A stretch of 41,082 bases of DNA from an uncultured Bacteroidota bacterium (GTDB lineage Bacteria; Bacteroidota; Bacteroidia; Chitinophagales; Saprospiraceae). The notes under the pieces are model-generated. The model was not told the DNA's origin and ran no database searches. It worked only from the letters and a program-made list of their open reading frames with translations. A program made the translations under genes and the position numbers. The DNA is taken from assembly GCA_903836265.1 (NCBI GenBank), contig CAILQK010000277.1, positions 1 to 41,082 of the forward strand, in the 5' to 3' direction. Below, piece by piece: positions 1-41,082 of the stretch. Positions within the stretch are counted from its first letter, which is position 1, and every line of letters begins with the position of its first letter.

Positions 1-650
1 ATCCATTTGCCCAGCAGCTCCAGTACTGACTGGCGATCAGCTTCCAGTGCTGCTGTCTGCTGTTGCGTTTTCAGTATCTGAACCTTTACCTGATCGGCCG
101 TGGTACGCAGGGCGATGCCACCGGCTACCGCTGCTTCTGCCTGTTTCAGGTGGCGATCCAGATCCTCGAGGGAAGACGTGAGTATCGAAGCGCTCTCCTG
201 GATGAGCAGGGCGCGATAAAACAGGTCGGTCACAATTTCCCGTATCTGGTACGCATCAACATCTGTCTGTGCAGATGCGAGTTCGGCCTCCAGATTGCGC
301 TGCTGCCGGAGAACCTTGTCGGAACCTCCATCGTACAGGCGTTCGGCTACATCCACAGAGAGGCGGTACTGATCTTTGGGGATCTCCACCAGCGGCGCTG
401 CCGGGTTGCCGAAGGGGAATGTTACCACGTCACTCTGAAAGGAAGCCTGGCCGCTCACGGAAATACGCGGCAGGTTGTTTTTGCTGATATTCTCGAGCTG
501 GAGGGCATTCACAGAAGAGGCCACGCTCTTTTTCTGTTGGAAAGGGTGATTTTTGACGGCGGTCTCCCGACATTCGGCCACCGTGAGGACAGACTGGCCA
601 ATGAGCGGGGGGGCGATAAAAAGCAACAGGGGTGTCCAGCAGAGTTTCAT
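1..650 (-). CDS. TolC-family outer-membrane efflux protein (C-terminus cut by window edge)
   Basis: This minus-strand frame starts at ATG 650 and is still open at position 1, giving 216 codons of the N-terminal part. It begins with a signal peptide (MKLCWTPLLLFIAPPLIGQ) and continues with the LTVAECRETAVKNHP segment typical of TolC/OEP proteins. After it come alternating beta-like stretches and long amphipathic helices (for example SLEDLDRHLKQAEAAVAGG), matching the first half of the TolC repeat. TolC proteins form the outer-membrane channel of tripartite exporters. The partner pump would lie beyond the left edge, so the substrate is unknown. A TAnnTTTG box (673-680, minus) sits 22 bases upstream. 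The gene is divergent from upp. This TolC is separate from the one fused to the RND pump at 5097. The family call is firm; specificity is not determinable. Confidence 0.85.
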   Translation of the reverse strand, partial: MKLCWTPLLLFIAPPLIGQSVLTVAECRETAVKNHPFQQKKSVASSVNALQLENISKNNLPRISVSGQASFQSDVVTFPFGNPAAPLVEIPKDQYRLSVDVAERLYDGGSDKVLRQQRNLEAELASAQTDVDAYQIREIVTDLFYRALLIQESASILTSSLEDLDRHLKQAEAAVAGGIALRTTADQVKVQILKTQQQTAALEADRQSVLELLGKW

Positions 651-672
651 GCAGCAGGTGTTTTTCAAACGC

Positions 673-680
673 CAAAAGTA
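673..680 (-). promoter_or_regulatory. Candidate -7 promoter box of the TolC-like gene
   Basis: On the minus strand this reads TACTTTTG, an exact match to the Bacteroidota -7 consensus TAnnTTTG. It lies 22 bases before the ATG at 650. No convincing TTTG -33 element sits at the usual 19-21 base spacing. Confidence 0.4.
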
Positions 681-811
681 AAACACGACAGTCAAGGTTT
701 CCATATTTACGGCGATTTCATTTTGGATGATTTTGATCATAATACGACCCCGGTGATAAAAGTTGCCCGCCGCAATGCGCATGCTCATTTCCGGTTGCCG
801 TCATTATCGCA

Positions 812-819
812 TAACTTTC
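812..819 (+). promoter_or_regulatory. Candidate -7 box for upp
   Basis: TAACTTTC matches TAnnTTTG at all but the last base. TTTC at 788-791 could be the -33 element with 20 bases between. The box is 19 bases before the upp ATG. Together with the minus-strand box at 673-680 it makes the 188-base gap a divergent promoter region. Confidence 0.35.
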
Positions 820-838
820 GGCCTCAAACGACAGCCTT

Positions 839-1483
839 ATGCACTTTAACCTGACCTCCTTCAACTCCGTAGCCAGCCAGTTCATTGCAGAGCTGCGCGA
901 CCAGCACATCCAGAAAGACCGCCTGCGCTTCCGCCGGAATCTTGAGCGTATCGGCGAAATTCTGGCCTACGAGATCTCAAAAACACTGGATTACCACGTG
1001 GTGCCCACCGAAACTCCGCTGGGTGTGGCCGATATGAACCTTCCCCAAAAAAGGATTGTACTGGCTACCGTTCTGCGTGCAGGTCTGCCCTTCCATCAGG
1101 GGATGCTCCATTATTTCGATCAGGCCGACAACGCGTTCATCGGTGCATACCGCCGCGAACACAAAAACGGCAGTCTGGAAATACAGCTGGACTATGTGGG
1201 CTCGGCCGACCTGAACGATGCCGTGCTTATTCTCGCCGACCCGATGCTGGCCACCGGAGCATCCATCAATCTGGCCCTGCAGCAACTCGCACGCTACGGG
1301 AAACCTGCCGTAATCCATATTGCCGCCGTGATTGCCAGTAACGCCGGCGTGGAAGCGGTGAAGAAGGCACATCCGAAGGCATATCTCTGGACGGGCGCGG
1401 TGGACGAGGAGCTCACTGCCAAATCCTATATTGTTCCCGGTCTGGGAGATGCCGGAGATCTTGCCTTTGGCGAAAAATTCTGA
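839..1483 (+). CDS. upp: Uracil phosphoribosyltransferase
   Basis: This 214-residue protein matches the usual length of cytosolic uracil phosphoribosyltransferase, which makes UMP from uracil and PRPP in pyrimidine salvage. The type I PRPP-binding loop is visible as LILADPMLATGAS (around residues 129-141). The conserved RAGLPFHQGM segment begins at R80. The C-terminal uracil-binding signature reads YIVPGLGDAGDLAFG, close to the family consensus. The start ATG gives the expected N-terminus. The stop is followed after a few bases by an acetyltransferase gene, so the two are probably co-transcribed. I see no odd residue or truncation. Confidence 0.95.
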   Translation: MHFNLTSFNSVASQFIAELRDQHIQKDRLRFRRNLERIGEILAYEISKTLDYHVVPTETPLGVADMNLPQKRIVLATVLRAGLPFHQGMLHYFDQADNAFIGAYRREHKNGSLEIQLDYVGSADLNDAVLILADPMLATGASINLALQQLARYGKPAVIHIAAVIASNAGVEAVKKAHPKAYLWTGAVDEELTAKSYIVPGLGDAGDLAFGEKF

Positions 1484-1488
1484 CTGTG

Positions 1489-1938
1489 ATGATTACATTC
1501 CGTCTGGCCACACCTGCCGATACCCCCGATATTGCCCGCTGCCTCGCCGATTTGTTCAGCGAAGTGGAACACGACCTCGACGCTGCCGATATCGGGGACG
1601 TGTTCTGGGAAATTGAGTCGCACGACAGGCATTCCACCCTGCTGGCTGTGGACAGTGGGGGGGATATCGCCGGCATCATCACCGTAGCCGAGTGCATTTC
1701 CATTTCGGCGGGTGGCATATACGGTGTCATCAATGAACTCTACGTACTGCCGCCCTGGCGCTCCGGGGGCGTGGGTCGTCTGCTGGTATCACAGGTGGTC
1801 GCTCTGGCTGAAGAGCGGCAATGGCGGCGGATCGAGGTAACCACCCCCGGCGATGATTTTTCACGCACCCTGCATTTTTACGAGAAAGAAGGTTTTTACA
1901 GGATCGGGCCGAGGTATTGCAGGAGGATTACCTCCTGA
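1489..1938 (+). CDS. GNAT-family N-acetyltransferase
   Basis: This is a 149-residue single-domain GNAT protein that would transfer an acetyl group from acetyl-CoA to an unknown amine. The N-terminal FRLATPADTPDIARCLADLF is the usual GNAT beta1-alpha1. The acetyl-CoA site is seen as INELYVLPPWRSGGVGRLLV, with an R-x-G-G-x-G-like pyrophosphate loop. The C-terminal HFYEKEGFYRIG is the usual GNAT end. A GTG at 1486 lies directly before the ATG at 1489; I prefer the ATG. The gene begins 5 bases after the upp stop, so it is probably in the same transcript. Its substrate cannot be told from sequence. Confidence 0.85.
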   Translation: MITFRLATPADTPDIARCLADLFSEVEHDLDAADIGDVFWEIESHDRHSTLLAVDSGGDIAGIITVAECISISAGGIYGVINELYVLPPWRSGGVGRLLVSQVVALAEERQWRRIEVTTPGDDFSRTLHFYEKEGFYRIGPRYCRRITS

Positions 1939-1975
1939 AAAAATTATGCGCAACACCTGCCTGAACACCCCGGTT

Positions 1976-2008
1976 ACTGACCACAGTTGTTCCACGGTCA
2001 GTTGTTTT
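1976..2008 (+). terminator. Candidate terminator after upp-GNAT
   Basis: A perfect 7-base stem ACTGACC (1976-1982) / GGTCAGT (1996-2002) with a 13-base loop is followed by TGTTTT. It lies 38 bases after the GNAT stop. The tail is short, so this is moderate evidence. I see nothing else in the 211-base gap between the convergent genes apart from this and the opposing terminator at 2120-2152. Confidence 0.45.
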
Positions 2009-2119
2009 CCTGTCTGCCGGATGAAGGAAGCCGATGTGGAAATTGTGACTGATGTCGGGAGCAGGAATGCCCTGGCAGATTTGCTGGTTACTGTATTTAT
2101 GGTGGATAGTATGCACGAT

Positions 2120-2152
2120 GAAAAATGAGGCTGTTCAGAAAAATCTGCCTCA
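2120..2152 (-). terminator. Intrinsic terminator of the acidic-protein gene
   Basis: On the minus strand a stem TGAGGC / GCCTCA with a 15-base loop is followed by TTTTTC. The left arm overlaps the stop codon of the gene ending at 2150, a compact arrangement. Confidence 0.55.
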
Positions 2153-2638
2153 CGCACTCACCGCCTCGCAGGCATCCACCAGTGTCTTGACGGCTATGAA
2201 AATCATCTCTCGTCCCTCTTTGGTAACAAGCGCCTCGGGGTCGTCTTCGTCTTCCAGGACGGCGTCCTCGGCGAAGGCGAGCAGGTCTTCCTGCGGGGTA
2301 TTTTCAAAGAAAACATTGAGGCGATCGCGGAATTTGCTGCCGGTGGAGGCATCCATCAGCTCGTAGTTCTGCTCCTCTGCAACACCAATCTGCTCCTCTG
2401 ATATCTCGGGGATATCACCGTTTACGTTGGTAACAGAGCGCCAGGCGATGAGGCACAGGTACTGCAGGTACCCTTTCTCGTCTTCCGTGAGCAAGTCGAA
2501 CTGTTCACTGAAAAGCCAGGCAAATACTACCGGCTGCGCTTCAGCAAAATCTTCCATCAATTTTTCATAGTGACCATCTTCAAGGTCGCCCAGCTCTTCA
2601 ATAACGGCATCTATAATATCTTCTGAAACAAATTTCAT
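2150..2638 (-). CDS. Acidic cytosolic protein of unknown function
   Basis: This 162-residue protein has no signal peptide or membrane segment. It is strongly acidic, with many Asp and Glu residues and a run EDEDD near residue 130. It appears all-helical, with segments such as IIDAVIEELGDLEDGHYEKLMEDFAEAQP and a Trp-rich middle (FAWLFSEQF, IAWRSV). I do not recognise a named domain and assign no function. It has a TACCTTTG promoter box on the minus strand (2684-2691) and a terminator overlapping its stop, so it looks like an independent single-gene unit. The ATG at 2638 is the natural start. The coding call is supported by its length, isolation and own signals. Confidence 0.75.
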   Translation of the reverse strand: MKFVSEDIIDAVIEELGDLEDGHYEKLMEDFAEAQPVVFAWLFSEQFDLLTEDEKGYLQYLCLIAWRSVTNVNGDIPEISEEQIGVAEEQNYELMDASTGSKFRDRLNVFFENTPQEDLLAFAEDAVLEDEDDPEALVTKEGREMIFIAVKTLVDACEAVSA

Positions 2639-2683
2639 GGCACGGAATGTTTATACGGCGGCACACAGACCGCCACAGTGACG

Positions 2684-2691
2684 CAAAGGTA
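2684..2691 (-). promoter_or_regulatory. Candidate -7 box of the acidic-protein gene
   Basis: On the minus strand it reads TACCTTTG, an exact TAnnTTTG match, 45 bases before the ATG at 2638. A TTTC about 20 bases upstream may serve as the -33 element. Together with the box at 2743-2750 it forms a divergent promoter pair. Confidence 0.5.
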
Positions 2692-2742
2692 CTGATTTGT
2701 GTCCGCTGATGGAAATATCCGTTGCCATGACGTACAAAATCT

Positions 2743-2750
2743 TACATTTG
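2743..2750 (+). promoter_or_regulatory. Candidate promoter of the glutamine amidotransferase gene
   Basis: TACATTTG is an exact match to the -7 consensus. GTTG at 2721-2724, 18 bases upstream, may serve as the -33 element. The start codon at 2781 is 30 bases downstream. Confidence 0.5.
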
Positions 2751-2780
2751 CGCGTCTTTCCACCATAATACGTTCTGATT

Positions 2781-3599
2781 ATGCTCCGCGCTGCTCTGCT
2801 GGATATGTATAACGGCGAGACCAACCGCGGCATTCCCATGCTTCGCGGTATTCTCGCCCAGTACGCCAGCCTTATGTCTTTCGATCATTTCGACGTGCGC
2901 GAGCGCTGCGAGATTCCCGATCTTTCCTATCATATCTATATTTTTTCAGGCGGCCCCGGCGATCCACTGGAGGAGGGCGGCGACTGGCAGGCGCCGTTTT
3001 ATCAACTCATGGAAGATATCTGGCAACATAACAAACAGGCAGACGCCGACAAAAAGCAGGTGCTTTTTATCTGCCACTCGTTCCAGATGGCCTGTCACCA
3101 TTTCAGAATAGGGGAGGTGTCAAAACGTTTCAGGATGTCGTTCGGAACATATCCTGTGCAAAAAACGCACGACGGAAAGGAGGAGCCGCTGTTCGCTGCG
3201 CTGCCCGATCCGTTCTACATTGCCGATTTTCGCCGTTTTCAGGTCACCAAACCTGATCAGATACGTATCAGGGAACTGGGTGCCAAAATTCTTTGTCTGG
3301 AAACGCTGGCTCCGCATCAACACCATGAGCGGGCTGTCATGGCTGTCCGGTTCAGTCCGGAGATCATTGGCACTCAGTTTCATCCCGAGGCCGATCCCGA
3401 TGGGCTGCTGACTTATTTTGCCGAGGAGGAACGAAAAAAATCTGTCGTGGAAGAACACGGGGAGGCCCGTTATCACCACATGATTCACGATCTGTCGAAC
3501 CCGAAAAAAATCAGGCTCACGTTTGAAACCATCGTGCCTGCTTTTCTCGACAATGCGGTGGAGGTGCTGCACATGCCTGATCGGGAGCTTCAAAGCTGA
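2781..3599 (+). CDS. Class I glutamine amidotransferase-like protein
   Basis: This 272-residue protein has the class I GATase fold, which hydrolyses glutamine to deliver ammonia to a partner, or in stand-alone members acts on other gamma-glutamyl compounds. The nucleophile elbow is FICHSFQMA with Cys98. The catalytic His-Glu pair is in GTQFHPEAD, His201 and Glu203. SGGPGDPLEE is the oxyanion-side loop typical of the family. The elbow is unusual: most members have G-x-C-x-G-H/M-Q, whereas here it is F-I-C-H-S-F-Q. After the GATase core there is an extra helical tail of about 60 residues. No synthase partner is adjacent, so a stand-alone role is likely, but the substrate is unknown. Confidence 0.8.
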   Translation: MLRAALLDMYNGETNRGIPMLRGILAQYASLMSFDHFDVRERCEIPDLSYHIYIFSGGPGDPLEEGGDWQAPFYQLMEDIWQHNKQADADKKQVLFICHSFQMACHHFRIGEVSKRFRMSFGTYPVQKTHDGKEEPLFAALPDPFYIADFRRFQVTKPDQIRIRELGAKILCLETLAPHQHHERAVMAVRFSPEIIGTQFHPEADPDGLLTYFAEEERKKSVVEEHGEARYHHMIHDLSNPKKIRLTFETIVPAFLDNAVEVLHMPDRELQS

Positions 3600-3630
3600 C
3601 CTCTGGCTATTGAGATTGCGCCTGTTTTGA

Positions 3631-4083
3631 TTACTCTTTAGCCTGACTGTCCATGATAATTGTGACTGGGCCATCGTTCACAAGGCTCACCTTCATGTCT
3701 GCCCCGAATTCGCCGGTTTGTACCTGTATGCCGGTTTCGGTGCCCAGCATGGCTACAAATTTTTCGTACAGCGGAATGGCCTGTTCGGGTCGCGCGGCGC
3801 GTATGAAGGAGGGCCGGTTGCCCTTTTTCGTGCTGGCGTAAAGGGTGAACTGGCTTACAACCAGCAGTTCTCCGCCCGCGTCCTGCACCGACAGATTCAT
3901 CAGCCCGGCCTCGTCGGAGAAAATACGCATGCTGCCTGTTTTTTTGCAAAGCCATTCGGCATCAGCCTCACTGTCGGCAGGCTCGATGCCGAGCAGGATC
4001 AGCAGTCCTGTGCCGATAGACGATTTTACCCGGCCGTCAATGGTGACCGATGCTTCTGAAACCCGTTGAATTACTGCTCTCAT
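3631..4083 (-). CDS. dtd: D-aminoacyl-tRNA deacylase
   Basis: This 150-residue protein matches the usual length of DTD, which removes D-amino acids (and glycine) from mischarged tRNA in the cytosol. The first active-site motif SQFTLYA starts at Ser77 and includes Thr80. The second motif NDGPVT is at residues 136-141. The N-terminus [17 protein letters not shown] is near-canonical and fixes the start. The gene is convergent with the amidotransferase gene, with 31 bases between. A TAGTTTTG box on the minus strand at 4151-4158 could be its promoter, leaving a leader of about 65 bases. I see no anomaly. Confidence 0.95.
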
Positions 4084-4150
4084 GGTAAAATGACAGAGGC
4101 TTTTGTCGGAAAAAGCCGACTTTTGCTTTCGATTGTGAAATAAATCACCG

Positions 4151-4158
4151 CAAAACTA
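4151..4158 (-). promoter_or_regulatory. Candidate -7 box for dtd
   Basis: On the minus strand it reads TAGTTTTG, matching TAnnTTTG. It is 68 bases upstream of the dtd ATG and only a few bases before the divergent AhpD-like start at 4167. Support is the motif alone. Confidence 0.35.
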
Positions 4159-4166
4159 TTCAAATC

Positions 4167-4517
4167 ATGTCTATCGTAAAAGAATTCAATGATTATCGCT
4201 CCCGTATGAACGACCGCCTGATGGCGGAAGACAACAAGGTCATCAAACGGTTCTGGAGCCTCGACAACCAGACCTACCAGGAGGGGGCACTCGACGTGAA
4301 AACCAAGGAAATGCTCGGATTGGTGGCCTCCATGGTGCTGCGCTGCGACGACTGCATCAGGTACCACCTTGGCAAGTGCCATGAACTGGACGTTACCACC
4401 GAACAGATTTTCGAGATATTTGCCGTGGCCAACATGGTGGGCGGATCTATTTGTATCCCGCATACCCGTCGCGCCGTGGAGTACTGGGATGCCCTGCAGA
4501 CGGAAGGAAACGGATAA
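4167..4517 (+). CDS. AhpD-like / carboxymuconolactone decarboxylase-family protein
   Basis: This 116-residue protein has the AhpD-like signature CDDCIRYH, with redox cysteines Cys60 and Cys63 and His67. Helical stretches around it (VKTKEMLGLVASMVLRC before, EIFAVANMVGGS after) match the CMD fold. Members with this CxxC-H motif are usually small cytosolic disulfide or peroxide-handling proteins. The true substrate is often unknown, and no peroxiredoxin neighbour is present to guide the call. The start ATG is the first in frame and fits the family N-terminus. It lies 69 bases upstream of the metal-efflux operon but has a separate promoter region after it. Confidence 0.85.
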   Translation: MSIVKEFNDYRSRMNDRLMAEDNKVIKRFWSLDNQTYQEGALDVKTKEMLGLVASMVLRCDDCIRYHLGKCHELDVTTEQIFEIFAVANMVGGSICIPHTRRAVEYWDALQTEGNG

Positions 4518-4574
4518 CGACAGTCAAAGCGTTAATCATTGCCAAATAAAGGCAGAAAAATGGAGTAACAGTTG

Positions 4575-4582
4575 TATCTTTG
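4575..4582 (+). promoter_or_regulatory. Promoter -7 box of the metal-efflux operon, nearly touching the start codon
   Basis: TATCTTTG is an exact TAnnTTTG match. It ends only four bases before the ATG at 4587. With the usual Bacteroidota geometry the transcript would begin at or next to the start codon, giving a leaderless message. A clear -33 TTTG is not seen at 19-21 bases. Confidence 0.5.
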
Positions 4583-4586
4583 CTTG

Positions 4587-4970
4587 ATGCGCCGCCTTGC
4601 AGCCATATCATTGCTGTTTGTCTTTCTGACTTCCAACACCGAGTTTCACGAACTGATGAAACTGGGTGCATTCGTGTCGCATTATGCAGAGCACAAAGTC
4701 GAAGATCCCGGGCTGTCATTGTCCGGGTTCATCCGTATCCACTACGAGGGAGAGGTGAAGTACGACGAAGATTACAGCAGAGATATGCAGTTGCCATTCA
4801 AAACGGCCGATTGTGTGTCGCTTGTCGCGCCTTGTACCCTGCCGGTTTCTTGCCTTCCTGTGCTGCATTGTCCGTTGCCCGCAGCGAAATGTGCGCGCAA
4901 CTTCTTTGACCGTACGGCCAGCTCGCTTTCCGGTTGTACCGATATATGGGAACCTCCCAAGTCAGCATAG
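4587..4970 (+). CDS. Small exported protein of Bacteroidota heavy-metal efflux operons
   Basis: This 127-residue protein starts with a signal peptide or membrane anchor (MRRLAAISLLFVFLTS). It contains a segment, HELMKLGAFVSHYAEHK then EDYSRDMQLPFK, and ends IWEPPK. I recognise this pattern from small proteins found beside CzcA-type pumps in Bacteroidota. Six cysteines lie in its C-terminal half (in DCV, PCT, SCL, HCP, KCA and GCT), with several His residues, so periplasmic metal binding is plausible but not shown. In-frame TTG at 4572 would overlap the promoter box; ATG 4587 gives a clean signal peptide and is preferred. The pump gene begins 126 bases later with a strong hairpin between them. 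The function is not established in the sources I can recall. Confidence 0.75.
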   Translation: MRRLAAISLLFVFLTSNTEFHELMKLGAFVSHYAEHKVEDPGLSLSGFIRIHYEGEVKYDEDYSRDMQLPFKTADCVSLVAPCTLPVSCLPVLHCPLPAAKCARNFFDRTASSLSGCTDIWEPPKSA

Positions 4971-4986
4971 AAATTACTGAATGATT

Positions 4987-5006
4987 GCCGGTTCATCCGG
5001 CCTTTT
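4987..5006 (+). terminator. Weak hairpin with U-rich tail between operon genes
   Basis: GCCGG (4987-4991) / CCGGC (4997-5001) with loop TTCAT is followed by CTTTT. The stem is only five base pairs, so at best this is a weak or partial terminator inside the operon. Confidence 0.25.
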
Positions 5007-5032
5007 CCGAATTCATTCGCAGTCAGAAGTGT

Positions 5033-5068
5033 GGTTGCGAGCGAGGGTCTGCGTGCCCTCGCGCAACC
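5033..5068 (+). promoter_or_regulatory. Long GC-rich RNA hairpin upstream of the RND pump gene
   Basis: GGTTGCG (5033-5039) pairs with CGCAACC (5062-5068). CGAGGG (5042-5047) pairs with CCCTCG (5056-5061). This makes 13 base pairs interrupted only by a two-base AG bulge, with an eight-base loop. It ends 28 bases before the pump ATG and has no T run after it, so it is not a standard terminator. It could set expression of pump relative to the first gene, by mRNA stability or processing. Confidence 0.5.
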
Positions 5069-5096
5069 GCCAGGGGCTGTTTATATACCCGAAACT

Positions 5097-8000
5097 ATGC
5101 TCGACAGAATAATTGATTTCTCTGTTAAAAATAAGCTCATCGTCGGCCTTTTCACGATATTTCTCGTGGGATATGGCGCTTATGAGGTTACCCGGTTGCC
5201 CATTGATGCCGTGCCCGATATTACCAACAATCAGGTGCAGGTCATAACGGTAACCCCTTCTCTGGGTGCTCCCGATGTGGAACGCCTCATCACTTTTCCC
5301 ATCGAACAGGCCAACTCCAACATTCCCGGACTGAAAGAAATTCGCAGTTTCAGCCGGTTTGGTCTTTCGCTGGTAACCGTTGTTTTCCACGATAACGTGG
5401 ATATTTACTGGGCACGTCAGCAGATCAGCGAGCGCCTGCAGCAGGTGCAGGCCGATATCCCGGACGGGATTGGTCAGCCTTCCATGGCGCCTGTCACTAC
5501 CGGACTGGGTGAAATATTCCAGTACGTGGTGCGGGCAAAACCCGGCTATGAGGACAAATATTCCCTGATGGAGTTGCGTACCATTCAGGACTGGATTGTA
5601 CGCCGGCAACTGCTTGGCACCCCGGGCGTAGCCGATGTTTCAACTTTCGGAGGTTTGCTGAAGCAGTACGAGGTATCGGTCATTCCCGACAAACTGAAGG
5701 CGCAGAATCTGACCATCAGCGATGTATTCAGCGCGCTGGAAAGAAATAACCAGAATACAGGTGGCGCATATATCGAGAAAGGGCCGACGGTGCTGTATAT
5801 CCGCAGCGAGGGCCTGGTGGGCGGCATGGCAGACCTGGAAAATATCGTGTTGCGGAGCGAGCCGGGCCGCGCACCTGTACGCATACGCGATGTGGCTGCA
5901 GTGGGCACCGGATCGGCTACCCGTTACGGCGCGGTGTGTTACAACGACCAGGGCGAGGTGCCTGGCGCAGTTGTGATGATGCTGAAGGGAGAAAACTCTT
6001 CAGACGTAATCAAAAATGTAAAAGAAAAAATTGCTGCCATACAGAAAACATTGCCGGAGGGTGTAGTTATCGAGGCATTTCTGGACAGAACCAAGATGGT
6101 GAACAACGCCATTTCAACGGTGGAAACCAATCTGCTGGAAGGCGCCCTTATTGTGGTCTTCGTGCTGGTTTTCTTTTTGGGAAATGTACGTTCCGGGCTT
6201 ATCGTGGCCTCGGTAATTCCGCTGTCCATGCTGTTTGCTGTCATTCTGATGAACTTCTTCGGGGTGGGCGGCAACTTGATGAGTCTGGGTGCCATAGATT
6301 TCGGGCTTATCGTGGATGGAGCCGTCATCGTGGTGGAAGCCATCATGCACCAGATTACTCACAGCAAACACTTCAAAGAGGTGGATCGCCTTTCACAGCG
6401 TCAGATGGATGAGGAGGTGCATCACGCTTCGTCGAGAATCATGAATGCGGCCGTATTTGGCCAGATTATCATTCTGATCGTGTATCTGCCTATCCTGTCG
6501 CTGGAGGGTATTGAGGGGAAAATGTTCAAGCCGATGGCGCAAACAGTGAGTTTCGCTATCCTCGGAGCATTTGTCCTTTCACTGACTTACGTACCGATGA
6601 TGAGCGCACTGTTTATCAACCGGAATGTTTCACATAAAAAAACACTCAGCGACAGGCTCATGGAGCACCTGGAACGCTGGTACCAGCATATACTGGAGCG
6701 TATCCTGAACTTTCCCAAAACGGTCATCGGGGTTTCGGTGACCCTGCTTGTTGTTTCCCTGTACATTATGTCAACACTCGGCGGCGAGTTTATTCCGGAA
6801 CTGGAAGAGGGTGATTTCGCCGTGGACACGCGCGTGCTGACGGGCAGTAATCTCACCACCACTATCGAGGCCACCCGGCAGACAGCCGGTATCCTGCTGA
6901 AAAATTTCCCCGAAGTGGAAAAAGTGGTAACCAAGATAGGCAGCGGCGAGATTCCAACCGACCCCATGCCGATTGAGGCGAGCGACATGATGGTCATTCT
7001 GAAGGACAAGAAAGAGTGGACTTCAGCCAGAACATTTGATGAGCTGGCTGAAAAAATGAGCGCAAAAATAGCGGAGGTGCCCGGGGTTACTGCAGGTTTC
7101 CAGTTTCCGGTACAAATGCGCTTCAATGAACTCATGACCGGTGCCCGACAGGATGTGGTCTGCAAGATTTTCGGGGAAAATCTCGATACACTGGCTTTTT
7201 ATGCACAAAAACTGGGTAATATCTCCAATACGGTAGAAGGGGCTACTGAACTCTATGTGGAGGCGGTGAATGGTATGCCGCAGGTGGTTATCCGCTACAA
7301 CCGGGATGCCATGGCCCAGTTCGGGCTCGATGTGGAGACGATCAACAACACTGTGAATGCCGCTTTCGCTGGTGCAGTAGCCGGAAAGGTGTTTGAAGGG
7401 GAACGTCGCTTCGATCTCGCCGTGCGCGTGCAGGGTGAAGCCCGCCGTACACTGAAAGACGTGCAGAATCTGCCCATCGCTACCTCCGGCGGTGCTCAGA
7501 TTCCGCTCAGCCAGGTAGCCTCAGTGGAAGAAATTGAGGGGCCCAATCAAATCCAGCGCGAAGATACCAGGCGCCGGATTGTGGTGGGTTTCAACGTGCG
7601 CGGCCGCGATGTGCAGAGTATCGTGGGTGAGCTGCAACAGAAGGTAGAGCGGGAAATCAAACTTCCGCCCGGTTACTATATTACTTACGGAGGAGCTTTT
7701 GAAAATCTGCAGGCTGCCAAAGAACGTCTGATGGTAGCCGTGCCAGTGGCGCTGCTGCTGATTTTCCTGATGTTGTACTTCGCGTTTGGCTCGGTCAGGC
7801 AGGGAATATTGATTTATTCGGCTATCCCGCTGTCGGCCATTGGTGGTATCGTGGCGCTGTGGATACGCGGCATGGCATTCAGTATTTCTGCAGGGGTAGG
7901 CTTCATAGCCCTGTTTGGTGTGGCAGTACTGAACGGTATCGTGCTGATTTCGGAGTTCAATCGACTGAAAAAGGATGGATGGGATGATTTGCGCCGGATC

Positions 8001-9470
8001 GCTGTGATGGGAACCAAGATCAGGCTCCGCTCGGTGCTGATGACAGCGCTGGCGCCATCGCTCGGATTTATACCCATGGCCTTCAGTATGGGCGCAGGTG
8101 CGGAGGTTCAGCGTCCGCTGGCTACTGTAGTAATCGGTGGTATCGTTTCTGCTACATTACTGACACTTTTCGTACTGCCGCTGCTGTATGTTTATTTCAA
8201 TTCGCCGATTGAGAAACCGCATAAAAAACGGAAACACAGGCATCACACAACGGTGATACTGATATTGCTGTCCGCCGTGACATATCTCGGGGCCCAGCAG
8301 CCGGTCAGTTTCGAAAACGCCATCAATACAGCCTGGGAGAATAATCCGGATGTGCGCTCGGCGCAGTTGAATGCGCAGTATTACGAAACCCTGAAGGGCA
8401 CCTGGAAGGATATAGCCAAGACGGATTTCAACATAGAGCTCGGACAATTCAACAGCTATCAGTTTGACAACAAACTGGGTGTTTATCAGGGATTCGCGGC
8501 GCCGGGTGTGTATAAAAATCAGCGCAGGGTGTTCACCGAGAATCACCTTGCTGCGGAGGCTGGTACGCAGGACGCCCGTCGTCGTTTGCGTGCAGAAGTG
8601 GGTGCTCTGTACTACGAATACCTGTTCTTGCTGGAAAAACAGCGGGAGTTGCAGCGTGCCGACAGTATTTTCGGACTGTTTGAAGAAAGGGCCACACTCC
8701 GGTTCCGTCAGGGTGAACAGAATATTCTGGAACTGAACAGTGCACAACTGCAGCACCGCCAGACGAGTCAGCAGTTGTTTCTGGCTCAGCGGGAAGCTGA
8801 ACGGGCGCTTTGGCAATTTAACACCCTGCTGAATGCCGGCACAGTTTATACTCCTGCGGCGGAAGTGCCCTCGCTCCCGGCCGGTTTGCTGATGCCCGCT
8901 GATACGGCCAGGCTGTCCTTTCTTCCTTCGCTGGAAATCCGGAGGCGGCAATTAGCCTCGGCGCAGTGGCAAAAAGAGCTTGAAAAGGCCAGGAACCGCC
9001 CTGAATTCACGGTTGGAATCACCAGCCAGAGTGTTATCGGATATCAGGTAGTGAATAATCAGGATCGCTATTTCGATGGGGCTCACCGATTCTGGTATCT
9101 GGGTGGCGGTATTTCTGCACCACTGTTTACCAAAGCGCAGCGTGCGCGCGTGTCTGCGTGGGATGTGGAAATCCGCCGGCAGCAGAATGACCTTGCCTGG
9201 GCACAAACACAGGTTTCTTCAGCCTTTGAAATAGCGCGCCGGGCCGTTATGACCGCCCGGGAAAGTCTTGAATTTTACGAAAAGCAGGTACTTCCTGCCT
9301 CCGGGAGTATCATGAAGGCGGCTGATGCCCAGCTCGCCGCCGGTGAAATTGATTACCTGCAGTGGGTGATGCTCGTCAGGCAAAGTCTTGAGACCTCACA
9401 GCAGTATCTGGAAACCAAAAACAACTATAACCAGGCCGTCATACGCCTCCAACAATTCGATCGTCAATGA
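5097..9470 (+). CDS. CzcA-type heavy-metal RND pump with fused C-terminal TolC domain
   Basis: This 1457-residue protein exports divalent metal ions using the proton gradient. Residues 1 to about 1040 are a full HME-RND pump. The TM4 proton-relay motif DFGLIVDGAVIVVE shows Asp401, Asp407 and Glu414. The periplasmic QMRFNELMTGARQDV resembles CzcA (Zn/Co/Cd) rather than the Met-rich CusA path. After a basic linker (KKRKHRH, near 1044) comes a hydrophobic segment, TTVILILLSAVTYLGAQ (about 1050-1066), then a TolC/OEP domain to the C-terminus. I chose ATG 5097 because MLDRIIDFSVKNK is the standard CzcA N-terminus; the upstream in-frame extension covers the hairpin. The stop overlaps the adaptor start by four bases (ATGA). 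RND-TolC fusions occur in Bacteroidota. The exact metal is inferred. Confidence 0.93.
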   Translation: MLDRIIDFSVKNKLIVGLFTIFLVGYGAYEVTRLPIDAVPDITNNQVQVITVTPSLGAPDVERLITFPIEQANSNIPGLKEIRSFSRFGLSLVTVVFHDNVDIYWARQQISERLQQVQADIPDGIGQPSMAPVTTGLGEIFQYVVRAKPGYEDKYSLMELRTIQDWIVRRQLLGTPGVADVSTFGGLLKQYEVSVIPDKLKAQNLTISDVFSALERNNQNTGGAYIEKGPTVLYIRSEGLVGGMADLENIVLRSEPGRAPVRIRDVAAVGTGSATRYGAVCYNDQGEVPGAVVMMLKGENSSDVIKNVKEKIAAIQKTLPEGVVIEAFLDRTKMVNNAISTVETNLLEGALIVVFVLVFFLGNVRSGLIVASVIPLSMLFAVILMNFFGVGGNLMSLGAIDFGLIVDGAVIVVEAIMHQITHSKHFKEVDRLSQRQMDEEVHHASSRIMNAAVFGQIIILIVYLPILSLEGIEGKMFKPMAQTVSFAILGAFVLSLTYVPMMSALFINRNVSHKKTLSDRLMEHLERWYQHILERILNFPKTVIGVSVTLLVVSLYIMSTLGGEFIPELEEGDFAVDTRVLTGSNLTTTIEATRQTAGILLKNFPEVEKVVTKIGSGEIPTDPMPIEASDMMVILKDKKEWTSARTFDELAEKMSAKIAEVPGVTAGFQFPVQMRFNELMTGARQDVVCKIFGENLDTLAFYAQKLGNISNTVEGATELYVEAVNGMPQVVIRYNRDAMAQFGLDVETINNTVNAAFAGAVAGKVFEGERRFDLAVRVQGEARRTLKDVQNLPIATSGGAQIPLSQVASVEEIEGPNQIQREDTRRRIVVGFNVRGRDVQSIVGELQQKVEREIKLPPGYYITYGGAFENLQAAKERLMVAVPVALLLIFLMLYFAFGSVRQGILIYSAIPLSAIGGIVALWIRGMAFSISAGVGFIALFGVAVLNGIVLISEFNRLKKDGWDDLRRIAVMGTKIRLRSVLMTALAPSLGFIPMAFSMGAGAEVQRPLATVVIGGIVSATLLTLFVLPLLYVYFNSPIEKPHKKRKHRHHTTVILILLSAVTYLGAQQPVSFENAINTAWENNPDVRSAQLNAQYYETLKGTWKDIAKTDFNIELGQFNSYQFDNKLGVYQGFAAPGVYKNQRRVFTENHLAAEAGTQDARRRLRAEVGALYYEYLFLLEKQRELQRADSIFGLFEERATLRFRQGEQNILELNSAQLQHRQTSQQLFLAQREAERALWQFNTLLNAGTVYTPAAEVPSLPAGLLMPADTARLSFLPSLEIRRRQLASAQWQKELEKARNRPEFTVGITSQSVIGYQVVNNQDRYFDGAHRFWYLGGGISAPLFTKAQRARVSAWDVEIRRQQNDLAWAQTQVSSAFEIARRAVMTARESLEFYEKQVLPASGSIMKAADAQLAAGEIDYLQWVMLVRQSLETSQQYLETKNNYNQAVIRLQQFDRQ

Positions 9471-10597
9471 AATATCTGATTTGCACCATAGCCGTTCTTT
9501 CTTTTATTGCCTGCGGCGGCAACCAGCCGAACCAGCCGGCCCTGGAAGCTGAAACTCCCCCCGAAGCGCATGTGTCACTCACCAGTGAGCAGATGCAAAA
9601 TGCCAAAGTGGAAACCGGAATTGCCGAAAAGGGCGATATCTCCTCTACACTGCGCCTGAGCGGAACCATAGAAGTTCCTCCCCAAAACATGATCAGTGTG
9701 AGTTTTCCGCTGGGAGGCTACCTCAAATCAACAAAACTGCTCCCGGGTATGCGCGTGCGCAGGGGTGAAGTGCTGGCAGTCATGGAAGATGCCCAGTTTA
9801 TCCAGCTTCAGCAGGAATATCTGCTCACAAAGTCCAGGCTCACCCTCGCTGAAGCCGAATTTCAGCGCCAGCAGACGCTGAATGCCGGTAAAGCAGCCAG
9901 CGATAAAGTACTGCAGCAGGCAAAAAGCGACTTTGATGCCCAGCGCATCACGCAGCGCGCCCTCGCAGAGAAACTCCGGCTTATCGGACTGGATCCGGAA
10001 AAGTTGTCTGAAGAAAATTTATCAAGGACTGTGAACGTTTATTCTCCCATCAGCGGTTACGTGGCTGAAGTGGATGTTAACATCGGAAAATATACGGCTC
10101 CTACAGACGTACTTTTCGAGCTGGTCAACCCGGAGGATATTCACCTCAATCTCACTGCTTTTGAAAAAGATGTTCAGCAATTAGCTGTCGGACAACCGGT
10201 AATGGCCTGGACGAACGACAAGCCTGAAAAAAAGTATCAGGCCTCTATCATCCTGGTCGGAAAAAATCTGGATGAAAATCGTTCGGCTGAAGTACATTGC
10301 CACTTCAACCGGTACGATGAAGCCCTGCTGCCGGGTATGTATATGAATGCTGAGGTGTCGGTGAAATCACAAAATACATGGATTGTACCCGAAGGGGCTG
10401 TAGTTCGCTGGCAGAACAAACACTACATCTTTACAGAAAGCGGGGATGGTTTGTTTGAAATAGTAGAAGTCACTCCGGGAATCAGTCAGGCAGGAAAAGT
10501 GCAGATTACACCTGCTACCGATATCACGGGTAAAAAAATAGCGATGGCTAATGCCTACACGCTGCTGATGAAGCTGAAAAATCAGGCTGAAGAATAG
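9467..10597 (+). CDS. RND periplasmic adaptor (CzcB/CusB-like lipoprotein)
   Basis: This 376-residue protein is the membrane fusion protein linking the RND pump to the TolC channel. It begins with a lipoprotein signal, the lipobox ending FIAC with Cys16, followed by a low-complexity linker. Then come a barrel/lipoyl half-motif (SVSFPLGGYLKSTKLLPGMRVRRGEVLAVME), a coiled-coil hairpin (around 105-165, rich in Gln, Ala and Leu) and the second lipoyl half (VYSPISGYVAEVDVNIGKYT). The C-terminal membrane-proximal domain includes AVVRWQNKHYIF. It overlaps the pump stop by four bases, which implies translational coupling. No His- or Met-rich metal-binding N-terminal extension is visible, unlike some CusB proteins. 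Confidence is high for role and moderate for metal. Confidence 0.92.
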   Translation: MKYLICTIAVLSFIACGGNQPNQPALEAETPPEAHVSLTSEQMQNAKVETGIAEKGDISSTLRLSGTIEVPPQNMISVSFPLGGYLKSTKLLPGMRVRRGEVLAVMEDAQFIQLQQEYLLTKSRLTLAEAEFQRQQTLNAGKAASDKVLQQAKSDFDAQRITQRALAEKLRLIGLDPEKLSEENLSRTVNVYSPISGYVAEVDVNIGKYTAPTDVLFELVNPEDIHLNLTAFEKDVQQLAVGQPVMAWTNDKPEKKYQASIILVGKNLDENRSAEVHCHFNRYDEALLPGMYMNAEVSVKSQNTWIVPEGAVVRWQNKHYIFTESGDGLFEIVEVTPGISQAGKVQITPATDITGKKIAMANAYTLLMKLKNQAEE

Positions 10598-10610
10598 AAA
10601 AGCAACCATA

Positions 10611-13043
10611 TTGACCTACCTGAACCAGACAAAACAATTTGCTGCACGGATGTGGAATTCCGTCCGTGCTTTCATCCGGCGCAGGCCGGTGGCCGCCTTT
10701 CTGTGGATGGCCACCGGCCTGTTCTGGTTTTTTTGCCTTCCTTCGCCGCTTTTCAACGAGCCCCTGTCGGTTGTGCTGGAAGACCGGAACGGAGAGTTGC
10801 TCGGGGCGCGTATTGCTTCCGACGGACAGTGGCGGTTTCCGGAGGTAGATTCGCTGCCGGATAAATACACCGCCTGCGTGGTGGCTTTTGAAGACCGCCG
10901 CTTCTACTGGCATCCCGGCGTTGATCCGGTGAGTCTGGTGCGCGCCCTGTGGCAGAATCTGACGAATGGTCGTGTGGTGAGCGGGGGCAGTACCCTGACC
11001 ATGCAGGTCATCCGGATGGCACGCGGCAACCCCGGCCGTACAGTACCGGAAAAACTGGTCGAAATATTTATGGCCACCCGTTTGGAGTTTACCCATTCCA
11101 AAAAAAATATCCTGGCCCTGTATGCTTCCCATGCACCTTTCGGGGGTAATGTAGTAGGTATTGAAGCGGCATCCTGGCGTTATTACGGTAAAAGACCGGC
11201 CTTGCTCAGCTGGGCTGAAGCAGCTGCCCTCGCGGTGTTGCCGAACAGTCCGGCCATCATTCACCCTGGCAGAAACCGGGATGCACTGCTGGCCAAGCGA
11301 AATCGCCTGCTCGACCGGCTCCGTGAGTCGGGCGTAATCAGTGAAGATCAGTGCTTCTACGCAAAGGAGGAGCCGCTGCCGGAAGCTCCGCTGCCCCTGC
11401 CGCAGCTGGCCCCCCACCTGCTCGACCGGATGGCTTTAACTGAAAATACCGGCGGAGAAGCACGGTTCAAAACCAGTATTGACCGGCGGATGCAGGAAAA
11501 GGTGAATGAAATACTGATCAGGCGACAGGAAAACTATCGCGGGAACGGAGTGTATAATCTCGCAGCCGTTATTCTTGATGTGCCCACCGGCGAAGTGCTG
11601 GCTTACGTGGGCAATGTACCCGGCTGTGGAAAGGAGCACAGTGAATCGGTGGATATTATCCGGGCACCCCGAAGTACAGGCAGTATCCTGAAGCCCTACC
11701 TGTACGCGCTCGCGCTCGAGAGCGGCTCCATATTGCCCTCCAGTCTGTTGAAGGATGTTCCCACGCAGCTGGGACAGTACCGCCCGGAGAACTATTACGA
11801 AACAAATGATGGCGCCGTACCTGCCCGTCGGGCGCTGATACGTTCCCTGAATGTTCCTTTTGTCCTGCTTCTGCAGCAGTACGGACTGGAGAAATTCCAT
11901 TACAACCTGCAGCGGCTCGGGCTTTCCACCCTGAACAGACCACCGGACTATTACGGGCTGTCGCTTATTCTGGGTGGCGCGGAGGCCAATTTGCTGGATA
12001 TCACCAATACGTATGCCTGTATGGGGCGTTCGCTCGGGGCTTTTTACAGCCGCGACGGGCGCTATGCTGCCGACGATTTCAGAAAGCCATCATTTTTATA
12101 CCGGAAACAAGTCTCCGGAAGCAGAAAAACGCTGACCGAACACAGCGATTTGCTCTCTGCCGGTTCTGTCTGGTTTGCATTTGAGGCCATGCGGGAAGTG
12201 GAGCGGCCAAACAGCTCGGGGGATTGGGAATTGTTTCGCGCCGGACAGCCGGTGGCCTGGAAAACGGGAACCAGCTTCGGCTTCAGAGATGCGTGGGCTG
12301 CCGGTGTTACTCCGCAGTACGCTGTGGGCGTATGGGTGGGCAATGCCGATGGCGAGGGTAGACCCGGACTCATTGGCGTCGAGTTTGCAGCCCCCGTTCT
12401 GTTTGAGATATTTGATCAGCTTTCATCGGATACCCGCTGGTTCGATCCTCCCTACGATGATATGAAGCAGGTGCCCGTGTGCCGTAAAAGCGGTATGCTG
12501 GCAGGTACGTATTGCGAATCCGATACAGCGTGGATACCGGAAAGTGGTATCAATTCGGGCGTATGTACCTACCACCAGCTGCTCCACCTGGATGCCTCGG
12601 GTCAGTGGCAGGTGAGCAGCGACTGCGAATCGCCGGCGCGGATGCAGCACATTCCGTGGTTTGTATTGCCACCGGAAGAAGAGTTTTATTTCAAGAGCAA
12701 AAATCCGTGGTATGAAATACCGCCGCCGTTCCGTCCCGATTGTGATGATGCGCGACAAACGCCCGGATCGGCACCCATGCAGCTCTTGTACCCCAAAAAT
12801 TTCACCCGGATATATGTGCCCGTTGATCTGGACGGGAAACTGGGCAGTACCATTTTTCAGGCAGCTCACCGGGATGCCGGCATGGAGGTATTCTGGCATC
12901 TCGACGGAGTGTATCTGGGAAGCACAAAGGTGTTTCACCAGATGTCGCTGCAGCCAACAGTGGGTATGCACCGGCTTGCACTGGTTGACCGCAACGGATT
13001 CAGGATAGAACGTACATTTGAAATTGCAGGAAAGGATCGGTAA
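10611..13043 (+). CDS. pbpC: Penicillin-binding protein 1C (bifunctional glycosyltransferase/transpeptidase)
   Basis: This protein of up to 810 residues polymerises and may cross-link peptidoglycan in the periplasm. An N-terminal membrane anchor (VAAFLWMATGLFWFFCLP) is followed by a GT51 domain: EDRRFYWHPGVD with catalytic Glu94, GGSTLTMQVIR, then APFGGNVVG and LPNSPA. The transpeptidase domain has SILK (Ser358 and Lys361), SLN (412-414) and KTG (from Lys551). The last 110 or so residues fit the BiPBP C-terminal domain typical of PBP1C. Numbering assumes TTG 10611; ATG 10650 would shorten it by 13 residues and is equally possible. It starts 13 bases after the adaptor gene, so it may be read through from the efflux operon. 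Confidence 0.92.
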   Translation: MTYLNQTKQFAARMWNSVRAFIRRRPVAAFLWMATGLFWFFCLPSPLFNEPLSVVLEDRNGELLGARIASDGQWRFPEVDSLPDKYTACVVAFEDRRFYWHPGVDPVSLVRALWQNLTNGRVVSGGSTLTMQVIRMARGNPGRTVPEKLVEIFMATRLEFTHSKKNILALYASHAPFGGNVVGIEAASWRYYGKRPALLSWAEAAALAVLPNSPAIIHPGRNRDALLAKRNRLLDRLRESGVISEDQCFYAKEEPLPEAPLPLPQLAPHLLDRMALTENTGGEARFKTSIDRRMQEKVNEILIRRQENYRGNGVYNLAAVILDVPTGEVLAYVGNVPGCGKEHSESVDIIRAPRSTGSILKPYLYALALESGSILPSSLLKDVPTQLGQYRPENYYETNDGAVPARRALIRSLNVPFVLLLQQYGLEKFHYNLQRLGLSTLNRPPDYYGLSLILGGAEANLLDITNTYACMGRSLGAFYSRDGRYAADDFRKPSFLYRKQVSGSRKTLTEHSDLLSAGSVWFAFEAMREVERPNSSGDWELFRAGQPVAWKTGTSFGFRDAWAAGVTPQYAVGVWVGNADGEGRPGLIGVEFAAPVLFEIFDQLSSDTRWFDPPYDDMKQVPVCRKSGMLAGTYCESDTAWIPESGINSGVCTYHQLLHLDASGQWQVSSDCESPARMQHIPWFVLPPEEEFYFKSKNPWYEIPPPFRPDCDDARQTPGSAPMQLLYPKNFTRIYVPVDLDGKLGSTIFQAAHRDAGMEVFWHLDGVYLGSTKVFHQMSLQPTVGMHRLALVDRNGFRIERTFEIAGKDR

Positions 13044-13088
13044 CTCGGGACTTTATACCCCTTGAAATAGCGCGGCTAGTGTTTAAAC

Positions 13089-13119
13089 AACAAAAAAACC
13101 GGTGATTCGTTTTTTTGTT
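13089..13119. terminator. A/T-rich symmetrical hairpin between pbpC and the nagB-like gene
   Basis: AACAAAAAAAC (13089-13099) is the exact reverse complement of GTTTTTTTGTT (13109-13119), with a nine-base loop. It could terminate pbpC transcription, though the stem is A/T rich. The right arm also provides the possible -33 TTTG (13114-13117) of the next promoter. Confidence 0.4.
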
Positions 13120-13134
13120 TCAATATGCCCGCAA

Positions 13135-13142
13135 TACATTTG
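13135..13142 (+). promoter_or_regulatory. Candidate -7 box for the nagB-like fusion gene
   Basis: TACATTTG is an exact TAnnTTTG match, 32 bases before ATG 13175. The nearest TTTG (13114-13117) leaves 17 bases, slightly short. Its position argues against starting the protein at the upstream in-frame ATG (13115), since that codon would precede the transcription start. Confidence 0.5.
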
Positions 13143-13174
13143 GCCGGTTATTCAAATCCACACAACAAGATTCC

Positions 13175-15115
13175 ATGAAGGATAGCGCAAAAACGCACAA
13201 CGGTTACCTGAAATACGAGCTGAAGAATTTTGAAAAGATGCCGGTGAAGATCTGGGATGATTCTCTGGAGGCATCGCGGCATGTGGCGCGTTCGATTGCG
13301 CTTGCTATCCGGCAGAAGCAGCAGGACGGAGAAAAGATTGTACTCGGTCTGGCAACTGGCAGTACGCCCATCAAGGTGTATGAAGAGCTGGTCCGCATGC
13401 ACAAGGAGGAGGGTCTCAGCTTCAAAAATGTGATTACCTTCAATCTCGATGAATATTACCCCATGCAGCGCACGGCTCGTCAGAGTTACTGGCGTTTCAT
13501 GCACGAATATCTTTTCGATCATGTTGATATACTGGCCGAGAACATCCACATTCCGGATGGAACTGTGCAAATGGAGCAGGTGGCGTCGAGTTGCGAGCAA
13601 TACGAAAAGCAGATTGATCTGGCCGGTGGTATTGATATTCAGCTTCTGGGTATTGGTCGAACCGGGCACATCGGCTTCAATGAGCCGGGTGCCTGGGAAA
13701 CATCGCCCACGCGTATGGTACGTCTCGATCACCTCACCCGCCACGATGCTGTCAAGGACTTTCAAAGTGAAGACGATGTGCCCTATCGTGCCATCACGAT
13801 GGGAGTCGGCAGTATCTTCAAGGCCCGTACCGTGTATCTGATGGCCTGGGGACAGCACAAGGCAAGCATTGTTCAGCAGGCTGTGGAAGGAGAAATTTCT
13901 ACCCTGGTACCAGCTACTTTCCTGCAGAAACACCCGAATGTGAAAGTGGTGCTCGACCGAAGCGCCAGCGAGGAGCTCACGCGCATGAGCGCACCCTGGC
14001 TCGTGGGTATATGCAACTGGAATGATGATCTGATCTGCAAGGCGGTGGTATGGCTTTCGCAAACTACCGGTAAGCCCATCCTCAAACTCACCGATGAGGA
14101 TTACAACGAGCATGGTCTCAGTGAGTTGATCATCGAACAGGCCAACTCCTACGAACTGAATATCCGTATCTTCAATCGCCTGCAGCGCACCATCACCGGC
14201 TGGCCGGGTGGCAAACCCAACGCCGACGATACCAGCAGGCCCGAACGCGCCAAACCTGCCAGAAAACGGATCATTCTGTTCAGCCCGCACCCCGACGATG
14301 ACGTGATTTCCATGGGAGGCACTTTCCAGCGCCTGGTAGATCAGGGCCACGAAGTGCATGTTGCCTACCAGACTTCAGGAAATATCGCCGTTCACGACTA
14401 CGATGCGCTCAGGTACGCCGAGTTTGTACTTGAATTCGGTCAGGTACACCAGACCATGCCCGAAGAGGAAATAAAGCGCTTCAAAAAAATTATACAGTTT
14501 CTCAACAAAAAGAATGATTCCAGCGAAGATATTCCGGAAGTGCGCAGTATCAAGGGGCTGATACGCAGGGGTGAGGCCCGTGCAGGTGCCCGATTCACCG
14601 GACTGCCCGATGAAAGAATTCACTTTCTGGATATGCCCTTCTATGAAACCGGCCGTACCCGTAAAAAACCGCTGGGTGAGGAAGATATCCATCTTGTAAT
14701 GGAACTCATCGAGCGCATAAAACCGCATCAGATATTTGCAGCTGGCGATCTGGCCGATCCGCACGGAACACACCGCGTTTGTCTGGATGCGATATTTGAA
14801 GCATACCGTCGCCTGAGCGGCGGGCACGACTGGATGAAGGACTGCTGGGTGTGGATGTACCGCGGTGCATGGCACGAGTGGCCTGTATATGAAATTGAAA
14901 TGGCCGTGCCAATGAGTCCGCAGCAGTTGCGCAAAAAGCGCCAGGCTATATTCATGCACCAGAGCCAGAAGGACCGTCCGCCGTTCCCGGGCGATGACAA
15001 GAGGGAGTTCTGGCAGCGTGCAGAGGATCGCAACCGCGATACAGCAACTCAGTACAGCGCACTTGGACTGGCAGAATACGAGGCCATGGAAGCATTCGTG
15101 CGCTGGAAAGGGTGA
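13175..15115 (+). CDS. nagB: Glucosamine-6-phosphate deaminase fused to a PIG-L/LmbE-type deacetylase domain
   Basis: This 646-residue protein has two enzymes' worth of fold. Residues 20-340 are NagB-like: TGSTP phosphate loop at 61-65, FNLDEYYPM with Asp92 and Glu93, and GRTGHIGFNEPG (161-172). NagB converts glucosamine-6-phosphate to fructose-6-phosphate and ammonia. Against E. coli, Asp72 corresponds to Asp92, His143 to His165 and Glu148 to Glu170. Asp141 aligns with Thr163, a change at a catalytic-relay position. From about 365 comes a PIG-L/LmbE deacetylase-like domain with SPHPDDD (His372, Asp374-376) and HGTH (530-533), a probable Zn site. Such fusions are common in Bacteroidota. A joint deacetylase-deaminase role on amino sugars is inferred. 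It is convergent with cdsA. Confidence 0.88.
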   Translation: MKDSAKTHNGYLKYELKNFEKMPVKIWDDSLEASRHVARSIALAIRQKQQDGEKIVLGLATGSTPIKVYEELVRMHKEEGLSFKNVITFNLDEYYPMQRTARQSYWRFMHEYLFDHVDILAENIHIPDGTVQMEQVASSCEQYEKQIDLAGGIDIQLLGIGRTGHIGFNEPGAWETSPTRMVRLDHLTRHDAVKDFQSEDDVPYRAITMGVGSIFKARTVYLMAWGQHKASIVQQAVEGEISTLVPATFLQKHPNVKVVLDRSASEELTRMSAPWLVGICNWNDDLICKAVVWLSQTTGKPILKLTDEDYNEHGLSELIIEQANSYELNIRIFNRLQRTITGWPGGKPNADDTSRPERAKPARKRIILFSPHPDDDVISMGGTFQRLVDQGHEVHVAYQTSGNIAVHDYDALRYAEFVLEFGQVHQTMPEEEIKRFKKIIQFLNKKNDSSEDIPEVRSIKGLIRRGEARAGARFTGLPDERIHFLDMPFYETGRTRKKPLGEEDIHLVMELIERIKPHQIFAAGDLADPHGTHRVCLDAIFEAYRRLSGGHDWMKDCWVWMYRGAWHEWPVYEIEMAVPMSPQQLRKKRQAIFMHQSQKDRPPFPGDDKREFWQRAEDRNRDTATQYSALGLAEYEAMEAFVRWKG

Positions 15116-15124
15116 TTGTTTTTA

Positions 15125-15988
15125 CTACACTCTGGCAGTAAAATCCTGGAAATGGCTCAGCAAAATCAGCGCGAGCCAATAAAAGGGGATAGCGAATACG
15201 AAGGCATCAAACCGGTCGAGCAAACCTCCGTGTCCGGGCAGCAGGGAACCCGAGTCCTTGATTTGCAGGCTCCGTTTGAGCATGCTCTCTACCAGATCTC
15301 CGATTGTTCCGAATATGACTGCAGTCACTGCCAGTACAATCCACTGGGCCGGCGTGTATGAATCAATGGCAAATGAAAGTCCCCATGCGGTGAGCACTGC
15401 CAGTACCCCTCCGCCGATAAAGCCTTCCCATGTTTTACCCGGAGAGATACGTTCATAGAGCTTGTTCCTGCCGAACCTGGAGCCGATTATATAAGCCCAG
15501 GAGTCGTTCGACCATATCAGCAGCAACAGGCCGAAAATGCGCCAGGGGTCGTAATCGCCCGTGCCGAAGAACTCGCCCGCCGGCATAGACAGGCAGGTGA
15601 GCAGGGAAAATGGCAGGCTGATATACAAGAGCCCGGTTGTATGGTATCCGGCATTTTCGAACGGCTTTTCCGGGCGAAGAAAAAGTTCCAGGGCAAGGAA
15701 TACAGGTGCAGTCAGCACTGCCAGGACGATCCCGTAGAAAGAGAATGATCCGCCGAGCAGTCCCAGACTGCTTCCGCCAAGCAGCAGATAAACACTGGTG
15801 CCCCACGCTGTTCCGGCTGCCTGTCGGAGTCTGTCGTACCGGTCATTTCTGAACAGCAGGCCGGTCAGTTCCAGGAGGCACCCTGCAGTTACGAGTGCGA
15901 ACAGCGCGAAAAAAGCATTTTTACCTCCGAAAACGCCGCCCAGCATGATTGCGCTGAAGATGATACCTGTTACAGTGCGTTGAATCAT
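15125..15988 (-). CDS. cdsA: Phosphatidate cytidylyltransferase (CDP-diglyceride synthase)
   Basis: This 287-residue integral membrane enzyme makes CDP-diacylglycerol from CTP and phosphatidic acid, the branch point of phospholipid synthesis. Several hydrophobic helices are evident. The CdsA signature is complete at 235-259: SMLKRSLQIKDSG, then PGHGGLLDRFD. The preceding WSNDSWAYIIGSRFG and SPGKTWEG segments are also conserved in the family. The ATG at 15988 begins MIQRTVTGII, a normal N-terminus. It starts 18 bases downstream of the YdjM-like gene on the same strand, so the two are likely co-transcribed. It is convergent with the nagB-like gene, with nine bases between. Confidence 0.95.
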   Translation of the reverse strand: MIQRTVTGIIFSAIMLGGVFGGKNAFFALFALVTAGCLLELTGLLFRNDRYDRLRQAAGTAWGTSVYLLLGGSSLGLLGGSFSFYGIVLAVLTAPVFLALELFLRPEKPFENAGYHTTGLLYISLPFSLLTCLSMPAGEFFGTGDYDPWRIFGLLLLIWSNDSWAYIIGSRFGRNKLYERISPGKTWEGFIGGGVLAVLTAWGLSFAIDSYTPAQWIVLAVTAVIFGTIGDLVESMLKRSLQIKDSGSLLPGHGGLLDRFDAFVFAIPFYWLALILLSHFQDFTARV

Positions 15989-16006
15989 AATCTTCTGTTG
16001 ATTGAA

Positions 16007-17248
16007 TTAATCCTTGCCCTCCGTTACGCGGCGCCAAAGTTCGGCAAAGGACTGCTTATTTTCTTCCATGTGCTCCCGGTTGCGGTTGTTTTGTTTCACA
16101 TCCCACTCGCCTTTTTCATTTTTGAACAGCAGAAACGGGAAAACATAGTTGTTGCCTCGCAGGGTTTCACCCATTATTCCGAACCGGAGGTCGTTTACCT
16201 GCAGGGTATCGCCATTGTAGGGGAGTACGTTGTAGTACCCGTCCGAGAACCAGCGCAGGAACCGGCCAGCCCGGTCGTCGGCCGGAATATGGCTCATCAG
16301 GTGATGGTTTTTGGGAATAACCGAAAATTGCCCGATTTTTCTCTCCCGATCATTGAATCCGTACAGTGCGAAGTAGTATGCGGTGTCGCCTTCTGCTGTA
16401 CCCGCCCATACAATATTGTTGAAAATGGTCGGATTGGTGTAGATACGCGAATACTGTATGCCCTGTTCTTTCAGTGAGGCCTCAAAGGCATTGACTACAA
16501 TCCATTTATGCCATACCGTGTAAAAAAGGATATAGCCACAGAACCAGGCGATGCCGAGCCAGTTGGTGAGGGCTCTTTTGCTGTTTTCACGGTTGAAGCG
16601 GGTGGCAAGCAGCAGAAAAGCCAGAAAGGGCAGGGTAGCGATCGGATCCACTACAGACACTGTGCACCACTGTACCCGCAGGTCGTCGAACGGCTGAAAC
16701 ACCTGCGTACCCCAGCTCGTAAAGCAGTCGAGCAGCGGATGTGTAGCTATACTCCAGAAAAACACGGCCACCCAGGTTCTGTAATCTGTATTGACGGGTG
16801 ACAGCTCGCGTTTCCAGTAGTCGCGCCACAACCGGTAAGCGAACAGCGCACCCAGCACAAGCGTGGGAATCAGGATTTGCCACCTGAGCCCTTCGCCAAG
16901 GGCTACCGGAATAAAGTTGATACCCACGGCCGCGCCCAGATAAAACAACAGCCAGATGGACATCAGAGCGCCCTTGTAGCCTTTTCTCTGGTGTATTCGC
17001 TCGTCGTAAAACCATCTGACCAACCAGGCCAGTACCCATGGCGCCAGCATACTGAACAGGATAGAGTGCATGAAGCCCCTGTGAAACGAAGTGCCCGTAA
17101 TTTCATCGGTGAACAGACCGGCAAGTACGTCCAGATCGGGTATGGTGCCGCCTACTGCGCCCCATACCATGGCCCGATTGCCTATTTTTTTTCCGGCGAC
17201 TGCCTCGCCGCAGGCCGCACCCAACACTATCTGAGTAAGTGAATCCAT
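16007..17248 (-). CDS. YdjM/DUF457-type membrane-bound metal-dependent hydrolase-like protein
   Basis: This 413-residue polytopic membrane protein begins MDSLTQIVLGAACGEAVAGKK, a hallmark start of the YdjM-type family. Conserved His/Asp positions follow: GTIPDLDVLAG, SFHRGFMHS, and SIATHPLLDCFTSWGTQ, which together look like a metal site within the membrane. About five to six hydrophobic helices fill the N-terminal 290 residues. The last 120 residues form a soluble domain without recognisable motif. A longer reading frame begins at 17344, but ATG 17248 matches the family. The biochemical activity of this family is poorly defined, so I give only the family name. It is upstream of and probably co-transcribed with cdsA. 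Confidence 0.85.
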   Translation of the reverse strand: MDSLTQIVLGAACGEAVAGKKIGNRAMVWGAVGGTIPDLDVLAGLFTDEITGTSFHRGFMHSILFSMLAPWVLAWLVRWFYDERIHQRKGYKGALMSIWLLFYLGAAVGINFIPVALGEGLRWQILIPTLVLGALFAYRLWRDYWKRELSPVNTDYRTWVAVFFWSIATHPLLDCFTSWGTQVFQPFDDLRVQWCTVSVVDPIATLPFLAFLLLATRFNRENSKRALTNWLGIAWFCGYILFYTVWHKWIVVNAFEASLKEQGIQYSRIYTNPTIFNNIVWAGTAEGDTAYYFALYGFNDRERKIGQFSVIPKNHHLMSHIPADDRAGRFLRWFSDGYYNVLPYNGDTLQVNDLRFGIMGETLRGNNYVFPFLLFKNEKGEWDVKQNNRNREHMEENKQSFAELWRRVTEGKD

Positions 17249-17374
17249 GTAACTGACTGGTTTGCCATCGCTTTGGCGGCGCAAAATACGCATATTGGCG
17301 CACGCTCCGCAGTGAAAGCACACAGAACGCCAAAGAGCGACCAACGGTTTTCATACAGGGTATAAAATGATCTT

Positions 17375-17382
17375 TATATTTG
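17375..17382 (+). promoter_or_regulatory. Candidate -7 box of the BNR/LamG gene
   Basis: TATATTTG is an exact TAnnTTTG match, 27 bases before ATG 17410. No TTTG is seen at the usual -33 position. Confidence 0.45.
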
Positions 17383-17409
17383 CCCTTCATCATTTTCAAC
17401 CGGCTCAAT

Positions 17410-20400
17410 ATGAGATTGCTCGCCCTGCTCCCCATTTTTCTCGTGCTTCATCTTTCTGCCCAGCAGAAACCTGAATCGGTTCATCTGGGTCCCGATGCCC
17501 CCGAATGGATAAACATGATGGTATCCGATCATCCCAATGTCCTTGAAATTCAGCAGGCGTACAATAACTATTACGAGTCAAACCCCTTCGAAAAAAACAG
17601 CTATACCCAGTTTTACAAACGCTGGATGCAGTGGGCGCGCCCGCTCATGCAGGGCGACGGAACAATTCATGAACCATCGGTGGAGGAAATGAATGCGGAG
17701 GAGAAACAGCGCCTGCTCCTGCGCGCACAGGAGGCTCAGCAGCGTGGAGGGGCAGCAGGCTGGACGTTCGCGGGGCCCAGACAGACGTTCGATACAGACG
17801 GCCAGACAATCGTTACCTGGCAGACGAATATTTACTCCATTGCGGTGGCTCCTTCCAGTCCGAATGTCCTGTACGCAGGGGGCGAAGCAGGCGGCCTCTG
17901 GAAAACTGCCGACAAAGGCATGAACTGGTCGCTGCTCACGGCCGGAATCACGCACGGAGCATTCGGAGCAGTCGCCGTGCACCCCAACGACCCGAATACT
18001 GTTTACGCCGGAACGGGCGGAAAAATCATCAAAAGTACCGACGGCGGTATCACCTGGACGAACGCCTATACAGAAAATAATCTCTGGACAAACGAACTGG
18101 CCATCAAACCCGATCAGCCTGATGTGGTGCTGGTAGCTACCGATCAGGGTTTGATCAGAACAACCAACGGGGGTGCCAGCTGGACGAAAATACACGTGCA
18201 GCAAACCTGGACGGTCAAGTTCAAACCCGGTACACCTTCAACGGTATTCACCGTCAGGAAAAGTGGCTCGGGGTCCGACTTCAGGGTTTCCACAGATGCA
18301 GGTGCCACGTTTGCCAACGCCGGTACAGGCTGGTGGGCACCCGGCGCCGGACAGTCGGTAACCGGGGCAATTATAGCCGTGTGCCCCTCAAGCCCCTCGA
18401 AAGTGTATGCCTACCTGTGCGGTGAAGGTGGAAATCTGGGCGGATATATCGGTGTTTTCAAAAGCGTAAATGACGGCGCCAGCTGGACGAATACCAATCC
18501 GTTCAACAATATCGGACAGCCTTACTCCATTCCCAACCATACCAATCTGATGGATGCCAATGGGGTTGACTGGTTCACACAGGGTTTTTACGACATGGCG
18601 ATTGTTGTGAACCCCAATAACGATAACCAGCTGATTGCCGGAGGTTGCTCCTGGTTTAAAAGCAATAATGGAGGTCAGACGTGGGAACCACTCGGCGGCT
18701 ATGTTGGCGGACTGTCGTGGAGTCATCCGGATATTCAGGCACTGACTGCCATCGGAAACGACCTGTGGATTACCTCGGATGGTGGTATCAACTACTCTCC
18801 CGACTTTGGTGCTTCCATGGACGCCCGCATGAACGGTATTTCCGGCTCCGACAACTGGGGCTTTGATGCCGGCTGGAATGAGGACGTACTGGTGGGTGGC
18901 CGTTATCACAACGGGAATATGGCCTGGCATGAGTCCTTCCCGGAAGGAAAATTTTACCGGATGGGTGGCGCGGAGGCAGCTACCGGGTATGTCAATCCGG
19001 GTGATGCACGAAAGACCTACCACTCTGACATTGGCGGTTACCGTCTGAAGGGCGGATTCAAGGATGGCGTGAGCTATTTTCCGGTTGGGCTGTTCCCCAA
19101 CGAATCTTATGCCTACTACGCCAACTCTGAAATGGTGTGGGATCCGCGCTGCTGGAATATCGTTTATCTCGGAAACGGAAATAAAATATGGAAGAGTAGC
19201 GACGGTGGCACTTCATTCGCTGCCCTCTACACCTTCCCGGGAAACAGCGACAATGCAGTTTATGATATTGAAGTGAGCCGCTCCAATCCGGAAGTTATCT
19301 ATTGCTCACAGTGGGATGGAACCGACGATGCCATGTGGCGCAGTAACAACGGCGGCAAAACATGGACGCAGCTGACCAAGCTCCCGCTGCCCAACAACAA
19401 CGACCGGGTTAAACTGGCACTGAGCGCCGAAAATGAGAATGTCCTCTGGGCATCGGTAAGTTATGGCTCCAATGGCAGGAAAATATATAAAACAACCGAC
19501 GGCGGTGTATCGTGGGTAAATCTGACCACTCCGATTCTGAATAATATACGGATCACAAATATTATGGCCCAGTACGGTACCGATGGTGGTGTTTATCTGG
19601 GTACCAATGCAGGGGTGTTTTACCGGAATAACAGTATGGCAGACTGGCAGCCCTACAGCACGGCCCTCCCGCTTTCTGCGGAAACAAACCGCCTTAAACC
19701 CTTTTATCGCGACGGAAAAATCAGAAACGGCACCTGGGGATTTGGCGTCTGGGAGGCGCCCCTGTTCGAGCCCTCGCAGATCATCGTGCAGCCTATGGCC
19801 AGTGCACTGGAAACAGGTTGCAGCAGGGATACCGTTTATTTCGACGATTATTCGGTACTGAATCATGACGGTGCCACATGGGAATGGTCTTTCAGTCCCG
19901 CGCCCCGGTGGGCGAGCGATGGGCATGCGCGCAACCCCAAAGTGGTTTTCGGCGAGTCCGGTGTTTACACGGCAACGCTGACGGTCAATGGTACCTATTC
20001 CGGTTCCCTGACGATCCGTGTAAACGACGCCTGTCGGGCCGACACCATACCCGGTTCGGCAGTCACGCTCGGCGGCAACAGTTCGGAAGATTATGTGGCA
20101 CTGCCGCCGCTGAACATCAACACCAACACGATCACCGTGACTGCCTGGATCAAACCGGACGGGATTCAGCCGGACTACAGTTCCATCTTCATGCACGATG
20201 GAGCTACTGCGGGCTTCAATTTTCTGCCCGGATCAAACCAGATTGGCTACCACTGGCCCAATGGCGCCTGGTGGTGGAACAGCGGCCTGACGGCTCCCGC
20301 CGGACAGTGGAGCCACGTGGCCATGGTTGCTGACCCCACAGGTATCACGATCTATGTCAATGGGAAAGGGGCCAGGCACAATTTCACTGTTCCTGCGGTC

Positions 20401-21405
20401 AATTTTGACTCGGGCAACCGGCTGGGCAACTACAAGGGCTGGGGCGGTCGCTTTGTCAAGGGTACCATAGACGAAGTATGTGTTTACAATAAATCACTGA
20501 CACAGGCTGAAATCAGAGAACTGATGCACCTGACCAAAGATCCGGCGCAGTTCCCCGAACTGGTCAGCTATTACCAGTTCAACGAACCGGCTGGGCCGGC
20601 ACTCGACAAGGTTGGTATCCGTCATGGATCGCTGGTGGGGCCCACAGTCAAAAGGGAACGCTCCACGGCACCTGCAGGCAAGGGCGTCAGTTCGCGAAGG
20701 AATGTGGTGGCAGGCAAAAAGCGCTATCCATTCGGAGATACGGGTCTCACACTGGAGTTCCCCGCACAGGGCGCCTATCCGAACGGTGAAGTGGTGGTAT
20801 CGCGCCTGAGTGTGATACCTGATACCCTTCCTGATATACCGGCCAGTCAGTTTTCCGATTACTGGATACTGCATAATTTTGGCTCCAGCGGCACTTTCGT
20901 GGCACCTTCCGCAGTGAATTTTGGCCAGACGGGCGGTTTGCCCGCGGATGCAGGCAACAACTGCAAACTCTGGCGCCGCGATGCACTGGCGCACGGTCCC
21001 GTGTGGCAATATCTCGACAACAGCGACGAGGTGACTCCGGGATTGCAATCTGATATAACTTTCAGGGCTGGCAATCAGGTGACCCAATCCGGACAATTCT
21101 GGCTGGAGGTACCGGGCGGCGCCCGTGAAAACAGCATTCAGACGAGGAGCCGGGAAGATCGGGAGGTGTCTCCGGATATCCGTGTGTTTCCCAATCCGGC
21201 GCCGTCTCAGGGCTTGCTGCAGCTTTCGTGCGACAGTCAGGAGCCCTGTGTGTTCCGGCTCTTCAATGAAAAAGGCCAGCAGGTTCGGAAAATGGTGTTC
21301 AGCACTGCCGGAACACTGCCACTGGAGAACATACCTGCGGGTGTTTACGCCTACAGGGTGGAAAACGGACAATTCATGCGACTGGGCAGGCTGGTGGTGG
21401 AGTAG
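17410..21405 (+). CDS. T9SS type A-sorted extracellular protein with BNR/sortilin-like repeats, PKD and LamG domains
   Basis: This 1331-residue secreted protein starts with a signal peptide (MRLLALLPIFLVLHLSAQ). Residues about 120-770 contain many BNR/VPS10-like blades, recognisable by repeats such as KTADKGMNWS, KSTDGGITW, RTTNGGASW, KSNNGGQTW, RSNNGGKTW and KTTDGGVSW, each following a YAG- or LW-type strand. This suggests beta-propellers. A PKD-like stretch (FGESGVYTATLTVNG) is near 855-870, and a LamG/concanavalin domain (ITVTAWIKPDG, IDEVCVYNKSLTQAEIREL) at about 905-1035. The C-terminus (from about 1255, VFPNPAPSQG, ending GRLVVE) is a T9SS type A sorting domain. The natural ligand is unknown; a surface binding or glycan-related role is inference. 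ATG 17410 is chosen because it yields the signal peptide directly. Confidence 0.9.
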   Translation: MRLLALLPIFLVLHLSAQQKPESVHLGPDAPEWINMMVSDHPNVLEIQQAYNNYYESNPFEKNSYTQFYKRWMQWARPLMQGDGTIHEPSVEEMNAEEKQRLLLRAQEAQQRGGAAGWTFAGPRQTFDTDGQTIVTWQTNIYSIAVAPSSPNVLYAGGEAGGLWKTADKGMNWSLLTAGITHGAFGAVAVHPNDPNTVYAGTGGKIIKSTDGGITWTNAYTENNLWTNELAIKPDQPDVVLVATDQGLIRTTNGGASWTKIHVQQTWTVKFKPGTPSTVFTVRKSGSGSDFRVSTDAGATFANAGTGWWAPGAGQSVTGAIIAVCPSSPSKVYAYLCGEGGNLGGYIGVFKSVNDGASWTNTNPFNNIGQPYSIPNHTNLMDANGVDWFTQGFYDMAIVVNPNNDNQLIAGGCSWFKSNNGGQTWEPLGGYVGGLSWSHPDIQALTAIGNDLWITSDGGINYSPDFGASMDARMNGISGSDNWGFDAGWNEDVLVGGRYHNGNMAWHESFPEGKFYRMGGAEAATGYVNPGDARKTYHSDIGGYRLKGGFKDGVSYFPVGLFPNESYAYYANSEMVWDPRCWNIVYLGNGNKIWKSSDGGTSFAALYTFPGNSDNAVYDIEVSRSNPEVIYCSQWDGTDDAMWRSNNGGKTWTQLTKLPLPNNNDRVKLALSAENENVLWASVSYGSNGRKIYKTTDGGVSWVNLTTPILNNIRITNIMAQYGTDGGVYLGTNAGVFYRNNSMADWQPYSTALPLSAETNRLKPFYRDGKIRNGTWGFGVWEAPLFEPSQIIVQPMASALETGCSRDTVYFDDYSVLNHDGATWEWSFSPAPRWASDGHARNPKVVFGESGVYTATLTVNGTYSGSLTIRVNDACRADTIPGSAVTLGGNSSEDYVALPPLNINTNTITVTAWIKPDGIQPDYSSIFMHDGATAGFNFLPGSNQIGYHWPNGAWWWNSGLTAPAGQWSHVAMVADPTGITIYVNGKGARHNFTVPAVNFDSGNRLGNYKGWGGRFVKGTIDEVCVYNKSLTQAEIRELMHLTKDPAQFPELVSYYQFNEPAGPALDKVGIRHGSLVGPTVKRERSTAPAGKGVSSRRNVVAGKKRYPFGDTGLTLEFPAQGAYPNGEVVVSRLSVIPDTLPDIPASQFSDYWILHNFGSSGTFVAPSAVNFGQTGGLPADAGNNCKLWRRDALAHGPVWQYLDNSDEVTPGLQSDITFRAGNQVTQSGQFWLEVPGGARENSIQTRSREDREVSPDIRVFPNPAPSQGLLQLSCDSQEPCVFRLFNEKGQQVRKMVFSTAGTLPLENIPAGVYAYRVENGQFMRLGRLVVE

Positions 21406-21414
21406 AGTCGGGTG

Positions 21415-24400
21415 TCAGTTCACACCGCACTCTACTCCCAGCAATTCCATGGCTGCGATGAAGTCATTGCCTACGGTCACCTTTCTGGCACCGCTGGTGA
21501 AGGACAGTTTTTCCTTGTTCTGCCGGTCAATGAGTTCTATTTTCAGTGTGTGCTTGCCTTTGTGGGCCGAGCAGAGCTGTTCAATTTTGCCGAGCAGTTC
21601 GCGGGAGATTACCTCGACCGGGATTTTCAGCGTGATGGAACTTGTTTTCTCGTCGCCGACAGTTTCCAGCAATCTGACGTTATTGACCTTGAACTCAAAC
21701 TCGTCCGAGTTGTAGCGCTGCTTGTATTCTCCTTCAACATATACGATAGTGCCCTCTTCAAAAAATGTTTTGAATTTGGCATAGCTTTCCGAAAACATGG
21801 TGATTTCCAGCGATCCGGTATAGTCCTGTATGGTAAACCGGCCCCATCCGGTTCCTTTCTGACTGATACGGTGCTCTGCCTTGGTGACAAAACCGGCCAC
21901 ATTTACCTTTCTGCCCCGGTAATTCTCGACTTTTTCGAGGGGCGTGGCAAAGTTCTCCCATTCGTAGCGGAAATCATCAAGAGGGTGGCCGCTCAGATAG
22001 AGGCCTATTACTTCCCTTTCTTTTTGCAGTTTGAGAATAAGCCCCCATTCGGTTGCTTTGGGTACAGCCGGTTCCGGGATACTCACAGAGTCCGACAAAT
22101 CGCCGAACAGCGAGTTGGCCGACATGGTTTTGTCTTCCTGCCAGGCAGATCCGTATTTGAGCAGTCGCTCGAGAAAAGGAACTTCTTTTTCGTCTTCGGT
22201 GAAAAAGGTGGCTCGTGGCAGGCCGAAGCCGTCGAATGCTCCGGCATAAACCAGATTTTCCATAACCCGCTTGTTAATCGTGCGGAGGTTACAGCGGCGC
22301 ATGAAATCGAACAGATCGCGGAAAGGACCGCCTTTCTTGCGCTCTTCGATGAGCGATTCCACGGCAGCCTCGCCCACTCCCTTGACCGATCCCATGCCGT
22401 AGCGGATCTCGCCTCGCCTGTTTACGCCGAAATTGATCATGGATTCATTGACATCCGGCCCCTTTACGTTCAGTCCCATTCGCTTGCACTCCTCCAGGAA
22501 AAAAGTAGTTTTCTCAATATTTCCCTGCGAGTGGGTGAGTACCGATGCCATGTATTCGGAAGGGTAGTGTGCCTTCAGGTAAGCAGTCTGGTAGGCCACA
22601 AATGCGTAACAGGTAGAGTGCGACTTGTTGAAGGCATAAGATGCGAATGCCTCCCAGTCTGTCCATATTTTTTCCAGTTTGTCGGCCGGGTGGCCCTTGG
22701 CTACCGCACCGGTTACAAACTGTCCCTTCATTTTGTCCAGTACAGCTTTTTGCTTTTTGCCCATGGCCTTTCGAAGCACATCGGCATCGCCCTTGGAGAA
22801 GCCGGCCAGTTTTTGTGCCAGCAACATGATCTGCTCCTGATAGACAGAGATACCCAGCGTTTCCTTCAGATATTCCTCCATTTCGGGAAGATCATAGGTA
22901 ATGGCTTCGCGCCCGTGCTTGCGCGCGATGAAGTTGGGTATGTATTCGAGCGGACCCGGGCGATAGAGTGCGTTCATGGCGATCAGGTCGTCGAACTTGT
23001 CGGGCTTCAGTTCGCGCAGGTATTTCTGCATGCCAGCACTTTCGAACTGGAAAGTGCCGTTCGTTTCCCCGCGCTGGTACAGTTCGTACGTTTTCTGATC
23101 GTCAAGCGGAATAGTGTCAATATCAATCCTGACACCGTGATTCTGTTCGATCATCCGCAGGGCATCACGTATGATCGTGAGCGTCTTCAGCCCCAGGAAG
23201 TCCATTTTGATAACACCGGCGTCTTCGATGGTACTGCCTTCGTACTGGGTAACCAGCAGATCGGAGTCCTTTGCGGTACAAACGGGAATGATTTCCGTCA
23301 GTTCCTTTGGGGCAATGATGATACCTGCTGCATGTATGCCTGTCCCGCGGACAGATCCTTCCAGGACAAGTGCCTCCCGCAGTACGGTACTTTCCAGCGT
23401 ACCTCCGGCCTCCATGTATTCACGCAGGCGCTTGCAGTTTTCCAGGTCTTCGGTGACGAGACTCTCTTTTTCAGCCAGTGAGCCATCCCCGTGTATGGGC
23501 GCTGTAAGTACCCGTTTCAGGGAAATACCCGGTTTGTCGGGCACAAGCTTGGCCAGTGCGTTCGACTGGTCGAGCGGCAGATCAAGTACACGCGCGACAT
23601 CCTTGATAGACATTTTGGCTGCCATCGTACCATAAGTTACGATTTGTGCCACCTGTTGTTTCCCGTATTTGTCCACCACATAGTCAATCACCTTCTGTCG
23701 GCCTTCGTCGTCAAAGTCCGTATCAATATCGGGCATTGATTTCCTGTCCGGATTGAGAAAGCGTTCGAACAGCAGCTGGTATTTGATTGGATCAATGTTG
23801 GTGATACCTATACAGTAGGCCACCGCGCTGCCGGCTGCGGAACCGCGGCCTGGTCCTACGAACACGCCCAGATCCCTGCCAGCCTGGATGAAGTCGGAAA
23901 CGATCAGAAAGTAGCCGGCGAACCCCATCGTTTTGATGGTATTCAGTTCAAAATTTAGGCGTTCTTCCACTTCGGGAGTGATTTCCCGGTAGCGTTCCCG
24001 GGCGCCTTCAAAGGTGATGTGTCGCAGATAGTCATCCTGCGTCAGGAATTCCCGGGGTATGACGAAATTGGGGAGAAGAATGTCCTGTTTCAGTTTCAGG
24101 TGCTCGCACTTGTCCACAATTTCGAGCGTGTTGTCGAGGGCCTGCGGCACATCGTGAAACAGCGCTCCCATTTCGGCCTGCGTTTTGAAGTAGAACTGAT
24201 CGTTCCAGAAGGCGAAACGGCCACCCTTCATGACGGTGCCTTCATCAATGAACTCGCGGATCGGCGGTGTGGCCTGCTTTTCTCCGGTATTGATACAAAG
24301 CAGGATATCGTGCGCGTTGGCATCTTTTTGATCAACGTAGTGCGAGTCATTCGTACAGATCGTCTTGACGTTGTATTCTTTGGCCCATCGCAACAGCACT

Positions 24401-24969
24401 TCATTTACCTGATCCTGTTCGGCCATCTGGTGGCGCTGAATTTCGATGTAATAATCTTCGCCGAACAGATCGAGCCACCATTCGAACTCCTTTCGCGCCT
24501 CCTGTTCACCTTTTTTCAGGATGGCCTGGGGTACCATGGCACCAATACAGCAGGAGGTAGCAATCAGCCCTTCATGGTATTGAAGGATCAGCTCCTTGTC
24601 GATACGCGGATATTTGCCGTACAGCCCCTCCATGTAACCGATTGAGCACAGCTTGACCAGATTCTTGTATCCTTCCGCGTTTTTGGCCAGAAAGAGCTGG
24701 TGAAAGCGCCTGTCTTTGTCCTCCTTGGTAAAAGAGCGGCGGTGGCGATCCTGTACCACATAGAACTCACAGCCCACAATAGGCTTGACCCCTTCGTGTT
24801 TGGCTGCTTCCGCCACGAACTGAAACACCCCGAACATATTACCGTGGTCGGTAATGGCCAGCGCTTTCATCCCGTCGGCCGCGGCTTTTTTGAAAAGACC
24901 TGGAATGGAGGCGGCTCCATCGAGCAGCGAAAACTGCGTATGGCAGTGAAGATGGGCGAAATTCGGCAT
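21415..24969 (-). CDS. dnaE: DNA polymerase III alpha subunit
   Basis: This 1184-residue protein is the catalytic replicative polymerase. The N-terminal PHP domain is shown by HLHCHTQFSLLDG and ITDHGNMFG. The polymerase active site PDIDTDFDDEGR has Asp416 and Asp418. The fingers/thumb and tandem HhH regions follow, with the OB-fold (KVNVAGFVTKAEHRIS, then GSLEITMF) near the C-terminus. Length is typical of the DnaE1 type. The frame extends upstream to 25050, but MPNFAHLHCHTQFSLL at 24969 is the conserved start, and a TAACTTTG promoter box (24999-25006) lies inside that extension. It ends nine bases from the convergent BNR/LamG gene. Nothing appears missing. Confidence 0.97.
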   Translation of the reverse strand: MPNFAHLHCHTQFSLLDGAASIPGLFKKAAADGMKALAITDHGNMFGVFQFVAEAAKHEGVKPIVGCEFYVVQDRHRRSFTKEDKDRRFHQLFLAKNAEGYKNLVKLCSIGYMEGLYGKYPRIDKELILQYHEGLIATSCCIGAMVPQAILKKGEQEARKEFEWWLDLFGEDYYIEIQRHQMAEQDQVNEVLLRWAKEYNVKTICTNDSHYVDQKDANAHDILLCINTGEKQATPPIREFIDEGTVMKGGRFAFWNDQFYFKTQAEMGALFHDVPQALDNTLEIVDKCEHLKLKQDILLPNFVIPREFLTQDDYLRHITFEGARERYREITPEVEERLNFELNTIKTMGFAGYFLIVSDFIQAGRDLGVFVGPGRGSAAGSAVAYCIGITNIDPIKYQLLFERFLNPDRKSMPDIDTDFDDEGRQKVIDYVVDKYGKQQVAQIVTYGTMAAKMSIKDVARVLDLPLDQSNALAKLVPDKPGISLKRVLTAPIHGDGSLAEKESLVTEDLENCKRLREYMEAGGTLESTVLREALVLEGSVRGTGIHAAGIIIAPKELTEIIPVCTAKDSDLLVTQYEGSTIEDAGVIKMDFLGLKTLTIIRDALRMIEQNHGVRIDIDTIPLDDQKTYELYQRGETNGTFQFESAGMQKYLRELKPDKFDDLIAMNALYRPGPLEYIPNFIARKHGREAITYDLPEMEEYLKETLGISVYQEQIMLLAQKLAGFSKGDADVLRKAMGKKQKAVLDKMKGQFVTGAVAKGHPADKLEKIWTDWEAFASYAFNKSHSTCYAFVAYQTAYLKAHYPSEYMASVLTHSQGNIEKTTFFLEECKRMGLNVKGPDVNESMINFGVNRRGEIRYGMGSVKGVGEAAVESLIEERKKGGPFRDLFDFMRRCNLRTINKRVMENLVYAGAFDGFGLPRATFFTEDEKEVPFLERLLKYGSAWQEDKTMSANSLFGDLSDSVSIPEPAVPKATEWGLILKLQKEREVIGLYLSGHPLDDFRYEWENFATPLEKVENYRGRKVNVAGFVTKAEHRISQKGTGWGRFTIQDYTGSLEITMFSESYAKFKTFFEEGTIVYVEGEYKQRYNSDEFEFKVNNVRLLETVGDEKTSSITLKIPVEVISRELLGKIEQLCSAHKGKHTLKIELIDRQNKEKLSFTSGARKVTVGNDFIAAMELLGVECGVN

Positions 24970-24998
24970 ATTGAGAGGGATATTTGTGTTGCTGCCGC

Positions 24999-25006
24999 CA
25001 AAGTTA
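24999..25006 (-). promoter_or_regulatory. Candidate -7 box for dnaE
   Basis: On the minus strand it reads TAACTTTG, an exact consensus match 30 bases before ATG 24969. It supports the shorter dnaE start. Confidence 0.5.
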
Positions 25007-25077
25007 CGTGATTCCCCGTAATCAGGAGAAGCGGACAGCAACTTCTTCAACTTTTTGTTGATAACTTTTGTGCCCCC

Positions 25078-26082
25078 TCACTTCACCGGCTCCAGTACAA
25101 TCTGTGTTTCAAAAACAGGCTTTTCGGTGACGGCCTCGATCTCGAGGGTAACGGTGATATCGTCTATCAGGTTGTCATTTTTCAGGGCAAAGAAATATGT
25201 GCCCTCCAGTGGTGTGTGTCTGCGCTGGACATCCACATTGATGTTTCCCTGGTAAACAAATGCCTGACAGGGCTCTTCTTTCGAAAATTTCTGCCAGTTT
25301 TCCCCGTCGGTAATGGCATAGGTCACATCCTCTCCGGTGGTGGAAATGGTCATGTCTATGGCCGCACCAAGTGCAAAGGCGGCGAGTGCCGTTTCGGGCT
25401 GAAAGGTAATCAGCTTCATGGAGCCGCTGCGGAGTGCCTGACTGAGTTTGCGGGCATCGAGCTGTCGTGCCTCACTGGCGCCCTGTCCCACCGAAATCCG
25501 GTAGGCCCATTGCCTGGTGCCGGGTGGCAACGTAAACTGCCATGCATTGACCGGGTTGGTTGTGTACATCTTTCTGGCGCTCACGCTTACCTGGCCGCTC
25601 ATGGAAACCATAACGGTGTCCACGCCTGTCTGTACACTTTTGCGCACCTCCCGGAAAGAAGGGAATTCACTCAGATCCCAGGGGACGGCAGTAGAGAAAC
25701 GGGTGGTTTCTTTGCCCGCAGGGGTGCGGTGCAGGGTGAAACGACATATTTTTTTTCCGGCCCCGCTTTCATTGAAACGCAGCAGATAAATACCTGTATG
25801 CGGAATACGGATGGTTTGCCTGGCAATGGAGTCGGTTTCATAGCTGCTGAAGATGGTACTCCCGGCAAATGGCAGAAACTCGACTGTTTTTATCTTTTTC
25901 CCGCCGAGTTCCGTGACGCCCAGCTCCACAGCATCGCCCTCTGCAAAGGCATATACGAAGGTATGCTGCCCATCCATCCGGAAAGTCTGATCCGCAACGG
26001 GAATTGTTTGCTGGGCCCCGCCGAAGAAGGGTAAATGAATATATGCGAGCAGTAAATATTGTCTCAGAACAGCTGGTTTCAT
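25078..26082 (-). CDS. Secreted protein of unknown function
   Basis: This 334-residue protein starts with a signal peptide (MKPAVLRQYLLLAYIHLPFFGGAQ). The rest looks like two or three beta-rich domains, with stretches such as HTGIYLLRFNESGAGKK and GTYFFALKNDNLIDDI that resemble jelly-roll or pre-peptidase-type strands. I do not recognise a named domain. There is no T9SS sorting domain and no lipobox, so it is likely periplasmic or released. The start lies four bases from the stop of the MFS gene upstream on the same strand, so the two are probably one operon. ATG 26082 is preferred over an in-frame ATG at 26103, which would sit inside the MFS gene. The function is open. Confidence 0.8.
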   Translation of the reverse strand: MKPAVLRQYLLLAYIHLPFFGGAQQTIPVADQTFRMDGQHTFVYAFAEGDAVELGVTELGGKKIKTVEFLPFAGSTIFSSYETDSIARQTIRIPHTGIYLLRFNESGAGKKICRFTLHRTPAGKETTRFSTAVPWDLSEFPSFREVRKSVQTGVDTVMVSMSGQVSVSARKMYTTNPVNAWQFTLPPGTRQWAYRISVGQGASEARQLDARKLSQALRSGSMKLITFQPETALAAFALGAAIDMTISTTGEDVTYAITDGENWQKFSKEEPCQAFVYQGNINVDVQRRHTPLEGTYFFALKNDNLIDDITVTLEIEAVTEKPVFETQIVLEPVK

Positions 26083-26086
26083 GTTT

Positions 26087-27334
26087 CTACTCTTCTTTTT
26101 CAAAGTGATAATCGCGCAACTTCGGCGCCTTCCACCAGGTGATACCTACCACCAGCAGGGTCATCATTCCGCCGAATACAACAGACGGTACTGTGCCCAT
26201 TGCCCGGGCTGCCAGTCCGCTTTCGAATGCTCCAAGTTCATTTGAGGAAGTGATAAACATGGAGTTCACCGAAGATACACGCCCGCGCATGTTGTCGGGT
26301 GTCTGAAATTGCAGCAGCGCCGCCCGAATGAATACGCTGACCTCATCCAGCATGCCCGCCGCCAGTAATACGGCGAAAGAAAGGTAGAAATTGGTACTCA
26401 GTCCGAATATGATGATGCAGATGCCGAAACCGGCCACACAGGCCAGCATGATCTTGCCGGCCCCCTTGCCCAGCGGGCGGTGCGCCAGAAACAGGGCCAT
26501 ACTGATGGCGCCAACAGACATGGCCGCACGAAGAATTCCGGCTCCCTCCGGACCAACGTGGAGGATGTCCTTTGCAAAAACAGGCAGCAGCGCAACAGCT
26601 CCGCCGAAAAAAACAGCAAACAAATCCATGGCAATAGCCGCGATAATCAGCTGATTGCTGAAGGCGAACTGCAGCCCCTCGGCAATGCGCTTTACTGCCG
26701 ATTCGCCTTCCACTGGCCGGGGTGAAGGGCGCGCAGGTATCTGCAAACAGAAAATGAGCGCCAGTGAGCAAAGTATGGCCATGACGGCAAAGGTGATTTT
26801 TACCCCCGCAAAACCATAAATCAGTCCGCCAATGCCCAGTCCGGTGATGCTCGCCACTTCCCAGATGCTGCTGTTCCAGGAAATGGCATTCTGCAGTTTG
26901 TCGCGGTCAATTATCTGGGATAAAAAGGCGAAGTTGGTCGGACTGAAAAAGCCGCGCGCAATCCCGGTAAAGAAGATAATGACATACAAAATGCCCAGTA
27001 TGCCTGATTTCGTCATGTGCTCACTCCAGTACGCAAGCATCAGCAGCGAGCCCGAGCACAGTGTCAGTACGGAAAGGCATATCGCCAGTATGTTCCGCTT
27101 GTTGTGCTTGTCGGCCAGATGGCCTGCCCACAAACTGATACTTATTGCCGGAACGGCCTCCGCCAGCCCGATCAGTCCGAGCATGAGGGGGTCATTGGTA
27201 AGTTCATATACGTAATAGCCCACGGATACCGACATGATCTGAACGGTCAGGGTGGTCATCAGGCGCATGAGCAGGAACCAGCGGAAGTCGCGGACACGAA
27301 GTGCCGCGTAGGCGTCATTTTTTTGTTTTGTCAT
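26087..27334 (-). CDS. MFS transporter, EntS-like exporter group
   Basis: This 415-residue protein has about 12 hydrophobic segments. The motif-A-like loop [13 protein letters not shown] follows TM2, as in major facilitator exporters. The overall pattern ([15 protein letters not shown] at the start, [21 protein letters not shown] in the second half) resembles the EntS/enterobactin-exporter and multidrug group often annotated as MFS_3. The substrate is unknown and no siderophore biosynthesis gene is nearby. ATG 27334 is favoured because it gives a short cytoplasmic N-terminus. The secreted orphan gene follows four bases after its stop. It is divergent from the serine dehydratase gene, with 53 bases between starts. 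Confidence 0.88.
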
Positions 27335-27387
27335 TATTTCAGTGTGCTCGCAAAAGAACAAAATTTTTGCCGCCCTGTTTTAACGCT

Positions 27388-28794
27388 ATGGAACGAATCT
27401 CTGTATTTGATATCTTTAAAATTGGTATCGGCCCAAGCAGCTCGCACACTATGGGCCCCTGGCGAGCCGCCCAGCGCTTTCTTAGCGAGATTAATCTCGA
27501 CAAGGTGGCCGCTGTTCAGGTGGAATTGTACGGTTCTCTGGCCAAAACCGGCAGGGGGCATGGTACCGACCTCGCTGTTCAGCTCGGTCTTAATGGCGAC
27601 GACCCCGTGACTATTCCGGTGGAGGCCGTTTACCCAACCATTGAACAGATTGCCACTACCAGATCCATCAAATTGAATGGAGGCAGGATTATTTCCTTCA
27701 ACCCCGACAGCGATATCGTTTTTTACTTCGACCAGTCGCTGCCGCACCATGCCAACGGGCTCATCTTCAGGGCATTTTATAACGATGGGGGAGGGGAGAG
27801 CCATACCTATTATTCTGTGGGTGGCGGTTTCGTCGTGAAAGAGGGAGAAGAAAAAATGGCTGGCACAGTAACGTTGCCTTTCCCGATAGACAAGGGGGAG
27901 GATCTGGAACGCTGGTGTAAACAGGAAAACAGGGCCATTCATGAAATCGTCCTGCTCAATGAGCTCAGCTGGCGTCCGGCAGAAAAAGTTCAAACCGACC
28001 TGATGCAGATCTGGGAGGTTATGAAGCAGTGTATATACAAAGGATGCCATACAGAGGGGATCCTTCCCGGCGGACTGGGTGTAACCAGAAGAGCCGCGCC
28101 ATTGAGCCGCCGCCTGCTGGCCGACAAGCCCTATTCCAGTGCTGATGAATGGATTTTGCAAATTGGTCGCGGAGGCCACACTTTCCAGCATATACTCAAA
28201 TGGGTAAGTTGCTTCGCGCTGGCTGTCAATGAGGAAAATGCCGCTTTCAGCCGGGTGGTTACGGCGCCTACCAATGGTGCCGCGGGCGTAATTCCGGCCG
28301 TACTGATGTATCACGTCTGCTTCAGCGAGCGGTATGTGAAAAGTGATATCATAAAATTTATGCTCACAGCCGGCGAAATTGGCAGCCTTTTCAAAAAGGG
28401 TGCAACTATCTCTGCTGCCATGGGTGGCTGTCAGGCCGAAATAGGCGTATCCTCTGCCATGGCTGCCGCCGCGCTCACCGAATGTCTGGGAGGTACTTAC
28501 GATCAGGCGATGATGGCTGCAGAGATAGCCATGGAGCATCACCTCGGGATGACCTGCGACCCTATCGGAGGTCTCGTGCAGGTGCCCTGTATTGAAAGAA
28601 ACACCATGGGAGCCATCAAGGCTATCACAGCGAGCCAGATAGCTCTCGAAAGCAATCCGGATCTGGCCAAGGTATCGCTGGATGCAGTAATCAAAACCAT
28701 GAAGGAAACCGCTCACGATATGGACCACAAGTACAAGGAAACAGCAGACGGCGGCCTGGCTCTGCATATTCCGGTCAATGTTGTTGAATGTTAA
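27388..28794 (+). CDS. sdaA: L-serine ammonia-lyase, iron-sulfur type, single chain
   Basis: This 468-residue enzyme deaminates L-serine to pyruvate and ammonia in the cytosol. The N-terminal [21 protein letters not shown] is the conserved beta-domain start. Three cysteines expected to hold the 4Fe-4S cluster are Cys348, Cys390 (in CDPIGG) and Cys401 (in PCIERN). Their spacing of 42 and 11 residues equals that of the well-studied single-chain enzymes. Length agrees with the fused alpha/beta type. The frame is open upstream to 27301, but that part overlaps the divergent MFS gene, so I chose ATG 27388. A weak hairpin with a T run follows at 28834-28864. Confidence 0.96.
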
Positions 28795-28833
28795 ATTTTA
28801 AAAATATGAATTTGTTCGAAAATAGTGATTATT

Positions 28834-28864
28834 AACGTTTTGCGCGAAATAAAACCGTTTTTTT
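28834..28864 (+). terminator. Possible terminator after sdaA
   Basis: AACGTTTT (28834-28841) can pair with AAAACCGTT (28851-28859) with one bulged base, followed by a run of T to 28864. The stem is weak. The T run overlaps a candidate -33 element for the next gene. Confidence 0.35.
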
Positions 28865-28894
28865 GACTCAAATGTACAGAACTGACTACATTAG
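28862..28894 (+). promoter_or_regulatory. Candidate promoter of the dockerin-bearing gene
   Basis: TTTG at 28862-28865 and TACATTAG at 28887-28894 are separated by 21 bases. The -7 box differs from TAnnTTTG at one position. This would leave a leader of about 145 bases before ATG 29044, in which I see no other clear signal. Confidence 0.35.
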
Positions 28895-29043
28895 CGCCGC
28901 TCTCCCGACCGGAGGGCACGGTTTTTGTGATAGAACAGCCGGATTGTCGCAGTGATATCTGCGGAGCAATTTTCCTGTTTTTTCTGAATTTGCCGCATGA
29001 GGGCCTGCTTTCAGGGCTCTCTGCCGGGTAAAAGCCATAGCTG

Positions 29044-32000
29044 ATGGTTACAACCTTTACACATCTGAGGAGTCTCCTTGTCCGTTTCGGAATCGTTTCT
29101 GTGCTGTTTTCTGCTTCTTTTCTGACTGCCAGTGCGCAGTGTACGCTCATTTGCAACGATTTGCTGCAAATCGCGCTGGATCAGAACTGTGAGGCCGAAA
29201 TTATGCCCGATGATGTTCTGGAGGGGAATAACTGTCCGAACGGAAATCTGCAGGTACAGGTGAAAATAAACGGCATCTGGACCCCCTCAACGGGCAACTT
29301 CGTGGCAACGGGTGCCAATATCAACCAGACGCTCCAGTACAGGGTGCGCGACCTGATTTCCGGCAACTCCTGTTCGGGAAATCTCACTATCCGGGATAAT
29401 ATAAAGCCGGTTCTTTCCTGTCAGGATGTTTTCCTGAATTGTGCGGTTACTTCCTATACACCTGCCTACCTCGACGGAACACTCGGAATTGCCCAGGCCT
29501 ATCCCGATATTGTTGACAACTGCAGCAACAGCACCCTGTCTTATGTGGACACCTGGGGCCAGGTTGCCTGTGGAGCAACAATCAACGGCCTGTCTGGAAT
29601 GAGTGCCTATATTCTGCGTAAATGGATGGCTGCCGATGCCAGCGGAAATACAGGATCCTGTAACCAGTATCTTTACTTCGAACGCAAAAGACTCTCTGAT
29701 CTTGTGCTGCCGGCCGGTATAACCCTCAGCTGCCAGTCGCCCGACACAGAGCCACAGATCACAGGAGTGCCCCGTATCAGACAGTTCGGTCTCGACTGGC
29801 CTGTCTGGCCTTCCGACGGGTTCTGTGACTTCAGCTCCACCTATACCGATCTGCCTGTTGAAGTCTGCGACGGCTCCACAACAATTGTTCGCACATGGGT
29901 AATTCACGAGTCATGTTTCCCGGCAGGCCCCTCCAATCCGCTCAATCATGTACAGGTTATCAAAGTGGTGGACACCCTGCCTCCGGTGCCGCAGTGCCCC
30001 GAAAATGTGACGGTAAGTACCAATCCGAACGACTGCCACCGCGATTATAACCTTCCCGATTTTATTGTGGCCGATTCCTGTTCCAGGATGTCGTCGCTGA
30101 CGGCCTACTGGACCGACTACAACGGTATTGGCAGGGGATTGAATGGCTCGTTCACCACCTTCCCCGGAAATAATCCGTGGGCGCCCGATACCATGGCCAT
30201 AATCGGCTTTGCCAGCGATCTGCCCGTGGGCGACAACCCGGTCAGGTACATCATGTCCGACGACTGCGGCAATACTTCTGTCTGCGATTTTACCGTTACA
30301 GTTACAGAGGACGTGCCGCCAACAGCTGCCTGCGACGAAAGTACCGTCGTTGCACTGAATGTGGATGACCCTTTCGACTGCTACCTTCCGGGAACGGGCG
30401 GCTGCGATTTCGCAGGTGTCACCTACGTACGCGCCTCCACGTTCGATGACGGCTCCTATGATGAATGTAATGGCATCAAATTCACCATACGCCGCGCCGA
30501 GCCATATTCCGATTGTGTCTTGAGCCTGAATCAGGTGAGCGGTACCCCCGGCTGTTCCGATGGAATACAGGATCCGGTGAGCGAGTTCGAGCGGGCTACT
30601 GCCGAGGGCGACTCCATCAAGTTTTACTGCTGCGAAGTCGGAACAACACAAACCGTCATCCTCCGCGTTTATCAGCTCAACCCGGATGGATCATTTACCC
30701 TCGACTGGAGTGGAGAACCGCTTTTCAACGAGTGCGCCATTCAGGTGAAAGTACAGGATCAGATCAAGCCGACCTGTACGCCTCCGCCAAACTATACTGT
30801 ATCCTGCGAGCAGTTCGATCCGAGTCTGTGGCTGTATGGAAAAGCCGCTATCAGCGATAACTGTACGCTCGACTCCACCAAGGTATATCTCGGACAAAAG
30901 GGCCTCACTCACGCCGCCAGCTACACGAATTTTGACACCCTGTGCAACAAAGGCACAATTGTCAGAACTTTCAGGGCTTTTGATCGCTCGGGCTTCTCCA
31001 GCCAGTGTACCCAGCGTGTTGTGGTGAACTATGAACAGGATTACTTCGTGAAGTTTCCCGACGATAAAATTATCGCCGTATGCGACGGAAGTGGAAACTA
31101 CGGCGAACCCGAATTTTATGGTGAAGATTGCGAACTCCTCGGGGTAACTTATGAGGATCAGGTATTTACTGTAGTGCCGGATGCCTGTTTCATGATTGAA
31201 CGAAACTGGAAAATAATCAACTGGTGTACATACGACCCCAACGGCCAGTGTGTCAGTGTGCCCAATCCCAACCCCAATGCCATTACCAATCATCCCTCCA
31301 ATCTTCCGGGACCGGTCGTTTCTCCCATACAGACCGCTGGCGATCCATGGAAATCAACTGTTGTAAAAGTAAATGCGACGGATCCGGCGCCCACCAACTA
31401 CTCTGTTTTTTACAATCCCAACGCCAACTGCTACTCCTACAAACAGATCATCAAGATCAGCGACGGACAGGCGCCGGTAATACAGTGCGTGACATCGCCT
31501 GATACCATTTGTGATATTTCGGCCAACGATGCCGCCCTGTGGAACCAGATGTACTGGTGGGATAACATACACCAGACTCACGACCTGAGCGACGCTCCCT
31601 CCGATATCTGTATTTCAGCATCGGATGCCTGCAGCGGTGCGGATATAAACATAGAGTACCAGCTCCTGCTCGATCTGGATGGAGACGGAGTTATGGAAAC
31701 CAGAATAAACAGCACGCAGCTGGGCTCACAGCCCGGCGGACTCGGCTGGAACAGTGTACCTTATGGCAATCTGACCGGAACACCGGATATGAGGCAGTTC
31801 GATGGTCGCTCTGTTCCAAACAACCAGAAGTGGGGCTTCGCCATTCAGGAAACCGTAAATGGAAATACAAGGACTGCCTGTGTAAAATTCAATACACAGG
31901 TGGCTCAGGGTGTATATGTCACACCCCAGTTGCCATACGGAAACCACAAAATCAAGTGGATTGTGTCCGACGGATGTGGAAACGAAAGAGTGTGCGAATA

Positions 32001-33585
32001 TGCCATTGCAGTCAGGGATTGCGAGGCGCCCAGCGTAGTTTGCTTTAACGGACTGGCCGTCAATATCATGCCCGCAGGCTCGATAACCATGTTTGTTTCT
32101 GATTTCCTCCAGTTTTCCGATGATAATGCCACACCTGCCGGCCTGATCCGTTATGGCGTGCGCAAATCGGGAACCGGAGCAGGTTTCCCGTTCGATGCAA
32201 ACGGAAATCCGGTATCATCCGTTACTTTCGATTGTAACGACCTGGGTACACAGGGCGTGGAACTGTGGGCAATTGACCTGTATGGCAATGCAGATTTTTG
32301 CGAGACATATATATTGGTGCAGGATAATACAGGCGCATGCAGCGCCGGATCAAAAGCTTCTGTTTCGGGAGCCCTGAAAACCAAAACACAGGATGGGGTA
32401 GAGGGAGCAGAAGTAGTCCTCGACGGGACACCGCCCAACGGACTGCCCTCCCTGAGTGTCTTCGGCCTCACCAACAGTGATGGTATCTACTCATTTTCCA
32501 ACGCCATTCCGCTTGGCTCGGACTATACGATTACACCCTTCCGCGACGACAATCCCCTGAATGGAGTCTCCACCTTTGATATCGTACTCATTTCCAAACA
32601 TATCCTGGGAACACAACCGTTGTCAAGCCCCTATGATATCATTGCTGCTGATGCCAACAAGTCAAACTCTGTCACAACCTTCGATATTGTGGAAATCCGA
32701 AAACTTGTCCTTGGTGTGTATCAGAGCCTTCCCGATAATACTTCCTGGAGGTTTGTGGACAAGTCGCATGTGTTTGTCAATCCGAATGATCCTTTCCTGA
32801 CCAGCTTCCCCGAAAGCCGGACTGTACAGCAGATGCAGACTAATCAGCAGGGCGATGACTTTGTTGGTATCAAGGTGGGAGATGTAAACGGCAATGCGAT
32901 ATCCAGTTCTTTGGCCGGGGCAACGGATGATCGAACAACGGGTACACTGATACTGGATACGGAAGACCGCGTCGTCAGTGCAGGAGAGGTATTTGAAGTG
33001 GCCTTTGGCCCGGCCTCGGAAGTGGCCGGTTATCAGATGACAATCGGTCTGAGCGGACTGGAAGTGGCATCACTGCCTTCAGGTGACCGGGTGAATGCCG
33101 GCAACTTCGGTGTGTTTGATGATGCCGTTACTGTGTCAGTTGGTGAATCTGCGCCCTTCGCACTCCGTTTCAGGGCCCTGAAATCAGGCAAAATCAGTGA
33201 AATGATGCACATATCACACCGTATTACGCGCTCTGAGGCCTATGTGACAGCAGGAGCAGATGTCGTGAACAGGTGGGATGTCGCCCTGCGGTTCAACGAT
33301 ATGACTGGCAGTGTACTGAATACTGCAGGGTTTGAACTGCTGCAGAACGTGCCCAACCCTGTCGGCAACAGCACCGCCATCACGTTCAATTTGCCGGAAG
33401 GAGGCGAGGCATCGGTCGTAATCAGCGATGCCGGCGGACGCGTGCTGAAAACAGTAAACGGTATATGCCCCCGCGGACTGAATACGATCATGCTGAAACG
33501 CAGTGATCTGGAGCCCGGTGTGCTGTTTTATCATCTGACCTCCGGGAAATTTACGGCAACAAGGAAAATGATTGTTGCAGAGTAA
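29044..33585 (+). CDS. T9SS type A-sorted HYR-like surface protein with dockerin-like and cohesin-like modules
   Basis: This 1513-residue exported protein begins with a signal peptide (residues 1-31, ending SAQ). Residues about 35-1090 are Cys-rich beta-sandwich modules resembling HYR domains, marked by repeated D-x-x-x-P-x-x-x-C openings (DTLPPVPQCPENVTV, DNIKPVLSC, DQIKPTC, DGQAPVIQC) and DNC/SDGCGN turns. A carboxypeptidase-regulatory-like module (about 1097-1165) follows. Then come two dockerin-like loops: Asp1168, Asn1170, Asp1179, followed by SKHILG; and Asp1203, Asn1205, Ser1207, Asp1214, followed by RKLVLG. A GDVNG motif is at 1279-1283 and a cohesin-like fold at 1300-1410. The last 84 residues (VPNPVGNSTAITF onward) are a T9SS type A sorting domain. 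A strong terminator follows. The partner of the dockerin is unknown; the neighbours carry cohesins. Confidence 0.88.
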   Translation: MVTTFTHLRSLLVRFGIVSVLFSASFLTASAQCTLICNDLLQIALDQNCEAEIMPDDVLEGNNCPNGNLQVQVKINGIWTPSTGNFVATGANINQTLQYRVRDLISGNSCSGNLTIRDNIKPVLSCQDVFLNCAVTSYTPAYLDGTLGIAQAYPDIVDNCSNSTLSYVDTWGQVACGATINGLSGMSAYILRKWMAADASGNTGSCNQYLYFERKRLSDLVLPAGITLSCQSPDTEPQITGVPRIRQFGLDWPVWPSDGFCDFSSTYTDLPVEVCDGSTTIVRTWVIHESCFPAGPSNPLNHVQVIKVVDTLPPVPQCPENVTVSTNPNDCHRDYNLPDFIVADSCSRMSSLTAYWTDYNGIGRGLNGSFTTFPGNNPWAPDTMAIIGFASDLPVGDNPVRYIMSDDCGNTSVCDFTVTVTEDVPPTAACDESTVVALNVDDPFDCYLPGTGGCDFAGVTYVRASTFDDGSYDECNGIKFTIRRAEPYSDCVLSLNQVSGTPGCSDGIQDPVSEFERATAEGDSIKFYCCEVGTTQTVILRVYQLNPDGSFTLDWSGEPLFNECAIQVKVQDQIKPTCTPPPNYTVSCEQFDPSLWLYGKAAISDNCTLDSTKVYLGQKGLTHAASYTNFDTLCNKGTIVRTFRAFDRSGFSSQCTQRVVVNYEQDYFVKFPDDKIIAVCDGSGNYGEPEFYGEDCELLGVTYEDQVFTVVPDACFMIERNWKIINWCTYDPNGQCVSVPNPNPNAITNHPSNLPGPVVSPIQTAGDPWKSTVVKVNATDPAPTNYSVFYNPNANCYSYKQIIKISDGQAPVIQCVTSPDTICDISANDAALWNQMYWWDNIHQTHDLSDAPSDICISASDACSGADINIEYQLLLDLDGDGVMETRINSTQLGSQPGGLGWNSVPYGNLTGTPDMRQFDGRSVPNNQKWGFAIQETVNGNTRTACVKFNTQVAQGVYVTPQLPYGNHKIKWIVSDGCGNERVCEYAIAVRDCEAPSVVCFNGLAVNIMPAGSITMFVSDFLQFSDDNATPAGLIRYGVRKSGTGAGFPFDANGNPVSSVTFDCNDLGTQGVELWAIDLYGNADFCETYILVQDNTGACSAGSKASVSGALKTKTQDGVEGAEVVLDGTPPNGLPSLSVFGLTNSDGIYSFSNAIPLGSDYTITPFRDDNPLNGVSTFDIVLISKHILGTQPLSSPYDIIAADANKSNSVTTFDIVEIRKLVLGVYQSLPDNTSWRFVDKSHVFVNPNDPFLTSFPESRTVQQMQTNQQGDDFVGIKVGDVNGNAISSSLAGATDDRTTGTLILDTEDRVVSAGEVFEVAFGPASEVAGYQMTIGLSGLEVASLPSGDRVNAGNFGVFDDAVTVSVGESAPFALRFRALKSGKISEMMHISHRITRSEAYVTAGADVVNRWDVALRFNDMTGSVLNTAGFELLQNVPNPVGNSTAITFNLPEGGEASVVISDAGGRVLKTVNGICPRGLNTIMLKRSDLEPGVLFYHLTSGKFTATRKMIVAE
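32545..32715 (+). other. Dockerin-like duplicated Ca-binding loops (protein domain)
   Basis: The two loops are in residues 1168-1224 of the protein starting at 29044. Aligned to the dockerin I loop (D1, N3, D5, D12), loop 1 has Asp, Asn, Leu, Asp and loop 2 has Asp, Asn, Ser, Asp. Each is followed by an [IV]xxxRK/SKx[IV]LG helix. Position 5 of loop 1 is Leu, so its calcium binding may be weakened. Confidence 0.75.
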
Positions 33586-33603
33586 AATCCTCACAATACC
33601 TGT

Positions 33604-33661
33604 GCGAAGCGCGGTGAAAGCAGATCTGAATGATCTTTTTCAGCGCGCTTCGCCGTTTTTT
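33604..33661 (+). terminator. Strong intrinsic terminator after the dockerin-bearing gene
   Basis: GCGAAGCGCG (33604-33613) pairs with CGCGCTTCGC, and the stem continues GTGAAA/TTTCAG-like past one G-G mismatch. An inner five-base stem AGATC/GATCT encloses TGAAT. TTTTTT follows at 33656-33661. This is one of the two clearest terminators in the window, and it separates this gene from the cohesin operon. Confidence 0.85.
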
Positions 33662-33708
33662 GTGCACATAAAATAAAAAAAATTAATACAATGACTGTAA
33701 AAACCATT

Positions 33709-33739
33709 TTTGGCACGATTTTTTAATACTGTATTTTCA
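33709..33739 (+). promoter_or_regulatory. Candidate promoter of the cohesin-SprB-PorP operon
   Basis: TTTG at 33709-33712 and TATTTTCA at 33732-33739 are spaced by exactly 19 bases. The -7 box matches TAnnTT but not the final TG. A leader of about 90 bases precedes ATG 33834. The surrounding sequence is A/T rich, as expected for a promoter region. Confidence 0.4.
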
Positions 33740-33833
33740 CACAAGAGCGTGCAAGATGTGGACCTTTCAGTTCTGTGTTTCCTTTTTTTAATCCATAATC
33801 ACCTGCTTCGGTCAGGCTAAACCAATTGTTTCC

Positions 33834-34658
33834 ATGAACATTCGTATTTGTTCTGTTGCAGTAGCCGTATGGCTGCTCGGCTCATTGAGCCTCAACGCCC
33901 AGGTAGAGTTGTCACTTCCCTACGTGAACAACGCGGCACCGGGTTCTGTCAAGAATCTGCCTGTCAGGGTAGCCAATTTCGACAGTGTTGTTTCCATGCA
34001 GTTCGTTATTCGCTGGAACCCTGCCATCATCAGGTACACCGGAATTGACGGTTTCGGTACACTCCCCAATCTTGGTCTTACCAACTTTAACGCTACCAAA
34101 GCTGTTGACAGCGGTTACGTTCGTCTGCTGTGGGAGGGTCCCAATTCTTTTCCCGGCGTGACACTGCCCGATGGTTCGACTATTTTTCGCCTGAAATACA
34201 GCGTAATCGGGCCTGATACCAGCAGTACACCGGTCAGATTTACAGAAATCACCTACTCGTTTCCTTTTACGGAGTTTGAAATAGTAAAGGTGGTGTCTCC
34301 CGACAGTACCCTGGCTGCTTTTACCGAGCAGGGCTGCAGCCTCGTCAATGGATTTGTTGCTGTGGGCTACACGGTATCTGCCGATGAGCCAAACGATGGT
34401 GAACTGGAAATGCAGGCAGCACCCAATCCGTTTTCCGACAAAACAATCGCTTCTTTTTCACTGGAGCGTACTTCAGATGTGCAGGCAACCATTACCGATC
34501 TTGCCGGTCGGGTTATTCATCGGCAGGAACTTCGCGCACTGAACAGCGGTACACATCAACTGACGTTCGGAAGAGAGATATTCCCTGCCAAAGGGGCGTA
34601 TTTCCTGACCATACAGGCCGGTTCGCAAACAACCGTCCGACCACTTTCATTCCAGTAA
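33834..34658 (+). CDS. Single-cohesin secreted protein with T9SS type A sorting domain
   Basis: This 274-residue protein has a signal peptide (MNIRICSVAVAVWLLGSLSLNAQ) followed by one cohesin-like domain (about 24-175). Shared cohesin features are PVRVANFDSVVSMQFVIRWNP, then LLWEGP, then PDGSTIFRLKY, matching in order the three cohesins of the next gene. The C-terminal part (from about 191, QAAPNPFSDKTIASF) is a T9SS type A domain, so the protein should be exported and anchored at or released from the cell surface. It has almost no other content: a minimal surface cohesin. It lies 45 bases before the scaffold gene on the same strand, with no terminator between. Whether it binds the neighbouring dockerin-like module is inferred, not shown. 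Confidence 0.88.
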   Translation: MNIRICSVAVAVWLLGSLSLNAQVELSLPYVNNAAPGSVKNLPVRVANFDSVVSMQFVIRWNPAIIRYTGIDGFGTLPNLGLTNFNATKAVDSGYVRLLWEGPNSFPGVTLPDGSTIFRLKYSVIGPDTSSTPVRFTEITYSFPFTEFEIVKVVSPDSTLAAFTEQGCSLVNGFVAVGYTVSADEPNDGELEMQAAPNPFSDKTIASFSLERTSDVQATITDLAGRVIHRQELRALNSGTHQLTFGREIFPAKGAYFLTIQAGSQTTVRPLSFQ

Positions 34659-34703
34659 CCGAACATTTTCCTCACTAATTATCCCTCAATTTCATTCATA
34701 GGT

Positions 34704-37700
34704 ATGAAACCCATTATCACGATGCTTTGCGCAGTTTTGATTGCGCTTTCAGGCCAGGTGAGTGGCCAGAATATGAGCACCAGTTTCGTAGTGTCTCCGA
34801 GTTCAGGCCCAGGTCCCTATCCGATTGGTACGCAGGTCAAAATTGACTTCAGAGTGAATAATTTCACCAAAATAGTGTCTGTTCTTTATCCGATAAAGTT
34901 CAACAACACATTACTTCGCTTTGATTCAATTACCAATCCGGTACTGCCGGGTTACACGGATTTGCTCCCGTCGTCCCACCCGACACCCGGTGTTATCAAA
35001 ATCACCTGGTTCCCCAGTCCGCTCGATTTTCCGGATGGATACACTGTTCCGGGTTCCAATGTGACTTTGATGAGTATCTGGTTCACCGTACTCGCCGACG
35101 GGGTTTCTTCGGTGAATATGGCTACCAATATTCCCAACACACCTATTGAGGTCATCAATTCTGCGGGTAACGAGGTGTTCAACAACTCGATCTTCAACAG
35201 CGGAGGAAGCAGCGGCAACGGAGCAAGTGTTACTGGCGGCGCCGGTGCACCACCGCCACCACCGCTCACCGGCTTCAAAATTATCGCCACAGAAGTGTAT
35301 GCAAAACAGGGTAACCGTGTTTGTGTACCCATTTCTGTAAATGATTTTGATAATATCCAGCTGCTGCAATTTGCCATGCACTGGGATCCGACAAAGCTCG
35401 CCTATGAGTGTGTGCGGGGGGCAACAGCGCCGCTTGTACCTACCTTCAACGCTCCTGCAGCTGCACCTGGCACCCTTTTGCTTCAGTGGGAAGATCCGAA
35501 TCTGCTCGCGGGTACTGGTGTAACCAAGGCTGATGGCAGCAGAATATTCGAGGTGTGTTTCAATGCTACTGGTGCTCCCGGTACTGAGTCTGCCATAACG
35601 ATTGACGGTTTCGGCTTCGGCTTCCCGCCCGATTTTACCACGCAGTTTGCCGAAGCGGCCAATGCAGCAGGTAATAATCTTTGGGTGAACGGATCTACCG
35701 GTGTGCCAGCCAGGGTTCTTGTTCAGCCCGACCCGCCAGCTGCCACAGCTGTTACATTTACAGCCGACAAAGATACTGTCGGCCCAAATATGAATACCTG
35801 TATTGATGTGAAGGTGAAAAATTTCTCCAACATCACCGAAGCAGAGTTTGCCATGACTTACGATGCCACGAAGCTCACGTTCGTTACACCGGTCACTATT
35901 CCTGCTACATCACTTAATCTGGCAGCTGCCAACTTTACACACGCGGTTGCTTCAGGCACAGGTACCCTCAAATTCAAATGGGCCAACAATGCAGGCGTAA
36001 CCGTTCCGGATAACACAACTGTCTTCTCGGTATGTTTCACCGCTGTCGGAGCCTCGGGGTCTGTAGTTCCGGTCAACTTTGCCACGACGTCGTGTCCCAA
36101 CCCGACTCCGCTCGCAGTAATGAAAAAAGCTGCCACTATCGCGGGAACTACTTTCGGATTCAACGCCGGCTCTGTTACAATCATTGCCCAGAACGGACCA
36201 CCCACACTGGCCGGAACCTCTCCGATCTGTAACGGTGCAGCAACCGGTGCTGTTGCCAATACAACAAATGGTACTGCTACAGCCTATATATGGTCTAATG
36301 GAGCTTCTACCCAAAACCTCGCTGCGGTTGCTGCTGGTACTTATACTGTCACTGTTACGTATGGATCCAGCGGAACAAGCACCGCCTCCGTTACACTCTC
36401 TGCCCCTCCGGCCATAACCCTGTCTCAGGTTGCCACGCCTGTTTCCTGCTTCGGAGGCAATAATGGCGCTATTGATATCACACCCAATGGCGGAACAGCC
36501 CCTTACGTGTATGCGTGGGCCGGCCCCATGATGTTTTCTCAAAGTACACAGGATGTCTCGGGCCTGAAAACAGGCAATTATGTGGTAACTGTTACAGATG
36601 CCAATCAGTGCCAGTTCACTTCGTCTCCGATCAATGTTGGCCAGCCAACACCAATGAACATCCCGAACAACAATATTGTGATTACATCGCTGAGCTGTTT
36701 TGGAGGAAGTAATGCTGCCGTCACTATCAATCCGACTGGTGGAACATCTCCCTACACTTTCATGTGGTCAAACAACGCCACAACCCAGAACCTGAGCAAC
36801 TTGTCTGCCGGAACATATAATCTGACCATCACCGACTCCCGCTCGTGTACTTATGTGTACCCGAATGGATTCACCATATCCAACCCGCCACAGATGACGG
36901 TGGCTGTCGGCACCAAAACAGATGTGAAGTGTTTCGGATCCGCTACTGGTACTGCCACCATTACTGTCAATGGCGGCACAGGAAATAAAAACTACAGCTG
37001 GCGCAGAGTTTCAGACAACGTGCAGGTGTCACCCGACCAGAATCCGACAAGCCTGCCCGCAGGCACGTTCAATGTAATAGTGACAGATGCCGCCGGTTGT
37101 ACCGCCACACTGCCCACCCCGGTAGTGATTGCAGATGCTCCATCGGCACTCAGCGTTACACATACATCAACACCCGGATTGTGTTTTGGCCAGACTACCG
37201 GCTCCATTGATCTCACGGTAAACGGTGGATGGGGAAGTTATACGTACGACTGGCCAGGCGCACTTCAGGATAATATCCAGGATCAGCCTGCAGTATCCTC
37301 CGGAACGTACGTGGTGACTGTTACCGATAACGGTGGCTGCACCACCACTCGTTCAGTCATGGTAGGAGGCGCACAAACTGCCATTCAGAGTGGCAACCCT
37401 ACTGTCACTCCTGTACAGTGTTTTGGCCAGACGAACGGAAGTATCTGTATCACACCCTCGGGAGGTAACGGAGCTCCCTTCACCGTTGTGTGGAGTGGTA
37501 CCGCCTCCGGATCGGGCAGTTGTCTGCTGAATATTGGCGTGGGCAGCTACACAGCTACCATTACCGATGCACAGAACTGCACAAACACCATCTCTGCTGT
37601 AGCCGTCACAGGCCCCTCCGCCGCCCTGTCATTGAGCCCTCCAGTGCCCCTGATTGCAAATCCTGTTGCTGATCTTGATATAACCGTTTCGGGTGGTACA

Positions 37701-39611
37701 TCCCCATACACCTACACATGGTCCAATGCAGCAACTACTCAGGATCTGACCGGTGTGAGCCCCGGAACTTATGCCGTAACAGTGTTTGATGCCAATGCCT
37801 GCTCCGTATCCGGATCCTATGTCGTACAGTCTCCCAATGTACTCAACGGAGCAACCGCCACAGGCTCTTCCGCCTGCTCGGATGATGGCAAGATAACTGT
37901 TGTCATGCCATCCGCAGCATCTGCATCCGGACCATTCAGTGTAAAATGGTGCAATGGACTGATCTGTGACAGTACAACAACAGCCTATGTGCCGGCTTAT
38001 GATATCACCGGACTGGTTTCCGGCGTTTACAATATTACAGTAACCGCTTCGAATAATAACGTCATTACTCTTGCAGCCCAGGTAGTACAGAGCCCGCCGG
38101 CACAACTTAGCCTCATTACCCTGGTACAGCCTTATGATGATTTCCAAAACGGAAGCATCTCGCTGACCCCTGCCTCAAACTGTACCATCAATTGGGATAA
38201 CGGCTCAACTTCCAGCTTCCGCAATAATCTTGATTCGGGTCTGTACATCGTTACTATCACAAATAATCTCCCCGGAGGCTGTGTTGATACAGTACATATT
38301 CGCCTGTACCGTCAGTATCAGAATTTCATCGCACAGGTCACACAGGAAATTGATCCGAGTTGCGGGGGCCAGAACAACGGCTCAATCAGTATTGCCGTTT
38401 CGGGTGGAGATGGCCCTGACTACACATACCAGTGGAGTGGTCCCAATGGATTCACCAACGCAAGCCAGAATGTTTCCAATCTCGAGCCGGGTAACTATTT
38501 CGTAACGGTATCAGATGCCCGGGACTCCATCAGGGTGCTGGGGCCGATTGTTCTTGCCACACCAACAACAGTAGATATCACAAACGTCAATGAACTTTCC
38601 ATTACACCCGGTGGCACGCAGGTCAGCGGCGCTGAAGATTGTGACGGCGTGGCAAGCCTTGTTTTCACAGGTGGAGTAGGCAACGTGACTATCCTCTGGA
38701 GCAATGACGTAACCACCCCGGTAAACAGTACTCTCTGCGGTGGTGAATACTCGGTAACGGTGACCGACTCACAGGGCTGTACCGACTCCTGGACAGGCGA
38801 ACTTACCGCGCCACCCGCACTGGCACTGACCAGCAATGCAATCAGTCCCAAATGTTTCGGCCTGTCAAATGGCTCCGCCAAAGTCTTTATTTCGGGAGGT
38901 ATCGAACCCTATCAGGTGCTCTGGCCAAATAACCAGTACGATCAGTTCGTGTTTGCTTCCACTTTTTCCCAGGCTATCGGTCTCGATGGAGGAGATTACA
39001 AGGTGACTATCACCGATGCAAACGGTGTACAGAAAATTTTCAATGTGAATGTACCCGAACCACAACCCTTTGCTGTCGAATTTGCATCTGTTGATCCGGA
39101 TGAAGCCGGAGTTTGCGACGGTGAACGTATTATCACGGTAAACGGAGCTACAGCCCCCATATCCTACACATGGGCAAGCAGTCGTTCGCGTCAAAACGGA
39201 ACAGGCGAACGTGCAGCCGATCTCTGCGCCGGTGACATCATCACCTATATTATACAGGATGCCAATGGTTGCTCTCTGACAGTGTACGATACAGTGCCCT
39301 ATCCGCCAGACGCCTGCTTTGATGTGCGCCCGGTACTCACTCCCGGCGAGCAGGACGGGAATAACGACTTCGTTTACATCACCTGCATCGAAGGCACTGA
39401 TCATACCATAGAGATTTACAACCGCTGGGGGCAGCTTGTGTTCCAGACAGATTCATACTCCAACAATGTGGCCGATCCGCTGACTACTTTCACCGGATTC
39501 ACCCGTACAGGTCAGGCGCTCGCCGAAGGAGTATATTATTATGTACTCACAGTGGTTGACTCGTTCGGCGAACGACGTCAGATCAAAGGGCATATCAACC
39601 TCCTGAAATAA
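34704..39611 (+). CDS. Giant surface protein: three cohesins, about 13 SprB-type repeats, T9SS type B sorting domain
   Basis: This 1635-residue protein has a signal peptide (to about residue 22, ending SGQ). Three tandem cohesin-like domains follow at about 25-165, 190-335 and 350-494, joined by a Gly/Ser and PPPPP linker near 170-190. Each shows the order VxxFxxI, then FxxxWD-like, then PDG/ADG-type turn and a [VI]CF strand. Residues about 497-1533 are SprB-type repeats of roughly 80 residues, marked by CFGxxNG and GGTxPYxYxW and ending GxYxVTVTDxxxC. The last 100 residues are a type B (gliding-motility-associated) sorting domain, including IYNRWGQLVFQ and GVYYYVLTV. Type B clients generally need a PorP/SprF-family partner, and one follows 44 bases downstream. 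SprB itself is a gliding adhesin; the function here is inferred. Confidence 0.9.
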   Translation: MKPIITMLCAVLIALSGQVSGQNMSTSFVVSPSSGPGPYPIGTQVKIDFRVNNFTKIVSVLYPIKFNNTLLRFDSITNPVLPGYTDLLPSSHPTPGVIKITWFPSPLDFPDGYTVPGSNVTLMSIWFTVLADGVSSVNMATNIPNTPIEVINSAGNEVFNNSIFNSGGSSGNGASVTGGAGAPPPPPLTGFKIIATEVYAKQGNRVCVPISVNDFDNIQLLQFAMHWDPTKLAYECVRGATAPLVPTFNAPAAAPGTLLLQWEDPNLLAGTGVTKADGSRIFEVCFNATGAPGTESAITIDGFGFGFPPDFTTQFAEAANAAGNNLWVNGSTGVPARVLVQPDPPAATAVTFTADKDTVGPNMNTCIDVKVKNFSNITEAEFAMTYDATKLTFVTPVTIPATSLNLAAANFTHAVASGTGTLKFKWANNAGVTVPDNTTVFSVCFTAVGASGSVVPVNFATTSCPNPTPLAVMKKAATIAGTTFGFNAGSVTIIAQNGPPTLAGTSPICNGAATGAVANTTNGTATAYIWSNGASTQNLAAVAAGTYTVTVTYGSSGTSTASVTLSAPPAITLSQVATPVSCFGGNNGAIDITPNGGTAPYVYAWAGPMMFSQSTQDVSGLKTGNYVVTVTDANQCQFTSSPINVGQPTPMNIPNNNIVITSLSCFGGSNAAVTINPTGGTSPYTFMWSNNATTQNLSNLSAGTYNLTITDSRSCTYVYPNGFTISNPPQMTVAVGTKTDVKCFGSATGTATITVNGGTGNKNYSWRRVSDNVQVSPDQNPTSLPAGTFNVIVTDAAGCTATLPTPVVIADAPSALSVTHTSTPGLCFGQTTGSIDLTVNGGWGSYTYDWPGALQDNIQDQPAVSSGTYVVTVTDNGGCTTTRSVMVGGAQTAIQSGNPTVTPVQCFGQTNGSICITPSGGNGAPFTVVWSGTASGSGSCLLNIGVGSYTATITDAQNCTNTISAVAVTGPSAALSLSPPVPLIANPVADLDITVSGGTSPYTYTWSNAATTQDLTGVSPGTYAVTVFDANACSVSGSYVVQSPNVLNGATATGSSACSDDGKITVVMPSAASASGPFSVKWCNGLICDSTTTAYVPAYDITGLVSGVYNITVTASNNNVITLAAQVVQSPPAQLSLITLVQPYDDFQNGSISLTPASNCTINWDNGSTSSFRNNLDSGLYIVTITNNLPGGCVDTVHIRLYRQYQNFIAQVTQEIDPSCGGQNNGSISIAVSGGDGPDYTYQWSGPNGFTNASQNVSNLEPGNYFVTVSDARDSIRVLGPIVLATPTTVDITNVNELSITPGGTQVSGAEDCDGVASLVFTGGVGNVTILWSNDVTTPVNSTLCGGEYSVTVTDSQGCTDSWTGELTAPPALALTSNAISPKCFGLSNGSAKVFISGGIEPYQVLWPNNQYDQFVFASTFSQAIGLDGGDYKVTITDANGVQKIFNVNVPEPQPFAVEFASVDPDEAGVCDGERIITVNGATAPISYTWASSRSRQNGTGERAADLCAGDIITYIIQDANGCSLTVYDTVPYPPDACFDVRPVLTPGEQDGNNDFVYITCIEGTDHTIEIYNRWGQLVFQTDSYSNNVADPLTTFTGFTRTGQALAEGVYYYVLTVVDSFGERRQIKGHINLLK
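36185..39300 (+). repeat. About 13 tandem SprB-type protein repeats, period near 80 residues
   Basis: Within the 34704 gene, conserved cysteines of the xCFG/xCNG/xCGG motif fall at residues 509, 582, 665, 743, 827, 906, 1220 and 1384. The steps are close to 80 residues, or multiples of that where units are degenerate. Units 7-9, 11 and 13 have lost the CFG motif but keep the YxVTVxD ending. The DNA copies are diverged, so this is an old protein repeat and not a recent DNA amplification. Confidence 0.85.
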
Positions 39612-39655
39612 TCACTTTCCTCCCATCAGTTGATTGTTAATCGTTTGACAAAACA

Positions 39656-40588
39656 ATGAAAAAATTATTCTCCATACTGACATTCTCTCTCGCAGTGATC
39701 GCTGCGAGAGCTCAGGAACAGGCTGTTTACTCCCAATATCAGGTTTTCCCGATTCTTGTCAATCCGGGTTATACGGGCTTTGAAGAAAAACATCAGGTGC
39801 TTGTCAATGCACACGCATCCTGGCTTGGATTCCCGGGTAGCGCCAAAACCTACACCCTGTTGTATAACGGGCCGATAGGTGACAAACTGGCCCTGGGCGG
39901 CGGCCTCTTCTCCGAGCAGATTGGCGATGTGTCTTCCACAAAGCTGATGCTCAACTACGCCTTCAGATTCAAGCTGCAAAAACTGAATATCGGAATCGGA
40001 CTCTCCACCGAATTCCTGAACCGCTCCATTGATGCATCGCTGCTCAGCAACCTCAACGTGGATCGAAATGATCTGGTACTGGAAGGACTCGTTGACGGAC
40101 AGCAGATATTCGATGCAACACTCGGCGGACATCTCCAGTATGACAACCGGTTTTTTCTTTCGGCTGCCCTGCCCAATGCAATCAGAACCCGACTGGATGA
40201 AGTCCCGGTTGATGGCGGCGGCGGCTCATCAGATGGCCAGCATTACCTCTTTCAGCTCGGATATATCGTTAATGTACCAGCACAGAATTTCAAGGTCGTG
40301 CCATCGCTCACCTTTCGCAAATTCAGAAATACCCCCTCACAGGTTGATATCAATGTACAGGGGCGCTTCATGGAAGACAAGCTGATCGCCGGACTCACTT
40401 TCCGACCAGGAGTGAATGGTGCCGCAGTATGCCTGCTCGGAACTAAAATCAACCAGTATAATGTCTTCTATTCCTATGAACTGTCTTTCTCTGACTTCCA
40501 GCGATATAATGGAGGATCACATGAAATAAGCATTGCCTACAGCCTCGACCGCAAGGTGAAAGCTGCTCCTTCAGATGGCAATCAATAA
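39656..40588 (+). CDS. PorP/SprF-family T9SS outer-membrane protein
   Basis: This 310-residue protein has a signal peptide (MKKLFSILTFSLAVIAARAQ) and then the family opening QAVYSQYQVFPILVNPGYTGF. Alternating beta strands (KLALGGGLFSEQIGDVSS, LNIGIGLSTEFLN, KLIAGLTFRPG) and a C-terminal strand point to a small outer-membrane beta-barrel. PorP/SprF proteins are found next to large type B T9SS substrates and are needed to secrete or retain them; SprF is required for SprB display in Flavobacterium. Here the partner would be the cohesin-SprB protein ending 44 bases upstream. A strong terminator follows 37 bases after the stop, closing the operon. No anomaly is seen. Confidence 0.93.
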   Translation: MKKLFSILTFSLAVIAARAQEQAVYSQYQVFPILVNPGYTGFEEKHQVLVNAHASWLGFPGSAKTYTLLYNGPIGDKLALGGGLFSEQIGDVSSTKLMLNYAFRFKLQKLNIGIGLSTEFLNRSIDASLLSNLNVDRNDLVLEGLVDGQQIFDATLGGHLQYDNRFFLSAALPNAIRTRLDEVPVDGGGGSSDGQHYLFQLGYIVNVPAQNFKVVPSLTFRKFRNTPSQVDINVQGRFMEDKLIAGLTFRPGVNGAAVCLLGTKINQYNVFYSYELSFSDFQRYNGGSHEISIAYSLDRKVKAAPSDGNQ

Positions 40589-40625
40589 AATCTCGAACTG
40601 TCTTTAACAATTGGTTTTTGGGATG

Positions 40626-40658
40626 GCCTCTCTCCTTGATGTAGGAGGGGGGCTTTTT
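40626..40658 (+). terminator. Intrinsic terminator of the cohesin-SprB-PorP operon
   Basis: GCCTCTCTCCT (40626-40636) pairs with AGGAGGGGGGC (40643-40653) over 11 positions with two G-U pairs. The loop is TGATGT and TTTTT follows at once. Confidence 0.88.
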
Positions 40659-40673
40659 GATTTTTCATATTTT

Positions 40674-40704
40674 TTTGTGGTTTCGATTAAATATCGTAAC
40701 TTTG
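40674..40704 (+). promoter_or_regulatory. Near-perfect Bacteroidota promoter
   Basis: TTTG (40674-40677), 19 bases, TAACTTTG (40697-40704). Both boxes and their spacing match the Bacteroides-type consensus. It is the best promoter in the window. Transcription would start near 40708-40711. Confidence 0.75.
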
Positions 40705-40707
40705 CGA

Positions 40708-40992
40708 TGGCTTTTTTTATGCCGTTAATCCTTACCATCCGGTAAAGTCTGTAAAACTTCTCTGTCAACTTGACCATGCGGTTCCGCTGCTCCCTGCGGG
40801 CCGGTCATTTTGTAGAGCATCCGTGATAGCATCACCTGCTCCTTACCTGGTAATTTTTTCCGAAACTGTATAGCGTTACTGTCTGATTTCATTACGAATC
40901 AATTGATTTTGCCGTACACAGGCTTGTCATTCTACAATAGCGCAACATTCTGATGTGGTATCACTGCATCGGGTGTTGCGCTTTTGCTTTTT
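40708..40992 (+). ncRNA. Candidate structured small RNA or attenuator leader
   Basis: A stretch of about 285 bases lies between a strong promoter and a strong terminator-like hairpin. It contains a two-part hairpin: GAGCA (40815-40819) / TGCTC (40837-40841) enclosing GTGAT (40823-40827) / ATCAC (40831-40835). It also has TTACC/GGTAA hairpins near 40732-40745 and 40843-40853. I cannot match it to a known RNA family. A 12-codon reading frame near its start (ATG 40707 to TAA) is probably chance. It could be a stand-alone small RNA or the leader of the gene at 41029. Confidence 0.5.
40940..40992 (+). terminator. Strong terminator-like hairpin upstream of the truncated gene
   Basis: GCGCAACA (40940-40947) / TGTTGCGC (40974-40981) makes an eight-base outer stem. 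CTGATG (40950-40955) / CATCGG (40967-40972) makes a six-base inner stem with one G-U pair. TTTTGCTTTTT follows. It ends 37 bases before the next ATG. Confidence 0.8.
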
Positions 40993-41028
40993 AAATCGCT
41001 CTTCTTCTATCAAACAAATTTTTAAAAC

Positions 41029-41082
41029 ATGAACAAAGTAATTTCACAATTCAAGGCGTACCTGACGGCACTCCTTCTTGTG
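41029..41082 (+). CDS. Start of an exported protein gene (cut by window edge)
   Basis: Only 18 codons are visible: MNKVISQFKAYLTALLLV. The lysines followed by a hydrophobic run look like a signal peptide of a secreted protein. It comes 37 bases after a terminator-like hairpin and has no obvious promoter of its own, so read-through control is possible. Nothing more can be said. Confidence 0.5.
   Translation, partial: MNKVISQFKAYLTALLLV

Follow-up and report, generated by a model that had tools for sequence, protein, structure and literature searches.

Most of what is known of cohesin-dockerin pairing comes from cellulosomes, where a type I dockerin consists of two F-hand repeats with calcium ligands at positions 1, 3, 5, 9, and 12, and where the X-dockerin arrangement joins an Ig-like domain to a dockerin. 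A scaffoldin with a C-terminal domain (CTD) of the T9SS type has been proposed from metagenome-assembled genomes (MAGs) of Ca. Stygibacter (Cloacimonadota); in excerpts of that report (PMC8542988), enzymes (GH18, GH57, peptidases) make up most of the dockerin proteins named, one other being halomucin-like, and the scaffold carries CBM2/CBM3. Anchoring of type B CTD proteins by PorP/SprF is reported in other species, again from excerpts (PMC9143113, PMC12618676). The Saprospiraceae, to which the DNA discussed here belongs, are described as abundant in wastewater plants (PMC9304909, in excerpt).

The window, a 41,082-nt stretch that is one contig of a Saprospiraceae MAG, has four consecutive genes at 29044-40588 that form a cohesin-dockerin cluster; these, and all features below, are on the forward (+) strand. 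We lean toward the view that the locus encodes a scaffold displayed by way of the T9SS, to which dockerin-bearing proteins attach. A surface assembly of this kind had been suggested by an earlier, sequence-only reading, whose ORFs and strands were confirmed on re-checking, and whose module inventory for the four genes holds, with corrections, by Pfam/NCBIfam scores, predicted cohesin folds, and profile comparisons.

The Dockerin Protein and Its Dockerin-Cohesin Module

The first gene (29044..33585; 1513 aa) encodes a HYR/Ig-like protein (HYR 30 bits, Pfam cut-off 21.7) with an X-like sandwich, a dockerin, a cohesin, and a type A T9SS CTD (33352..33576; Pfam/NCBIfam, TIGR04183 32.4 bits, cut-off 23), as judged from its ORF, Pfam/NCBIfam, alignment, and predicted structure. 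The first part of the CarboxypepD_reg-like beta-sandwich lies at 32350..32541 (14.4 bits, cut-off 32.3; VIA rows covering model residues 1-173), and beta-strands after the dockerin appear to belong to this domain, which begins before it. The dockerin (32542..32715) is a weak Pfam match (Dockerin_1, PF00404: 15.8 bits in the window, cut-off 22.9; in the genome search 22.7, or 23 with neighboring matches), and its profile matches cellulosomal dockerins (4uyq/4uyp, E 3e-4 and 6e-4). It has two F-hand repeats: loop 2 is canonical, and loop 1 is non-canonical at position 5. Weighted over 278 modules, loop 2 has D1 100%, N3 95%, S5 83%, T9 82%, and D12 100%; loop 1 has D/N1, N/D3, S/T9, and D12, but L at position 5 in 75%, with no acidic residue. 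We infer that the dockerin binds calcium. Repeat 2 of the same modules has R at position 17 in 94% and K/R at position 18 in 88%, the positions that contact the cohesin in type I dockerins.

The 278 modules are the unique ones among 310 with adequate coverage, from 323 matches (Meff 218). Two smaller alignments cover 17 of 18 modules (A1, with L090:12148-13116 omitted as divergent) and 72 of 78 named loci (A2, omitting L102, L120, L124, L130, L131, and L152). Within the module, conservation is highest in the dockerin, with a mean entropy of 1.24 bits vs. 1.76-2.48 elsewhere. The dockerin is followed by a conserved tail (32716..32895), and then by a predicted cohesin-fold domain on the same chain (32938..33300; predicted structure and VIA), a fifth such domain in the cluster that the sequence-only reading had missed. 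This domain, which by entropy is far less conserved than the dockerin, has no Pfam match; it is called a cohesin because all 25 of its top VIA rows are cohesins, the Z-scores themselves being middling (7.2-8.8).

The AF2 model of the 329-aa dockerin-cohesin module (pTM 0.89, mean pLDDT 95.2) suggests that the two domains are packed in a fixed arrangement in cis. The dockerin might then serve its own chain only, packing on the adjoining cohesin to make a rigid module ahead of the CTD, with the scaffold cohesins as spacers or as binders of something else. The model scores would be higher than expected for a loosely hung cohesin, and, of 116 dockerin ORFs, 94 have a cohesin called by a local HMM right behind the dockerin; in others the region aligns, among rows selected by a cohesin-containing query. 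On the other side, dockerin-cohesin pairs make up just 8 of the top 100 couplings in a mean-field DCA of the 278 sequences and 2 of the 44 bootstrap-stable ones, with 16.4% expected at random; pairs within the cohesin (29 of the 100) and within the dockerin (12) are clearly enriched, dockerin-tail (13) and dockerin-sandwich (9) pairs barely. The DCA argument is weak, since the analysis is underpowered and has no strong between-domain positive control. The lower conservation of the cohesin also speaks against cis pairing, as do three proteins of the same genome (L037, L044, and L038) that retain a dockerin with a cohesin barely or not recognized by the profile, and a fourth, on contig C262, that has a dockerin without any. 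We regard this explanation as unlikely.

The Putative Scaffold, the Adjoining PorP/SprF Gene, and the Single-Cohesin Protein

The third gene (34704..39611; 1635 aa; Pfam/NCBIfam, local HMMs, VIA) encodes the putative scaffold, with three cohesins, a run of SprB repeats, and a CHU_C/type B T9SS CTD. Cohesin 1 (34782..35153) is assigned by sequence, its structure model being of low confidence; cohesins 2 (35268..35729; alignment, VIA) and 3 (35745..36191; Pfam, alignment, VIA) each have a pair of cysteines present without exception in the 9 aligned scaffolds. Pfam gives Cohesin (PF00963) 46.4 bits over two stretches, above its cut-off. The sequence-only reading had made a cohesin fold in these N-terminal domains a test of its proposal; for cohesins 2 and 3, each of the 45 top VIA rows is a chain from a cohesin entry (Z 11.3-16.1), in a scaffold model that is itself of low confidence (pLDDT 66.5, pTM 0.42, from a 9-row alignment). 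A profile built from the N-termini of nine scaffolds finds solved cohesins, and its best match (E 1.1e-10) falls on cohesin 1. Relatives have 3-10 cohesins per scaffold. The SprB stalk (36384..39294, limits approximate) has 13 repeats by a local HMM and nine stretches, 226.8 bits, by Pfam; the local HMMs started from sequences of the window and its own genome and went through two iterations.

The scaffold CTD (39333..39596; Pfam/NCBIfam) scores 56 bits as CHU_C (cut-off 27), 23.6 with the type B model TIGR04131, under its cut-off of 35, and 53.3 with the type A model TIGR04183, so that the type B label rests on CHU_C and on the adjoining porP/sprF gene. That gene (39656..40588; 310 aa; Pfam/NCBIfam), which starts about 45 bp downstream, encodes a PorP/SprF-family outer-membrane barrel (176.9 bits). 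A T9SS is present in the genome (SprA 2304 bits, GldK 579 bits); with CHU_C and a porP directly downstream, this is the pattern of a T9SS type B substrate with a PorP/SprF shuttle. A terminator-like hairpin of 12 pairs lies 3′ of porP/sprF (40625..40654); this is a consensus match only, from a scan that found 19 such sites vs. 10.7 expected in the scanned region. An Rfam scan of the window gave no match at gathering score.

The second gene (33834..34658; 274 aa; Pfam/NCBIfam, neighborhood) encodes a small protein with a single cohesin (33906..34238; 21.5 bits in Pfam, just under the cut-off of 24.1) and a type A CTD (TIGR04183 29.5 bits; PF18962 24.5, under its cut-off of 27). The nearest rows to this cohesin in the cohesin tree are other single cohesins, the assignment being by sequence only. 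In the same tree, which is built on few columns and has long branches and many open forks, post-dockerin and scaffold cohesins form separate classes (two label changes, vs. 78 when shuffled).

Conservation in Relatives

That the neighborhood should be conserved in relatives was a further check set by the sequence-only reading. All three genes of the single-cohesin, scaffold, and PorP trio are present in 23 of 28 scaffold loci, with two more interrupted by contig ends; given such conservation across loci, we reject chance or artefact. Twenty family loci were chosen by eye, among the matches listed, as multi-cohesin. Where the neighbor is in view, 17 of 18 scaffolds have porP/sprF as the next gene downstream and 17 of 19 have the single-cohesin gene as the next one upstream; the latter count is partly selected, since seven of the 20 (G040, G060, G049, G023, G016, G028, and G059) had been seen to have a short cohesin ORF close by. 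A dockerin gene is found near the scaffold in 11 of the 20, and none in the fetched stretch of the other nine. Setting aside two loci with a dockerin already listed nearby (G043, G015) and two with a cohesin in another long ORF (G001, G051), a dockerin gene is present in seven of 16, vs. 0.8-2.4 expected if 5 and 10 dockerins per Mb are assumed. Among the 78 named loci, which are dockerin-centered, so that dockerin adjacency holds by construction, eight have a scaffold, with porP in 7 of 7, the single cohesin in 7 of 8, and the full four-gene order in seven. A tblastn search of plasmid records with the scaffold revealed no close copy: it gave 11 records, all below 60% identity and none covering 80% of the query.

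The dockerin module occurs in 183 of 199 family genomes, but strongly in only 1 of 115 other members of the phylum sampled. A cultured relative, Lewinella cohaerens (L148), has it too. In a scan of 61 family genomes, in most of which at most 11 candidates were scored (per-genome counts are lower bounds), scaffold-type cohesins (E ≤ 1e-10) were found in 53, all 53 of which have the dockerin module; of the eight others, six have no dockerin module and two have one marginal match (Fisher p 5e-7, a statistic that ignores kinship). Matches near 1e-10 may include some that are not scaffolds; the count falls to 47 of 61 at E ≤ 1e-30, and six genomes (G003, G004, G013, G019, G026, and G052) have clear dockerin matches but only weaker scaffold matches (E 1e-12 to 1e-23).

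Dockerin Proteins Elsewhere in the Genome

The sequence-only reading had called for a search for more dockerin genes, and 14 dockerin modules were found in the genome, for two known scaffold genes: tandem-cohesin scaffolds and dockerin-bearing proteins are thus encoded together, as in cellulosome-forming bacteria. The domains seen in the 14 proteins (Pfam) are HYR, Ig-like, BNR/sortilin propeller, and one protease. None of the 14, six of which have lost their N-termini at contig ends, has a recognized glycoside hydrolase or other polysaccharide-degrading domain (Pfam; eight also vs. PDB sequences), on which ground we reject an ordinary cellulosome; in 13 no enzyme domain of any kind was recognized.

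The exception, on C262, is a lysyl-endopeptidase-like protease with a dockerin at its very end (PDB 1arb, E 9.7e-38). The absence of catalytic domains remarked on earlier therefore stands for the four window genes (Pfam) and fails for the system, in this one protein. Since its dockerin ends the protein and an unrelated gene starts 37 bp later, this dockerin has no cohesin in cis; no cohesin, sorting domain, or outer-membrane export signal was recognized in the protease itself. Further enzymes may have been overlooked, as Pfam at its cut-off missed this one (17.3 bits, cut-off 27.6); of seven other dockerin proteins compared with PDB sequences (E 0.001), six had no match and the seventh matched dockerins only. 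One of 196 such frames, the protease may be an oddity.

Some other dockerin matches in the genome stand apart from this set. The proteins on C418 (Dockerin 25.6 bits, Ig/cadherin, T9SS CTD) and C16 (PKD, Kazal, T9SS CTD, Dockerin 20.6 bits) look like carriers of a different dockerin type. Weak matches on C302, C446, and C57 are attributed to chance, the proteins being TonB receptors; the weak match in a lysyl oxidase-like protein (C45) was absent on a domain scan, and a domain scan of a weakly matching frame on C207 gave nothing.

A second cohesin cluster in the genome, on contig C417, lay outside the earlier reading, as did the conservation of the cluster through the family and the protease. 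One C417 protein has the order cohesin-dockerin-cohesin. In a further arrangement, the dockerin of one HYR protein could bind the post-dockerin cohesin of the next, giving head-to-tail fibers nucleated at the surface by a scaffold or a single-cohesin protein. The presence of dockerin and cohesin on one chain, the many paralogues per genome, the separate class of the post-dockerin cohesins, and the order seen in the C417 protein fit this, but nearly all such proteins have a type A CTD, with which each could be anchored singly. We give polymerization a small, though real, chance.

The cohesin folds might also have nothing to do with dockerins, serving as Ig-like structural or ligand-binding domains of a plain stalk or adhesin, with the dockerins as calcium-stabilized spacers. 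HYR and SprB repeats have a stalk-like character; carbohydrate-binding modules have a fold similar to that of cohesins, and the structure matches include a cellulose-binding domain of C. fimi; and cohesin- and dockerin-like modules outside cellulosomes are already known, reportedly from work by Peer et al. in 2009. Against this reading stand the observed co-occurrence of scaffold and dockerin in the 61 genomes, their adjacency, and how well the dockerin is conserved; nor is the dockerin that closes the C262 protease a spacer. We think the reading distinctly improbable.

A Possible Surface Assembly

In the docking arrangement that we favor, the T9SS would export the scaffold, its own PorP/SprF partner would keep it on the outer surface (an analogy with F. 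johnsoniae and P. gingivalis), and the SprB stalk would carry the cohesins at its free N-terminal end. These cohesins would bind, in trans, the dockerins of a genome-wide exported set of which the 29044 protein is the neighboring member: mostly HYR/Ig-like or beta-propeller proteins, plus at least one protease with a dockerin only. The single-cohesin protein, with its type A CTD, would be a second docking site, anchored separately. The likely outcome would be a modular surface layer, adhesive or matrix-like; an adhesive function is what we infer from these parts. The cohesin folds, conserved neighborhood, and PorP/SprF partner of the CHU_C scaffold agree with the sequence-only proposal; its picture is complicated by the own cohesin of most dockerin proteins, for which a partner in trans is dispensable. 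Their own sorting domain can keep most of them at the surface without the scaffold, and since the cohesin they carry is of a separate class, cis pairing and polymerization remain live. The odds given to cis pairing, polymerization, and the plain stalk are not mutually exclusive.

A more elaborate version may be imagined, in which the window scaffold is an SprB-class adhesin riding the gliding track with interchangeable dockerin cargo, the protease included, while the C417 scaffold is static and the second cohesin class chains docked proteins into a matrix. A search for gliding machinery covering GldJ, SprA, GldK, and PorP found a GldJ-like protein (413 bits; best family GldJ, though under its cut-off of 458.2). 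No PorE-like gene was found beside window-type scaffolds (the window contig stops 494 bp after porP), and one adjoins the C417 scaffold, by a local HMM built from one sequence and matching that sequence only; carriage along the track is suggested because the window-type loci, with no PorE gene in view, follow the F. johnsoniae pattern. We consider this version very improbable; if true, the cell would move and swap its surface tools.

Comparison with Known Systems

A T9SS-exported version of cohesin-dockerin pairing, family-wide and mostly for adhesin-like proteins, would show this plug-and-socket chemistry building a bacterial surface. It would also give a testable role to some of the large HYR proteins in Saprospiraceae genomes, supply new cohesin-dockerin pairs for protein engineering, and tie scaffolding to adhesins of the SprB/SprF type. 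The protease dockerin, like the cohesins and the dockerin of the window, is of a size that allows direct tests. No title or abstract opening in the open-licence literature searched names this system.

Like the clostridial cellulosome, the system combines tandem cohesins, a scaffold without a recognized catalytic domain, many dockerin proteins per genome, separate cohesin classes, and an Ig-like domain joined to the dockerin. It differs in that none of its 14 dockerin proteins has a recognized polysaccharide-degrading domain and one is a protease; in its SprB stalk, and export and anchoring apparently by the T9SS; in the cohesin and sorting domain that most dockerin proteins carry themselves; and in being nearly confined, among sampled genomes, to one Bacteroidota family. 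The archaeal cohesin of Archaeoglobus fulgidus (2xdh, among the structure matches) is likewise a cohesin fold outside a cellulosome; A. fulgidus is not known to have a T9SS.

What the locus has in common with Ca. Stygibacter, as excerpted (PMC8542988), is a scaffold of tandem cohesins bearing a CTD, and a set of dockerin proteins with peptidases among them; unlike in that account, the dockerin proteins here are mostly HYR/propeller proteins, the scaffold has SprB repeats, and the conserved unit includes a single-cohesin gene and PorP/SprF. The SprB repeats, the type B-like CTD, the porP/sprF gene directly downstream, and a PorE gene not seen alongside recall SprB/SprF of Flavobacterium johnsoniae, as far as excerpts describe it (PMC9143113, PMC12618676). 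Unlike SprB (669 kDa), the window scaffold is 1635 aa long and has cohesins at its free end.

The cohesin-dockerin gene cluster

Four genes on one strand (29044-40588) encode a HYR/dockerin protein (29044-33585), a single-cohesin protein (33834-34658), a scaffold with tandem cohesins (34704-39611), and a PorP/SprF protein (39656-40588). That they represent a conserved T9SS-coupled cohesin-dockerin gene system is well supported; as an assembly mechanism, the system is moderately supported. The MAG comprises 4.33 Mb in 462 contigs, one of which is the full window (41,082 bp). Pfam and NCBIfam bear out the HYR, type A CTD, cohesin, SprB, CHU_C, and PorP/SprF assignments of the sequence-only reading; the dockerin and the cohesin of the small protein fall below the Pfam cut-off, as does the scaffold match to the type B CTD model TIGR04131 below its own. 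The last three genes are spaced by about 45 bp each, with the dockerin gene 248 bp upstream of the small cohesin gene. A 12-pair terminator-like hairpin lies 3′ of porP/sprF, such sites being about twice as common here as in shuffles of the region.

Upstream of the cluster, 17380-21405 encodes another surface protein, which combines a sortilin/BNR propeller with a laminin G-like lectin domain; its T9SS CTD match is weak. Two other window ORFs are fusions: 5031-9470 joins an RND pump (ACR_tran, 917.6 bits) to an outer-membrane efflux domain (OEP), and 13115-15115 joins glucosamine-6-phosphate isomerase-like and PIG-L deacetylase-like domains.

Conservation and distribution

Gene order is conserved in relatives, as the sequence-only reading would have it: among 20 family loci, porP/sprF immediately follows the scaffold in 17 of 18 and a single-cohesin gene immediately precedes it in 17 of 19 where that neighbour is visible. 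A dockerin gene is inside the retrieved stretch in 11 of the 20; once four loci are excluded in which one could be anticipated, the count is 7 of 16, vs. 0.8-2.4 expected. In a named, dockerin-centred set of 78 loci, 8 include a scaffold, accompanied by porP (7/7) and a single cohesin (7/8). The complete four-gene order is kept in L105, L108, L109, L113, L134, L137, and L151; it differs in L133, and the scaffolds of L096 and L097 have no single-cohesin neighbour. The L097 scaffold (4021-7063) is divided between overlapping ORFs, one with its three cohesins and the other with the SprB repeats and CTD, which reflects a frameshift or else an error in assembly. Scaffolds carry 3 to 10 cohesins, and most have 11-13 SprB repeats.

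The system probably belongs to Saprospiraceae. The dockerin module (Ig-like sandwich, dockerin, tail, and cohesin) was found in 183 of 199 family genomes. Scaffold-type cohesins occur in 53 of 61 genomes at E ≤ 1e-10 (47 at 1e-30), each of the 53 having a dockerin module; of the remaining eight, six have none and two have one marginal match. The family assignment derives from the NCBI ranks of the 78 named module loci, which include Lewinella cohaerens: 50 are placed in Saprospiraceae (24 without family given) and 55 in Saprospirales (18 without order given). In a phylum sample of 118 genomes, 21 had any module match at E 0.001, and strong matches (E below 1e-20) were confined to three family members and G268. 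This last genome, of the same class but outside the family, has its match (E 1.2e-41) at C13:21341-22243, possibly by transfer.

Predicted structures

The AlphaFold2 model of the module (window protein residues 1103-1431; alignment of 73 rows) has a mean pLDDT of 95.2 and a pTM of 0.89. All 25 top solved-structure matches to its post-dockerin part are cohesins (Z 7.2-8.8), and on this model the region is a cohesin fold. The sequence-only reading overlooked this fifth cohesin of the cluster. The sandwich before the dockerin and the strands after it match one domain (matches spanning model residues 1-173); the dockerin seems to be placed inside or against this Ig-like domain, an arrangement that may be analogous to an X-dockerin dyad.

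The cohesin fold proposed for the scaffold N-terminus is predicted for cohesins 2 and 3, in a weaker model (pLDDT 66.5): Z reaches 16.1 against solved cohesins, with 45 of 45 top matches from cohesin entries. A sequence profile of scaffold N-termini matches solved cohesins at best E 1.1e-10, and a cysteine pair in cohesins 2 and 3 is invariant in 9 of 9 scaffolds.

Cellulosomal dockerins match the profile of the module's dockerin (E 3e-4). Across 278 unique modules, repeat 2 retains D1, N3, S5, T9, and D12, followed by two basic residues (positions 17-18); repeat 1 is atypical at position 5. Mean entropy is lowest in the dockerin (1.24 bits), followed by the tail (1.76), cohesin (2.25), and sandwich (2.48). 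One dockerin match (G018:C29:85340-85483) lies within an 11,186-aa open frame.

Dockerin partners

One possibility is that each dockerin is held by the cohesin of its own chain in a fixed cis arrangement. The module's pTM argues weakly for this. DCA, which finds couplings within domains, argues weakly against it: dockerin-cohesin pairs make up 8 of the top 100 couplings and 2 of 44 stable ones, vs. 16.4% expected, a weak argument because between-domain couplings are weak throughout. A tree of 266 cohesins, with few columns and many unresolved forks, parts scaffold, single, and post-dockerin cohesins (7 label changes, vs. 101 when shuffled). Cellulosomal type I and II cohesins likewise separate, and the classes would be compatible with two specificities.

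The sequence-only reading suggested scanning the genome for further dockerin genes: it has 16 module matches, of which 14 include the dockerin and two only the cohesin end. Domain scans of all 14 dockerin proteins, six of them truncated by contig ends, gave 13 with either no recognised domain or HYR, Ig-like, or BNR/sortilin propeller domains. The fourteenth, on contig C262 (L182:106-2031), is a lysyl-endopeptidase-like protease, whose residues 192-451 match Achromobacter protease I and lysyl endopeptidases (PDB 1arb, E 9.7e-38; Pfam Trypsin_2 weakly, 17.3 bits); the aligned stretches surround what we take to be the catalytic His, Asp, and Ser. It stops at the dockerin tail, with an X-dockerin unit at its end, and the next open frame starts 37 bp past the gene. 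Among 196 dockerin frames with a visible 3′ end, it is the sole case stopping ≤130 aa after the dockerin. No cohesin or T9SS sorting domain was recognised in its chain; without a cohesin, cis pairing of this dockerin is impossible, and docking would be the obvious means of surface retention, if it is retained there. Two other T9SS proteins have dockerins apparently of another type (L041 9604-12138 on contig C418 and L042 8807-11107 on contig C16), the second also with PKD and Kazal-type inhibitor domains.

Comparison with known systems

Against the 14 dockerin-bearing modules, two scaffold genes were found in the genome, in the window and on contig C417. The second cluster (L029 5157-20000) comprises a cohesin-dockerin-cohesin HYR protein upstream of the scaffold, and porP/sprF and a PorE-like OmpA/PD40/SPOR gene downstream; its scaffold has four cohesins interspersed with HYR domains and a type B-like CTD. 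The MAG also encodes SprA, GldK, and a GldJ-like protein (contig C287; 413 bits, below the cut-off of 458.2), adjoining a PorP/SprF-like gene.

In P. gingivalis and F. johnsoniae, PorP/SprF-like barrels bind type B CTD proteins (excerpt of PMC9143113). The moving type B proteins of F. johnsoniae named in an excerpt of PMC12618676 are encoded without a PorE-like gene, and a static one with it; the window scaffold fits the moving pattern, as far as the contig reaches, and the C417 scaffold the static one. The nearest precedent found, from an excerpt of PMC8542988, is a Cloacimonadota scaffoldin: as here, the scaffold bears a T9SS-type CTD, but the partners named for it are mostly enzymes.
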